Source: Haloterrigena salifodinae
GTDB taxonomy: Archaea > Halobacteriota > Halobacteria > Halobacteriales > Natrialbaceae
Length of the DNA: 51,335 bases
NCBI RefSeq assembly: GCF_003977755.1
Contig: NZ_RQWN01000008.1
Coordinates: forward strand, 1-51,335
Reading direction: 5' to 3'
This document shows, piece after piece, positions 1-51,335 of the stretch (its first letter is position 1; every line of letters begins with the position of its first letter). The notes below the pieces were generated by a model. It was not told where the DNA came from and searched no databases. It saw only the letters and a program-made list of their open reading frames with translations. The position numbers and the translations under genes were made by a program.

Positions 1-2
1 AG

Positions 3-92
3 TTTGGAGATTTGCTCGAGTTTGGAGATTTGCTCGAGTTTGGAGATTTGCTCGAGTTTGGAGATTTGCTCGAGTTTGGAGATTTGCTCGAG
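3..92. repeat. 18-bp tandem repeat array, left end (5 units)
   Basis: Five exact head-to-tail copies of TTTGGAGATTTGCTCGAG. The same unit occurs five times at the right end of the window in the same orientation, so the two arrays are one array on a circular molecule. The unit length is a multiple of three and every frame is open, which creates long but meaningless ORFs through it. Exact tandem units of this size resemble plasmid iterons, but no initiator gene directly abuts the array, so an origin or incompatibility role is only a guess. Confidence 0.9.
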
Positions 93-344
93 CGATGTAT
101 TGTGGTTGTCCCCACTCGACAACCAAGTACACTAACGTTATCATCTATTGACACAAAACAGAGCAACGCCCTTCTCGAGAAACCCGTTCTGTTGACTTGG
201 GACTCTAGCTCGAGTAGTTGATAAGTCTCTCTTTCCCTGGCCAGCCGGCCTATCCTCCCGGTGGTTGGTCCAATCCGCTCTATGTATTCGCTTGGAACGA
301 TAAAAGACGATAATTCTATTGTCCTCTGGTTCGTTATCGTTACT

Positions 345-839
345 ATGAATGAATCTAAGCAAAGCGAGAGACCGGACTCGATCGAGGATGTCCACGACCG
401 GCTGGGCGATACTCGCCGATCGATCCTCGAGGCGATCCGTGCCGTTGGCGGCGAGGGTGATACGGCGACAGTCAAGCGCTCGACTGAGGCCGCGATTCCG
501 GAGGGTAGCACGCGATATCATTTCCGGTGGCTCGAGGAGGAGGGCCTAATCGTTGAGGTCGGTCGGAGGGACGTTAGCCACGGTGGCAAAGACGCGATCG
601 TCTGGGAGCTGACCGACGCCGGCGCCGACCTCCTGGAGAGGATCGACAAGGTGGAGGGACGGGAGGACCGCCCTCAGACGATTGAGGGACTGAACGATCG
701 GATCGACAGCCTCGAGGACGAAGTGAGTCAACTGAAAGACGTCGTTCGGACCGCTCTTGACGACGAGCTACGAACGATTATCAGCGAGGAGGTCGCTAAG
801 GAACTGGAGAAGCGGCAGGTCGAAGCGAACGAAAAGTGA
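345..839 (+). CDS. winged-helix DNA-binding protein with C-terminal coiled coil
   Basis: 164 residues from ATG 345; a longer reading from 261 lacks haloarchaeal codon character. Residues about 20-100 look like a winged helix: a helix RRSILEAIRAVGGEGDTATV, a recognition-like segment containing STRYHFRWLEEEGLI, and a beta wing ending in VWELTDAGADLLER. Residues about 110-160 are a heptad-rich helix (IEGLNDRIDSLEDEVSQL) expected to dimerise. This plan is common among haloarchaeal plasmid and virus regulators. It stands alone beside the repeat array and could bind it. The specific target is unknown. Confidence 0.75.
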   Translation: MNESKQSERPDSIEDVHDRLGDTRRSILEAIRAVGGEGDTATVKRSTEAAIPEGSTRYHFRWLEEEGLIVEVGRRDVSHGGKDAIVWELTDAGADLLERIDKVEGREDRPQTIEGLNDRIDSLEDEVSQLKDVVRTALDDELRTIISEEVAKELEKRQVEANEK

Positions 840-1008
840 CTGAAAAGGCTAAACATGGAGCGTGTCATAGAACTGTCCTCAAGGGGTTATTTTCACCAAA
901 AGATCGTCGAATAGGCTGTTGGATAGATCCTGCATAGTGAATGGATATTTTAGTCGAAGTGGAACGAAAAGAATGGCATACAGAAGAAGGTCAGTAGAAC
1001 CAGATAAG

Positions 1009-1018
1009 ACTTTAAAGA
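1009..1018 (+). promoter_or_regulatory. TATA-box-like element for the 1039 gene
   Basis: ACTTTAAAGA is centred about 26 bases upstream of ATG 1039, the spacing expected for an archaeal TATA box driving a leaderless mRNA. This supports the short start choice for the downstream gene. Confidence 0.45.
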
Positions 1019-1038
1019 ACCAACCAGAAAAAAGCGGT

Positions 1039-1302
1039 ATGGTTAACACACCTGAGCTGGAGGAAATAGAGGAATGGAACGGTGTACTGGGCCCACAATC
1101 CAGTGACGAACCGATGTTCTATGAAATCCAAATCTCAAACCAAGAAGTGACTCTCGTGGGACCATCGCCTGGAATGGTGTATAAGTATGATATTGATGAG
1201 TTCACGTCACTTGTGGCCAATGGTGAGTGGATACTTGCCGAGGATAATCCTGAGAAGGAGGTTTTCCACACGCCCGACGGCCAACCTGACCAACCTTACT
1301 AA
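1039..1302 (+). CDS. small acidic hypothetical protein
   Basis: 87 residues. The start at 1039 is preferred because a TATA-like box lies about 26 bases upstream and the upstream extension to 919 is rich in basic, non-haloarchaeal residues. The protein is acidic, has alternating hydrophobic stretches (MFYEIQISNQEVTLVGPSPG) suggesting a small beta fold, and has no cysteines or membrane segment. I do not recognise the family. The AT content is somewhat higher than in the neighbouring transfer operon, so it may have a separate origin. Confidence 0.55.
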   Translation: MVNTPELEEIEEWNGVLGPQSSDEPMFYEIQISNQEVTLVGPSPGMVYKYDIDEFTSLVANGEWILAEDNPEKEVFHTPDGQPDQPY

Positions 1303-1544
1303 CTTATTTACTGCATTATTTCTAATATTTATTAGTGAAATAAATCGAAATTCTGTTACCTACTTCGCCTGTATCTATCACTTCGACGGGGACGAGAAGC
1401 CTTCTATGACACGCTGTACACATGAGTAACGGCGTTGATTACCGATCGGTAGATATACCGGAGGACAAGTAGAGAAGGCGGGCCATTCATCGAAGAGTAG
1501 TCCAACTCGTTTAGCAGACCGGAGAGACGATTGAAAAGAGACCG

Positions 1545-4304
1545 TTAGTCGAGCTGGCCGACCAACTTATCGAGCGTCCCGCCGTCGTCCTGGTCGTCGT
1601 CGGCCTTGTTGGTCGGCTCCGGATCACTGTCGTCCTGGACGTCGCGATCGTCGTTAACCCCGAGTGACGAGAGCGGCACGGACATCCCATCAATGTAGAC
1701 CTCGAGGTCGTCGACAGCGAGGGTCTCGTCCTCGCCGGTCGTGGGGACAAGGACGATGAACCAGTCCTCTCCAGGTACGGGAACCTCGCCGTTGAACTCG
1801 ACCTCCGGGATGATCGGTGTCTTGATTGTCCGCATGTCGTCGGTGGCCTCGTCGCCGGCAGCCGGATAGCGGTTGACGTCTTCGAATACGGACTCGGCAT
1901 CAGGGAACCGAGCGTGCTCTTCTCCGGCACTGTCTCGGAGGATGATCTCGCCGGTCGACTCGTCTCGGACCCAGACGTCCTCTCGAGCGCCGTCGCGATA
2001 CACTCTTTCCCCGTCGATTCCCAAGGGTCGAAGGTTGTAGAACCGGGTTTCGCCGGAAACATCGTGTCTCTCACGGGCGCCTCGTGGCTCTTCGGCGAGG
2101 GTCCGCCAGATGTTATCAGCGACGTCGTCCCGGCAGAGGAACAGACTCTTCTTGCCCTCGCTGAACGCACTCGCGAGGTTCCGAACAGTCTGGCCCTGTT
2201 TCGTCGACCCTGTACTTTTCTCGGCCTCGAGGACGGCCTCCCGCCCGCCGGTGAGCGCGTCAACGGTCGGATGGCTCTCCTTGAACTCCTCGAGTGCCTC
2301 GGCGATTGCGACGGGATCGGCGTCACTGTCGACCTCGAGCAGCGGAGTGGGATCGGCGACACCGTCGGGAAGGGACTTGTCGCCCTCGCCTTGCTCGGCG
2401 ATCGTCACGTTGAGACCGAGGTCGTTGAGTGCAGGATACACGTCCCTCAAGACGAGCGAATGCAGGCCACCGCCGGCGCTCTCGTCGTCGCCGACGTCCT
2501 GGATGGATGAGACCGTCTCGTCGCCAACAGTCAGCCACAGCGTGCCCTCGCGTTCGCTCTCGGAGAGCATGGAGTCCGGGATTGGTTGGAGGACGTTCCG
2601 CCAGAGACGTTCTCGGCTGTCTGTCCGGGTCTCGTCGTGTGCCGGGAGCACGTCCCTGATCGCGTCCTCGCACTCCTCGAGTGGGATCGAGAGGTCGTCC
2701 CTGTCCGACCGGAGTGCGGCGTCATGGACGGCCTTTGCGACGTCCTCCTGCGTGCTCTCGTTAGTAAGGAGGTCGACGCCTGACTCCGCTAGCCCACCGT
2801 ATGGGAGTTCACGTTGAATCTGCTCGTCAGTCAATGGCTCGTCGCCATACTGCTCGAGGCTATCCTCGATGATGTCCTCGACGGCGTCCTTCCCCCGTAG
2901 CGGCGGGTACGGGGCGAACGTGGAGAGTTTCAGCGGCCTCGAGTACTCTCCATCGACCGTTGGGAGTCGGGTCCAGACCTTGTACTTCTCCGTCTCAATC
3001 AAGTCCTCCGGGCCATAGCCTTTGAATCGGTCCGTGAGGATCCTCGCGTCATCAGCGTCGTTGGCGACGAACGTCACGAGGTTATCGGCGTTGTTCTTGA
3101 TTGGTTTCAGTACCTCTTCCGAGAGTTGGGAGGGATACTGCACCGCCGCGGTTACGGAGAGTCGCATGGACCGCGCTCGAGCGAGCATGGACTTGATGTC
3201 CAGTTGCTCACTAGCGATATCGTCGAACTCGTCCGCGAACACGAAGTACGGATCTGGGTCGCCCATCGTCTCATAGGAGCGGTTCTGCACGGCCGACCAA
3301 ATCCCTCGCATCACGGCGAGCGTGGTCAGCCGCTTGACGTCAGTACTCTCAACGGGCGTACGGACGATAACAATCCGGTCCTCGTCGATTAGGTCGCGCC
3401 AGTCGATCGTCGACTCTCGCCGGGCAATAATCCGCCGAACGACGCCATTCTCGACCCACGCTTTCACTCGCTTCAGTAGCGGTCGGAGTTGCTCGTCGTC
3501 CATTTCGGCGATCTGCTCGAGGAACTCGCGGATGTATGGGTCTGGACACTCCTCGACGAACTCCTCCCGACGCTCCGCGTTCAGTAAGATGAAGTAGAAG
3601 TCGATAACGCCGTAGTCAGGCGCGTCGGGGTCTGCGTTCGCCTTCATCATTGCTCGCCCCATCGACTCCGTGACTGATTCCATCGTCGCGTGGAGTTCCC
3701 CCTTCGCTGCCAGCGCTGCTTTCAGGTTCTCGAGTCGGTTCTCGATCGCCGTCTCGAGTTCGACCTCGCTGTCTGTGGCCGGCACTTCGAGCAAGTTCAA
3801 CCCAATCTCCCGGTCTCGCTCGGTCCCTGGCTCAATCCAAACGACGTCGTCGAGCCTATCCTCAGGGAGTTTGCGGAGTAACTCTCTCGAGTCCTTGCCC
3901 TTGGGATCGAAGTAGACGAACCCGTGCCCGGAGTACGCGAGTTGGATCATCCAATTCAGGAGTTCGGTCGTCTTGCCTGCACCACTCACTCCGGCCACCC
4001 AGAGGTGTTGAAAGAGCGAGTCGAACGGAATCCCGGCCTCGCGGAACCCTTCTTGTGGATCCTCAGTGTAGCCGACCCACAGATCCTTGCGCGGGTTGCT
4101 GTGGCCTTCCTCGAGAATCTTCCGGACGTCAGGGCCGGCAACGACGCCCTCCGCTTCGGTCTCGGTGACGGCCTCGACGCCGCCGATCCACTCGCGGCCG
4201 GCCGTCGTGATATCGTAGGTCTCTCCCGTGACGGTCGTCTCGTCGTCCGGGACGTCCTCGCTTTCGTCACTGTCGTCGCTGCCACTCGATCCAAACAGCT
4301 TCAT
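1545..4304 (-). CDS. VirD4/TraG-like type IV coupling ATPase (HerA/FtsK superfamily)
   Basis: 919 residues. Walker A GVSGAGKT at 105-112 is followed by the conserved YFDPKGKD strand (131-138). Walker B FVFADEFDDIA lies at 354-364 and a sensor-like AAVQYPSQL at 387-395, the motif order of TraG/VirD4 and HerA-type motors. About 450 residues after the motor (470-919) are an acidic extension I cannot assign, ending in a short conserved-looking tail. There is no N-terminal membrane anchor, so membrane attachment may come through the preceding gene product. It is the last gene of the operon and its ATG overlaps the preceding stop by four bases. It is predicted to pump DNA or protein through the envelope channel; a HerA-like repair role is less likely in this context. 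Confidence 0.85.
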   Translation of the reverse strand: MKLFGSSGSDDSDESEDVPDDETTVTGETYDITTAGREWIGGVEAVTETEAEGVVAGPDVRKILEEGHSNPRKDLWVGYTEDPQEGFREAGIPFDSLFQHLWVAGVSGAGKTTELLNWMIQLAYSGHGFVYFDPKGKDSRELLRKLPEDRLDDVVWIEPGTERDREIGLNLLEVPATDSEVELETAIENRLENLKAALAAKGELHATMESVTESMGRAMMKANADPDAPDYGVIDFYFILLNAERREEFVEECPDPYIREFLEQIAEMDDEQLRPLLKRVKAWVENGVVRRIIARRESTIDWRDLIDEDRIVIVRTPVESTDVKRLTTLAVMRGIWSAVQNRSYETMGDPDPYFVFADEFDDIASEQLDIKSMLARARSMRLSVTAAVQYPSQLSEEVLKPIKNNADNLVTFVANDADDARILTDRFKGYGPEDLIETEKYKVWTRLPTVDGEYSRPLKLSTFAPYPPLRGKDAVEDIIEDSLEQYGDEPLTDEQIQRELPYGGLAESGVDLLTNESTQEDVAKAVHDAALRSDRDDLSIPLEECEDAIRDVLPAHDETRTDSRERLWRNVLQPIPDSMLSESEREGTLWLTVGDETVSSIQDVGDDESAGGGLHSLVLRDVYPALNDLGLNVTIAEQGEGDKSLPDGVADPTPLLEVDSDADPVAIAEALEEFKESHPTVDALTGGREAVLEAEKSTGSTKQGQTVRNLASAFSEGKKSLFLCRDDVADNIWRTLAEEPRGARERHDVSGETRFYNLRPLGIDGERVYRDGAREDVWVRDESTGEIILRDSAGEEHARFPDAESVFEDVNRYPAAGDEATDDMRTIKTPIIPEVEFNGEVPVPGEDWFIVLVPTTGEDETLAVDDLEVYIDGMSVPLSSLGVNDDRDVQDDSDPEPTNKADDDQDDGGTLDKLVGQLD

Positions 4305-5359
4305 CGCTGATCACTCCGGTTAGAATCTGCGGGGACACGTGCGCCCTCTTGCGTGTGCTTCCAATCAATCCGTGGCGTCTCGATCTCCTCGTTCGGGATG
4401 TGAGCGGCACTCGCCAGTTCGTCGACGGTCAAGATCATATCTCGATCGTCCCACGCCCTCGAGTGGACGTCGTCAATCAGCTTGCGGGCGTTCTTGACCG
4501 ACTCAGCGGTAAATCCCTGCTCCGTCGTCGCGTTGTAGTACTTGACGAACATCCCGGCGACGCCCCTCGCTCGAGCCTCTGCCTCGGTCTGGTTCGGAGA
4601 GGCGGCGAGCACGCGGATATTCGTGCTAAAGGCCTGTTGCCCGCGCTGTTGCTCGACGATCTTCGCCGACTGTTTCTCTTTGCTCGAGGCCTCGCGAACG
4701 CGGGGATTGATCCATCCCTTCACGTGTCCATCGCGAAGGCTCTCGGCGACGTCGTCAACGGACTCTCCACGCAATCCGCCGTCGGCCCAATTCGCCGGTT
4801 CCGGGCGGAACGCGACTTGCACAATGACGGTGGAGTCTTCCGTTGAGAGCATTTCGCTGGTGATCTCGCCGTAGGGATCGCGCTCGAAGCCCTCGCCGTC
4901 CCTGAAATGGTGAATCGGATAGTAGTAGTGTCGTGCAAGGCTCAGACGCGCCCCGGCGACGTAATTCTCGGCCTCGAGCGGTGGGAAGCCTTCTCCACCG
5001 GCCTCGAAAACGGCACTGTTGGCGTAGTTATTCCCGACGCGCCGGCGGAACTTGTCGGCCGCTCCCTCGGTCGCCGCGTGCATGAAGAACCGAATGCGCT
5101 CCCCGTCGAACCAGAGTTCGAACGAGTGATGGTCGCTTGTGTTCTTGCCGCGGAAGTTGGTCGTCACGTCGTGGACTGATTGTAAGAGTCCCGCAGCGTC
5201 GACCATGCCCTGATTCTCGGCGTGTGGCTGTATCTGCAGGAGAACGCCAGGCGTCTCGTCAGCGGTCTGTGTGTAGTCTCTAGAGAGCTTCGTCGAGGAG
5301 TAGTTCGATGGATTCGGATCGGAGGCATTGTCACCGAACAGCCGAGAAAGGAGCGACAT
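4301..5359 (-). CDS. separate N-terminal module of the coupling protein
   Basis: 352 residues, translationally coupled on both sides (TAATG with the VirB4 gene, ATGA with the motor gene). The order LLQIQP, then HHSFELWFDGERIRFF, then a segment ending in VFEAG recalls the N-terminal domain that precedes the motor in many bacterial TraG-like proteins (an immune-free alpha/beta region with the pattern H-x-FE...IRFY). Here it is a gene of its own directly before the motor gene. A later part (ERPEPANW, then an arginine- and glutamine-rich helix and AASPNQTEAEARARGVAG) matches the second half of such domains. It probably docks on the 919-residue ATPase. The assignment is inferred from pattern and order, not from a catalytic motif. 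Confidence 0.6.
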   Translation of the reverse strand: MSLLSRLFGDNASDPNPSNYSSTKLSRDYTQTADETPGVLLQIQPHAENQGMVDAAGLLQSVHDVTTNFRGKNTSDHHSFELWFDGERIRFFMHAATEGAADKFRRRVGNNYANSAVFEAGGEGFPPLEAENYVAGARLSLARHYYYPIHHFRDGEGFERDPYGEITSEMLSTEDSTVIVQVAFRPEPANWADGGLRGESVDDVAESLRDGHVKGWINPRVREASSKEKQSAKIVEQQRGQQAFSTNIRVLAASPNQTEAEARARGVAGMFVKYYNATTEQGFTAESVKNARKLIDDVHSRAWDDRDMILTVDELASAAHIPNEEIETPRIDWKHTQEGARVPADSNRSDQR

Positions 5360-8322
5360 TACGCCGTCACCTCCCCATACTCGGCGCGAATGTGCTCCTC
5401 GAGGTCGATCGGATCGTCCGGGTCATAGGTAAGTAGCGCTGTCTCGAAGTCCGACGCTCGGATTCGAGTGCGGAGCCATCCCTCTACCGAGTTAAAGTCG
5501 ATTAGTGCCTCTGAAAAGCCCTGTCCCGAGTCACCTCGAGTCGCACGCTTCCTGATGAACTCGTACTGTTGATCGTTCAGGTCAAAGAGGTCAGCAGTCT
5601 CTTTTTCGATGTCGGTCTGAGTGAATTGGATTGTCGTCGCCTGCTTACGGATCGTGTCTTTGTGGCCGTCCTCATCGTCCGGGCCAGAGACGAACTCACT
5701 CGGCGACTGACTCGCATACCAGACTCCCGCGTTGTAGTGTCTCCAGTGACGGGCCGCCCGCTGCAGCCATTCGACAGTCTCCTCGGAGTGGAGCAGATAG
5801 TGAGCTTCGTCGATTAGGAACAGCGTCTCGCCGGGCGCATTCTGGACGGCCTCGTAAACGCGATCGAGCATCAGCTGGAGCATGACGGACTTGCCGACGG
5901 CGCCCTCGTTTTCCATCTGCTGCAAATCCAGATAGTTCACGCTGCCGGCCGTGATCTCGGCACTGCCTTTTCCGGCGAGTTCGGCGTACTCGCGGCCGTC
6001 TTGGAACCCTGAGAGTTTGCGGAGTAGGGTCGCGGCGTTACTCTCGATCTCGTCAACCTCCATCGAGGACTCGGACAGCGCCGGCCCCTCTGGATTGTTC
6101 GCGATCTCTCTGAGGGTATCGATATAGTCGCTCATCGTCGGACTCTCGAGGCCGTGCGTCGAGTAGTCGTCCGGCTTGATCCCTGCCTTCCGGTAAGTCT
6201 CATATGCCGACTCCTTGATCAGCGTCGTGTACTCGCCGGCGTCAACGCCCTGTTCGCGAAGGACGCCACTGATGAACGCATTGACGCCGTCTATCTTCAT
6301 ACCGAACGCGTCAACTCCGGAGTCCCGAAGCCGCTCAGGAGTCTTTGAGAGGTGGAGCGGGTTGATCGAGTCCTTGCCACCGAGGACGACGTGTGTGCCG
6401 TTCAGGAGTTCAGTAATGCCCTCGAAGTCGCCGAAGGTATCGCACAGCACAACCGTACGGTCGTCGTCTGCCAGGTACCAGCGAATAATCTTCTGGAGAG
6501 TACTGAACGTCTTCCCGGACCCGGAGTCGCCGATAAAGAGCGCGTGTCCGGGGCCTCCGACGCCGAACGGGTTGGCAGAGACCTCGCTCCCATCCTGTAA
6601 CTTGCGGCCCCACTCAACGCCGTCCTCGTGTCGAATCTCGGCCGCGAGCCCGGGGAACGCGGCACCGATAGTCCCACCGAGGACCATCGTGTAGCGGTCG
6701 CGATGAGAGACCTCGTCGTACTTGTCCGGAGCAGTCGGACTCCCGGAGACGTAGAGATCACGCTGCCGTGTGTCCGGCGAGAGTAACGTGAGGCTCGCGG
6801 GAGTAGACTCCGCAACATCACGGACGTCCTCGCAGCTGTCCTCGAGCGCCCGACGCTTTTCGATGTCGAGATCAATATCGTCCGACCCCACGCCGTTCGC
6901 GATCGTCGTCTCTGCCCGCTCAAGCGCCTCGCGAGTACCAGCACGAACGGTGATGTAGCCGTTGAGGTCCCACGGCCGAACGGACGTGTTATGGAGGACT
7001 TTGTATGCCTGAACGTAGGATTCCATATCATCGCCAACAACAATCGACTCGATGTCTGTGTTTTCCTCGAGTTCCTCAATATCCGCGTCTATGTTTGCGA
7101 TTTCGTGTTTGAGTTCGTACTCCGTGTCCTCTTTGTCGCGTGCACGTGCTCGGAGCGTGATATCGACATCAACGCCGTTCATTGTGGTGAGACCACGGAG
7201 GAATCCCGGATCAGGACTGACCGGCCACTCGCTTACCCAGAACGTCTTACAGTACTGCTCGCCGACACGGACATACTCGTCGGTGACGTCGTAACTCGGA
7301 GCAGATAGAATCTCTTCAAGCCGCCCCTGGCGGATGTCTTTGACGTTCTCGAAATTGTGTTCAATGCCGCTCCAATAGCGCGAGTGGAGGAGCGCGTTCT
7401 CGGCAGGTCCAACACGTTCGACCTCCACGCCAGGGACAGCGCCAAAGACTGTTGAAACACGCTCGAGGCGGCTCTCAAGCGCCGCAGACATCCGACTGTA
7501 CCATTCTTCCTCATCTACGCCAGCGTCGGAACCCGAGCCGAACACTTCTTTGATACCGTCTAGGACGGACGCCGACATATCGAGACCGGTCGTATCGACG
7601 TCCTCGCTACCAACCGAGACGACGACGTAATGACGCCACTGTTTCGCGTCCCAGCGCGGCGCCTCGCGTCCCTCGTACCAATCCGAGACGTCGTGTAGGA
7701 GTTCTCTGGCTTCGGCCCAGTCGTCGCCTGCGAGCCGCTCAGAGAACGCTGCATCCCGGTACTTGCCGACCACTTCCGAGGGATCGAACTCGGTAGTAGT
7801 GCTGTAGTAGCGAAAGCCGTGCTCGAGTGTCTCATCGATCCGCGTCGAGAGCGCCGAGAGAACCGTCTGCAGCTCGCTCTGTGTCTCTGTGTCGGAGTTC
7901 CGGGACTCGAGTCGGAGAAGTCCAACCATCCGGCCGTCGTTCATGATAGCCGCGCCGTCTCGCCGAATCTCCCGAACGCCATGCACGAGGTCGTCGGCCG
8001 CGTCCTCTTGGGGGATCGGATGCTGGCGCTTCTGCCGGAAGTTGCGGATAGGCGCGCGCATCTTATCGAGTCCAGTCGTCGTTTCACCCGCGTTCATCGC
8101 AAACGCCGGGCCAATCACTGACAGCGGGAGCCCGATGGCTGTGAGCGGGAGCACCGGTTCGTTCAGTCCCACAGTGAGTGAGCCGATAGCGCCGCCGAGA
8201 GCTAAGAATCCCGGAGTGCCATACGCAACGTCTCGAGCACGATAGTCGCCGATCTTCAGCCCACTCTCAACGTACGGTAAAGCGAGTTGTGACGGGTCTC
8301 TCTCATCAGTTTCACCAGTCAT
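5359..8322 (-). CDS. virB4: PrgI-VirB4 fusion: conjugation/secretion ATPase
   Basis: 987 residues from the MTGETDERD start; the extension to 8418 has a different composition. Residues about 15-80 contain a PrgI-like region with two hydrophobic helices (TPGFLALGGAIGSL and LTAIGLPLSVIGPAF), which anchors it in the membrane. The central part resembles the VirB4 N-terminal domain. Walker A GDSGSGKT is at about 598-605, LFLIDEAH (Walker B) at about 834-841, and YASQSPSEF is a following sensor motif. VirB4 ATPases energise assembly and substrate passage in type IV systems. A 70-bp gap before the start, with an AT-rich stretch, may hold a secondary promoter. Confidence 0.88.
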   Translation of the reverse strand: MTGETDERDPSQLALPYVESGLKIGDYRARDVAYGTPGFLALGGAIGSLTVGLNEPVLPLTAIGLPLSVIGPAFAMNAGETTTGLDKMRAPIRNFRQKRQHPIPQEDAADDLVHGVREIRRDGAAIMNDGRMVGLLRLESRNSDTETQSELQTVLSALSTRIDETLEHGFRYYSTTTEFDPSEVVGKYRDAAFSERLAGDDWAEARELLHDVSDWYEGREAPRWDAKQWRHYVVVSVGSEDVDTTGLDMSASVLDGIKEVFGSGSDAGVDEEEWYSRMSAALESRLERVSTVFGAVPGVEVERVGPAENALLHSRYWSGIEHNFENVKDIRQGRLEEILSAPSYDVTDEYVRVGEQYCKTFWVSEWPVSPDPGFLRGLTTMNGVDVDITLRARARDKEDTEYELKHEIANIDADIEELEENTDIESIVVGDDMESYVQAYKVLHNTSVRPWDLNGYITVRAGTREALERAETTIANGVGSDDIDLDIEKRRALEDSCEDVRDVAESTPASLTLLSPDTRQRDLYVSGSPTAPDKYDEVSHRDRYTMVLGGTIGAAFPGLAAEIRHEDGVEWGRKLQDGSEVSANPFGVGGPGHALFIGDSGSGKTFSTLQKIIRWYLADDDRTVVLCDTFGDFEGITELLNGTHVVLGGKDSINPLHLSKTPERLRDSGVDAFGMKIDGVNAFISGVLREQGVDAGEYTTLIKESAYETYRKAGIKPDDYSTHGLESPTMSDYIDTLREIANNPEGPALSESSMEVDEIESNAATLLRKLSGFQDGREYAELAGKGSAEITAGSVNYLDLQQMENEGAVGKSVMLQLMLDRVYEAVQNAPGETLFLIDEAHYLLHSEETVEWLQRAARHWRHYNAGVWYASQSPSEFVSGPDDEDGHKDTIRKQATTIQFTQTDIEKETADLFDLNDQQYEFIRKRATRGDSGQGFSEALIDFNSVEGWLRTRIRASDFETALLTYDPDDPIDLEEHIRAEYGEVTA

Positions 8323-8392
8323 AGCACAGATTTCCCTACGATATAGAGGAAGATATGTTTTTGGTTTCGTCGTAAGAAACGGAGAAAACGAA

Positions 8393-9733
8393 TTACTGGA
8401 AGCCGCGGTTCTGTTCAAACGACTCCCGAGATCGGTCGGTTGAAGAATAGCGGCCCGTGCTGTCCTGGTTCGCCGAGCCCATTTGGCCGATACTCCGCTT
8501 TCGGCTGACGCTCGAGGGCGACGACACTCCTGTTGAGTCGGTCGACGGTGGTGCTCCAGACGCAGAGGCAGTCGTTTTGGTGTTCGTGTCCGTATTCGCG
8601 CCGCGCCATTTCTCGACCTTGGCTTTGACCTCTCCGACGCGCTCGCTTGCTGCTCGCGCGTGCTTCTTGCCCTTGTGCCGGTTCATGGACGACATTCCGA
8701 GGCCGACACTCGCGGCTTGGTCGGCCGTCTTGAGCGCACTCCACGGAAGATAGACCGCGACGAAGCCAATCCCGACGATCGTCCCGAGCAGAGCGAAGAC
8801 AGGCCCTGCGAGTCCTGCCTCCCACGGGAGCAGATACAAGAGGCGTAAGAACATCGCTTGGACGATATTCACGCCGATGAGTAGGCCGAACAGCCAGATA
8901 TTGAAGTTTCCGAGGTTCGCGATTGTGCCGTCCCCGAAGGCTTTGCAGCCCCATGCGACCGGCCAGAACGCGACGCACATATGCAGCAAGACAAACTGCG
9001 CGACGATCGCGAACAGTCCGACGACGACGATCCCAATATATCCGTAGAGGAGGATTAGCGCCAGTATCCCGCCCGAGAGGAGTTTTCCGAGGCCGTTCGG
9101 CGTCGAAAGGAGGTGGTCCGCGGGCGGGGTAAACGCAGCCGATGCCTGCGCGCCGAAATGCAGGGCAAACGGCGCGACTTGCCACGTCAGGATAATCATC
9201 ACGAGTGCGACGCCGGCTTGTCGTAGCTTCTGGCGCCGCAGGTACGGATCGTTGTGCCGGAACGCCATCGTTGCGGCGCCGCCGACGAAGACGACGCCGA
9301 GGCCGGTCGTCCACAGCGTCATTTCGTAGATCCCCGGCCACCAGCCGTTTTGCGGGTTCGTCCATGAACTCGGATTGTCGTGGGATCCCGGCGCTGGGAC
9401 ATTTGAGATCGCCGAATTGAGATGGGTCAACCCAGCAGTCACGGCACCAGTTCCCATGTTTAGCGCCCACTCGAGCACTCCGTTCATCCACGAAAAGGGA
9501 TTGAACGTTCCGCCCAGTAGACCACCGTCGTCGTCGCTGCTGTTGCCTTCTGAGAGGTTCCCCGCGGATTCGTTTCCGAGCGTGTCGCCCGTGTTGCCAA
9601 ACGACTCGTTTGTATATCGCGAGTCGCCGAGTGTGACGTTTTCTGACTCGTTTTGTGCGACCGCACCCGAAGGTGCGATCGCCGACATCACGAGCAGGAT
9701 CAAAACGATACTTGCCGCTCGACGGTGTGACAT
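8393..9733 (-). CDS. polytopic VirB6/TrbL-like membrane protein with signal peptide
   Basis: About 446 residues. It begins with a signal peptide (RRAASIVLILLVMSAIAPSG, then AVAQ), followed by an Asn/Ser/Asp-rich extracellular stretch (residues 25-80) with several N-x-S/T sequons. Five or six hydrophobic helices follow between about 138 and 330, and then a cytoplasmic basic and Ser/Thr-rich tail. This matches the VirB6/TrbL/CagW-type channel component of type IV systems. It lies between the pilin-like gene and virB4, the usual position for that component. The start at 9733 gives the cleanest signal peptide. A large ORF on the same strand in another frame (8415-9785) is a shadow. Confidence 0.75.
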   Translation of the reverse strand: MSHRRAASIVLILLVMSAIAPSGAVAQNESENVTLGDSRYTNESFGNTGDTLGNESAGNLSEGNSSDDDGGLLGGTFNPFSWMNGVLEWALNMGTGAVTAGLTHLNSAISNVPAPGSHDNPSSWTNPQNGWWPGIYEMTLWTTGLGVVFVGGAATMAFRHNDPYLRRQKLRQAGVALVMIILTWQVAPFALHFGAQASAAFTPPADHLLSTPNGLGKLLSGGILALILLYGYIGIVVVGLFAIVAQFVLLHMCVAFWPVAWGCKAFGDGTIANLGNFNIWLFGLLIGVNIVQAMFLRLLYLLPWEAGLAGPVFALLGTIVGIGFVAVYLPWSALKTADQAASVGLGMSSMNRHKGKKHARAASERVGEVKAKVEKWRGANTDTNTKTTASASGAPPSTDSTGVSSPSSVSRKRSIGQMGSANQDSTGRYSSTDRSRESFEQNRGFQ

Positions 9734-9771
9734 GCGTGAAAACATCAAATAGTCTCATCTGAATCGTCCCG

Positions 9772-10257
9772 TCAGAACGGAGCAACTGTCACGGTCATAC
9801 CGATGATTCCGCTCCATTCGATACACGAGAATGCACCGATCCCAACGCGGTCGAGTGCCATCCCGAAGATGGCAGGGAAGAACGCCCCGACCGCAGTGAT
9901 CCCCGCGCCCATCATCTTCTCGCGGCCTTCACGTTTCTTCTCCGACCGGCCTTGGCCGAGGTCCTTGAAGGCCATCGTCCCGCGGAACGCGGCGAGCAGG
10001 AGCAGTAGAACGACCGCAGCACCGAGGCCGAGGCCGATGAGTTCACCGAGGCCGCTCTGACACATCATTCCCGCGGCCTCGCTGGCCTGTGCCATTGCGG
10101 TCCCAACGGTGAGATTTGCTACGACGACGGTCACAACCGCTCGCCGAACGGGGGCCGAGTGCATGATCTCTCGAGTGTTCTGGAACCCTCGGCGTGCCTT
10201 CCGCTGCGTGCTCGTTACCTCTTCGGTCTCGTCGTCTCCGCTATCATCTATTGTCAT
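9772..10257 (-). CDS. VirB2/TrbC-like pilin subunit candidate
   Basis: 161 residues. A basic region is followed by a signal-like hydrophobic helix (AVVTVVVANLTVGTAMAQAS). Two further helices (IGLGLGAAVVLLLLLAAF and MMGAGITAVGAFFPAIFGM) are separated by a short charged loop (GRSEKKREGREK). This two-helix hairpin with a long leader is the layout of VirB2/TrbC major pilins. Two cysteines (MMCQSG and FSCIEW) lie on the outer side of each helix and might form a disulphide. It is the first gene of the operon, facing away from the winged-helix gene at 10373. Function is inferred from topology and position. Confidence 0.7.
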   Translation of the reverse strand: MTIDDSGDDETEEVTSTQRKARRGFQNTREIMHSAPVRRAVVTVVVANLTVGTAMAQASEAAGMMCQSGLGELIGLGLGAAVVLLLLLAAFRGTMAFKDLGQGRSEKKREGREKMMGAGITAVGAFFPAIFGMALDRVGIGAFSCIEWSGIIGMTVTVAPF

Positions 10258-10276
10258 GTACGTATCTTCCTACAAT

Positions 10277-10352
10277 TCTTACGATTATTAATCTTACGAT
10301 TCTTGCTAAAGCATGCGAACAAGTTCGTACTATGGATCTTAACTATCATAGT
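10277..10352. promoter_or_regulatory. divergent promoter/operator between transfer operon and winged-helix gene
   Basis: Two exact copies of TCTTACGATT occur at 10277-10286 and 10292-10301, with 15-bp spacing. They overlap the likely TATA region (TTAATAAT on the minus strand, 10284-10291) of the transfer operon. An inverted repeat ACTATG...CATAGT at 10329-10334/10347-10352 lies in front of the gene at 10373. The arrangement suggests binding by the adjacent winged-helix protein. Confidence 0.5.
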
Positions 10353-10372
10353 GGGCAAATCCGTAGGATAAT

Positions 10373-10621
10373 ATGATGGGAGCTACTGACCTAGAAGACA
10401 TGGAACTCGACGAAATCGACAATACGATCCTCGATATGCTCGCAGAGGGGCGCTGCACGCAAGGCTACATCGTCGATCAAACGGAGATTCCCCGCTACAA
10501 GGTCCATGAGCGGCTCAAGATGTATGGAGTGGCCGGCTACGCGAAGAAATTGCACGACAACACTGCACTCTGGGAACTGATCAACGATCCTCGAGAGGAG
10601 GGGGACGATGACGGCGAATAG
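10373..10621 (+). CDS. small winged-helix protein, likely regulator of the transfer operon
   Basis: 82 residues; ATG 10376 is an equally good start. The core LDEIDNTILDMLAEGRCTQG, then YIVDQTEIPRYKVHERLK and a short wing (NTALWELIND), is a compact winged helix of the kind widespread on haloarchaeal plasmids. It is transcribed away from the VirB/VirD operon across a region with direct and inverted repeats, so it probably represses that operon or itself. Its 3' end overlaps the next gene by 14 bases. Confidence 0.72.
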   Translation: MMGATDLEDMELDEIDNTILDMLAEGRCTQGYIVDQTEIPRYKVHERLKMYGVAGYAKKLHDNTALWELINDPREEGDDDGE

Positions 10622-10853
10622 GGAGAACGACCCGGCTCGAGAGGCCGCGAAAGGACACTTCCAGGCGGTCTGGAACCTACTTCGATTCCTTCCCGGCGGG
10701 TTTGCTCGGCTGTTTGGGCCAGTGATGATCTGGGCAATGGCACGACCGGTCCTGATTGGTCTCGTCGGAACGCCATCGTTCGGCCAGATAACGTTCCTGA
10801 TTTTCTCAGCGTCTTGTTATTGGACTCATCTCCACAGCAAGCGCTTCAAGTAA
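10608..10853 (+). CDS. small two-helix membrane protein
   Basis: 81 residues. After a charged, amphipathic start there are two hydrophobic segments (FGPVMIWAMARPVLIGLVG and FGQITFLIFSASCYW) and a basic end (HSKRFK). It overlaps and is coupled to the winged-helix gene. The position suggests a role in the transfer system, for example as an accessory envelope or immunity protein, but no family is recognised. Confidence 0.6.
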   Translation: MTANRENDPAREAAKGHFQAVWNLLRFLPGGFARLFGPVMIWAMARPVLIGLVGTPSFGQITFLIFSASCYWTHLHSKRFK

Positions 10854-10902
10854 CGACTGGCGGACCGGTTTCTCGAGGAGTAGATTCCGATAGTACCTAT
10901 GA

Positions 10903-11391
10903 GTGTCCGTCGCCCGACTGCTCAAGAACGTTCGGGGCGCGAATGAATCGGACAGATGCAGAAAGATGGGCTCATGGGACGCGTATCCGACTATCTCGAC
11001 GAGGACAGAATCATCTCTGTCCATCCCAAGGACCACGGATTCGCCCGCGTCACTCATTTTCCGTGGGACAGCCCGCCGTGGGGACCGGCGCGCTTTGACA
11101 GGCACGGTAAGGAAGCCATTGAAATCCCGTACGATGTGGTATTGCAGACTGCTATACGCCGTCATGCGGCGCGACCCGTGCGTGCGAACTCGCGCTCGAC
11201 GTTGCTGGGGCTCAGACCTCCCGATATGGGACACCATCAAGCGGCTTCGTCCAGATGCAATCATCGGCCCGCGACGGGGAGACCTAGCAACCGCGATTGA
11301 TGACACCGAAGATGTCTTCCGCACCATCCCGGGCGATAACTCACGTCTCATCGTTGAGCGGGATGAGCCGCCCAACCAGTGGGTGCACTGA
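10903..11391 (+). pseudogene. decayed coding region, several frames
   Basis: No single frame is convincing, but short stretches with haloarchaeal character succeed one another in different frames of the plus strand. They are a Cys-pair segment TYECPSPDCSRTFGARMNRT (about 10896-10955), VSDYLDEDRIISVHPKDHG and THFPWDSPPWG (about 10980-11085), and DAIIGPRRGDLATAIDDTED up to the stop at 11391. This looks like one or two small genes broken by frameshifts. A 204-residue minus-strand reading over the same DNA looks like a shadow. Confidence 0.35.
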
Positions 11392-11464
11392 TTTGCGTTC
11401 CACATAGAAATGCAAGTCATGGCAACAGGTGAAATGCGGAAGTACGTTCACTCCACCTTGCGAA

Positions 11465-11473
11465 CATTTAAAC
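11465..11473 (+). promoter_or_regulatory. TATA box of the zinc-ribbon array
   Basis: CATTTAAAC is centred about 27 bases before the first ATG (11497), the position of an archaeal TATA box for a leaderless transcript. No comparable element precedes the later four genes, so the whole array and the membrane protein are likely one operon. Confidence 0.55.
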
Positions 11474-11496
11474 GAGGTTAGAAACAACGACGGTCT

Positions 11497-11589
11497 ATGG
11501 CGTTATGTCCTAAATGCCGAAGTGAAGCGGAGTCGTCAACGGACCAGAAAGGTAAGCAAACGTGCAGTCGGTGCGGGAGGGAGTTCTGA
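11497..11589 (+). CDS. micro zinc-ribbon protein 1 of 5 (30 aa)
   Basis: 30 residues reading MALCPKC, then a short acidic spacer, then TCSRCGREF. Two CxxC knuckles separated by 17 residues form a minimal one-zinc ribbon. It starts 27 bases after a TATA-like box and its stop overlaps the next start (TGATG). The five neighbouring proteins share the frame MxLCxxC...CxRCG while the spacers differ, so the array arose by duplication and then diverged under selection for the zinc knuckles. Function unknown; such ribbons usually bind nucleic acid or protein. Confidence 0.85.
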   Translation: MALCPKCRSEAESSTDQKGKQTCSRCGREF

Positions 11590-11684
11590 TGGCACTCTGT
11601 TCAAAGTGCCAAGGCGAAGCGGAACTCACGACGGTAGAGTTCGACAAGACGACAAAATGTAGCCGGTGTGGGAATCCGCTCTAA
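11589..11684 (+). CDS. micro zinc-ribbon protein 2 of 5 (31 aa)
   Basis: 31 residues: MALCSKCQGEAE, a spacer with TTVEFDKTT, then KCSRCGNPL. It keeps both CxxC knuckles. Its ATG overlaps the stop of copy 1 by one base, and its stop is two bases before the start of copy 3. Compared with copy 1, the knuckles are conserved while the middle is replaced, so this is not a recent exact duplication. Too short for most gene finders, but the repeated pattern in the right frame and phase supports it. Confidence 0.85.
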   Translation: MALCSKCQGEAELTTVEFDKTTKCSRCGNPL

Positions 11685-11686
11685 CA

Positions 11687-11800
11687 ATGGCGCTCTGCTC
11701 GAAGTGTCTCGATGAGGCCGAGACGGTCTCGCTCCAAGACGGCAAAACGAGTAGAAAGAGCGACAGCAAGCGATGTAGTCGGTGTGGGAAACAGTTGTAA
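11687..11800 (+). CDS. micro zinc-ribbon protein 3 of 5 (37 aa)
   Basis: 37 residues: MALCSKCLDEAE, a longer basic spacer (KTSRKSDSK), then RCSRCGKQL. It has the longest insert of the five and the most positive charge, which could indicate nucleic-acid contact. The stop TAA is followed immediately by the ATG of copy 4. The two CxxC pairs are intact. Confidence 0.85.
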   Translation: MALCSKCLDEAETVSLQDGKTSRKSDSKRCSRCGKQL

Positions 11801-11908
11801 ATGGCTCTGTGCAGGGATTGCTTGGAAGAGGCGAATACGACGACGGCTGCCCTCAGACAGGACCCAGAGCCGAATCGATGCATACGATGTGGTAAAAGGA
11901 TTGACTGA
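11801..11908 (+). CDS. micro zinc-ribbon protein 4 of 5 (35 aa)
   Basis: 35 residues: MALCRDCLEEANTTTAALRQ, then DPEPNRCIRCGKRID. Both CxxC pairs are present, with I replacing S in the CxRC knuckle. It directly abuts copy 3 and is separated by three bases from copy 5. The spacer is unlike those of the other copies. Confidence 0.83.
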   Translation: MALCRDCLEEANTTTAALRQDPEPNRCIRCGKRID

Positions 11909-11911
11909 TTG

Positions 11912-12022
11912 ATGCCACTCTGTTCAGATTGCCGAGACGATGCGGAGTTTCGAATCCGAGCGAACGGAGAAAATGACAGTATTACGAAACGATGTAGTCG
12001 ATGCGGAAAGTGTCTCAGATAG
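11912..12022 (+). CDS. micro zinc-ribbon protein 5 of 5 (36 aa)
   Basis: 36 residues: MPLCSDCRDDAEFRIRANGE, a spacer, then KRCSRCGKCLR. It retains both CxxC pairs and has a fifth cysteine near the end, the only copy with one. Its TAG stop is directly followed by the ATG of the membrane protein (TAGATG), so the two are very likely co-translated. Confidence 0.83.
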   Translation: MPLCSDCRDDAEFRIRANGENDSITKRCSRCGKCLR

Positions 12023-12667
12023 ATGACCGACGACAGGGCCGCCGCTGATGGGACAGAAGCCGCCGTCGAAGAGACTGATACTGAAGCGGACGGCTCTAGC
12101 GAGCAATCTGAAGAAGAACAGTCGGATGAACGGGACGTTATTGCCCCTTCAGACTTCCCGACACTCGAACTAACATTGGAGGAAGCTCGACGGCGATATG
12201 ACGACGAGGAAGCTCGCCGTGACACAGTAGAGAACAAAATAGGCATCGTAGTCACCGTTGATGCCCTCCTCATTTCGTTCGGGGCGCTATTCAATCAGGG
12301 GCTCCACCCGCTGGTTCTTGTTGTGGTTCTGGTTCCGGCGCTGGTGTCCGCCGGTCTCGGGTTACACGCAATTCGTTCTCGTGACTATGAACGACCGGGA
12401 AAGGACATCTGGGACTTCTACAACTACTCTGACTACGACGACGTGGGCGACCAGCGAGAGCAATTGCTTCTCGACTACGTGCGTACGACAGGCAAGAACA
12501 AGGAGAAGAACGACCCCAAATTCGGAGTGTTCAATATCTGTATTAGACTCACGTTCACATCGCTAGCACTCCTACTCGCCACACCAGTAGCAAGCTATTT
12601 TGGACTTTTTGAGTGGATAGGCGAACACGGGATGGGTCTGCTACGCCAAGTCCTGAGTTCCATATGA
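12023..12667 (+). CDS. three-helix membrane protein downstream of zinc-ribbon array
   Basis: 214 residues. Residues 1-45 are a disordered, very acidic leader. A charged helix (LTLEEARRRYDDEEARRDTV) leads into TM1 (73-90) and TM2 (96-117), then a charged cytoplasmic loop with aromatic residues (KDIWDFYNYSDYDD), then TM3 (170-194). A charged helix running into a membrane hairpin with the pattern RY...xxKIGI is reminiscent of small membrane effectors in prokaryotic defence systems (SLATT or Pycsar-type layouts), but I see no diagnostic motif. It abuts the fifth zinc ribbon, so a joint sensor-effector unit is a reasonable hypothesis. Confidence 0.72.
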   Translation: MTDDRAAADGTEAAVEETDTEADGSSEQSEEEQSDERDVIAPSDFPTLELTLEEARRRYDDEEARRDTVENKIGIVVTVDALLISFGALFNQGLHPLVLVVVLVPALVSAGLGLHAIRSRDYERPGKDIWDFYNYSDYDDVGDQREQLLLDYVRTTGKNKEKNDPKFGVFNICIRLTFTSLALLLATPVASYFGLFEWIGEHGMGLLRQVLSSI

Positions 12668-12700
12668 AATGCTCACGTGCTCTGCTTACGGCGACCTAAT

Positions 12701-12750
12701 GCATGGTGTCGAGGTCAAGTTGGTAGCCCAGGGGCTTGACCTCGAAATGC
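12701..12750. terminator. long inverted repeat between convergent genes
   Basis: A perfect 10-bp inverted repeat (CGAGGTCAAG at 12710-12719, CTTGACCTCG at 12735-12744) is flanked by GCAT/ATGC (12701-12704/12747-12750). It sits exactly between the stops of two convergent genes (12667 and 12750), so a shared terminator or RNA-end hairpin is likely. No long T-tract follows. Confidence 0.55.
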
Positions 12751-13253
12751 TACTGATTGCGCGGGTAAAACATGACTGACTCTTCAACCAACTCACCACC
12801 AACTGTTCTGATCCTCATCACTCCCTGAACCGGTTCAGAATAATCTTTACGTCGAGAGCCAGACGCACGGTACTTGAGGTTGAGAACATCGTTTCCCGGA
12901 ACACGTACTTCACTCTCAACTTTCGAAGGTAGGTTTGGCGACCCATTGCCAACAAGCGGTACTTTTATCGAACCTTCGAATCGTTCCAGCTCGAGTTCCT
13001 CTCCGCTTACCTCGAGTGTTCCGTCTGATATCGTCGTTGGCTCTCTGCCAGTGTTTTCTATTCTAATCTTCATTTCGTACCGGGTAATCGAAGTATTTAA
13101 TCGATCATATTCGGCTTTATCTACACTACAAAAGCTAAGACTAGCTCGTTGTGCTCGGTAGTGCTGGACTTGATAGTAACCGATGAGGATGGTGACACTA
13201 GCAAGAAGAAGTGTAAGAGCATCATTCCAATATTCTACCACGTGATCGATCAT
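12750..13253 (-). CDS. membrane-anchored beta-domain protein, unknown
   Basis: 167 residues from the MIDHV start (a longer start at 13271 is possible). One N-terminal transmembrane helix (ALTLLLASVTILIGYYQVQH) is followed by a basic stop-transfer segment and a beta-rich cytoplasmic domain (KIRIENTGREPTTISDGTLE, VRVPGNDVLNLKYR). The pattern with a conserved N-TG between strands resembles Ig-like folds found in many small bacterial and archaeal anchored proteins. It converges on the zinc-ribbon/membrane operon. No partner or function can be assigned. Confidence 0.65.
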   Translation of the reverse strand: MIDHVVEYWNDALTLLLASVTILIGYYQVQHYRAQRASLSFCSVDKAEYDRLNTSITRYEMKIRIENTGREPTTISDGTLEVSGEELELERFEGSIKVPLVGNGSPNLPSKVESEVRVPGNDVLNLKYRASGSRRKDYSEPVQGVMRIRTVGGELVEESVMFYPRNQ

Positions 13254-13467
13254 ACATTGAATGGATAGCAAATCCTCATATCGGTGTCGGTGAGAGTGTT
13301 TCTGGATATCGGGGCGTATTGTTCCATCTATTGAGAGTTCCGTGAAATCGTTCTGATGTGTGCTGTCTACAACATCAAATAGTCTATGAGCTGGACAAAC
13401 CCAACGCCGTATGGCGATTCACCACAGCCCTTCCTTTGCACTTTGACCAGTCAGCACGATGTAATCG

Positions 13468-13725
13468 ATGGCACAGAATACAGGTCGGTCTCTTGTGCCC
13501 CATGTTTGGCTACCACCAGCTGATGAAGAACCAATCGCTGCAGAGGTGCCGCCTCACGAAATTCTCGGTGTCGCCCCGAACGCGAGCGAATCCGAAATCC
13601 GCAATACGTTCCGTGAGAAGGCCAAGGTAGCCCATCCAGATAACAGCGGGAGTACGGCAGAGTTCCGGCGGATCAAGGATGCCTATGAGGCGATGACGAA
13701 CGGTCGGCCGGAGGGTGAACGATGA
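13468..13725 (+). CDS. small J-domain (DnaJ-like) protein
   Basis: 85 residues. Residues 29-78 form a J domain: PHEILGVAPNASESEIRNTF, then KAKVAHPDNSG with the HPD motif at 56-58, then RRIKDAYEAM. HPD stimulates Hsp70 ATPase in true J proteins. The G/F and zinc domains of DnaJ are absent, as in plasmid- or virus-borne J-only proteins that may redirect the host chaperone. Its stop overlaps the next gene in ATGA. Upstream, 13254-13467 shows no clear gene. Confidence 0.8.
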   Translation: MAQNTGRSLVPHVWLPPADEEPIAAEVPPHEILGVAPNASESEIRNTFREKAKVAHPDNSGSTAEFRRIKDAYEAMTNGRPEGER

Positions 13726-13877
13726 CGACGTTCGTTCCGACCAGCGAACTTTATGACATCGAGAGTCGGACGCCCATCGCCCATCCGGCCCATCAAGCGA
13801 CTGATGCCGACGTTCGCCGCGTGCTCGAGCAGCGAGAGATTCGAAGCGACGGCGGTACCGATTCGAGAGGAACGTAG
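13722..13877 (+). CDS. 51-aa hypothetical protein coupled to the J-domain gene
   Basis: 51 residues starting at the ATG that overlaps the J-protein stop by four bases. The sequence (ELYDIESRTPIAHPAHQATD then VRRVLEQREI) has haloarchaeal composition and a short predicted helix. The four-base overlap supports translation. No family recognised. Confidence 0.6.
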   Translation: MTTFVPTSELYDIESRTPIAHPAHQATDADVRRVLEQREIRSDGGTDSRGT

Positions 13878-13899
13878 TGTCTAATAATTTTAAAGATAT

Positions 13900-14352
13900 T
13901 TAGTAAATGCTGTTTTTGGCATATTCCGGATATTCTGCATAGACATCCTCAATTAGATCGGAAAGCACGACATCATTATACTCCTCTTTGATTTCCTCTG
14001 CCATCTGAAGGATTGTCTCTGCTTCTTCTTTCCCTATTTGGTTTTCAACGAATTCTATTCCTTGATTTTGGATAGAATAATCATACTTCACATTATCATT
14101 ACCAATCTCTTCGACAGAGTCCTTTATCATCGATTTCTCAGACATGCTATCAAGTTCCGCATAGAGATCCTTGGAGAAGGGGCCATAATCATAAGGAATA
14201 AAATTAAAACTATCTGATAGGATAGGGTCCTTTCCTTGCTCCTTGAACCGCTGTTGCATCAAGAAGACCATCTTTTGCAATCGAGTTCGGCCTTCTATTG
14301 GCTCCTGCTCACAGGCATACATCAGCGCGAGCGGGAGCATCTTCTTATGCAT
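13900..14352 (-). CDS. YwgA-like protein of the TrmB pair
   Basis: 150 residues. GRTRLQKMVFLMQQRF followed by NFIPYDYGPFSKDLYAELD is the core of the YwgA/phage-associated family, related in outline to the Panacea (SocA) antitoxin domain. A predicted all-helical protein with an acidic tail. It overlaps the 3' end of the TrmB-like gene by eight bases and is co-transcribed with it. AT-richer codon use than the transfer operon marks this pair as a separate arrival. Possible roles are as an antitoxin-like or phage-response protein; neither is shown by a catalytic motif. Confidence 0.68.
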   Translation of the reverse strand: MHKKMLPLALMYACEQEPIEGRTRLQKMVFLMQQRFKEQGKDPILSDSFNFIPYDYGPFSKDLYAELDSMSEKSMIKDSVEEIGNDNVKYDYSIQNQGIEFVENQIGKEEAETILQMAEEIKEEYNDVVLSDLIEDVYAEYPEYAKNSIY

Positions 14353-15106
14353 TAGGAGTCACTTCCGTTGCGTTATCGCGAAGTTCTTTGAACTCCCTAA
14401 TAAAAACACTTGCCATCGTTCTGTCCGTGAAAATCATTCCTGTATCTGACTCCTCCATTTTCATTATCACTTTCTTTTTATCAACTACATAAAACGATTT
14501 GCGGGACATATTGTCGTGTTTGTGGACAGGAAGACCATGTTCTGAGAATTCTTCTATTTTGTTTTGCCTGGCAGTCCATAAAATAATGTTGAGATCAATA
14601 TCGCTACCTGCGTAGCGTTGTAGTTGCCGAAAATCGCTAATATCATACCACCGTGGGTCTGAGTCAACGATTAGAAGGCTTTCCTGAACGTTAGCCAACT
14701 GGTCTCTAATCTCGCCTACAGTTCCAACTTGACCACCTAATACCCAAGCGGGTGTCGATTGTTCTCCTCCGGAGTTTAATTCGTCCGCAGTAACCAGAGT
14801 CTCTTTAGTATTCTCTACAATTTCATTGAAATCATTTTGCTTTTCTTCGATAAGTCGGCCAGGATTTTTCGTTTTGTATATCGCGGGGTTTCGTTCTTGC
14901 TTGTCAATTACGCCCTCTTGATGGAGTTCATTAAGCACGTCATAGATCCGCCCGTGAGGAATTGACGTACGGACAACAATCTCCTGAGCTTCTAGTGGCC
15001 CCTCAGCGACCAGGACTCGATACGCTGTGGCATGATACTGGCCCCATCCCATTATCTCTTGGAGTGGTTCATCGACCTTTTCCAGTGACATCGGCCCTTG
15101 GCTCAT
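14345..15106 (-). CDS. TrmB-family transcriptional regulator
   Basis: 253 residues. The N-terminal winged helix (residues about 15-95) has the TrmB signature: ATAYRVLVAEGPLEAQEIVV, then IPHGRIYDVLNELHQEGVID and an alanine-poor linker helix. The C-terminal part (from about 120) is the phospholipase-D-like sensor half of TrmB-type regulators (SLLIVDSDPRWYDISDF, VVDKKKVIMKM, GMIFTDRTMASVFIREF). In most TrmB proteins this half binds a sugar. It is divergent from a 409-residue gene, and an imperfect palindrome lies between them. Confidence 0.82.
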   Translation of the reverse strand: MSQGPMSLEKVDEPLQEIMGWGQYHATAYRVLVAEGPLEAQEIVVRTSIPHGRIYDVLNELHQEGVIDKQERNPAIYKTKNPGRLIEEKQNDFNEIVENTKETLVTADELNSGGEQSTPAWVLGGQVGTVGEIRDQLANVQESLLIVDSDPRWYDISDFRQLQRYAGSDIDLNIILWTARQNKIEEFSEHGLPVHKHDNMSRKSFYVVDKKKVIMKMEESDTGMIFTDRTMASVFIREFKELRDNATEVTPNA

Positions 15107-15152
15107 ACAACCTCTATTGAGGTTGTCTCACTAAACCTTACTTACCGTATGA

Positions 15153-15180
15153 GTATACACTCCTTCTTGAGTGTTTATAC
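15153..15180. promoter_or_regulatory. imperfect palindrome, likely TrmB operator
   Basis: GTATACACTC (15153-15162) and GAGTGTTTATAC (15169-15180) form an inverted repeat with a two-base insertion. It lies between the divergent TrmB-like gene and the 409-residue gene, about 40 bases from either start. TrmB-family regulators bind palindromes of this kind beside the promoter. Confidence 0.5.
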
Positions 15181-15218
15181 GCAGTTTCATTCCTTTACCA
15201 GCCATCGTATCAGTTGCA

Positions 15219-16448
15219 ATGAGTTCCACAACGAACTCAGGATATGATGAGGCATCGGATGAGCGGCTGATCAACGCGCTTCCCACGCGTGATATTCGCT
15301 ACGGTCTTCAACAGTCAGATATCGATATCGATGAGAACACAGGCCGTGACGAGATTCTGAGGTATCTCAAAAACACGCCTGGAGATGCCGACGAGCTTCG
15401 TCAAGACATCATCACGGGAGCGAAAGAACGTGTCCTCACGGACTGGAGCGGAATGCTCAAGACCATTGAGGGGGCTAAAACGGGTGCCCCAGTTGTCGCT
15501 GAATCCCTAACCCTTCGGAAGGCGTACTATTACGATTCGTTCTTCAATTACACGGACCATACTACGCGTGCGTTTCAGGTCTCCGAAATAGGCGGCATCT
15601 TAGGCGAAATCGCGGATCAGGTGGATTCACCTGCAGTGGCGCGTGAGAAGTTCATCGAGTTCTGTGAAACGGAGAATGAACTCGATCCAGCCTACACCGA
15701 AGCAGCAGATGATATTCCTGCCGCACTCATCAACGACCTCGATGAAGCCTATCGGCCTCGACTCGTTGAATTCGAGAATGGGCGGTATATGTACGTCGAG
15801 TACTGGAAACCGGGGAAAACTCGAAGTGATTTTGACATCCGAACGGGTGACTACGAGAAGATCAACACACTCTATCGCGCAGTACTGCGTATCGACCTCC
15901 AAACTGGGCTAATCGAGACGACTGGCGATGATAGCCAGCAGTCGAACCGCGATCTCGTTGAGAGATTCCTAAGCGAGTTCAATGAATCAACTTCCGTCTC
16001 ACGGATTCACATCCGCGGAGCGGACATCCGCACCACAAAGAGAGACCTCGCTCTTCTCACGACGCTTAATGAGTTCATTGGAGAAGATGCGAAGCTTCGC
16101 TTCACGCGTAATAAAAGTGGCAACGTTGAGTCCGACCCCGCTCACAATGATGCAGAGAAAAAACGGGATTATTCCCGCTCGAACTTCCAAGTCATCATCG
16201 GTCAGCAAGGCGACGAGTGGAGTCTTGTGTATCCCGTTGATCTCGGATACGATGGTGATGATGATGTGTCAGTCGGCGATATTCTCTCAGAAGTTAATGA
16301 GCAGGACAGGTATGATGACGTGAAAGACCTCACGATCACGCTTGACAGCGAGAAAGCCACGTACCGCATCCAGAAGAAAAAGATGTCTCCGAGTACCCGT
16401 CGTGAGGTGTTTGAACTTCTCGCTGACAAACTCAACTGGTCGGCGTAA
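15219..16448 (+). CDS. 409-aa hypothetical protein divergent from TrmB
   Basis: 409 residues from ATG 15219, which follows a non-typical 16-residue extension. No membrane helices and no recognised catalytic motif. The N-terminal third is helical and charged; the centre has RLVEFENGRYMYVEYWKPGK and alternating strands (VLRIDLQTGLIETT); the C-terminus has a regular helix-strand pattern (KDLTITLDSEKATYRIQKKK). The neighbouring TrmB-like regulator and YwgA-like gene suggest that the three belong together, possibly as a stress or defence cassette, but no molecular role is visible. Confidence 0.7.
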   Translation: MSSTTNSGYDEASDERLINALPTRDIRYGLQQSDIDIDENTGRDEILRYLKNTPGDADELRQDIITGAKERVLTDWSGMLKTIEGAKTGAPVVAESLTLRKAYYYDSFFNYTDHTTRAFQVSEIGGILGEIADQVDSPAVAREKFIEFCETENELDPAYTEAADDIPAALINDLDEAYRPRLVEFENGRYMYVEYWKPGKTRSDFDIRTGDYEKINTLYRAVLRIDLQTGLIETTGDDSQQSNRDLVERFLSEFNESTSVSRIHIRGADIRTTKRDLALLTTLNEFIGEDAKLRFTRNKSGNVESDPAHNDAEKKRDYSRSNFQVIIGQQGDEWSLVYPVDLGYDGDDDVSVGDILSEVNEQDRYDDVKDLTITLDSEKATYRIQKKKMSPSTRREVFELLADKLNWSA

Positions 16449-16452
16449 TTCG

Positions 16453-17009
16453 TTATAGCTGTTCAAGTGGCTGTTCTTCCTGTATCAATTTCCCCTTGTT
16501 GTTCCGGTCGGGCTTCTTGATGATCGTGCCGACCCGCCAGAGCAGAGGATGGATCGAACTCTCGTCGTGGCCGATATAGATGAAACAGCCGTTGTACTTG
16601 CGGATCTTAAACACCAGCGGCCCCATCAGTTTCCGCACTTTCTGGCCGTCCTCGCCGGTCCCCGAGGCGTTCGTCGAGAACTCGTCACCGACGAACGCTT
16701 TCGGCTGTTGCGCGTTTTCGACCGGGTTCCCGTCCTGCGTCACCCACTCCTCAAGCAGCGGGTAGGGGGGGGGGGGAGAATCCAGCCGTCTTCAACGGAG
16801 CCATCGTCACGAACCCAGTTGGCGTTACGCGTGAGCGTGCGACTGTTCGAGGCCACTTTGAGATTGCCGTCGACCCATCGGTCACGCAACTGTAACAGCA
16901 GACACGCGAGATTCGTTTTGCCAGCTCTCATTTCGCCGAGGATGACCGGCGCAGGTCCCGCGACCGTCTCGCATTCGACCCCGACCCCATCAAGGAGGCT
17001 ATCCCCTTT
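16453..17009 (-). pseudogene. P-loop ATPase, split at a G/C homopolymer and lacking its N-terminus
   Basis: Two frames of one protein. 17009-16777 encodes a strand and P-loop (PVILGEMRAGKTNLACLLLQ, Walker A GEMRAGKT). After a run of 12 G (minus-strand C, 16765-16776) the frame moves to YPLLEEWVTQDG, a possible Walker B-like FVGDEFS, and IYIGHDESSIHP. Ten or 13 C would restore one frame. The frame opens only after a TAG at 17010-17012 and has no good start, so the 5' end may be lost beside the integrase. Small ATPases of this sort sit near integrases in haloarchaeal pleolipovirus proviruses; this assignment is by context only. Confidence 0.6.
16765..16776. repeat. 12-base G homopolymer
   Basis: A run of twelve G inside the ATPase gene. 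The two halves of the gene are in different frames on either side of it. It could be a phase-variable tract or a sequencing error. Confidence 0.75.
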
Positions 17010-17057
17010 CTACCAATGGACGAAGACGAAAGTGGACCGAGAAACTCGCAGGCCAGA

Positions 17058-18200
17058 TCAGTCGCGGACTTCGTCGATACTGTCGGAGACGTCCCTCATC
17101 TTGGTATCCGAATACGCTTCGTGTGTTGTCTCGATCGATTGGTGGCGGAGCGCTTCTTGCGCCTTTTCGGACAAGCCACTGGCGTACAGGTCGCGACCGA
17201 GCGCCCGTCGTGCGCCGTGGAGTGTGAGATAGTCGTAATCGCCGTCCAGCTCGATACCGGCCTCTTTCGTGAGGCGTTTCATCAACCGCCGAACTCCCTC
17301 TTTGGAGATCGACGGCGGTGGGACCTCATGCTCACGGTGTAGTCGGTCAAGAACCTCGGTTTTCCCTGCGTCACCCCGGTCCTCGAGTGCCGCAGAAACC
17401 GTCTTCTCTCCGATCGATTCGACGAGTTCCTGCCGTTTCGACTGATAGTGGCCGGTCGGGAAAACAGGCCACTCGTCAGTCGGTGGATCAAGGAGTCCGC
17501 GCCATCGCTCGAGGACATCGTGAACGCTCTCGGGGAACGGTGCGGTTTCATAGTCTCGTGACTTCCCGTAGACCTCGATCGACCGCTCTTCGAAGTCGAC
17601 ATCTGCCCAGCGGAGGCCATCACGTTTCTCGTCCTTTGAATCCGAGAATAGTTCTGCCCCACGCGCCCCCGTTCCATCGAGCATGACTACGATCGCCCTG
17701 TCGCGGAACGCGGTCTCTCGATCGACCCGGATCGTTCCCTCGAGCGCCATGTCGATGCGCTTCGTGGTGTAGTTAATGAGCTGCTCGCGATCATCATCTG
17801 ACCAGTACTGCGTTTTCCGTTTCCCATCGTCTTCGGGGAGTGGATCCATCGCCTCGGTCGTGTCCGCTGGATTCGTCTCGAGGAGTTGGTCTCGAACACA
17901 CCAAGACAGGAAAGCACGGACGTACGCGAAGTACGTCTGTGCCGTCGACGCCGAGATCTCCTCGTCGATCTTGGTTCGGTCGTATAGATCCTCGCTGTAT
18001 CGACGGACGTCTGCCGGCTCGAGATCTCTAATGTCCTTGAGGCCGAGTTCATCCCGACAGAACTCGGCGAACCCCATCAGCGGCGAGCGCATCGTCGTCC
18101 GTGACCCTTCCGCTTGGATTTTGTAGGTGAGGTAGCGTTCGATTGCGTCTTGGATGGTCTTCCCCTGGGAGTGAGCCCGCCTCTCGCTGGGAGTAGACAT
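17058..18200 (-). CDS. tyrosine recombinase / integrase
   Basis: 380 residues. The N-terminal half (15-110) is the SAM-like core-binding domain. The catalytic half carries Arg180 (LDGTGARGAELF), H328-x-x-R331 (LTLHGARR), H353 and the nucleophile Tyr363 (THEAYSDTK), the full set of a phage-integrase family enzyme. The protein is slightly longer than XerC/D. It resembles integrases of haloarchaeal proviruses and plasmids such as the SNJ2 type. It is transcribed toward the broken ATPase gene. No tRNA gene or duplicated attachment core was seen nearby, so the integration site is unknown. Confidence 0.85.
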   Translation of the reverse strand: MSTPSERRAHSQGKTIQDAIERYLTYKIQAEGSRTTMRSPLMGFAEFCRDELGLKDIRDLEPADVRRYSEDLYDRTKIDEEISASTAQTYFAYVRAFLSWCVRDQLLETNPADTTEAMDPLPEDDGKRKTQYWSDDDREQLINYTTKRIDMALEGTIRVDRETAFRDRAIVVMLDGTGARGAELFSDSKDEKRDGLRWADVDFEERSIEVYGKSRDYETAPFPESVHDVLERWRGLLDPPTDEWPVFPTGHYQSKRQELVESIGEKTVSAALEDRGDAGKTEVLDRLHREHEVPPPSISKEGVRRLMKRLTKEAGIELDGDYDYLTLHGARRALGRDLYASGLSEKAQEALRHQSIETTHEAYSDTKMRDVSDSIDEVRD

Positions 18201-18588
18201 TCGTATGTGGGGTACAGTATCGACCCGAGTAAAGTCCCTTGGTTAAACTGGTCTTTAGACAAGTGAGTTCCGAAGCTGCTATACTCTCCATTTTCGGAGG
18301 TCTCGAGCGCTGTACCCGCAGAAAATCATCTAATAAACCTCACAGTGCTATATTTTCTATGCATCCTGAGCTCCAGACCCTGACCGTTTGAATTGATATA
18401 CAAATCAACACCCACGAAAAGAATCCCGGCGGCGAGCATCAGCCGCTACCCATTCCGCGAGCCCGCTGGCTTACCGATTCGACGCCGGCCAGCCCGCCAA
18501 CGACCGTCGAATCAGGGCGAAAACACGACGAGAAGGAGAGTGCTGCCGCTCACCAACTTGGAAGCGAACCCGGAAGAACGGCGGAAGC
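18201..18588. other. intergenic region between integrase and transposase
   Basis: About 390 bases without a convincing gene. The part near 18201-18420 is AT-rich (integrase promoter side). From about 18420 it is GC-rich and reads like the non-coding left flank of the transposase element. I looked for terminal inverted repeats of the element here and beyond 20367 and did not find a convincing pair. Confidence 0.4.
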
Positions 18589-20367
18589 CTACCCGCCCGG
18601 ATCGAACAGGCAGAACCCCACCAGCTCCACGATCTCCCCCGCCAATATCGGCGGATCCTCTCCTAAGTCCACGTCCACCTCGTCCCGCAGCAGGAAGTTC
18701 GCCAACCGCCACACGTTGTACAGGGTGACGCCGATCACGAAGTACAGGAACCGATTCCGGTAGTCCGACGACGCCGACGTCGGCAGGAAGTGCTTCTTGA
18801 TCGTCTTGTACTCGTTCTCAATCGTCCACCGCTTCCGATACTGCTCGGCCAGCCCGATGCCCCTGTCTGGCCCGACATGGGCGTTCACCGTGAAGATTGC
18901 GTAGTCACCCTCGATGTACTCCTCCTCGTCCTTCGCCGTGTCCTTCGGCACATAGATGAACGTCACCGGCTGTCGCTCGCCCTCGTACGTCAGCCACCCC
19001 TGCTCGACACTCGCGTCCGCCGCCTCGTGCTTGACGGTCTTCTCGATGGCCACCCTGTCCGCCTCCGCCTGCTTCCGCTTCCCGATCACGTAGAACGCGT
19101 CGTGCTGGTCGATGCGGTGCCTGACCTCGTAGCTGTCGAACTCGCGGTCGGCGAACACCTTGTTGATGTCCACGTGCTGTTCGGCCTGCTCCAACAGGCG
19201 GTCGACCAGCTCGCCGCGCGTCCGCGTGTCGAGGTCATCCGACTCCCAGCCGCGCCGGTCACGAACCGGCTCGATGGCGAGGACGATCGGCGTGCCCTCG
19301 GCGACGATGGTGAGCGTGGCGAACTTGAACGCCCGCTCGTGACTCTCCTTGACGCCGCTGACCATTTCCGGGTAGTCCTCTCGCGGGTAGACCTCCCGCG
19401 TCGAGCCGCCGCTGTACGTGATCTCGACGGGTTCCTCCCACCACTCGACGTTCTCCTCGTCGCGGAACGGCGACGGCCAGTACGGCCACGTCGTGATGTC
19501 GAACGCGGCGTTCACCGGCTCGCGGATCCCGGTGCGGTCGCGGCCCGCGATCTCATCGAGGATGTTCTCGACGCCGGCGTGGAAGGCGGGCAGCACCGCA
19601 TCTCGGATCTCCCTCCACTCGTCGCGGCGGGTGCCGTCGGCGAAGTCCCACAGGTCGGTCTGCGGGTCGGGGTCGGCGACTTTCTTCATTGTCCGGTTGT
19701 GGCTGGAGCCGTGCGGGACTTCGCTGCGGTCGCTGAGGCGGGCGAACCGGCGGCGCTTCGTGGTCGCTCCCGCCTTCACCATGTTGAGGTAGCCCTGTCG
19801 CTCGAAGTACGCCTGCAGTGCGTACTTCGCGTTCGCGGCACGGGGGTCTTTGAACTCCTCAAAGCCGAGGTCGGTCGCCCGCTGGACGGCCTGCATGATC
19901 TGCTCCTCCTCGATGCCCGTGTCTTGGATGTCCTCGGGTTCGAGGGCTGGTTCGTGCCGGTCGACGACGTCGTGTTCTTCGCAGACCTCGCGGATGCGGT
20001 CGGCGGCCTCCTTGATCAGTCCCCGCTCGCAGTGGTCGAATCGGTTCCTCCACATCCAGCTGATGCCACCTTGCGTGGGTGCCCGCGGGAGGTCGAACCT
20101 GACGAAGACGTAGGCGGCACCGGAGAGCCGACGGGCGGTCTCCTGTTGGCCGAATCCGCGAGCCTCCTTGTAGAGGAACAGTTTGACGATGCCCTCGAGC
20201 GGGAAGCGGGCGTCGTCGGGGTTGTCGTAGTCCGAGAAGGCCTCGGTCGGGATGTCGAGGTTGGCGATGACGCGGGTGACGTGTTCGTGGAGGTGGCACA
20301 GGTCGGTGGCCTGCTCGGCGAGGCACTCCACCGCATCCGCCCGCGTGTCCACCTCGTCCCCGTTCAT
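18589..20367 (-). CDS. DDE transposase (IS4-like superfamily), 592 aa
   Basis: 592 residues, apparently intact. ISH-type haloarchaeal DDE transposase: an N-terminal DNA-binding part with FLYKEARGFGQQETARRLSG, a central catalytic region (FDITTWPYWPSP with the first Asp; KVFADREFDSYEVR with the second), and the C-terminal YRKRWTIENEYKTIKKHF with the Y-(2)-R-(3)-E signature and catalytic Glu. GC-rich codon use matches the block to its right. The element boundaries could not be fixed, so only the gene is given. Confidence 0.82.
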   Translation of the reverse strand: MNGDEVDTRADAVECLAEQATDLCHLHEHVTRVIANLDIPTEAFSDYDNPDDARFPLEGIVKLFLYKEARGFGQQETARRLSGAAYVFVRFDLPRAPTQGGISWMWRNRFDHCERGLIKEAADRIREVCEEHDVVDRHEPALEPEDIQDTGIEEEQIMQAVQRATDLGFEEFKDPRAANAKYALQAYFERQGYLNMVKAGATTKRRRFARLSDRSEVPHGSSHNRTMKKVADPDPQTDLWDFADGTRRDEWREIRDAVLPAFHAGVENILDEIAGRDRTGIREPVNAAFDITTWPYWPSPFRDEENVEWWEEPVEITYSGGSTREVYPREDYPEMVSGVKESHERAFKFATLTIVAEGTPIVLAIEPVRDRRGWESDDLDTRTRGELVDRLLEQAEQHVDINKVFADREFDSYEVRHRIDQHDAFYVIGKRKQAEADRVAIEKTVKHEAADASVEQGWLTYEGERQPVTFIYVPKDTAKDEEEYIEGDYAIFTVNAHVGPDRGIGLAEQYRKRWTIENEYKTIKKHFLPTSASSDYRNRFLYFVIGVTLYNVWRLANFLLRDEVDVDLGEDPPILAGEIVELVGFCLFDPGG

Positions 20368-20532
20368 CGTCGAGTAGTCGTTTGCTCAGTTACTGCGTAA
20401 ATGTCGGAGGGCTGTTGCCGCGTTTCCGAGGTTGGAATTCCAGAGTGGTAGAGTGAGAGGTGTTGAGTTGGCTCCCGTTCTTGGCGATCTCGGTATGGGA
20501 ATTGGCACAGTAACCGAGCGTGCCCGTGCATC

Positions 20533-20578
20533 TGAGCTTACTCTGGTATTGAGCTAGCTCAGATACAGAGCCAGCTCA
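20533..20578. promoter_or_regulatory. TGAGCT half-site cluster with perfect palindrome
   Basis: TGAGCTAGCTCA (20550-20561) is a perfect 12-bp palindrome. Further half sites TGAGCT (20533-20538) and AGCTCA (20573-20578) flank it. The cluster lies 40-80 bases before the start of the winged-helix gene at 20615, so autoregulation is plausible. Confidence 0.5.
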
Positions 20579-20614
20579 ATCCTATATGGGAACTCAGTAT
20601 CTGTGTTAGGTCAG

Positions 20615-21112
20615 ATGACGGACGAGGACGACGCCGGCGATGCCGGTGGGGTCGACGATAGGGAGCACAGCGACCTTCTCGCCTTCCTCAACAAGCGTGG
20701 GGCGGTTGAATTGCTTGGGACGGTCAATATGGACGGCGTGCGCTACGGCTACCTCGAGGAGTCGCTTGGCATCAGCCACGACACCGTGTCGAAGTACTTG
20801 GCGCAGGCTGAGGAGTTGGACTTGATCGAGCCCGAGAGCGTCCGCGGCGAGCGGGGCGTGACGCACAAGTACGTGCTGACGCCGCTTGGCGCTCGCCTTC
20901 ATCGCAAGTTGAAGCAGATGGGTGCGGTGGACGACTTCAATCTCCTCCAGATGTATCGGCGACGCGTCCCCGAGTACGAGGAGGAACTCAAGGAGTGGGT
21001 GCGCGAGCGAGAAGAGGAAGGCGACCTGCACGACCGGAAGCGCAACCGCGACTCCTACGAGTATCTGAAGCGGGACTTCGGCGGTGCCGGCGACTCGGAG
21101 GAGAGCAAATGA
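20615..21112 (+). CDS. winged-helix transcriptional regulator
   Basis: 165 residues from ATG 20615. Residues about 20-105 form a winged helix: LLGTVNMDGVRYGYLEESLG, then SHDTVSKYLAQAEELDLIEP and a wing (THKYVLTPLGARLHRKL). The C-terminus is a long charged helix. A palindromic cluster lies just upstream. It precedes an Orc1/Cdc6 gene and a nuclease gene in the same orientation, and the three share GC-rich codon use. Confidence 0.75.
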   Translation: MTDEDDAGDAGGVDDREHSDLLAFLNKRGAVELLGTVNMDGVRYGYLEESLGISHDTVSKYLAQAEELDLIEPESVRGERGVTHKYVLTPLGARLHRKLKQMGAVDDFNLLQMYRRRVPEYEEELKEWVREREEEGDLHDRKRNRDSYEYLKRDFGGAGDSEESK

Positions 21113-21196
21113 GGGGACAGATGACGCACGCCTGCGATAAAACCCGGAAACACCACCCTTCCAACTAAGTGCCCGCGCCGAGACGCGTGCCGGCAA

Positions 21197-22201
21197 ATGA
21201 TCGCGGACGCACGCCCGCTCCAGCCCGAGTTCGTGCCCGGCGACGTGAGACACAGGGACGGCGAAATCGACGCGCTCACCAGTACCCTCCGCCCCGTACT
21301 CGACGGCCAACACGCCGAACCGATTCTCCTCCACGGCCCCAGCGGCACCGGGAAGACCTGCATTGCCCGCCACGCCGTCGACCGCCTCCGCAGCGAGGTC
21401 GTCGACCTCCACACCCAGTACGTCAACTGCTGGCAGGACTATACCCGCTTCAAGACGCTCTACCGCCTACTGGAGGGAATCGACCGCGCCATCGATGTCC
21501 ACCGCCAGTCGACGCCACGCGATGAGCTGGTCGATCGGCTGCGCGACGGGCTCGACGACCCCTACGTCGCCATCCTCGACGAGGTCGACCAGTTGACCGA
21601 GAAGGAGGTGCTGTACGACCTCCACCGTGTGAGGGGCCTCTCCGTCGTCCTCATCGCCAACGCAGAGGAGGAACTGTTCTCGGTGCTGGAGGGACGGGTC
21701 GCTAGTCGGTTCAAGACCGCGACCCGCATCCACTTCGACCGCTACGGCACCCGCGAGCTGGTCGGCATCCTCGAGGATCGCGTCCGGTGGGGTCTCCACG
21801 AGGACGCCATTACTGACGACCAGCTCCGATGGATTGCCGACGCAGCCGGCGGGGACGCACGTATCGCCATCGCCACTCTCCGTGCCGCCGCGCAAGAGGC
21901 CGACCGCCGAGGTCTCGACCGACTGACCACCGACGCGATCGAGGCGGCGGCCCCGAAGGCAAAGGCGGAAATTCGGCGGAAGAACCTCGAGAAGCTCACC
22001 GACGATCAGCGCACCCTCTACGACATCATCGAGGAACAGGAGGAGATTGCGCCGGACGCACTGTACGAGGCCTATCGAGAGGAGGTCGCCGAAGCGAAGT
22101 CGCGGCGGATGGTGCGTAACTACCTCCGGAAGATGCGCCGCTACAACCTCGTCACTGCCGAAGGCGAGGGGCGAGCCCGGACGTACCAACTCGTCTCCTG
22201 A
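21197..22201 (+). CDS. Orc1/Cdc6-family AAA+ ATPase
   Basis: 334 residues. Walker A HGPSGTGKT at about 46-54, Walker B VAILDEVDQL, sensor 1 VVLIANAEEE, sensor 2 region GGDARIAIATLRAAAQEA, and a C-terminal winged helix (TLYDIIEEQEEIAPDALYEA onward). All domains of archaeal Orc1/Cdc6 are present, but the protein is short for the family (usually near 400). I see no convincing origin-recognition boxes within a few hundred bases, so whether it fires an origin on this plasmid or is an accessory paralog is open. Confidence 0.85.
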   Translation: MIADARPLQPEFVPGDVRHRDGEIDALTSTLRPVLDGQHAEPILLHGPSGTGKTCIARHAVDRLRSEVVDLHTQYVNCWQDYTRFKTLYRLLEGIDRAIDVHRQSTPRDELVDRLRDGLDDPYVAILDEVDQLTEKEVLYDLHRVRGLSVVLIANAEEELFSVLEGRVASRFKTATRIHFDRYGTRELVGILEDRVRWGLHEDAITDDQLRWIADAAGGDARIAIATLRAAAQEADRRGLDRLTTDAIEAAAPKAKAEIRRKNLEKLTDDQRTLYDIIEEQEEIAPDALYEAYREEVAEAKSRRMVRNYLRKMRRYNLVTAEGEGRARTYQLVS

Positions 22202-22268
22202 CCGAACGCGGAATCCGGAAACAGCCCTCCGTTGCCTATCCTTCTCGGCGACCGCGTTCTATGCAGAG

Positions 22269-22997
22269 ATGCACGAGAAGTCAGACCGCGGCCACGTTGC
22301 GTGGGACATCGAGACGACCGGCTTCGGCTGGTCGGAGGAGATCACCGTCAGTGGATTCTGGTTCCCGGGCGGGCACGCGACGCTCCTCGTCAACGCCGGC
22401 CCGCACACCGCTGATGCGGAAGCGTTCGAGAGGCGGTTGGCGGAGGCCTGCGGTGCTCCGGTATCCGTGACCGTCGCCGACGACGAGGCTGCTCTCCTCA
22501 AGGGAATGCGACGGGTGGTATTCGAGCGGTTCGAGCGCGACTACGACCGTCTCGTCGCGTACAACGCCGAGTCGTGGAAGGGCGGGTTCGACCTTCCCTT
22601 CGTCCGCACCCGCTGCATTCGGCAGGGGGTGGACTGGCCGTTCGACGGCCTCCTGTTCGCCGATCTCTGGGATCCGGTCAAGAAGCGGCTGAACACGACC
22701 ACCACGGCGTACGGTGCTTCCGCCGACGCGAACTCGCTGACGGGTGCGTACGACCTCCTGTGCGACCGGAACGAGAGCCTCGGCGACGTGCTGGCGGACG
22801 CTGAGGGACACGCGTGGTACCGCGACAGGCCGTACGACCCCTTCGAAGACTCGGGCAGCGCGGCGGCCCACTACCGTGAGGGTGACCTCTTGCCGGTCTT
22901 GGAGCACAACCTCGCCGACGTCCACCGCACGTGGGAGTTGGGCGAACTCGTCCGCCGCTTCGTCTCCTCAAAGGACGTTACCGAGAAGAAGCTCTGA
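22269..22997 (+). CDS. DnaQ/RNase H-like DEDD 3'-5' exonuclease
   Basis: 242 residues from ATG 22269, chosen because the earlier in-frame sequence overlaps the Orc1/Cdc6 gene. VAWDIETTGFGW (residues about 11-22) holds the D-x-E of motif Exo I; VAYNAESWKGGFDLPFVRTR has the Exo II Asp; the C-terminal HNLADVHRTWELG has the Exo III Asp. The layout is close to archaeal and bacterial predicted RNase H-like (YprB-type) nucleases. It is the third gene of the regulator-Cdc6-nuclease group, and may act in replication or repair of the element. Confidence 0.72.
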   Translation: MHEKSDRGHVAWDIETTGFGWSEEITVSGFWFPGGHATLLVNAGPHTADAEAFERRLAEACGAPVSVTVADDEAALLKGMRRVVFERFERDYDRLVAYNAESWKGGFDLPFVRTRCIRQGVDWPFDGLLFADLWDPVKKRLNTTTTAYGASADANSLTGAYDLLCDRNESLGDVLADAEGHAWYRDRPYDPFEDSGSAAAHYREGDLLPVLEHNLADVHRTWELGELVRRFVSSKDVTEKKL

Positions 22998-23020
22998 ACT
23001 CCTTGTTGAGACTGTCCTCG

Positions 23021-23173
23021 TCAGTCGTTTAGTGCCTCGTTCAGTTGATCTCGGAGTTCCTTCGCTTGCTCTTCCGGTGTAAACGACGAGATGTTGACAT
23101 TCTCGCCCTCCTCTCTGCCGGAAATGAGACTGCTGCCGTCCACGAACAGTAGAGGGCGCGGATGTACGGGCGA
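23021..23173 (-). pseudogene. 3' remnant of an unidentified gene
   Basis: An open minus-strand frame without a start codon encodes LLFVDGSSLISG, then an acidic linker and EEQAKELRDQLNEALND before a TGA at 23021-23023. Composition and a clean helical C-terminus suggest a true gene end. The upstream part is missing, next to the P-type ATPase gene. Confidence 0.4.
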
Positions 23174-23209
23174 AAACTGCGCCAAAGCCGAGAATCGGGA
23201 GAATGCGGT

Positions 23210-25579
23210 TCAGTCGAGTCGGTCAGGCTCGATCCGCGACAGCCGCATCGCGTTGCCCGTGACGCCGAGACTCATCCCCATGTCGCCGACCACGACTGCG
23301 AGCGCGACGCTTACCAGCCCCAGCGGCACGCCCAGCGCAAGTAGGAACTTCACGCCGAGGCTCGCCCAGATATTCTGCCGGATGACGCCGTTGGCCGTGT
23401 GCGACAGTTCGTAGAGGTACGGCAGCTTCCCGACGTCGTCGCCCATCAGCGCGATGTCCGCGGTTTCGAGCGCGGTGTCCGTGCCGGCCGCGCCCATCGC
23501 GATGCCGACCTCCGCGGTGGCGAGTGCGGGCGCGTCGTTGATGCCGTCGCCTACCATCGCCACCTCGCCGTACTCGGCCTGTAGTTCCTCAACCGCATCG
23601 ACCTTCTCGTCGGGCAGGAGTTCGGCGCGGTACTCGTCGACGCCGACTTCCTCGGCGATGGCCCGCGCGGTACCCTCGTTGTCGCCAGTCAGCATCACGA
23701 CGCGTTCGACGCCCAACTCGTGCAGGCGCTCGACGGCCCGCTTCGAGGCGGGACGCACCTCGTCGGCGATGGCGATGGCACCCAGCAGTTTCGATTCCGT
23801 TCCGACGATCACGACCGTCTTGCCTTCCTGCTCCAGCGCGGCGAGCGCGTCATCGGCGAACGCCTCGTCGTCGGACTCGTCCGTCTCCTCTGCCACGACG
23901 CCACCGTCTGTCTCGCGGCGTGCCCGCGAGAGGTCGAAGCCCATCTCCTCGAAGAGCGCGGGCTTGCCCGCGTAGTACGTCTCGCCGTCGATCTCCCCGC
24001 GGATGCCCTTGCCCGTCAGGCTCTCGAAGCCCTCGGGTTCGGGCACATCGCCGACGCCTGTTTCGTCGGCGTGGGCGAGAATCGCCGCGGCGATGGGATG
24101 CTCGCTGCGTCGCTCCAGTCCGGCGGCGTGACGGAGCAGCGTCGCCTCGTCGGCGTCGCCGACCGGGACGACGTCGGTGACGGCGAGTTCGCCCTTCGTG
24201 AGCGTGCCCGTCTTGTCGATGGCGACGGCGTCGACCTCGCCCATCGCCTCGAGGTAGTTGCCGCCCTTGATGAGGACGCCGTTCTTTGCGGCGCTGGTGA
24301 TGCCTGACACTACCGAGACGGGCGTCGAGATGACGAACGCGCAGGGGCAGGCGATCACCAGTAGGGTGAGTCCGCGGATGAACCACGTCTGCCAGTCGCC
24401 AGCGAAGCTGACCCCGTACCCGGCCACGTCCACCGACACGGGATCGGCAATGAGCAGCGGCGGGATGGCGGCGGTCAGGATCGCCAGCACGACCACGAGC
24501 GGCGTGTAGTACCCCGAGAACCGGTCGACGAACTGCTCGGTCTCGGTCTTGTTCGCCTGTGCCCCCTGCACCATCTCGATGATCCGCGAGAGCGTCGAGT
24601 CGCCCGCCGTCGACGTGACCTCCACCTCGAGGTAGCCCTCCTCGTTGATGGCACCGGCGTACACCTCGTCGCCAGCGGTCTTGTCGACGGGGACGCTCTC
24701 GCCGGTGATCGGCGACTGGTCGACCGCACTCTCGCCCTCAACGACCGTGCCGTCGAGCGGGATCTTGTCACCGGGGCGAACAACCACGGTCTCGCCCACC
24801 TCCACCTCGTCAGCGGGCACCGTCACTTCCTCACCGTCGCGCTTGACGATGGCCTCGTCGGGCGACAGCTCCATCAACTCGCGCAGAGAGTCCCGCGCTC
24901 TGTCCATCGCGTAGTCTTCCAGTAATTCGGCGATGCTGAACAGGACGGCCAGCGTCGCGGCCTCGACGAAGTAGCCGATGCCGGTCGCGGCGATGATCGC
25001 CGTCCCCATCAGCAGGTCGATGTCCAGACTCCGGTTCTTCGCGGAGTAGTAGCCGCCGCGGACGACGGGGATGCCGCTGGCGGCGACTGCGCCGAGGAAC
25101 AGCACATCCGCTACGTGGAGCGGGTAGTCGAGGACGCTCGCCACCGCGACGTTCTGACTCGTGAGGAGGAATTCGAAGAGGAGTCCGAGGGTGACGAACG
25201 CCGCGCCAAGCCACGTCTTCTTCGCGCGAGGACTCGTCCAGACCTCCGACGGCGGCGCGATGTCCACGCCGTCATCCGCCTCGGGTCGCTCATCGTCACC
25301 GTCGGTGTCCGAGCCACCGACGACCTCGTAGCCGGCGGCCTCGATCGCCTCAACTACGCCGGCTTCGCTGATACGGTCGGGGTCGTACGTGACGTTGGCC
25401 GTGCCGGTGGTCGGCTGGAGCGTGGCGTCGAGAACGCCGTCGACGCGCTGAAGGCTCTTGTCGACCTTCTGGGCACAGGATGGGCAGTCCATCTCGGGGA
25501 CGGCGAGGCGGGCAGTCAGCTCTTGTCGCTGACCGTCCCCGCTCGCCCGCCCGGCCGCGTTTGATTCATCAGTCATCAC
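23210..25579 (-). CDS. zntA: P1B-type heavy-metal ATPase (Zn/Cd/Pb type)
   Basis: 789 residues (ATG 25576 also possible). N-terminal HMA domain with MDCPSC at 30-35; actuator loop TGES at 292-295; membrane metal site CPC at 411-413; phosphorylation site DKTGT at 455-459; TGDN and GDGINDAP nucleotide-binding motifs. The CPC site and surrounding sequence (IACPCAFVISTPVSV, EVGIAMGAAGTDTALETADI) fit ZntA/CadA better than CopA. It should export Zn(II), Cd(II) or Pb(II) from the cell. A perfect palindrome lies just ahead of the gene, and an HTH-10 gene precedes it on the same strand. Copper cannot be fully excluded. Confidence 0.9.
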   Translation of the reverse strand: MMTDESNAAGRASGDGQRQELTARLAVPEMDCPSCAQKVDKSLQRVDGVLDATLQPTTGTANVTYDPDRISEAGVVEAIEAAGYEVVGGSDTDGDDERPEADDGVDIAPPSEVWTSPRAKKTWLGAAFVTLGLLFEFLLTSQNVAVASVLDYPLHVADVLFLGAVAASGIPVVRGGYYSAKNRSLDIDLLMGTAIIAATGIGYFVEAATLAVLFSIAELLEDYAMDRARDSLRELMELSPDEAIVKRDGEEVTVPADEVEVGETVVVRPGDKIPLDGTVVEGESAVDQSPITGESVPVDKTAGDEVYAGAINEEGYLEVEVTSTAGDSTLSRIIEMVQGAQANKTETEQFVDRFSGYYTPLVVVLAILTAAIPPLLIADPVSVDVAGYGVSFAGDWQTWFIRGLTLLVIACPCAFVISTPVSVVSGITSAAKNGVLIKGGNYLEAMGEVDAVAIDKTGTLTKGELAVTDVVPVGDADEATLLRHAAGLERRSEHPIAAAILAHADETGVGDVPEPEGFESLTGKGIRGEIDGETYYAGKPALFEEMGFDLSRARRETDGGVVAEETDESDDEAFADDALAALEQEGKTVVIVGTESKLLGAIAIADEVRPASKRAVERLHELGVERVVMLTGDNEGTARAIAEEVGVDEYRAELLPDEKVDAVEELQAEYGEVAMVGDGINDAPALATAEVGIAMGAAGTDTALETADIALMGDDVGKLPYLYELSHTANGVIRQNIWASLGVKFLLALGVPLGLVSVALAVVVGDMGMSLGVTGNAMRLSRIEPDRLD

Positions 25580-25613
25580 CCTGACGTAGGGGCCTCAGTT
25601 CGATAAGCCTTAG

Positions 25614-25627
25614 TTGGAATATTCCAA
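25614..25627. promoter_or_regulatory. perfect palindrome in front of the metal ATPase gene
   Basis: TTGGAATATTCCAA is a perfect 14-bp palindrome within the 58-base gap between the HTH-10 gene and the ATPase gene. It is placed to act as an operator, and AT-rich sequence on its ATPase side could hold the promoter. Confidence 0.6.
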
Positions 25628-25637
25628 GTCGGAGGTG

Positions 25638-26387
25638 TCAGAGCGATGCCGACGGCTCGTCTGGCACTGTTTCGCCGGCGACGTGCTGCTTCGCCAAGTG
25701 TTCCTCGGCCCGCCGGAGTCGATAGGTGAGCGTCGAGCGGGGCACGTCGAGGTGGTCGGCGAGGTCACCGACGTCAACCTTGCGCGGTGACTCGTAGTAG
25801 CCGTGTTCGACGGCGGCTCGGAGGGCGGCCTCCTGCTCGGGCGACAGCCCACCCGTGTTCTCACTGCCGTTGTTTGCCGTCGTCACGGTGTCTGCGGTTC
25901 GGAGCATCTCTGTCTGGGCGCACTCCCCGACGGCCGCCTCGAGGTCGTCGAAGAACGCACCCACGTCGCCCTCGCCGGAGTGGATGATGCGCCACGTGTA
26001 GTGACGGCCCTCGTGGCGGGTCTCGAACAGCACGCCGTCGCCGAGGTGGTCGCGGGCGATGTGGGGGACGGACGCACAGTCCGGGGTGCGCGTCCAGTCG
26101 GAGTAGAGGACGAGCGTGTCGTCTGCGCGGTCGAGGATGCGCGTGGTCTGGGTAGCACCGCAGTCCTCGGTCGCGAGACAGTCGGCGTAGTAGTCGCTGG
26201 TGAGGAACGCGTCCTCGATGGCGTCGAGCGCGTCCGGGGTGCCGGTGGCGTGGTCGACCCGCCAAAGGTGCTCGGCGGTGGCGTGCAGCGACAGCGAGCG
26301 GATCCGGGCGTCCGGATGGTCGGCGAGGGCGTCCGCCACCCTGTTGCACCCGGGCTCGTACTCGAGGGCGAAGACGAGTTCGCGCAT
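25638..26387 (-). CDS. HTH-10 family regulator (bacterio-opsin activator type)
   Basis: 249 residues from the MRELVFALEYEPG start typical of this family; a nine-residue longer start is at 26414. The N-terminal 170 residues are the usual beta-rich sensor region (SLSLHATAEHLWRVDHATG). The C-terminal HTH-10 domain (about 190-245) has LSPEQEAALRAAVEHGYYES, then VGDLADHLDVPRSTLTYRLR. Such proteins control metal, oxidative and light responses in haloarchaea. It lies directly upstream of the metal ATPase gene on the same strand. Confidence 0.8.
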   Translation of the reverse strand: MRELVFALEYEPGCNRVADALADHPDARIRSLSLHATAEHLWRVDHATGTPDALDAIEDAFLTSDYYADCLATEDCGATQTTRILDRADDTLVLYSDWTRTPDCASVPHIARDHLGDGVLFETRHEGRHYTWRIIHSGEGDVGAFFDDLEAAVGECAQTEMLRTADTVTTANNGSENTGGLSPEQEAALRAAVEHGYYESPRKVDVGDLADHLDVPRSTLTYRLRRAEEHLAKQHVAGETVPDEPSASL

Positions 26388-26451
26388 ACCCGTCGATAGG
26401 CGGCGTGCGGACATAACACGTCTGCCCGATGCTGCTGCCTCGGGCGGGTGG

Positions 26452-26817
26452 TCAGATCACGTCGTCGGGGTCGTGGATGTCCTGCATTCGCTGTGCCTCT
26501 GCGGCGTACTGTTCTTGGAGGTCGGCGTCGTCGACTGTGCCGAGATTGTCCGGGTTGGCGTCGACGGCGGCGGTGGTGTCCCGAACGTCGGTGAAGGAGG
26601 TGAGTGCCCGTTCTTTGCGGAAGTACTGTTCGCCGTCGGGGGTCGCGTAGGTGAGGATGATGAGGTTTTGCTCGTCGTCGGAGTACGTCCGCTCAACCAG
26701 CCAGACGCGAACGCCGTCGTCGGGGTCGTCAGCCATGTCGTCGTCTACGGGAACCAGTCGGAAATGGGTTGGCGACTCCACTGAAGGTGATGGCGGTGGT
26801 GGAGTTCGATATGTCAT
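26452..26817 (-). CDS. hypothetical haloarchaeal protein
   Basis: 121 residues from the MTYRTPP start; the upstream extension to 26910 has odd composition. Proline-rich leader, then HFRLVPVDDD, a strand-rich core (VRVWLVERTYSDDEQNLIIL, ATPDGEQYFRKERAL) and an acidic helical tail (QEQYAAEAQRMQDI). No membrane helix and no cysteine. It is the last gene of the GC-rich block before the first IS1595-type element. Family not recognised. Confidence 0.62.
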   Translation of the reverse strand: MTYRTPPPPSPSVESPTHFRLVPVDDDMADDPDDGVRVWLVERTYSDDEQNLIILTYATPDGEQYFRKERALTSFTDVRDTTAAVDANPDNLGTVDDADLQEQYAAEAQRMQDIHDPDDVI

Positions 26818-27024
26818 CGAACGTCTGATTTGTAGCAATCCAAACTGCGAAGGTCTGGAGCTCCCCCGGATCAAAGGGTGACTTTCTGTAAACGGGCATT
26901 CAGTAGTCATTCCTGTTCCCTAGTTACTGTGAACCGTGGGAAGAGTCTCTTTACAACTATGCTATACTGTTTCTGTGTCGAATCTCAGCGCAAAGGGTTC
27001 TCTGACGGCGAGATGAGTTATATG

Positions 27025-28028
27025 GGACGCTCTTGCGTAGGAGATTGTTGATACTGCTGAGCGAAAGCTGTGGAGTCGAAGAGGACAAGGGCACCGCGTT
27101 AGCGGTGCCCGACACGAATGATTCCGATCGATGTGTTTGGATCGGAATCGGTTGCAGCGGGCCTGTTGCAGCAGGTTCGCTGACGTGACGGTGTTTCCTG
27201 TCCCCGTTACCGTTCTGACTGAACGGTCAGAAACGGCAGCTACAGAGAATTTCAGCGATATCTCTGTAAGAATTGCGACCACACGTTCAACGACAAGACT
27301 GGCACGATCTTCGCTCATTCGAAGATTGCACTCCGTCGGTGGTTGTTCTCAATCTACGCGTTTCTCCGGTTTAACACGAGTCTGCGCTAACTCCAGTGAG
27401 AAATCGGGTAACACACAAGTCGATCAACCGGCGCATCGAGCGCTTCGTCAGAGAGCTTGATGCGCCTTCACTCGAACTCGTTGGGCCAGTCGAAATCGAC
27501 CAAGTGTACGTCTCTGCCGGGAAGAAAGGCCGCGAACGCGACTGGGAGTCGCGCTCACGTGGTCTGTCCACGCACGGGCGTGGTTCGTATAGCGGTGACA
27601 AGCCACCCGTCTTCATCATCGCCGATCGTGGCACCGGACAGCGGTACGTGATCCCAGCGAAAGCCGCAGACGAATCGACGATTCGACTCCTGCTGGCGGT
27701 CTGCCAGCAGGAGTCGAACCGTCTATACTGACGGCTTTCGAGCGTACGAACCGCTCGAAGAAGACAACGAATTCGACCGGGAATACGTCGTTCACGGTGA
27801 CGGCGAATACGCCGATGACAAGGTCCACGTCAACACCTGCGAGAGCCACGCGTCGCAGGTGTGACGCTGGCTCTCGCCCCATCAAGGAATCTCTAAGGAC
27901 GAGTTGACGCAGTCTCTCAGAGCGTTCCAACTACGCCGAGAGTTGTATCGAAAACCGGGACGAGACGCACTCAAACACGCTGTCCAAGCTACACTCTGAA
28001 ATCAACAATCTGCTACGGATGAGCGTCC
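27025..28028 (+). mobile_element. IS1595-type insertion sequence, decayed copy 1
   Basis: About 1.0 kb. Terminal inverted repeats: left GGACGCTCTTGCGTAGGAGA (27025-27044); the right end read inward is GGACGCTCATCCGTAGCAGA (28028-28009). Both continue as TTGTTGAT. Its single gene is broken. No matching target duplication was found in the eight flanking bases. A second copy in the same orientation begins near 33970. Confidence 0.75.
27118..27999 (+). pseudogene. IS1595-type transposase, broken (copy 1)
   Basis: Conceptual start MIPIDVFGSESVAAGLLQQV. Then comes a zinc-ribbon region, the FNDKTGTIFAHSKIALRRWL stretch and the ISXO2-like catalytic domain (LVGPVEIDQVYVSAGKKG, GSYSGDKPPVFIIADRG). Stops at about 27180 (TGA at a Trp codon) and within SD*TVRNG, and a frameshift near 27715, inactivate it. 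The readable middle section is 27396-27731. Copy 2 differs in its lesions. Confidence 0.75.
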
Positions 28029-30340
28029 TAATATTCAGAGAGGAGTTGCTTAGGCGCAATCGAGTGGAGTAATACCTGCCCCATCCCTCTCATTGAGGAC
28101 GCAACCAGTTCTTCTGGCGAGGCAAACTCTAAGAGACTCTCTTCATCGTATTGTTCATTGAATTCGATATACATAGAAACACTATATAATGCTACAGCAA
28201 TAACATATCGTTCTTGAACGAATTCTTTCCCAGATTCTCGTAAATTGCGGTTTTGTAAGAAACGTCGTACAGGCGCAGAATGCATATTAACGTAAATATC
28301 CATATCACTCACACTGTCCCCTGCGATGGCTAACTCAACCACATCATGTTCATCGAATCCATGTTTATCCCAGTCATTTTCTTCTACCCTATTGATATTT
28401 GGGAGACTTAGCCCTGCAGATCCTTGAGGTTCAGTCTTCTTTTTATTGTTAGTTGAGGTTGTTTCCGCTTCGTCTGCAAACTCTATCTGGACGCGCTGAG
28501 ATAAAGGAGAATCACCAGGTCTTGTTACATTAAAAATTCCTGTTAGGACATCACCAGGTACATTTCCTTCTGGAGCAGTCAACCCGATAGTCAATATCCC
28601 TTTATTCAAATTTGACCATTGCACAACATCTGTCGTCGGATTGACTCTCAATTCTCCCTTTCCGTCCTCTGTTAGATAATCATTTGGTGCATTCAGATAG
28701 AATCTAACCTGTCGCGTTCTGTTTACTGGTAATTCTAATTCATATGTCCCATCTTCATCGGAGTTATAGAATTCATGGGCTCCGTCAGGATCATATGTTT
28801 CAATAATATTGAAAGTATCTGGGATTTTCGGGGGGCTATACGATGAGAGATCATCAGATGGCACATCAGTCGTTGACTTATCACCGCTTTCGAAGAAGCG
28901 TTGAAGATCGGGGTCTTCCTCAAGGATACTTTGAAGGGACTCATCAAGAATTTCATCAGACTCCTCATTCGCTAGCTTCTGTCGCCGACGGTCTTCCTCA
29001 GCAATTAACCAGTCATCATTCTCAAGAGCATCTTTTACACCTTTACGGAGGGTATTGCCAATAGCAGAGTTCTTTATTCTATCTCTAGTTGGTTGGAACA
29101 AATCAACCATATCGGTCCCTGCAAGGTCAGAAAAGTCAATAATAATGAGTGTATCCTTTCCAACTCGTGGCTTATTACAGCGATTCGTAATAAACGTCGC
29201 TCCTTCATTCCCATGAGTTTGGCCATTCACCGTGTAGAGGACTGCCATATCTCTATGGTCAGGTCCACCGACGAATCGATTCTTGTTTCGAACTGTGATT
29301 TCGTTTTCTTCTAATAACTGATCTATCTCATCATCATCCTTGAATGTGAATACCTCGATACTCCGCACATCTAATCTTTCATTCTCAAAATTATACTGGA
29401 TAGAATATTCTTCTTCTAGTAAGTCATCATACTTCTCTATTCGGCTTCGGAGACCACCAGTCTCTCTCTCTGAAAATCCATCACTGTATCGAGTGTCATG
29501 CAGTTTAAGTGGTACTGGTGGATCAACTAAATATCGCTCAAGCCGCTTTTGGAATCGCTTATCACCAGCAATCGTTGTCTTACCTACATTGAGTTGATAA
29601 TCATAGACCTTCACTAATGTACCATGTGATCTACTATCGATAGTTCCCTCAAACGTCGGGATGTCCCCATCGATAGTCAAGTACTCGTACCGCCCTTTCT
29701 TACGGTTCTGCTTAATTAGCGACCAGCTCCACTTGCCGGTCTCTGAAGCAGCAGCAGAACAGATAAATTTGAAGCTCTTCCCTCCACAAAATTGCAACAC
29801 ACCAGTTGATCCCATACCATATTGCCCCTGCAGAAACGGATAATCTTGCTTGTATTTCCCAGGTTCTAGCAGTCCTAAGAAAGTGTCCTCAAATCGGGAT
29901 GGTGGCTGTCCACATCCATTATCTACTACCGTAAAATTGACTAAATCCTTATTATTTGGTTTGAATCCATCTGCCCGTAGTTCCACATGTTCCTCATCTG
30001 GCTTTAAGAGGTCTCCCCGAGCATCTTTTTGATTATCAAAGTTAGGCAGGTCTTGCGAATGTGGGTCTGGATCTGTTGTTCCTACATGTTCATGGAACCT
30101 TTTCATTAGAACTGCATCGTACGAGTTTATTATTACTTCTACTAATGCGGGAACAGGTGCACCAGCTTGATTCTCTACCACTCCATAATTATTCTCCATT
30201 CGGCCTAACGCCTTCCAATCCTCTTCACTAAAAAAATCAGATTCCAGAATCTCTTCTACTTCTTCGGGGGATTGCGCATCTTTCAACTCGATCGCGGCTT
30301 CCTGTGCAGAGCCCACTCGCTCTTCCCTAGATTGCGCCAT
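28028..30340 (-). CDS. GHKL ATPase of a defence-like locus
   Basis: About 770 residues from the MAQSREERVG start, with a TATA box 21-28 bases upstream. The GHKL (gyrase-Hsp90-histidine kinase-MutL) ATP fold is clear: N-box EVIINSYDA at about 68-76, DNGCG at 140-144, and GQYGMGSTG at about 172-180. A long transducer-like part follows, and the C-terminal 200 residues contain Ig-like strands. It is not a kinase because no histidine phosphoacceptor or receiver is present. MORC-like and Hsp90-like ATPases occur in restriction and defence cassettes. Its TAG stop is formed at the edge of the IS1595-type element, so the native C-terminus may be lost. Confidence 0.75.
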   Translation of the reverse strand: MAQSREERVGSAQEAAIELKDAQSPEEVEEILESDFFSEEDWKALGRMENNYGVVENQAGAPVPALVEVIINSYDAVLMKRFHEHVGTTDPDPHSQDLPNFDNQKDARGDLLKPDEEHVELRADGFKPNNKDLVNFTVVDNGCGQPPSRFEDTFLGLLEPGKYKQDYPFLQGQYGMGSTGVLQFCGGKSFKFICSAAASETGKWSWSLIKQNRKKGRYEYLTIDGDIPTFEGTIDSRSHGTLVKVYDYQLNVGKTTIAGDKRFQKRLERYLVDPPVPLKLHDTRYSDGFSERETGGLRSRIEKYDDLLEEEYSIQYNFENERLDVRSIEVFTFKDDDEIDQLLEENEITVRNKNRFVGGPDHRDMAVLYTVNGQTHGNEGATFITNRCNKPRVGKDTLIIIDFSDLAGTDMVDLFQPTRDRIKNSAIGNTLRKGVKDALENDDWLIAEEDRRRQKLANEESDEILDESLQSILEEDPDLQRFFESGDKSTTDVPSDDLSSYSPPKIPDTFNIIETYDPDGAHEFYNSDEDGTYELELPVNRTRQVRFYLNAPNDYLTEDGKGELRVNPTTDVVQWSNLNKGILTIGLTAPEGNVPGDVLTGIFNVTRPGDSPLSQRVQIEFADEAETTSTNNKKKTEPQGSAGLSLPNINRVEENDWDKHGFDEHDVVELAIAGDSVSDMDIYVNMHSAPVRRFLQNRNLRESGKEFVQERYVIAVALYSVSMYIEFNEQYDEESLLEFASPEELVASSMRGMGQVLLHSIAPKQLLSEY

Positions 30341-30360
30341 AACTGCTATTTTCACCGACA

Positions 30361-30368
30361 GTATATAA
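30361..30368 (-). promoter_or_regulatory. TATA box for the GHKL gene
   Basis: TTATATAC on the minus strand lies about 24 bases ahead of ATG 30340, fitting a leaderless archaeal transcript and supporting that start. It is in the 41-base gap after the winged-helix gene. Confidence 0.55.
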
Positions 30369-30381
30369 CACCCATGATAAA

Positions 30382-30612
30382 TTACTTTTCAGAATCTACT
30401 TCCCATAAGAATGTATTTCCAACGGGGGAACAAGTTATTTTACCATCCTTTTCTAGTTCTGAAAGTTTAGAGTGAGCTGTCGTCCTGTGGCAATCTAACT
30501 CGTCAGCCACTTCGATTGTCGCCATGCGCGTACCTCTGAGTAGGTCAATAATCTCGTCGTCAGAGTAAACCTCATCATACTGTCCAGTATTCTCGTCTCG
30601 TCTGCGTGGCAC
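30382..30612 (-). CDS. small winged-helix protein, candidate controller of the defence locus
   Basis: 76 residues. DDEIIDLLRGTRMATIEVAD, then LDCHRTTAHSKLSELEKDGK and a wing ending in FLWEVDSEK: a classic compact haloarchaeal winged helix. It is divergent from the methyltransferase gene across an inverted repeat and just upstream of the GHKL gene. The position corresponds to that of a restriction-modification controller protein, though it is not the helix-turn-helix fold of bacterial C proteins. Confidence 0.72.
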   Translation of the reverse strand: MPRRRDENTGQYDEVYSDDEIIDLLRGTRMATIEVADELDCHRTTAHSKLSELEKDGKITCSPVGNTFLWEVDSEK

Positions 30613-30685
30613 TATTACCTGAGCGTACTCTCCACGGGGCGTTAAATCCCTTGACAGATCAGCTCAAAACCCAAACATTTTGTAC

Positions 30686-30708
30686 CCATACTACGTTGCG
30701 TAGGATGG
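30686..30708. promoter_or_regulatory. inverted repeat in the winged-helix/methyltransferase divergent region
   Basis: CCATACTACG (30686-30695) and CGTAGGATGG (30699-30708) form an inverted repeat with nine of ten pairs matching and a three-base spacer. It lies between the divergent controller-like gene and the methyltransferase gene, a natural operator position. Confidence 0.55.
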
Positions 30709-30772
30709 TAGCAGATACGGGAATATTGTTGGTGTACTGACGCTGGAAAAACGAAGAACCAAGAACTAAGCC

Positions 30773-32032
30773 ATGTCACTTACAACAAGCGAGCCAGACC
30801 GTGATAGACTGATGAGCGAGGATACTGCCGTTACCAAACTGTTGAGTTCTGAGGCGGAATACAATACAGAACTCGGAGCAGCCTATCAAGGAGATAGTCG
30901 AGAGCTTCTGGAGGAACTGCCCGATAATAGTATTGATCTAATTGTTACTTCTCCTCCGTTTGCGCTTCAGCACCAGAAAGAGTACGGGAACGAGGACCAG
31001 CAAGGATATAATGACTGGTTCATGTCCTTCATCCCTGAAATCCGTCGAGTGCTTCAACCACATGGAAGCTTCGTGGTTGAGATCGGGGGTGCTTTCAAAC
31101 GAGGGTACCCTGAGCGTTCCACGTATCAGTTCGAGCTTTTGAATCGGCTCGTGGATGAAGACGAGGGACAGATGCGCCTTGCTCAGGACTTCTATTGGTA
31201 TAACCCTGCAAAATTACCGAGTCCTATCGAGTGGGTCAATGTTCGTAAAATCCGTGTGACAGATGCCGTTACTCATATCTGGTGGCTTACTCCCGAAATC
31301 AACAAAGACTCGGCTGTCGAGGAAGGAGAGCATCCTCACCCCGAAGTGAGCAACCAAAGGGTTCTCCAGGAGTACTCTGATTCACAAAAAGAATTAATCG
31401 AGACAGGGGAGTTCAACGACGGAGAGCGAGGCTCTGGCTGGAATATTGATTCAGAGTCCTTTGCGAACGATAACGATGGCTCCATCCCAGATAACTTCAT
31501 CGAGGGTCACGAGGCTGGACCGATCCTTGATCGTCTGGATGAAGTGAGTGCAGAGGAATTCATTTCGTGGATTACTGATGGAGAGAGCATCGAAGATCTG
31601 TCCGCAGGGGAGCTATGCAGGATTCTTGGGATGGGAGACACTACACCTGATAACGTAATCGAGGCATCCAACACAGCCAGCAATACCCATTACCTCCAGA
31701 TGTGCCGAGAGTTTGACGTGGACTCTCATCCTGCCCGATTCCCTCGGCAAATTCCAGAGTTCTTCATTGACTTCCTTACTCCCAATCCGCCATACGATGA
31801 TTGGGACCGAAGTTATCTGGATAAGCCAATCGTCCTAGACATCTTCGGCGGGAGCAACCTCACAGGACTCACTGCCGAAAAGAAGGGCCGTCACTGGCTC
31901 GCATTTGAGCGCGAGCAAAAATACATTGACTCGTCTCAATTCCGCTTCTTGACGGAGGAGGAAATCCGTAAGAGCATGAGCGAAGACCAAAGCGACCTTG
32001 GTGACTTCCCCGCAATTAGTAAGAATGACTAA
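30773..32032 (+). CDS. DNA methyltransferase, probable N4-cytosine type
   Basis: 419 residues. Motif IV TSPPF at 59-63 and FGG (VLDIFGGSNLTG) at about 358-360 are in the order IV...I of beta-class N4-cytosine and N6-adenine enzymes; S-P-P-F favours N4-cytosine. A later conserved box SHPARFPRQIPEFFIDFL (near 315-335) is typical of this branch. It should methylate a short target and protect the host from the nuclease encoded nearby. The start at 30773 is preferred; an internal Met (MSEDTAV) is also possible. Its stop overlaps the next small gene by eight bases. Confidence 0.85.
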   Translation: MSLTTSEPDRDRLMSEDTAVTKLLSSEAEYNTELGAAYQGDSRELLEELPDNSIDLIVTSPPFALQHQKEYGNEDQQGYNDWFMSFIPEIRRVLQPHGSFVVEIGGAFKRGYPERSTYQFELLNRLVDEDEGQMRLAQDFYWYNPAKLPSPIEWVNVRKIRVTDAVTHIWWLTPEINKDSAVEEGEHPHPEVSNQRVLQEYSDSQKELIETGEFNDGERGSGWNIDSESFANDNDGSIPDNFIEGHEAGPILDRLDEVSAEEFISWITDGESIEDLSAGELCRILGMGDTTPDNVIEASNTASNTHYLQMCREFDVDSHPARFPRQIPEFFIDFLTPNPPYDDWDRSYLDKPIVLDIFGGSNLTGLTAEKKGRHWLAFEREQKYIDSSQFRFLTEEEIRKSMSEDQSDLGDFPAISKND

Positions 32033-32282
32033 ACAACTACCATCAGAGCTCGAAGGGGCAGTGGAGAAGTGCTTCGAGACCTGGGACCTCGCTGTAGATG
32101 GGGAAATCACCGCTGAGAAAGAAGGTAACGGATACGAAGCATCAGTTCCCTTCTCTGGCGAGCTTCTAGTCGAGGAAGCACTAAGAGACGGTCACAGAGA
32201 TCTCCTCTATAACAAAGAGGCTGAAATCCTATTCAAGGGCGTCCGAGATGGAAAGCTGCTCTTGACAATTAAAGAGAACTGA
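32025..32282 (+). CDS. small protein between methyltransferase and nuclease
   Basis: 85 residues from ATG 32025, overlapping the methyltransferase stop. Charged helix first (LEGAVEKCFETWDLAVDG), then strand pairs (EILFKGVRDGKLLLTIKEN). No known domain; a single cysteine. Tight coupling to the methyltransferase suggests a partner or inhibitor role in the locus. Its end converges on the nuclease gene with eight bases between. Confidence 0.62.
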   Translation: MTKQLPSELEGAVEKCFETWDLAVDGEITAEKEGNGYEASVPFSGELLVEEALRDGHRDLLYNKEAEILFKGVRDGKLLLTIKEN

Positions 32283-32290
32283 GCTAACTG

Positions 32291-33826
32291 CTATTCCTCG
32301 TCGTCATCGTCGTTGTTGAAATCATCGAGCGAGCCTTGTGATTCGTCGTCTTCTTCCTCAAGTTCGGCAAGTTCATCCTCAAACTTCTCAAGTGCCTGTT
32401 CCTCTCGTTCGACTAGCTCACCTTCCTCATCCGATTCGACTTCTTGCTGGCTGAGTTTTTTGATATTGTGGATTCGACGGGCTTCGCTTCTGAGGACCGT
32501 TAGAAGGTGGTCTGCTTCCTCGTCCAGCCGTTCGATATCCTCACCAGTCAGGAACATAATGGAGATGTTCTCTTGGCGCATGACACGGTTTGCGTACTGC
32601 CGAGCATCAGAGGACACACCACCTCGTGCAATCATTAATATAGTGTTAGTTTGGAGAATCCGAGCAATCCCTACTTCACGAGCGACGTACTTCGATTCCA
32701 ACTGCTTCTTGATGTTCTTGCACTGGATTTGCCAACGATTGAACGTCGTTCTGGTTTCGTCCATCACCACGTCTACTTCACTCCCGCCCGTCTTGCGACC
32801 ACGGACACGCCAGCCCACAAAGTCCAGACCAAGCAGCCTCCCTATCTTGACCGATAAGGTTTCCAGGGCCACACCTTTCTCATATGTCCCATCCGCGTCG
32901 AGATCTTCCATGACCTCTTCGAATGATAGTCGAATCACGTGGCGTGGGACCCCTGTCCTCTCGGAGAGGTCGTCGAGGACTGGTTTGAGGATTTCAGAAT
33001 CGAACTTATCAGTTGTTTCTATGAGGTTTGGTTTCCCAGAGACGTGTTCCCACTCAATATAGTCCGCTTCTTGAATTGGGTCGAGCGTCCGCCGACTAAT
33101 CCCACTTTGCTTAATATCGACGCCATACGCCTCTTCAGCAATTTGTTTCACTGTGCGACTCTTCACCTGTCCACTGGGAGCAATCAATGTGAGTGCTCTC
33201 AGGAAGGCCTGCTGATGTTCTTCCAAACCATCCAGTTCAACGATATCCTCAGAGTCTACACCGATAAGTTCCTCAATCCGAACACGGTCGATATCGTAGT
33301 GATGGGTTCCTCTGTTTACAACACCAGATTTGGACATCCAAGCTCTCATCTGAGACCAGTGGTTTGAAGTCTCATCGACGTGGAAATCATACTGACGACG
33401 GAATTCCTCCTTGACGTTCGCGTTGACCGTTCTTTTCCCCTGTGCTTCCAAATCCTCGACGATCTCGATACCTTTGAGACCATGTAGATTACGGAGGATA
33501 TGCTGCGTGAACCTATCATAGAGAGCATCAGGATCATCACGAAGTTTATACAACTCATCCCCTAGATCAGTAAAGTAGAAGTCGTTGTCTGTGATTCCAT
33601 ATCCTCGTTCCTTTAGTCCGAGACGGACGTTCTTCGACCTCGTGGTATCAGCATGGTCTGGGAAGAACTTCTTCCGCATTACCTCGTCAAATTCGTCTTC
33701 CTGACCTTCGTACTCCTTCGCTTTCTCGAGAATATATGCGAGTTCAGGAGGTTCCCCTTCATCCGTGTAAAGTTGTTCTGGAGAAAAGGCATCCCCAAAA
33801 GGTAGGTCCGTGTCGTGTCGAGCCAT
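32291..33826 (-). CDS. Mrr-like PD-(D/E)xK nuclease of the defence locus
   Basis: 511 residues. The N-terminal 300 residues are helical and winged-helix-like (GLKERGYGITDNDFYFTDLG; TVKQIAEEAYGV). The catalytic region is a variant PD-(D/E)xK fold of the Mrr kind: GSEVDVV with Asp352, then QIQCKN with Q368-x-K370, followed by a helix VAREVGIARILQT and the strand TILMIARGGVSSDARQYANR. An acidic coiled tail follows. Mrr-type nucleases cleave DNA according to methylation. The pairing with a methyltransferase and GHKL ATPase suggests a modification-based restriction system. Confidence 0.78.
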   Translation of the reverse strand: MARHDTDLPFGDAFSPEQLYTDEGEPPELAYILEKAKEYEGQEDEFDEVMRKKFFPDHADTTRSKNVRLGLKERGYGITDNDFYFTDLGDELYKLRDDPDALYDRFTQHILRNLHGLKGIEIVEDLEAQGKRTVNANVKEEFRRQYDFHVDETSNHWSQMRAWMSKSGVVNRGTHHYDIDRVRIEELIGVDSEDIVELDGLEEHQQAFLRALTLIAPSGQVKSRTVKQIAEEAYGVDIKQSGISRRTLDPIQEADYIEWEHVSGKPNLIETTDKFDSEILKPVLDDLSERTGVPRHVIRLSFEEVMEDLDADGTYEKGVALETLSVKIGRLLGLDFVGWRVRGRKTGGSEVDVVMDETRTTFNRWQIQCKNIKKQLESKYVAREVGIARILQTNTILMIARGGVSSDARQYANRVMRQENISIMFLTGEDIERLDEEADHLLTVLRSEARRIHNIKKLSQQEVESDEEGELVEREEQALEKFEDELAELEEEDDESQGSLDDFNNDDDDEE

Positions 33827-33969
33827 TTTATATTTCGAGCTGCTGCTAGATCATCGTATTTACTTATAGCTTTTGATGGGTCAGCGGGCCACTAAAGATG
33901 AGTTAAAAGCCAAGAGCTTAGCAGATAGTACTATCAGAGGGGGAAGCCAGAAGATGTAGTTTAAGTACT

Positions 33970-34765
33970 ACGCTCATCCGTAGGAGATTGTTGATACTGC
34001 TGAGCGGGAACTGTGAAGTCGAAGAGGACAAGGGCACCGCATCAGCGGTGCCCGACACGGATGATTCCGCTGGATGTGTTTGGGTCGGAATCGGTCGCAG
34101 CGGACCTGTTAGTGCAGGTCCACTAGCGCGACGGTGTGACTTATCCTCGTTGTCGTTCTGACCGGACGGTCAGAAACGGCAGCTACAGAGAGTTTCAACA
34201 CTATCTCTATAAGCATTGTGACCGCACGTTCAACGACAAGACTGGCACGATCTTCGCTCATTCGAAGATTGCACTCCGGCGGTGATTGTTCTCGATCTAC
34301 GTGTTTCTCCGGTTTAACACGAGTCTCCAGCAGTTACAGTGCGAAATTGAAGTCACTCACAAAACGGTTCAGCGGCGCATCGAGCGCTTCGCCAGAGCAC
34401 TCGATTCGCCTTCTCTCGATCTCGTTGGCCCAGTCGAAATTGACGAAGTGTACGTCTTTTCCGAGAAGAAAGGCTGCGAGCGCGACCAAGAGTCGCGCTC
34501 GCGTGGCCTGTCTAGGCGTGGGCGTGGTTCGTATAGCGGCGACAAGCCACCCATCTTCATCATCACTGATCGAGGAACCGGACAGCGGTACGTAATCCCG
34601 GCGAAAGCCGCCGACGAATCGACAATTCGACTCCTGCTGACCGACCGCAAAGAGGAGTCGTTCACGGACTATACCGACGGCTTTCGGGCGTACGAACCAC
34701 TCGAAGAGGACGACGCATTCGACCGGGAATACGTCGGCCACGATGACGGCGAATACGCCGACGAT
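33970..34765 (+). mobile_element. IS1595-type insertion sequence, truncated copy 2
   Basis: The left end (ACGCTCATCCGTAGGAGATT, from 33970) and about 800 bases match copy 1 closely and in the same orientation. Similarity ends near 34765, so the right end is missing. With copy 1 it brackets the GHKL-methyltransferase-nuclease block. Confidence 0.7.
34061..34765 (+). pseudogene. IS1595-type transposase, broken and truncated (copy 2)
   Basis: Conceptual start MIPLDVFGSESVAADLLVQV. Stops replace Trp codons at two places (TAG in VH*RDG near 34133; TGA in LRR*LFS near 34284), and the C-terminus is lost after about 34765. The zinc region TYPRCRSDRTVRN is kept. The catalytic part PVEIDEVYVFSEKKG... 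to ...FRAYEPLEEDDAFDREY reads openly and runs on into unrelated sequence. Confidence 0.72.
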
Positions 34766-34921
34766 GTAGTCTTAGCTCTTGACCAGTGGAATGTAAGATC
34801 ACTGTCTAGTTATGCGCTTCTGTCGGAGACAGCGTTTCAGCAACTATTGTGGCACTACAGATGGAATAGTAGATACTCACGCTTTGTGAGGTACGCACTG
34901 ACGCGGCTGACTGTGTGCTGC

Positions 34922-35257
34922 TCACAGACGCGTATCTCGTTGTATCAGGGTTTCTATGGTGGTTTTACCGACGCTACCGCAACTGTAGTGTGCCGCCGTC
35001 TTGCGGTTACCTTTATCTAGAACCCATTCATCGAGCACCTCGAGAGCCCGATCAATGTTGTTCGCGACCGTTGAGACGATCATCCGAAGCGTCGAGTAGT
35101 TAACTCGCTCGTCGCGATCGGCAAACTGTTCCCACGCCTCGTCGAAATCGATCTCTTCAGGATCGATATCACGGTCATCAACACCAGCCTGATCCTCGAG
35201 TTGACGCTCGCGTTTTCGGCGGGTCGCTTCGTAGTCCCAGGCGGAACCAGCCCAGCC
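34922..35257 (-). pseudogene. 3' portion of an unidentified gene
   Basis: An open frame of 111 codons on the minus strand, with no start codon near its left border (a TAG lies at 35258-35260). It encodes a charged helix-rich end: KRERQLEDQAGVDDRDIDPE, FDEAWEQFADRDERVNYSTL, RALEVLDEWVLDKGNRKTAA and a terminal segment GSVGKTTIETLIQRDTRL before TGA (34922-34924). Codon use is haloarchaeal. It looks like the truncated C-terminus of a plasmid gene removed by the nearby insertion. Function unknown. Confidence 0.5.
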
Positions 35258-35611
35258 CTACTTACGGTCACGGAATCGTTTAATCGTCCCGTTGGCGAAC
35301 AGGAACCTACACGAGGTTCCGTGCCTCTGAGAGTGACAATCTAGTTGATTTGCTCATGTGCGTGTTTGATGGGTTGTTGAGTCAGTGAACGAACGATCCT
35401 CGACGAGAGAGCACACGGCGGGAAGACCGTGGACAGATGGCGGCCACGGGATTACCTCCGAGTCGGTCCGTGGAGTAGACCGTCGACGGACCGATCGAGC
35501 GGTATACGAGCTAGTAGCGGTACGTTGCTTACAACCGCGTGCTGTGTGCATTGTGTTAGGTTCGGTTGATGGCTGAGGGCTTACGCCCAGTCTGCTAGAT
35601 CGGGGACAGGG
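35258..35611. other. intergenic region, no gene seen
   Basis: About 350 bases without a convincing gene. A perfect hairpin GGAACCT...AGGTTCC sits at 35302-35308/35314-35320. No iterons or promoter elements stand out. Confidence 0.35.
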
Positions 35612-36463
35612 TCACTCGTGGACACCAACTGTCTCTTCCTCATTCCTATCGTGGCTGGTTTCGCCGGGGATCTCGGTTCCTTCCATAATCTTGACTCGGC
35701 GTTCCTTGCTAGTCACGCCGCTCCGGCCACTCTTGGTCTTGTCAACCTTGATTCGATCCTTCGTAAGATCCTTCATGGCGCCGATCGTTCGGGAGACGAG
35801 TTTCTTCGCGTAGGCATCGTCGACGGCACCCCGACCAAGTTCACGGCGGATCCAGTGTTTCATCTCACTGGCGTCGATGTACGCTCGGACACCCTTGCAG
35901 CCGTTCTTCCAGGGATTGTCGATCTCGCTATCGCGTGCCTGCCAGAGTTTCGCTGCGAGGTAGTCGCCCTTCGTCTTGGCCGTCCGATCGAGCATCTCGT
36001 CGTCCATCTGGGCCAGCTGCTGGATCGGGAGGAGATCAGCGTGCGCCAGGTTCGTCGAGCCGCCTCGAGCAAGCGGATCCTCGCTTTCGGGTAGGCGGTA
36101 GTACTCGCCACTGTCCTTCTGAATCTTCTCGAGGCGACCCTCCTTGATCGGGAGGTCGAACTCGACAACGATCCCCGCGGGCAGGTGCGCGCCCTTCTCG
36201 AGTTCGCGAGCCATCAATTCGTTCAGTCGATCGTCGTTGAGGTCGGTCGCAGCGTCGAAACGGGCGTGCTTCCGATCCTGTTCATCGGCAACCTCGTCCA
36301 GCTGCTCCTCGAGCTCGGAGATCCGGTCGTCCTTCTGCTCGATGACGTTCTGTTGTTCCTCGACAGTCGCCTCGAGGTCATCGACGCGCTCGCGGAGCTG
36401 CTGCAGTTCGGCGGCAAGTTGTTCGTTCGTCGGTGCGGTCGTTGTATCCGGTTGAATTGACAT
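35612..36463 (-). CDS. coiled-coil plasmid protein, unknown
   Basis: 283 residues. Residues 12-70 are a long heptad coiled coil (EQLAAELQQLRERVDDLEAT and so on). The rest is charged and mixed alpha/beta (GIVVEFDLPIKEGRLEKIQK; IDASEMKHWIRRELGRGAVD), with a basic C-terminal part (DLTKDRIKVDKTKSGRSG) that could bind DNA. It is not a transporter or an enzyme by any motif I can see. Related long coiled-coil proteins occur on haloarchaeal plasmids beside partition or replication genes, so a structural or DNA-organising role is possible. Confidence 0.65.
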   Translation of the reverse strand: MSIQPDTTTAPTNEQLAAELQQLRERVDDLEATVEEQQNVIEQKDDRISELEEQLDEVADEQDRKHARFDAATDLNDDRLNELMARELEKGAHLPAGIVVEFDLPIKEGRLEKIQKDSGEYYRLPESEDPLARGGSTNLAHADLLPIQQLAQMDDEMLDRTAKTKGDYLAAKLWQARDSEIDNPWKNGCKGVRAYIDASEMKHWIRRELGRGAVDDAYAKKLVSRTIGAMKDLTKDRIKVDKTKSGRSGVTSKERRVKIMEGTEIPGETSHDRNEEETVGVHE

Positions 36464-36522
36464 CCTGTTTTCGAATTCCTGTGATCAGTTCCCTCGCAAT
36501 ACCTCTCCGAAATACAGAGTCA

Positions 36523-36679
36523 CCTCTCGAGGGGTAGTAGAAGGCCGCGCAGGACAGAGCCGCGGCTCCTCGAGAGGCGAACTTTTATATCGATCCGGGT
36601 CGCAGGAATAGGTGTCCAACCATGGGGCATCGGTTCGCCCCATTCTTCCTGCGAACCACACCGATGAGCGGTGGGTGTG
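36523..36679. ncRNA. structured region with two nested hairpins (RNA or cis element)
   Basis: Hairpin 1: CCTCTCGAGG (36523-36532) pairs with CCTCGAGAGG (36568-36577), and inside it GCCGCG (36544-36549) pairs with CGCGGC (36561-36566). Hairpin 2: TCGCAGGAA (36600-36608) with TTCCTGCGA (36646-36654), and inside it ATGGGGC (36622-36628) with GCCCCAT (36637-36643). A third stem, CACACC...GGTGTG, follows to about 36679. A TATA-like TTTTATAT lies at about 36583-36590. All outer stems are perfect. Candidate small RNA, antisense or replication-control element; not proved transcribed. Confidence 0.45.
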
Positions 36680-36821
36680 TTTCTCCTATCGTGTTGCCTA
36701 ACCGGTAGACGCGGATGGTACTTAAAACCGGCAGTCCCGTCTGACAGAACGCTCATAGCGACCCTCCATAGGGAGTGACGAGATCGAACATGTCCCGCAC
36801 TCGAGCGCGGACTACGACGAC

Positions 36822-37130
36822 ATGGACTATGTCGACGACCGAGGTATCCGTATCTTCGACCGCTACTGGACGTGTCCCAACTGCAGCAACAATGGCGAGT
36901 TGATGTTTCGACCTGGCTCGAAGAACACGTGCGCGACATGTTTCTGGGTAATCGGCGGGCGGAACGACGACTATGTCCTCGAGGACTGGCCGCTGAAGTA
37001 TCGTGACGCGCAGCGTCTCCTCGCCGATCTCGGCGACGACTGGCACGGAACTCCCAGGACCGTCGCAACCCGGCTCCGGAAGCATTTCGACCAGCGGAAG
37101 AGGCCGAGGCTACGTTTCGGGAACTGTTAG
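36822..37130 (+). CDS. small zinc-ribbon protein
   Basis: 102 residues. A single zinc ribbon (WTCPNCSNNG, then NTCATCFW) is followed by a basic helical region (YRDAQRLLADLGDDW, TVATRLRKHFDQRKRPRLR). Such small ribbons are frequent on haloarchaeal plasmids and viruses. It lies after the hairpin region and before a cluster of broken genes. Function unknown. Confidence 0.6.
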   Translation: MDYVDDRGIRIFDRYWTCPNCSNNGELMFRPGSKNTCATCFWVIGGRNDDYVLEDWPLKYRDAQRLLADLGDDWHGTPRTVATRLRKHFDQRKRPRLRFGNC

Positions 37131-37182
37131 GAGAATCATCGATCGGGGGTGACGGCAGCACGACAACGCTGGGTGATTTTGC

Positions 37183-37694
37183 ATGAACACACAAACACAC
37201 GAGCTACCGTGACCCGATGGCTACGATCGCACCGACCCGGACGACCGCGAACCGGACCCTGGTGTCCTCTCGGTCAGCCACAGACAGGCGTTCGAGTCGA
37301 TTGTCGAGGAACTCGAGCGCTGGGGAAGATCGACGTCAGGATCGAGACAGCTGCACAGCACTACGCGGACAATCCGAACATCCCGCACAAGTTCGTGGAT
37401 CCCGATGACGTCGGCGTCGTCGCGTACTACCGCGACCTTGAGGCGCACTCGAGCGAACAATTGGCGATCGCGTGCGATCAGTGGGAGACCCAGTGCGAGA
37501 ACGCCCGCTCGATAGCACTTTGGGTGCGTCGTGTCCGCCTCGCCGATCGGTGCGGCGTCGAGACCGCCTGGGATATCGACGAGGTTGCCCAACTGCCGCC
37601 GGCCGGGCCTCGAGGGCGGCAGAAGGCGAAGATACGGCAGAGGATGAGAACGGTAACGGTCTCGATGAGTAACAACGCCGAGAGTCGCGAATAA
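37183..37694 (+). pseudogene. small plasmid gene broken by a stop and a frameshift
   Basis: ATG 37183 begins MNTQTHELP and then meets TGA at 37210-37212. The same frame continues with PDGYDRTDPDDREPDPGVLS and ends in FESIVEELERWG. A missing base in a G-run near 37322-37325 moves the reading to KIDVRIETAAQHYADNPNIP, and the remainder is open to 37694. The two parts join naturally at RWG-KID. A gene of about 170 residues was therefore interrupted twice. Function unknown. Confidence 0.6.
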
Positions 37695-38066
37695 CCACCT
37701 GAGGATCCGTTCGAGCAACTCGAGGGCTATCTCAGTCCTCCTAGAAGACGTCAAAGAACGCGTTGGCCGGTATATCGACCCATTGACTGGCGAGCGGGCC
37801 AATATCGGTATAGCAATCTTGTCCTCCTTGCTGAACTCCATCTCTTCGAGGACCAACTCGGTCGCGTCCCCACAAGTACTGATCTCAAAGGACATAGCAA
37901 GATCTCGCTCGGCGTTTATCGAGACCGATTCGGGTCGTATCCTCGGCCCCTCGAAGCTGCCGGCTTTGAACCAGAATTCGTCAGCGCACAAGAGAAGGCT
38001 CGCTACCTACGAGAGTACGAAGAATTAGTCTATCTAGATGGATTTCTCTACAGCCTGCTTGCTTAG
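37695..38066 (+). pseudogene. homing-endonuclease-associated repeat gene, frameshifted
   Basis: Reading moves between two frames. PPEDPFEQLEGYLS (frame of the stop) gives way to VLLEDVKERVGRYIDPLTGE in a second frame, then returns to the first at about 37800 for YSNLVLLAELHLFEDQL, GRVPTSTDL and FGSYPRPLEAAGFEPEFV, ending at TAG 38064-38066. The pair GRVPT...FGSYxxxLEAAGF is the signature of homing-endonuclease-associated (HNR) DNA-binding repeats. Two compensating indels separate the parts. No ATG opens the final frame. Confidence 0.55.
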
Positions 38067-38213
38067 GCTACCTAATTAGGCTATCCGGTTAGGCCATGGG
38101 AGATAACTCCGGTATGGCGCGAGGCAGGATAGATAGACAACTGATTAGATCGGTCGATTAGGCTAACCAATTAGGTTAGTCGATACGTCTGACGGGGTAC
38201 TATAACTGATTAG
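38063..38213. promoter_or_regulatory. centromere-like repeat region upstream of parA
   Basis: TTAGGCTA occurs at 38063-38070, 38076-38083 and 38158-38165; TTAGGCCA at 38089-38096; TTAGGTTA at 38172-38179. The palindromes CCTAATTAGG (38071-38080) and CTAACCAATTAGGTTAG (38163-38179) lie within, and ACTGATTAG occurs twice (about 38140 and 38205). Position directly before the partition genes makes it a strong parS/operator candidate. Confidence 0.6.
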
Positions 38214-38228
38214 TCCATCTGAACAATC

Positions 38229-39065
38229 ATGCTTACGTACACAACGTACTCTGAAGCCGGCGGCGTCGGAAAGACGACGATCGCCGCGAGCTTAGCCGAC
38301 GAGCACGCACGCGCCGGCCAGGACGTCCTGATGGTTGACCTCGACCCGCAATACGGATCGCTCACCCACCTTCTCGGCGTCGATGCACCGCGAAACGACG
38401 GTAGCGCCGACAACCTCACTCGGCACTTGATCGACCGGCCGAAGGGAGACTTTGAGGAACTCATCCTCGAGACCCGGTATGACTTCGATCTCGTTCCGAG
38501 CCACAACATGATGGAACGGCTAGGTGACCTGCTCGCTCGTGCGGAGCAGATGGCGCAGGATCTCGACGAGGAGTTCGACCCAAACGACCAGCTGCGTCAG
38601 GTTCTCCTTGAGGCGGGGATCCCGAAGCAGTATGACACGCTAGTCGTCGATCCGCCGGCGACTGCGGGCCCACATCTCTACAACGCGGTGAACGCGACGC
38701 GGTCGCTGGTCATCCCGATCGAGCCGACAGGGAAAGGGATGCAAAGCGTCCTCGGCCTTGAGGAACTCGTTGACGGCCTCGAGGAGCAGATCGAGGCCGA
38801 GGTCGGCGTCCTGGCAGCGGTCCCGAACGGCGTCGGTCGGACGTCAGACCAGCAGGAGTACCTCGAGGAGATCCGCGACCGTGGTTATCCCGCGCCGGTC
38901 GCGCTCCGGCGCCGGGCGTCGCTGTTCGAGGGCTGCTGGAAGGAGCAGTGCACGCCTCGCTACTACGTTGCTCACCACCGTGACCGGAAGCGCGATCACG
39001 AGATGGAAACGCTCGAGAAACTCTCTCAGCTGGCCGAGTCGATAACCGAGGTGGCTGGGGCATGA
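38229..39065 (+). CDS. parA: ParA/Soj-family partition ATPase
   Basis: 278 residues. The P-loop EAGGVGKTT is at 9-17. It has the two-glycine deviant form but lacks the signature lysine ahead of it (Ala instead), as in several haloarchaeal ParA proteins. Walker A' VDLDPQYGSLTHLLG, Walker B TLVVDPPATAG and the conserved PIEPTGKGM follow. A TATA-like ACTATAAC lies about 26 bases upstream of the ATG. The gene overlaps the following small gene (ATGA), giving a classic partition operon for plasmid segregation. Confidence 0.85.
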   Translation: MLTYTTYSEAGGVGKTTIAASLADEHARAGQDVLMVDLDPQYGSLTHLLGVDAPRNDGSADNLTRHLIDRPKGDFEELILETRYDFDLVPSHNMMERLGDLLARAEQMAQDLDEEFDPNDQLRQVLLEAGIPKQYDTLVVDPPATAGPHLYNAVNATRSLVIPIEPTGKGMQSVLGLEELVDGLEEQIEAEVGVLAAVPNGVGRTSDQQEYLEEIRDRGYPAPVALRRRASLFEGCWKEQCTPRYYVAHHRDRKRDHEMETLEKLSQLAESITEVAGA

Positions 39066-39508
39066 AGGAAGGCGCTGGCGACGATCCCTTTGCGGACGCA
39101 GCGCCCGAGCCAAATGAGGCGGATGAAGAGGTCGACGATTACGACGAAGACCAGGAGGATGACGTCGAAGATCTCGAGACAGTCGGTGTGAGCTCGAGCA
39201 ACGAACTGGAGGCGATCAGCGACTCGGACAGTGTTGCCCCCACGTTGCCGCAGAACGGTCGCGACGACTCCGGTGTTCCGTGGGTCTACACGCGGTCGAA
39301 CGTCAAGGACAGCCGCGACATGGTTCAGTTCTATCTTCGGGAGGCCGTCCAAAACGCTGAGGGCGATCTCGTCGACGTGGCTAGCGATCACCTCAGGGCC
39401 GATGTCTCGAAGACGGACGTCCGCGAGGCCGCGTACGTCGCAGCGATGCGTCGGCCGGAGATCGTTGTCGAGGAACTTGAGCGGTGGGGATTCGAGGCTA
39501 GCGAGTAG
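39062..39508 (+). CDS. small acidic partner of ParA (centromere-binding candidate)
   Basis: 148 residues, overlapping parA by four bases. The first 60 residues are a very acidic linker (DEEVDDYDEDQEDDVEDLET). The C-terminal domain contains SNVKDSRDMVQFYLREAVQN, then SKTDVREAAYVAAMRR with helical spacing of a small DNA-binding fold. Haloarchaeal ParA operons usually carry such a non-ParB partner. It should bind the repeats upstream of parA, but no direct motif proves it. Confidence 0.7.
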   Translation: MKEGAGDDPFADAAPEPNEADEEVDDYDEDQEDDVEDLETVGVSSSNELEAISDSDSVAPTLPQNGRDDSGVPWVYTRSNVKDSRDMVQFYLREAVQNAEGDLVDVASDHLRADVSKTDVREAAYVAAMRRPEIVVEELERWGFEASE

Positions 39509-39636
39509 CCTCCGATTCGAGAATCAACTCTATCGCGCTGCTGGATTAGAAGGTCCAGTCCCGTGTTGTCGTTACTCGGCGGATCCTCAGCAAGCGTGTA
39601 CGTAGTAGTTCCGCTCAACTGCTTCTCCACGTAACC

Positions 39637-40368
39637 GGTAGTGTCTAGTCAACGAGCGAGCAGTTCTTGGAGTTGGCTGTCATGCACACCAAGAACCGCT
39701 CACCGTTACGCTCGAACCCGATCCGCTTGACTATTGGGCTGAGGAAAGCACCGCGAGCGCTCTGAGGGCGCTCGCGGTACGGCTTCATGCGTCAGGACTT
39801 TCGCTTCGTGAGACGGTTGCTGCTCTCGAAACGTTTGGCGTCACTCGGTCACATCAAGCGGTGTTTCAGTGGGTGCATCGGGTTGCAGAGGAGACCCCGA
39901 ACCCGCCGACGGCGAAGCCGTCGCGGGTCGCCGTCGACGAAACGACAGTAACAATCGGAACCGAGCGACATGGCTGTACGCCGCGATCGACGTCGAAACG
40001 AAACTCCTGCTGGATATCTGGATTTTCCCTCGACGAGGAACGGATCCAGCGGCCGAGTTTCTCGGCCGACTGGCCGAGAAACACGACCTCTCGGGGGCGA
40101 CCTTGTCGGCGGAATGGGTTATCTGACCGCGCTCGCGCGGCGTGATCTACGCGGTCACCTGGATTACGTCGAACGAAATTTGATCGAGAAATAGTTCCAG
40201 ACACTGGTGATGCGAATCGACCGGTTCCATCAGATGTGGATGGGGCGAGCCAGCGCTCAGCGCTGGCTCACCGCCTTCGTCTACTATTACAATACACAGC
40301 GACCGAATCAGGCGCTCGATAACCGCACTCCCGCCAAGGAAGTGATAAACGGATGGCTAGACACTACC
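39637..40368 (+). mobile_element. IS6-type insertion sequence, decayed
   Basis: About 730 bases bounded by GGTAGTGTCTAG (39637-39648) and its complement CTAGACACTACC (40357-40368). No matching eight-base target duplication was found. The transposase inside is broken. Confidence 0.7.
39680..40360 (+). pseudogene. IS6-type transposase, multiply broken
   Basis: Frames change at least twice. LEPDPLDYWAEESTASALRA, then LRETVAALETFGVTRSHQAV and VAVDETTV in one frame; LYAAIDVETKLLLDIWIFP and RRGTDPAAEFLGRLAEKHDL in a second; and in a third a region ending WLTAFVYYYNTQRPNQALDN. This order is that of the ISH14-like IS6 transposases, with DET and the second Asp region. The product would be non-functional. 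Confidence 0.65.
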
Positions 40369-40411
40369 GTGCCGGAAAAGTTATAATATCTCTCTCACCA
40401 CATATTTGCAG

Positions 40412-40816
40412 ATGAATTGGAATCCAAGCAGGGATCGCTATAACTACGAGCACCGAAGCGACTCAGCGTTCCAAGTTGGCGAGTCAATGCCAGGGACCGT
40501 CGGAGATTCAAAAGGAACCGTTCATGACCGGCAAGGTGACCAGCCTGCTATTGACCTCAACAAAGTTGAGAAGGTGAGCGTCCCTGGTGGCAAAGCTAAG
40601 CACAAAGTGAAAGCGGAGGAAACGGAATCACCTTCGGACCTCCTTGGTGAATGTCTCAGCGTCAAAATCGAGGGTAAACAGAATGGAACACCGTACGCAG
40701 TTTGCAACGATCACCAGATCCTAGTTCCAAACAGCACAGTTGGTAATACTGTCATGGTCACCGTCAAAGAACAGAACGGCCAACTGACCGGCCAGAAATT
40801 CCAACTCAAACTCTAA
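40412..40816 (+). CDS. TRAM-domain-like nucleic-acid-binding protein
   Basis: 134 residues from ATG 40412. The last 60 residues fold as a TRAM-like OB-type barrel: CLSVKIEGKQNGTPYAVCND, then HQILVPNSTVGNTVMVTVKE and GQLTGQKFQLKL, similar to TRAM domains attached to RNA methyltransferases and small archaeal TRAM proteins. The first 70 residues are low in hydrophobics and probably flexible. It precedes the helicase gene at 40935 by about 120 bases, in the same orientation. The two could form an RNA-processing pair. Confidence 0.6.
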   Translation: MNWNPSRDRYNYEHRSDSAFQVGESMPGTVGDSKGTVHDRQGDQPAIDLNKVEKVSVPGGKAKHKVKAEETESPSDLLGECLSVKIEGKQNGTPYAVCNDHQILVPNSTVGNTVMVTVKEQNGQLTGQKFQLKL

Positions 40817-40934
40817 GCGACCACGAACTATTCATCCTTCAGTACCCCTTCCCCTCCACGAGATTGATATCCACTCACCTTTAGGGGTTCAATCCCATTT
40901 ACCGTCTTATAACCAGATACAACAATAATCCATA

Positions 40935-43322
40935 ATGACAGACCTTCTGTACCACGCTATCAAGGCACACGAACCCAAACATTCCCAACTTACCGCCTAC
41001 AACCGTCTGGAGTTCCTGCTACCAGACAGCACCGAATCGTACGACATCGATGGGAGTGAAATCATAGAAAAGATAAAAGAACTCACTGAGGAAACGTCAG
41101 GTCCTCTCAAAATCCCCCTCCATGAACCCAATAGCGCGGAATTATCTGGGGAGCACGTCGAGTTGGAGGAAGCTCTGATGGGTGACTTCCTCGTTTACAG
41201 GAACCCGTCGCGAGGAAAGGGAACGTCGCAAGGAAAAGCCCGCGAATCGGTACGAACCATCTACAAGACACGGATTGGACAACGTCTTCGCTTCTGGTCA
41301 GACAACTACGAACCGCCATCCACGCCGAGTTATGCCATCGAACCTTCCACGATCATTGACGAAGATAGTCCTCCTCAAGCGACCCCAGTAAGTCCTCACT
41401 CCAAAGAGAAGGAAAACAAGTGGTTTAGAGAACTGGAAGACTTCGTGAACACACTTGAAAGTCAAAGCCGTGAAGAGAATAAGGAGGCATACCGGAGACA
41501 GCAGTTCTATCAATACGCAGATAAACACGGCGGAATACCAGAAGCCGTCTCGCTAGGCCGTCACGACCACCCAGATATCGGTGAAGTCTACGAGTTCGTC
41601 ATCCCAGCTGAAGACGAAGACGATCCTGAGCCTATTGACCCTGTTGATGAGTTCGACCTATATCCTGAGATGGAGGTGTTGATTGATCCACTGGGTGAAT
41701 CCCAGCAGGGTAGTGAATTGGCCTCGGCGATACGAGCCAAATTCGAATACTGGGACACAGATGACCGAATGATTGCATTCTCGACATTTGATACTGGCTC
41801 TAAGAGTACAGACTATGTTCTAACCGATGATTCAGAAGTCTTTCAGATCGTAGGCCTACTCAATCGAGTCCCATTTAACCGTGAGAGAGAAGCTATCAAG
41901 ACCAGTCAACAGGATTCTAGACGAAACAACATTCTGCTAGGGAAAACTACTCTGGACTTCACTTCCAAGTATTCCCTCAAAGTCCAAAACCTGACAGTCT
42001 GTGACGAGGACAGCGACGGTGAGACGACTCGTGAGCGATTCTATGACCCAGGAAGTGATGATCCTGTTGTTGGTGGTGTGAAACTCAATGAATTCCAAGC
42101 TGAAGCTGCTGAACGTGCTCTCCGAGCAAAGCACGTCTACTGTATCCACGGTCCACCGGGGACAGGGAAAACTCGTACACTGAATGCGATTACGCGACAA
42201 GTCGTCGCCGAAGGTGGAAGAGTTCTCGTCTGCGCTCACAGTAATTCAGCCGTCGATAATCTTCTCGTTGGGGATTCCACTCTCGAGAGCATAGAAACTG
42301 GGAGCCTTCACGAACTGGCACAAGATCCAACATGGAACCTTGATGTTTCAATCGCCCGGGCCGGGTCTGGATGTGAGAACAAAGTTGTGGACAAGCACTA
42401 TGTGGGGGAAAAGCCAGGGAATGCGAATATCGTTGCCACAACTGCAAGCGCCGCTGCAGACTTCGATAAAGACGAGTTCGATATCGCGATCATTGACGAA
42501 GCAACTCAGGCAAATATTCCATCGTCATTGATCCCATACGTCTGTTCAGAGAAGATAGTCCTCGCAGGCGATCACAAGCAACTTCCCCCATACAAAAGTA
42601 CCGAGGCTGAAGAACGCCCGATCCGGGTATCGCTGTTCGAGCATTTCCTCGCTATCTACGATTCGGGCGTTCGAACAATGCTCCGGCGTCAATACCGGAT
42701 GAATGAAGAAATCGCTGAGTTCCCCTCTACGACTTTCTACGGTGGGGAATTGCAGACTGATGAAATAAATAGAATGTGGACAGTACCTGATGAACCACCT
42801 CTGATGGGCATCAACGTGAACGGAGAAGAAGAAGATGCAGGAGTAAGCAAAAAGAACTCTCGGGAAGCTAAGGTTGTAGCAAAGCGTGTGAAAGATCTCC
42901 GTGAAAAGGGAGTTCCAATGGGATGTATTGGAATCATCACAACTTACCGAGGTCAAATTGACACTATTCAAGATATCCTTGACGAGTATATTGAGGAGTC
43001 CACTCGCTTCGTAACCATCGATACTATAGACTCGTTCCAAGGAAGTGAGAGAGAAGCTATCATTGTATCATTTGTCCGGTCAAATGATACGGGAGAAAGC
43101 GGATTCCTAACGTTTCCTGAAGAGGGGCCTCGTCGATTGAACGTAGCGTTGACCCGTGCGAAGAAACACCTCACGCTAGTAGGTGATTTTGAGACCCTTG
43201 GAAAAACCCCGCACTACAAAAACGCGGATAATGATTGTAGTGATGTCTACCTTGCACTTGCAGAGTCACTCCGTAACCGTGAGATGATGGTCGAGCCATC
43301 GAAGCAAGTGAAGTCAGATTGA
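40935..43322 (+). CDS. UPF1-like superfamily 1 helicase
   Basis: 795 residues. N-terminal 400 residues are unclassified, with an acidic OB-like part. The helicase core has GPPGTGKT at 406-413, DEATQ at 521-525, the GDHKQLPP and RRQYRM motifs, TIDSFQGSERE (motif V) and ALTRAKKHL (motif VI). This order matches UPF1/Dna2-like SF1B helicases that unwind RNA or DNA 5'-to-3'. A TRAM-like gene precedes it, so an RNA-directed role is plausible, for example RNA decay or antiviral interference. Such helicases also occur in defence islands. No nuclease domain is attached. Confidence 0.82.
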   Translation: MTDLLYHAIKAHEPKHSQLTAYNRLEFLLPDSTESYDIDGSEIIEKIKELTEETSGPLKIPLHEPNSAELSGEHVELEEALMGDFLVYRNPSRGKGTSQGKARESVRTIYKTRIGQRLRFWSDNYEPPSTPSYAIEPSTIIDEDSPPQATPVSPHSKEKENKWFRELEDFVNTLESQSREENKEAYRRQQFYQYADKHGGIPEAVSLGRHDHPDIGEVYEFVIPAEDEDDPEPIDPVDEFDLYPEMEVLIDPLGESQQGSELASAIRAKFEYWDTDDRMIAFSTFDTGSKSTDYVLTDDSEVFQIVGLLNRVPFNREREAIKTSQQDSRRNNILLGKTTLDFTSKYSLKVQNLTVCDEDSDGETTRERFYDPGSDDPVVGGVKLNEFQAEAAERALRAKHVYCIHGPPGTGKTRTLNAITRQVVAEGGRVLVCAHSNSAVDNLLVGDSTLESIETGSLHELAQDPTWNLDVSIARAGSGCENKVVDKHYVGEKPGNANIVATTASAAADFDKDEFDIAIIDEATQANIPSSLIPYVCSEKIVLAGDHKQLPPYKSTEAEERPIRVSLFEHFLAIYDSGVRTMLRRQYRMNEEIAEFPSTTFYGGELQTDEINRMWTVPDEPPLMGINVNGEEEDAGVSKKNSREAKVVAKRVKDLREKGVPMGCIGIITTYRGQIDTIQDILDEYIEESTRFVTIDTIDSFQGSEREAIIVSFVRSNDTGESGFLTFPEEGPRRLNVALTRAKKHLTLVGDFETLGKTPHYKNADNDCSDVYLALAESLRNREMMVEPSKQVKSD

Positions 43323-43498
43323 TTACCTAGTAGGTACGTCCTTCCGGTTTCTGGAGCCAGAACGAGCTGAGATGGGCCCAGTTTTCTACTCTCACCGACC
43401 AATCCTTCGCGCTCTTCGATCTTAAATCAAGATAAACGCTCAATACTGCAGGATAAAGATAGGTGTCGAAGGTAATCGCCTGAGTTTGAACGTGCCGG

Positions 43499-43615
43499 CT
43501 ACATCGCTAATTCGGATGCGAGCGTTTCAAACTGGTCGCGCTGGAGCTGCCGCTTCTCCTCAGAGTCGGGATATTCGATGACGGATCCTGAATAATAAAG
43601 GTAGGATGAGCGAGG
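43499..43615 (-). pseudogene. 3' remnant of an unknown gene
   Basis: Open minus-strand frame reading SVIEYPDSEEKRQLQRDQFE, then TLASELAM, before TAG (43499-43501). A stop lies just upstream at about 43616 and no start codon is present. It looks like the intact C-terminal helix of a lost gene. The remaining bases 43323-43682 show no gene. Confidence 0.35.
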
Positions 43616-43682
43616 TCAGAAGCCCATCCTTCGGCTTTTGCCCTATAAGCAGACAAGTGCCCGCTTACAGGGTCAGACCCTC

Positions 43683-43793
43683 CTACTGCTCACCGCACTC
43701 CCCCTCGGAAATGCACGTTGCACGCGCTCGAGCGACCTCTTCGAGTTGGGCCTGAATCCGCTCTTCTGGCCATTCGTCTGTTCGCCCGGACAT
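43683..43793 (-). CDS. 36-aa microprotein coupled to the zinc-finger gene
   Basis: 36 residues starting at an ATG that overlaps the stop of the next-upstream gene (TAATG). The sequence DEWPEERIQAQLEEVARARA is followed by TCISEGECGEQ with two cysteines. The coupling and acidic helix are the support. Function unknown; AT-rich sequence upstream of 43683 contains only a gene remnant. Confidence 0.5.
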   Translation of the reverse strand: MSGRTDEWPEERIQAQLEEVARARATCISEGECGEQ

Positions 43794-44044
43794 TATTCGT
43801 CACCGTACGCGCATCCGCCTCGGTGGCTCGCGAAGTCCTTACGACCAGAGAGGATCTCTCGGCCGCAGTCTTGGCAGCGGACGTAAGAGGAGCCCGTGAG
43901 GGTTCCGTACTTGTCGTACTCAGGGAACGGGCCTTCCCACTTATCGCTCGTTTCGATAACCTCACAGTCACCAGCGGCTTCTTTGACGGTAATCTCGCTC
44001 TGTTCTTCGAAATCGTCTTTAACGTCAGTCGTGTAGGTCGACAT
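43793..44044 (-). CDS. small zinc-finger protein
   Basis: 83 residues from the MSTYTTD start. The C-terminal part YVRCQDCGREILSGRKDF followed by a His and GGC (CxxC...H...C) should bind one zinc. The N-terminal part is acidic (KDDFEEQSEITVKEA). It is divergent from the gene at 44238 across a region with duplicated 22-bp repeats. Comparable small zinc-finger proteins occur repeatedly in this plasmid. Confidence 0.62.
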   Translation of the reverse strand: MSTYTTDVKDDFEEQSEITVKEAAGDCEVIETSDKWEGPFPEYDKYGTLTGSSYVRCQDCGREILSGRKDFASHRGGCAYGDE

Positions 44045-44138
44045 GGTTGTTCTGTCCAAGACAGCCGACCGCCGCGGTGTCACAAGCACCGGGGCGATTC
44101 TCAGCCATGATAATCATCCTGAGCGGCCGGTCTGTCCT

Positions 44139-44212
44139 TACTCAATACAATAAGACCTAATCACTTAAACTTACCGTAAGAAGTAAGTCATACTCAATAC
44201 AGTAAGACATAA
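44139..44212. promoter_or_regulatory. duplicated 22-bp operator-like repeat in a divergent promoter
   Basis: Two copies of a 22-bp sequence (44139-44160 and 44191-44212; 20 of 22 bases match) both begin TACTCAATACA and continue with TAAGAC. Their starts are 52 bases apart, about five helical turns. A palindrome CTTACCGTAAG lies between them at 44170-44180. The repeats sit between genes at 44044 (minus) and 44238 (plus). Confidence 0.6.
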
Positions 44213-44237
44213 GCCACTGGACGTTACCATATAAAGT

Positions 44238-44468
44238 ATGAGTGTGGACAGTAAAGCGGCGTCCATGACCGAAGGTCGAGGACTGCTTACCGAAGCAGAA
44301 CGCGAAGCGATCGCCGGCGAGCGGTCTGATTCGTACCGCTACAAGACTCGTGCGTACTTGCGGAATCGGCTTGAGGAAGTAGAGAAAGATGTCGACGTCC
44401 TCGAGGAACACGCTCCCGAGCTACTCGAGGATCTTCGCGAAGCCGTCTGCGAAGGTGACGACGAATGA
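44238..44468 (+). CDS. small helical protein
   Basis: 76 residues. The helix TEAEREAIAGERSDSYRYKT is followed by ARAYLRNRLEEVEKDVD, a charged helical pair with the alternation of a four-helix or hairpin dimer. It resembles small haloarchaeal proteins next to plasmid toxin-antitoxin or regulator genes but shows no diagnostic motif. Its end overlaps the next gene by four bases, so the two are coupled. A duplicated operator-like repeat lies just upstream. Confidence 0.62.
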   Translation: MSVDSKAASMTEGRGLLTEAEREAIAGERSDSYRYKTRAYLRNRLEEVEKDVDVLEEHAPELLEDLREAVCEGDDE

Positions 44469-44758
44469 GCGACTGGATTTGTCCCGCATGTGGTGGTGGG
44501 TTCCCTGACGATCGGCTCGTAAACGGAAGTGCCTGTCCGTGGTGCCGCAAAGACTTCAAAAATCAAGGCTCGAGTTCGGGGAACGCCGAGTGCGATATTG
44601 AAACCGATGATCAAACGGCTGCGCTCTTGACGCTGGCAGCTGCTTTCTATCAATACAACCTACCAGACGACTGGGGCCGAATATCTGGAAGAGATGAAGC
44701 GATCGATATGGTTCACGATATACAAGCACGTATCCGTTCGGGCGAAGACGGTCTGTAA
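44465..44758 (+). CDS. zinc-ribbon protein with helical domain
   Basis: 97 residues. WICPACGGGFPDDRLVNGSA then CPWCRKDF form a zinc ribbon in the first 30 residues. A linker follows, and then a helical domain (QTAALLTLAAAFYQYN; DEAIDMVHDIQARI). It is coupled to the small helical gene upstream by a four-base overlap. It may help control plasmid functions; target unknown. Confidence 0.6.
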   Translation: MSDWICPACGGGFPDDRLVNGSACPWCRKDFKNQGSSSGNAECDIETDDQTAALLTLAAAFYQYNLPDDWGRISGRDEAIDMVHDIQARIRSGEDGL

Positions 44759-44793
44759 CCGTCTGACGCGCGTCTGACCCACACTCATGGGTA

Positions 44794-44991
44794 ATGAGCA
44801 CGCAATCGCTGCGCATGGGCCGCGTCAACGCTACCGTACGTGACGAACATCTTGCGCAACTCGAGCAAGTCAAAGAATCGGCAGACAGCGATATCTCAGA
44901 CGCCGAAGCCGTCCGACGTATCTTCGACACTGCGCAACGAGTGGACGAACTTGAGCGAGAGTTACGCAACGTTCAGGCAACCCATGAGTAA
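44794..44991 (+). CDS. ribbon-helix-helix-like protein, N-terminal part of a stop-interrupted gene
   Basis: 65 residues (a start at 44815 is also possible). RMGRVNATVRDEHLAQLEQV, then the helix-turn region of a ribbon-helix-helix domain (ISDAEAVRRIFDTAQRV) and the start of a coiled coil ending QATHE. TAA (44989-44991) is followed in frame, without gap, by GAG ATG GAA and the rest of the coiled coil. Related haloarchaeal RHH proteins usually carry this coiled coil and a C-terminal amphipathic helix on one chain. So this gene is likely the broken front part. Confidence 0.62.
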   Translation: MSTQSLRMGRVNATVRDEHLAQLEQVKESADSDISDAEAVRRIFDTAQRVDELERELRNVQATHE

Positions 44992-44994
44992 GAG

Positions 44995-45222
44995 ATGGAA
45001 GAACTGTGCAACGAGTACGAGGACCGTATCGCAGAACTCGAGACTGAAGTCGAACGATTGCGCAACGAAAAGCGCACGCTCATCAACGACCGCGAAGAAC
45101 GGACTGAACTCGTCGAATACGTCCAAGAAGAACGGAGTCTCTCGAAGCAGAAGGCCCAGGCTGGGATCATCACACGCGCAAAGTGGTTCTTGACTGGGAT
45201 GCCAGCCAAGGAGGCGGAGTAA
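44995..45222 (+). CDS. coiled-coil protein, C-terminal part of the stop-interrupted gene
   Basis: 75 residues from ATG 44995, in the same frame as the preceding gene and only three bases after its stop. CNEYEDRIAELETEVERLRN is a regular coiled coil. The end (KAQAGIITRAKWFLTGMPAK) is an amphipathic membrane-proximal helix typical of the family. It could also be translated separately by reinitiation. I judge the stop to be a disabling mutation or read error rather than a natural boundary. Confidence 0.6.
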   Translation: MEELCNEYEDRIAELETEVERLRNEKRTLINDREERTELVEYVQEERSLSKQKAQAGIITRAKWFLTGMPAKEAE

Positions 45223-45224
45223 CT

Positions 45225-45368
45225 ATGCCCGAATGTGAAGAGTGCGGAGGGTTCGTCACTCAAGACTTTATTCGAGTGTTCGGCATTGGCGGCGAGGTAC
45301 ACGGCTGTCCCTACTGTATGACCAATCGAGAATTAGGGGACGGTGAGGCAACCTCGAGGACCGAGTGA
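45225..45368 (+). CDS. small zinc protein of the DUF7563 type
   Basis: 47 residues. MPECEECGGFVTQDFIRVFG, then a glycine-rich turn, then GCPYCMTN: a CxxC...CxxC zinc knuckle pattern seen in many very small haloarchaeal proteins (DUF7563-like). It starts three bases after the stop of the coiled-coil gene, so it belongs to the same transcript. Confidence 0.7.
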   Translation: MPECEECGGFVTQDFIRVFGIGGEVHGCPYCMTNRELGDGEATSRTE

Positions 45369-45540
45369 CCGACAACGATTGCGACACCGGAGGGCTCAAG
45401 TAAATATTAATACTATTATATATCCTCGGAAGTTATCGGTGTGCATGATTTTCAATAATATTCTGGTAGACTTTCAGTCATACCGTCATATTTATCGTGG
45501 TGGGGAGAGTAAATACTGATACCGATAAAGCCGTGAGAGG

Positions 45541-45654
45541 TCAATGACCTCGCAGAGATGTGAAAAGCATCTCGTCTACTGGGTCCTCGAATTTCGATAG
45601 TAAGTCCGGCGATCCAGTGGGCAAGCGGGTGGGAGGCCAATCACGGTTCGGCAT
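45541..45654 (-). CDS. 37-aa hypothetical ORF after the DUF3800 gene
   Basis: 37 residues from an ATG at 45654, downstream of the DUF3800 gene on the same strand. Sequence RDWPPTRLPTGSPDLLSKFE, then DEMLFTSLRGH. Only composition and position support it. The flank 45369-45540 is AT-rich and shows no gene. Confidence 0.3.
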   Translation of the reverse strand: MPNRDWPPTRLPTGSPDLLSKFEDPVDEMLFTSLRGH

Positions 45655-45672
45655 TTTTACTCCTGAGAGGCA

Positions 45673-46329
45673 TCATCGATCGTAGTTGTAGAGATCGTTC
45701 TCTAATTGAACCAGTGATGTCTCGCTACACGCAACAACGCGATCTCTGTCGATCGTATCAAGCCAGTTTGTATCGCTTTTGTGATCTTCTGCGACGGCCC
45801 CAGCAAAGCAATCAGCCGCTTGAATCCCCAGACTGTTGTGAGAACTGTTGTATTTCGGTTTTGATCCCGGAACGAACTCTTCGATATGGCTGACAATATC
45901 GTCTGACTGCTTCTGTGAAGCGACGTGATCGAATTCAAATGATATTCGGTGTTCATCGTGAGCTCCGTTTTCAAACAATATCTCTCCGTACGCGTATCCC
46001 GTAAGTGCAAGATCCCAATCAGGCGGGAAGCAAACATCTTGATAGAGCAAATACTGATTCTCGAGCGTCTGCATCTGTTCCCGGGTGAATTTGGCATATC
46101 CAAACTCGACATCGTCGTTTCCAGCAATACAGTCTATGAACCGTCGCTTTTGGGTATCTGTGAGATCGCTCCACTTCGCTTCATCCACGTTAGATATCTT
46201 CCGGACCGTCTTCTTGGCACACCGTCCGGCTTGTATGAGATCACCGAACACGACTCCTACAACGACAACATCACAATGACCTTGGATCATACTGCGAAAA
46301 TGGCCAGAAACATCACCGAATCCCTGCAT
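45673..46329 (-). CDS. DUF3800 family protein
   Basis: 218 residues. The N-terminal GHCDVVVVGVVFGDL recalls the first strand of the RNase H-like DUF3800 fold. The C-terminal SHNSLGIQAADCFAGAVAED contains the characteristic QxADxxAG box of the family. DUF3800 proteins are common on mobile elements and in phage defence regions; their activity has not been established in most cases. No neighbour suggests a partner here. Confidence 0.72.
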   Translation of the reverse strand: MQGFGDVSGHFRSMIQGHCDVVVVGVVFGDLIQAGRCAKKTVRKISNVDEAKWSDLTDTQKRRFIDCIAGNDDVEFGYAKFTREQMQTLENQYLLYQDVCFPPDWDLALTGYAYGEILFENGAHDEHRISFEFDHVASQKQSDDIVSHIEEFVPGSKPKYNSSHNSLGIQAADCFAGAVAEDHKSDTNWLDTIDRDRVVACSETSLVQLENDLYNYDR

Positions 46330-46399
46330 TTAGTCACACGGGTAATCACACCAGGCTGATATAAACCTGCCGGGGATGGTTTTATCACCATACTCAATT

Positions 46400-46729
46400 A
46401 CCGGATTGCCAGCGATCTGGGGTGACGTTCCTCCAGATCGCCACAAACGCCCATTGAATCGCACAACCACAACCTGTCTCGTTGTGTTTGCGAGGAGGAT
46501 GAGGAGGCCTGTCACCGGGTTTTCGGGGAAAGCCTGGCAACGACAAGTACGACGAGAGTAGGGAATGGTAGTCTCAGGGGCTGCTCGAACGCCATGTCGG
46601 GGATGGCTACTACCCCCTTTGCTTCCACCATTGGACGAAGTCAGCGGAGGAGTTTGACGTGGCGATCGACGAGTACGAGATGCCGATCCCACTCGAGGGT
46701 TGTCCCGTCAGCGGTCAGGACTAACAGCG
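46400..46729 (+). pseudogene. decayed zinc-binding gene
   Basis: Fragments with haloarchaeal character appear in different frames. CVCEEDEEACHRVFGESLAT lies near 46485-46545. HVGDGYYPLCFHHWTKSAEE, then FDVAIDEYEMPIPLEGCPVS, lies near 46594-46729, before TAA. Their Cys and His residues suggest a small zinc protein. The region 46330-46736 otherwise shows no continuous gene. Confidence 0.35.
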
Positions 46730-46736
46730 ATATCTG

Positions 46737-47375
46737 TTATTCTTCATCACTCTCTTGCTCCAGCGAGCTAAACTGTGAGAGGTGTACTTCTATACCGGGT
46801 TCATCATCGGACAATTCTGCATCCAATTCTTCGAGACCACCATCACGCGCTTCCAGGAGATACTTCATAAGAACCTCAGGAGCCAATTCACCAGACTCGA
46901 GTTGGTTGACTGCCTCACTAAGGGTTAGGTCGTCAAGCTCGTCGTAGGTTGGAAGTTCGCCTGCCAGCTCAACATCAACTGTAACAGTGGCATCGGAGAC
47001 CATCATCCCTCGCTCAGTATACATTGATCGCACAGCACTCTCAACAAAGTGCTCAACAACCTCTTCATCTGATGGGCCTCTATTCTTGTCTGTTAGTCCA
47101 AGAAATAGGAATGTGAGTGCATCAGTGAGATTATTGTATACCGAATATCGCTCCTCAAGAGGGACATCCTCAGGATAATCATCACTAAATACCTCTTGGC
47201 GGAGTTCCTGAGGCAACTGTGACTTTAGTACAGATAGGTCAACTACTGCGTTCCGAGTTCGCTCTATAATCGCTTCTTTTCGCTTATGCTGCGCAGGCGC
47301 TGAACGATCATCTGGATTTTCGAGGTAGTCACGATCTGCGGTTGAAAGGATTCCCCGTGGCCGATCTTTAACCAT
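46737..47375 (-). CDS. hypothetical acidic haloarchaeal protein
   Basis: 212 residues from the MVKDRPRGILS start, a beginning common among haloarchaeal plasmid proteins. Helical middle (RYSVYNNLTDALTFLFLGLT; DKNRGPSDEEVVEHF) and an acidic C-terminus. The unit VTVDVELAGELPTYDELDDL suggests a small beta region. I do not recognise the family. It is transcribed toward the degenerate zinc-gene region. Confidence 0.62.
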   Translation of the reverse strand: MVKDRPRGILSTADRDYLENPDDRSAPAQHKRKEAIIERTRNAVVDLSVLKSQLPQELRQEVFSDDYPEDVPLEERYSVYNNLTDALTFLFLGLTDKNRGPSDEEVVEHFVESAVRSMYTERGMMVSDATVTVDVELAGELPTYDELDDLTLSEAVNQLESGELAPEVLMKYLLEARDGGLEELDAELSDDEPGIEVHLSQFSSLEQESDEE

Positions 47376-47436
47376 CGTGGTTAAATACAACACCAGAATG
47401 GTTAAGTAGCTTGCTATCTATGTATCGAAGTGAGAG

Positions 47437-47553
47437 ATGAGCACGGCTACCAAGAGTCGGATTCCCTGCAGTCGGGACACGCGACGGGAACTCAAGTCAC
47501 TCAAACGAGGCGGTGAGCGATACGAGGATCTTCTTCAGAAGATGATCGATTAG
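47437..47553 (+). CDS. small antitoxin-like protein (DUF7557 type)
   Basis: 38 residues. SRDTRRELKSLKRGGERYED followed by LLQKMID is the ribbon-helix-helix pattern of short VapB-like antitoxins in haloarchaea. No PIN toxin gene follows; the next 230 bases contain only a low-quality ORF. It may act as an orphan regulator of the Rep-like gene. Confidence 0.6.
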   Translation: MSTATKSRIPCSRDTRRELKSLKRGGERYEDLLQKMID

Positions 47554-47615
47554 TATCAACCTCGTCGGCACGATTAAGTTCCCGCATCCAAGACTATGCA
47601 GATAGTTGAATCGAA

Positions 47616-47665
47616 CGACGCCGGGAGCGCGAAAGTCTGCCAGGACCTCGCTCCGTTCGGCGTCG
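47616..47665. other. nested inverted repeat upstream of the Rep-like gene
   Basis: CGACGCCG (47616-47623) pairs with CGGCGTCG (47658-47665), and inside, GGAGCG near the left arm pairs with CGCTCC near the right. The structure lies about 125 bases ahead of the Rep-like start, a position used by control RNAs in other plasmids. The surrounding 47554-47790 contains no convincing gene. Confidence 0.35.
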
Positions 47666-47768
47666 AAAGGCGGGTTAAGCGAAGGCGCGGGATAGGCCTT
47701 CTATCTGGACATAGAACGTCCGGGTTGAAGACTCTTACTCCCTGTGTGTTCGCTTCGGTTTGCCCACG

Positions 47769-47790
47769 TTATGGGCCATGAACGCCATAA
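47769..47790. promoter_or_regulatory. inverted repeat ending at the Rep-like start codon
   Basis: TTATGG (47769-47774) and CCATAA (47785-47790) form an inverted repeat that ends one base before ATG 47791. A protein bound here would block initiation, so it is a candidate autoregulatory operator. Confidence 0.45.
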
Positions 47791-50391
47791 ATGGACGGCA
47801 CGGGCACGATAGGCAGCAAGCATAGCGCGGATAGCAGCGGCCTTGAGCTATCCGAACAACCACCGGTCGATGCCAACGTAATCGTTCGGCCAGACACGTG
47901 GACTGTCTCGAGTATTCACACCGAGCTATTCGAATCAGCCAATGTGAACGCGTCACTTCTCAAGGCGATCCGAGAGGTAGCAATGGGACTGACGCCACGG
48001 GAGTTCAACGACTACCTCAAGGAGATTGGAGTCACGGCACTTCGAGGTGCCTACCGATCGTTCTGTATCGAAGTAGCAGACGGCAGCGTAAATGCAGAAC
48101 TCCACCTTCCAGAATATACTCGCCAACTCGGTACGGGACACTCCCCGCTTGGACCGGGCTTCTCGTCTGAAGAAGAAGATATCCGTGGTGGAGCACTCCC
48201 GATTCTTCGCGAGGCCGATGAGACGCTGACTGTGGCCGTCGTGATCGACGGGGACTTCACCGATCCCGATGAGACGAAGGCGAGTTATCGGAACGAGGTT
48301 ATCTCGTTCATCGTCGACCTCGCGAGTGCGTGTGATGTGACGCTGGTTGCAGAGAGCCAGATCGTCCGGACGTTCTTGTGGAAGTACCACCGCGACCAAC
48401 TCCCGGCCAGCGTTGAATCTCAATACAATCCCTCCCGTCGGGATAGGCTATCGTCTGCCGAGATAGATGAGAAGGTGACCGCCGCGGTGGACGAACTCGG
48501 CGAAGACAGTAAGCCGGTGAAGTACCTCCGGATGCTCAACGATGAGGCGTCCCAGACCCTCACATACGACGATTTCGTCCGTGAGACTCGAGTATCACGT
48601 GAGACCGTTCGCTACCACGTGTCACAGAAGCTCGTCCCTCTTGGACTCGTTGACCGGACTGAGTGGTATGGAGAGGCAGCGATCACGCTAACCCACGTTG
48701 GAGAGGAGTATCTGGACGTAATCACCCGACAGAGTCGACTTACGGAGTGCGTTGAATCAACCCCAAATAGTAGTCTACAGGGCGTGTGCACCCAGCCGCC
48801 TCAAGATTGTGGTGAGAAGGCGGCACCTTATCGAACTGAGTACTACAGCCGGGCCAAACACGCCGCTGCGGCAGCCAGCGCAACAGAGAACGGCATTAGC
48901 TTGGTGAAGGAGCCGGCGGACTGGGGCAAGAACGACCGAATTAGATGGGTTAGCTACGACGAAGACAAGGACGAAGCAGTGGTTGCTGTACGAGCCACCG
49001 GAGAGTACGAGTACCTGGTGGGGACCGCATTAGCGTTGAGCCACCCGAAGTTGTTGAACAAGGCACTCACGGTTAACCGTCTCGAGGAGATCGTTGAGGA
49101 AGTTCCTGACGGTATCCTTCGGGACGCTCGTAACCTTGGTATCTCTGATGAGGCACTCGATAATCCGAGTGAATTCCGGGACGCTATTGTCGCACGTGGT
49201 GAGGAGATCGAGGACCTCACGACGAAAGCAGAGAACAGCGAGCAGCGTTCGGCGATCCGTGGGAAGATCATGCGCTGGTCGCACGGTCTTGCCAGTGCAG
49301 TAGTCCATCTCCTGGATCTCGCCGGCGTTGACTTAGTCCGTGAGATCCATCTGCCAGAAAAACTCGACGCTGGCCGTCACTACGAACCACTTGCTGAATC
49401 CATTGCGCGTTCGGCGGCAATCCAGTCGACGTACGCGGATCATTACGTCGGCTACCGCCAGCTGTACGAGGATCGTGACGAGAAGCGCCAGCGTGCTATC
49501 ATGCCAGAGATCGATGCAAGTACTCCCGTTGGCTCGCTCATCGGTTCATTTGTCATCCGAGGGAAGGACGTCCACCGGTTCGCGCCAGTCCTTAAGCAGC
49601 GTCTCGAGAGGCCTGTTGAACTCCACGAAGACGCACCTGAGTTCAACATCGAGATTCCTGTTCGGGAAGAGTGTGGACGTGAGGCCTTCGAGGACGTCAC
49701 TGCACGGATCCTCTGGCAGAAAGGGATGCATCCAACTCAATCGGTCGTCTCGCTACTCCACGGACTTGTGGGAAGTCCCTACGACGCTGCTCAAGCACTC
49801 TCCAAACTCGGCAACGAGGACGCCACTCGAGAGATTCGTCCCGATGAACTCCGATACGGCTTGGCGACGCTTGGGCCTGTGCGAATCCTCCCGGATATGG
49901 CTCCGTCCGTCTCGTCGATCGTCTACACGCTGCTATGTGCGGAGAAGCGTCTCCCGCAGAAGGAGTTAGCAGAACGCGCTGATGTATCCGCACAGACGAT
50001 TCGGAACCACCGGGACAAACTCGAGGCGCTTGGACTACTCCACGCTGGCGAGGACGGCTACAGGCTACTCCTGTCGTTCCGGACTCGCGAAGAGCGACAG
50101 AGTCCAGTCACGCCGGAGTTCGTTGACATGGAGTTCATGGTCGCGATCGACGCACTCCTGGAGGGAACACTCCCACCAGGACGTTACGGCGACCCGGATG
50201 ATCCGATAGGTGGCGTCCTGTTCTGGCCTCCAGAAACGTGGATGTTGCTGAACAATGACCGTCTATGTGAGTGGACGAAACTCGCAGCGGCACTCACGGG
50301 CACGGAGATTTCGGAGCTTGTGGAGACGGTGACGATGGGGCCGGAGATTGAACAGACAGCGATCACTGAACCAACAGAGGCGATTGCATGA
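47791..50391 (+). CDS. repH: large two-HTH plasmid protein, candidate replication initiator (RepH-like)
   Basis: 866 residues. Two winged-helix-like segments are visible: about 255-310 (VSRETVRYHVSQKLVPLGLV) and about 715-775 (LAERADVSAQTIRNHRDKLE). Between them lie long alpha/beta stretches (VAVVIDGDFTDPDETK; HSPLGPGFSSEEED). Size, plasmid setting and domain pattern fit the RepH family of haloarchaeal plasmid initiators, but I have no active-site motif to prove it. An inverted repeat ends at its start codon and a nested hairpin lies upstream. The gene overlaps a 16-residue ORF at its stop. Confidence 0.55.
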   Translation: MDGTGTIGSKHSADSSGLELSEQPPVDANVIVRPDTWTVSSIHTELFESANVNASLLKAIREVAMGLTPREFNDYLKEIGVTALRGAYRSFCIEVADGSVNAELHLPEYTRQLGTGHSPLGPGFSSEEEDIRGGALPILREADETLTVAVVIDGDFTDPDETKASYRNEVISFIVDLASACDVTLVAESQIVRTFLWKYHRDQLPASVESQYNPSRRDRLSSAEIDEKVTAAVDELGEDSKPVKYLRMLNDEASQTLTYDDFVRETRVSRETVRYHVSQKLVPLGLVDRTEWYGEAAITLTHVGEEYLDVITRQSRLTECVESTPNSSLQGVCTQPPQDCGEKAAPYRTEYYSRAKHAAAAASATENGISLVKEPADWGKNDRIRWVSYDEDKDEAVVAVRATGEYEYLVGTALALSHPKLLNKALTVNRLEEIVEEVPDGILRDARNLGISDEALDNPSEFRDAIVARGEEIEDLTTKAENSEQRSAIRGKIMRWSHGLASAVVHLLDLAGVDLVREIHLPEKLDAGRHYEPLAESIARSAAIQSTYADHYVGYRQLYEDRDEKRQRAIMPEIDASTPVGSLIGSFVIRGKDVHRFAPVLKQRLERPVELHEDAPEFNIEIPVREECGREAFEDVTARILWQKGMHPTQSVVSLLHGLVGSPYDAAQALSKLGNEDATREIRPDELRYGLATLGPVRILPDMAPSVSSIVYTLLCAEKRLPQKELAERADVSAQTIRNHRDKLEALGLLHAGEDGYRLLLSFRTREERQSPVTPEFVDMEFMVAIDALLEGTLPPGRYGDPDDPIGGVLFWPPETWMLLNNDRLCEWTKLAAALTGTEISELVETVTMGPEIEQTAITEPTEAIA

Positions 50392-50438
50392 GCACGGACC
50401 AAGCGACGTTGGATGCGTTTGACGACCTCGAGGACTGA
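50388..50438 (+). CDS. 16-aa microprotein with a PCNA-box-like motif, overlapping the Rep-like stop
   Basis: ATG 50388 overlaps the TGA of the Rep-like gene (ATGA). The product is MSTDQATLDAFDDLED. Q-x-x-L-x-x-F matches the core of archaeal PCNA-interacting peptides, although the second aromatic residue is lacking. It could be a co-translated peptide that links Rep to PCNA, or the far end of Rep reached by a frameshift. Very short, so its translation is uncertain. Confidence 0.4.
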   Translation: MSTDQATLDAFDDLED

Positions 50439-50703
50439 GTGACTGAGTTGTGACTGTCGAGCGTGAGAGACGGGAGAATAACTCCCCGGCATAGCTACAC
50501 ATATATATCATTGGATAAAAACCCGTATCCCCCGTTTTCGGGCGGCTTAGGCTTTTTACCCTGATCACCACCATCGTTACCGGCAGCGGTGTGGGTGTTG
50601 TTGATGACGCAACTTGCGGAATCTCGGTCTAAAGCCCCTAATGTGGACTCGAAGATTGTTTTGTCAAATGAGATTTAGGTACAGTGTCCGATGAAACACA
50701 CGC

Positions 50704-51216
50704 ATGACACCCACAACGGGGATCATGATGGCGATGGTACAGAACGTCATTTACGACGTACTAAAGAGCTGCGCTAGTCTTGCTTGGACCCATCTTGGTC
50801 GGTCGCTTTCAAATCCCCCTCGGTGGCTTGAGGACAGCGCATGTGCATATACTCACCAACTCCTCGAGTCAGATTGCACCTCGTCGGCGCTTGGTACGCT
50901 GAAACGCTGGGCGAAAATCAAGTATTCCGGCAGTGTCATTAGCTGGTCGGATGACCATCCCATTCTCACCGTTTCGATCGACGACCCTGAGCAGGTTGAT
51001 CCAAACGGCATTGAGGAGTATTTCGAGCAGAAGGAGATTCAAGTCAATGTCTACGGCGATTATGACACCCATCTGTGGACAGTCTTTGTGATGGGGGACA
51101 TCGACGATGTCCGGTCAGTCAATAGGCACATCAGTCACGCCGTTGAACGGAACCGTCTCCGATCAGGGCAAACAGGAGTCACTCAACAAAACCTCTCTGC
51201 CAATCTGGCAGATTAG
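50704..51216 (+). CDS. hypothetical protein next to the repeat array
   Basis: 170 residues; internal starts at 50725, 50728 and 50734 are also possible. The middle is an alpha/beta region (SGSVISWSDDHPILTVSIDD, NVYGDYDTHLWTVFVMGDID) with an N-terminal helix (IYDVLKSCASLAWTHL). No cysteine pairs, transmembrane segment or known domain. It ends 28 bases before the 18-bp repeat array, so it may bind there, but nothing in the sequence shows that. Confidence 0.55.
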   Translation: MTPTTGIMMAMVQNVIYDVLKSCASLAWTHLGRSLSNPPRWLEDSACAYTHQLLESDCTSSALGTLKRWAKIKYSGSVISWSDDHPILTVSIDDPEQVDPNGIEEYFEQKEIQVNVYGDYDTHLWTVFVMGDIDDVRSVNRHISHAVERNRLRSGQTGVTQQNLSANLAD

Positions 51217-51243
51217 ACAAATATAACGCTATCTGTGCTGTAA

Positions 51244-51333
51244 TTTGGAGATTTGCTCGAGTTTGGAGATTTGCTCGAGTTTGGAGATTTGCTCGAGTTT
51301 GGAGATTTGCTCGAGTTTGGAGATTTGCTCGAG
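51244..51333. repeat. 18-bp tandem repeat array, right end (5 units)
   Basis: Five exact copies of the same TTTGGAGATTTGCTCGAG unit that opens the window, followed by two further bases. The last 76 bases of the window are identical to the first 76. Joining the ends through that overlap gives one continuous array, consistent with a circular plasmid and an uncertain true copy number. Confidence 0.9.
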
Positions 51334-51335
51334 TT

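Follow-up and report, generated by a model that had tools for sequence, protein, structure and literature searches.

The window analysed here is the entire contig C8 (51,335 bases) of the 4.96 Mb Haloterrigena salifodinae genome (G000). It carries five uninterrupted open reading frames in the order GHKL ATPase (-), controller (-), methyltransferase (+), small ORF (+) and nuclease (-), which are listed in Table 1 with the flanking insertion sequences. The methyltransferase gene (M) and the controller gene (C) are divergent, with an intergenic distance of 160 bp. The GHKL gene follows C on the same strand after a gap of 26 bp, while the small gene begins 8 bp before the end of M and is separated by 8 bp from the end of the nuclease gene (R). 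The GC content of this region is 42-50%, compared with 55.7% for the window. The original prediction of five intact and tightly packed genes was confirmed, and the gene identities and defence character that it had assigned were upheld. Its further claim that the five genes form one system was not supported, since in all other genomes sampled C-M-R or M-R lacks the GHKL gene; the outcome it had named as speaking against it, a methyltransferase always linked to a different nuclease and to no GHKL gene, is close to what those genomes contain. The five genes are real and intact, yet they are not one conserved five-gene system.

Table 1. Positions of the genes, the putative operator and the flanking insertion sequences in the window
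Feature	Position	Strand	Remarks
IS1595 (ISHma4-like), full length, frameshifted	27025..28028	+	left flank of cassette
GHKL (Hsp90/MORC-like) ATPase, 775 aa	28028..30355	-	add-on module; weak HATPase_c_3 sequence match
Controller-like winged-helix protein (C), 76 aa	30382..30612	-	C homologues divergent from M in relatives
Conserved inverted repeat CCATACTACgttgcGTAGGATGG, 23 bp, putative operator	30686..30708	.	between C and M
DNA (cytosine-N4) methyltransferase (M), M.PvuII family, 419 aa	30773..32032	+	PF01555, 1.8e-28; 1boo; MTase_II
Small ORF, 85 aa	32025..32282	+	between convergent M and R
Restriction endonuclease (R), 511 aa	32291..33826	-	PF04471, 2.9e-06; EVD..QCK
IS1595 (ISHma4-like), 3' end lost	33968..34765 (right end approximate)	+	right flank, orientation as left copy

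All five genes are bracketed by two IS1595 copies that are 84-88% identical in matched blocks. As had been noted before, both copies are decayed and lie in the same orientation, the left one being frameshifted and the right one lacking its 3' end. The left copy ends at the stop codon of the GHKL gene, and the C-terminus of the GHKL protein is not truncated, as it aligns through to the end of its closest relative. An intact composite transposon is excluded at present, since the right copy has no 3' end, though both copies share one orientation. Genes for a TraG/AAA_10-type ATPase (5359-8418), a ParA-like protein (38229-39065) and an AAA-type ATPase (21197-22201), the last two named from a reading of the sequence only, suggest that the contig is plasmid-like. 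Elsewhere in the window, a SocA/Panacea-domain gene overlaps a TrmB-type regulator gene in a low-GC stretch (13900-15106), and an AAA_11/AAA_12 superfamily 1 helicase is encoded at 40935-43322 with a small gene upstream.

The controller, methyltransferase and nuclease

The methyltransferase contains the TSPPF motif and an N6_N4_Mtase domain (Pfam PF01555, E value 1.8e-28). It matched M.PvuII (1boo) by phmmer with an E value of 4.2e-81 over two stretches and with an additional insert at about 244-291, and the PADLOC model MTase_II (PDLC03323) at 2.3e-97. This whole-protein homology together with the TSPPF motif places it in the M.PvuII-type m4C methyltransferase family, in agreement with its earlier identification as a TSPPF enzyme of the m4C type. 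By this kinship its product is probably m4C, while the target site cannot be read from kinship to M.PvuII (CAGCTG).

The nuclease had been described as Mrr-like with D...QxK residues, and this was upheld by a Pfam hit to the Mrr_cat domain (PF04471, E value 2.9e-06, 27.8 bits against a cut-off of 21) together with the residues EVD...QCK, which assign it to the Mrr catalytic domain family. These residues are kept in 10 of 12 nuclease homologues. In the remaining two genomes (G127 and G213) QCK is replaced by HCS, and both loci carry two or three PvuII-like methyltransferases; homologues that have lost QxK among such methyltransferases are found at L091:9030-10553 and L092:9292-10815. The predicted structure (pLDDT 78.2) comprises a recognition-like part at the N-terminus, a winged helix (195-280) and a nuclease at the C-terminus, and gave matches to AspBHI, AF1548, BpuJI and FokI-type proteins with Z scores of 8-9. 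The N-terminal part resembles the BpuJI recognition domain in the model, at a modest Z of 9.0 (rmsd 3.9, 168 residues aligned), and the C-terminal nuclease resembles AspBHI and AF1548, also at a modest Z of about 9. A likeness of the whole fold to BspD6I and FokI was rejected, as an rmsd near 14-18 reflects a resemblance of domain order only. A PDB sequence search with the nuclease returned meaningless matches only, and no relatives were found in viral contigs.

The controller itself gives weak HTH matches, and its homologue at L082 passes the HTH_20 cut-off. Homologues 55-63% identical to it lie divergently upstream of M in four other haloarchaea (G041, G106, G161 and G240), and a fifth, 57% identical, occurs in G130, where the repeat is also present. 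An alignment of the C-M intergenic regions revealed the conserved sequence CCATACTACgttgcGTAGGATGG, a pattern that occurs once in the window against 0 expected. Each of the six loci that have a clear C homologue contains this 23-bp inverted repeat, which is absent from the other fetched loci (174 were fetched, several of them overlapping copies of the same six places). The locus thus has a small predicted DNA-binding regulator adjoining M together with a conserved putative operator, as in restriction-modification (R-M) systems controlled by a C protein, and there is good evidence that C and the palindrome are a dedicated regulator-operator pair, in which C would bind the repeat. A relative of the controller with 31% identity (L021:11445-11711) is encoded about 2 kb past the GHKL gene on a Haladaptatus pallidirubidus plasmid, with no methylase nearby.

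The nuclease was found in 13 of 292 haloarchaeal genomes, and in nearly all of them the same type of methyltransferase lies beside it. The M-R pair stands side by side here and in at least nine other haloarchaeal genomes, the conserved pairing expected of type II R-M systems, and the two homologues are also neighbours on a bacterial plasmid (Roseivivax). The full C-M-R set occurs without a GHKL gene in the four haloarchaea listed above, and the M-R pair does so in several others. In the relatives, M and R are usually convergent, and their stop codons overlap directly where the window has the small ORF, which most likely starts at the ATG at 32025, inside the end of M. The 85-aa product of this ORF has no relatives in the 292 genomes, plasmids or viral contigs sampled, and a conserved role for it in the system is therefore unsupported. 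At one further locus (L087:4653-6950, in G241) a different GHKL protein (HATPase_c_3, 8e-13) is encoded about 2.5 kb from a nuclease-methylase pair.

The core of the locus is thus C, M and R, that is, by sequence, a winged-helix controller, an M.PvuII-family methyltransferase and a nuclease of the winged-helix/Mrr type. In PvuII, too, the regulator gene is divergent from M with a palindrome between them, and the m4C methylase family is the same. The present locus differs from PvuII-type systems in its R, a 511-aa winged-helix/Mrr-type protein convergent with M, in its C, a winged-helix protein that need not be a relative of C.PvuII, and in the added GHKL and small genes. The earlier description of the locus as not canonical held for DISARM and BREX: no DrmA match was found anywhere in G000, although other genomes in the same search matched, and the only match to BREX PglZ is below the cut-off and on another contig. 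It mostly failed for type II, because the trio C, M and R resembles a controlled type II-like R-M system and M is close to M.PvuII. A core of this kind is known; the specific combination of C, M and R with a putative operator is new as far as the open-licence literature was searched.

The GHKL ATPase and its neighbours

Members of the GHKL family were collected by an alignment-based search of genome contigs, a single-protein query having found none. The N-box (E73, N77, D80) and the glycine boxes (D145, G147, G149; G177, G182) are intact and invariant in 49 aligned relatives, which bears out the proposal of a GHKL ATPase with an intact N-box and both glycine boxes. At the sequence level the HATPase_c_3 match is weak, a PDB sequence search gave zero matches, and none of the PADLOC and NCBIfam models matches the family convincingly. 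The structural model (pLDDT 82.6) contains an ATPase and S5 middle part (about 52-463), a beta-rich region (about 515-627) and a C-terminal alpha/beta domain (about 653-775), and over residues of about 52-461 it resembles Hsc82 (Hsp90; Z 22.0) and Morc3 (Z 19.9). No members were found in phage records, and the viral contigs held one distant relative.

R-M operons with MORC-like GHKL ATPases, a minority of them without a helicase, were described in 2008 (Iyer et al. 2008, PMC2292703), and the association of GHKL proteins with R-M in general is therefore not new. Shared with those operons is a GHKL plus S5 ATPase adjoining methylases and endonucleases, in some cases with no helicase (PMC2292703). 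Assignment to the paraMORC1-5 families requires GHKL plus S5 with a family-specific extension or motif (ExxxH, RE fold, TIR or HxH). The MORC-specific S5 motif GhXhhpXXRhl occurs in none of the 49 members, which places the protein outside the MORC family; a conserved ExxxH is likewise absent from these members, Pfam recognised no TIR or nuclease domain, and the C-terminal half has no nuclease motif. The protein may nonetheless belong to paraMORC1 or paraMORC5. A second precedent is VcSduA (GHKL-Shedu) of Vibrio cholerae, in which a GHKL ATPase is fused to a PD-(D/E)XK nuclease and is needed for defence, with both active sites essential (PMC12137116). There the two activities act in phage defence, and here both types are present by sequence; VcSduA differs in being a single protein with a DUF4263 nuclease and no methylase, while at the present locus the genes are separate (PMC12137116).

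Relatives of the GHKL protein are found in varied company. The closest, in Halorubrum distributum (62-64% identical), lies beside a TSPPY methylase, a GmrSD-type gene and an MvaI/BcnI-type endonuclease, and this set recurs in G152 with a more distant GHKL protein; the MvaI_BcnI REase is within the GHKL cluster in G111 and G152. N6_N4 methylases adjoin the GHKL gene in G111, G149, G221:C4, G140 (where the GHKL gene is split into two frames) and G152, these genomes having only 2-5 matches each, and two 5mC methylases adjoin it in G091. A longer form adjoins DrmA in six genomes (G034, G092, G102, G212, G221:C6 and G255). Halarchaeum sp. CBA1220 has a long GHKL protein within DISARM, together with DrmA, DrmB, DrmC and a 5mC methylase matching the DrmMII models, and in a haloarchaeal DISARM locus at L023:5236-17421 the long GHKL gene stands between a 5mC methylase and drmA. 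The full-length homologues in this position are about 30% identical to the GHKL protein of the window, which itself has no DrmA beside it. No methylase is near the GHKL gene at four Haladaptatus loci, so members of the family may act alone or in trans.

In bacteria, SspB, SspC or SspD was present in 61 of the 80 best GHKL loci, and the homologues beside these phosphorothioation genes are about 26% identical to the protein studied here. There are no SspBCD genes beside the GHKL gene of the window, and the other proteins of the cassette match no Ssp model. The extra genes at the SspBCD-GHKL loci vary (DndB-like, or GmrSD_N plus a kinase or SIR2), and across L102-L173 (e.g. L141:8959-11409, L119, L142) the neighbouring pairs of effector-like genes change. 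The described Ssp effector set SspFGH has features (Walker A, FtsK-like) other than those of GHKL, and the open-licence phosphorothioation, BREX and SspFGH papers searched make no mention of such an ATPase, which is possibly an overlooked Ssp component. In a tree of the family the haloarchaeal members fall on one side, with differing partner types inside; the Ssp label was also the default for rows whose fetched flank lacks SspBCD, and the Ssp count is accordingly approximate. The recurrent neighbours support the view that the GHKL family is functionally tied to DNA modification. Within the open-licence literature searched, it is new that a single GHKL family spans m4C/m6A and 5mC methylase loci, DISARM and Ssp.

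A probable restriction-modification system with an exchangeable ATPase

Among 391 haloarchaeal genomes, 17 contain the nuclease family, two of them as a weak or partial match, 16 contain the GHKL family, and only G000 has both. About 0.7 such genomes would be expected by chance, so co-occurrence in one genome proves nothing, and it is the adjacency of the genes that needs explaining. The GC3 value of the GHKL gene is 0.36, as against 0.53 for M and 0.52 for R. What follows the controller differs among relatives. G106 and G161 have a GmrSD-type gene there, and G041 and G240 lack one; at L083:5517-7259 and L084:12341-14086 a gene of this type occupies the place that GHKL has in the window. The best reading is that the GHKL gene is an exchangeable add-on behind the controller of a known kind of C-M-R restriction. 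We interpret the locus, with a probability of about 0.7, as a complete C-controlled type II-like R-M system, made up of C, an m4C methyltransferase and an Mrr-type endonuclease, into which a GHKL ATPase gene has been inserted after the controller as an exchangeable part.

According to this interpretation, M would methylate the host copies of a short site, presumably to m4C as in its kin M.PvuII, and thereby spare them from R, which may use its own DNA-reading region to find and cut unmethylated copies on incoming DNA. By binding the 23-bp palindrome, C would set the order in which M and the genes on the C side are made. Co-expression with C is probable for the GHKL protein, whose gene begins 26 bp further along the same strand. 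From its Hsp90/MORC-like fold, the GHKL protein is predicted to form a dimeric clamp that closes on DNA or partner proteins when driven by ATP; most likely the clamp would act on unmarked DNA, or on the nuclease after recognition, and would reinforce or gate the response. The idea that it gates the nuclease is made plausible by VcSduA, a fused GHKL-nuclease that needs both activities for defence (PMC12137116), and by this analogy we regard it as conceivable, if unlikely. That the GHKL protein works with the present R-M system in some way appears to us an evenly balanced question, and the partnership stays inferred because a single locus pairs GHKL with this C-M-R.

Alternatively, GHKL might be a defence gene in its own right that has ended up next to C-M-R, with which it does not cooperate, on a contig that is plasmid-like and rich in IS elements. 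Its absence from this C-M-R elsewhere in the 391 genomes, its differing GC3 and the four Haladaptatus loci lacking a nearby methylase are consistent with that possibility, which we consider rather doubtful given the position of the gene directly behind C on the same strand and the recurrence of the family beside DNA-modifying enzymes, unrelated R-M systems included. At the other extreme, the strong form of the original idea makes the five genes one integrated system that cannot cleave without GHKL. Tight packing, the GHKL-nuclease precedent of VcSduA (PMC12137116) and the IS copies that enclose all five genes would fit such a system, and the persistence of C-M-R without GHKL in four other genomes, and of M-R in several more, together with a small gene that has no relative in any genome sampled, makes it improbable.

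A different reading of R starts from the resemblance of its catalytic domain to Mrr and to the modification-dependent enzymes AspBHI and MspJI, and would make it a type IV modification-dependent nuclease, with M as an unrelated neighbour. This appears very improbable: homologues of M and R lie side by side in nearly all loci examined, the Roseivivax plasmid among them, no modification-reading domain was recognised in R, and an enzyme that cuts methylated DNA would damage its own host when encoded next to a methylase, unless the two differ in specificity.

Returning to the reading of a C-M-R system with an added ATPase, we propose tentatively, and at less than even odds, that proteins of the GHKL family serve as a general ATPase independent of the mark, able to join m4C/m6A R-M systems, 5mC loci, DISARM and ssDNA phosphorothioation, so that different marks of "self" would lead to the same clamp-type response against unmarked DNA; the window would then represent its capture by C-M-R. 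If GHKL serves chemically different marks, the common step must come after the mark has been read. R-M, DISARM and Ssp would in that case have one testable mechanism in common, a missing component would be named for many SspBCD loci that is unmodelled in current defence databases, and a prokaryotic counterpart would become available for studying MORC/Hsp90-type clamps on unmodified DNA.
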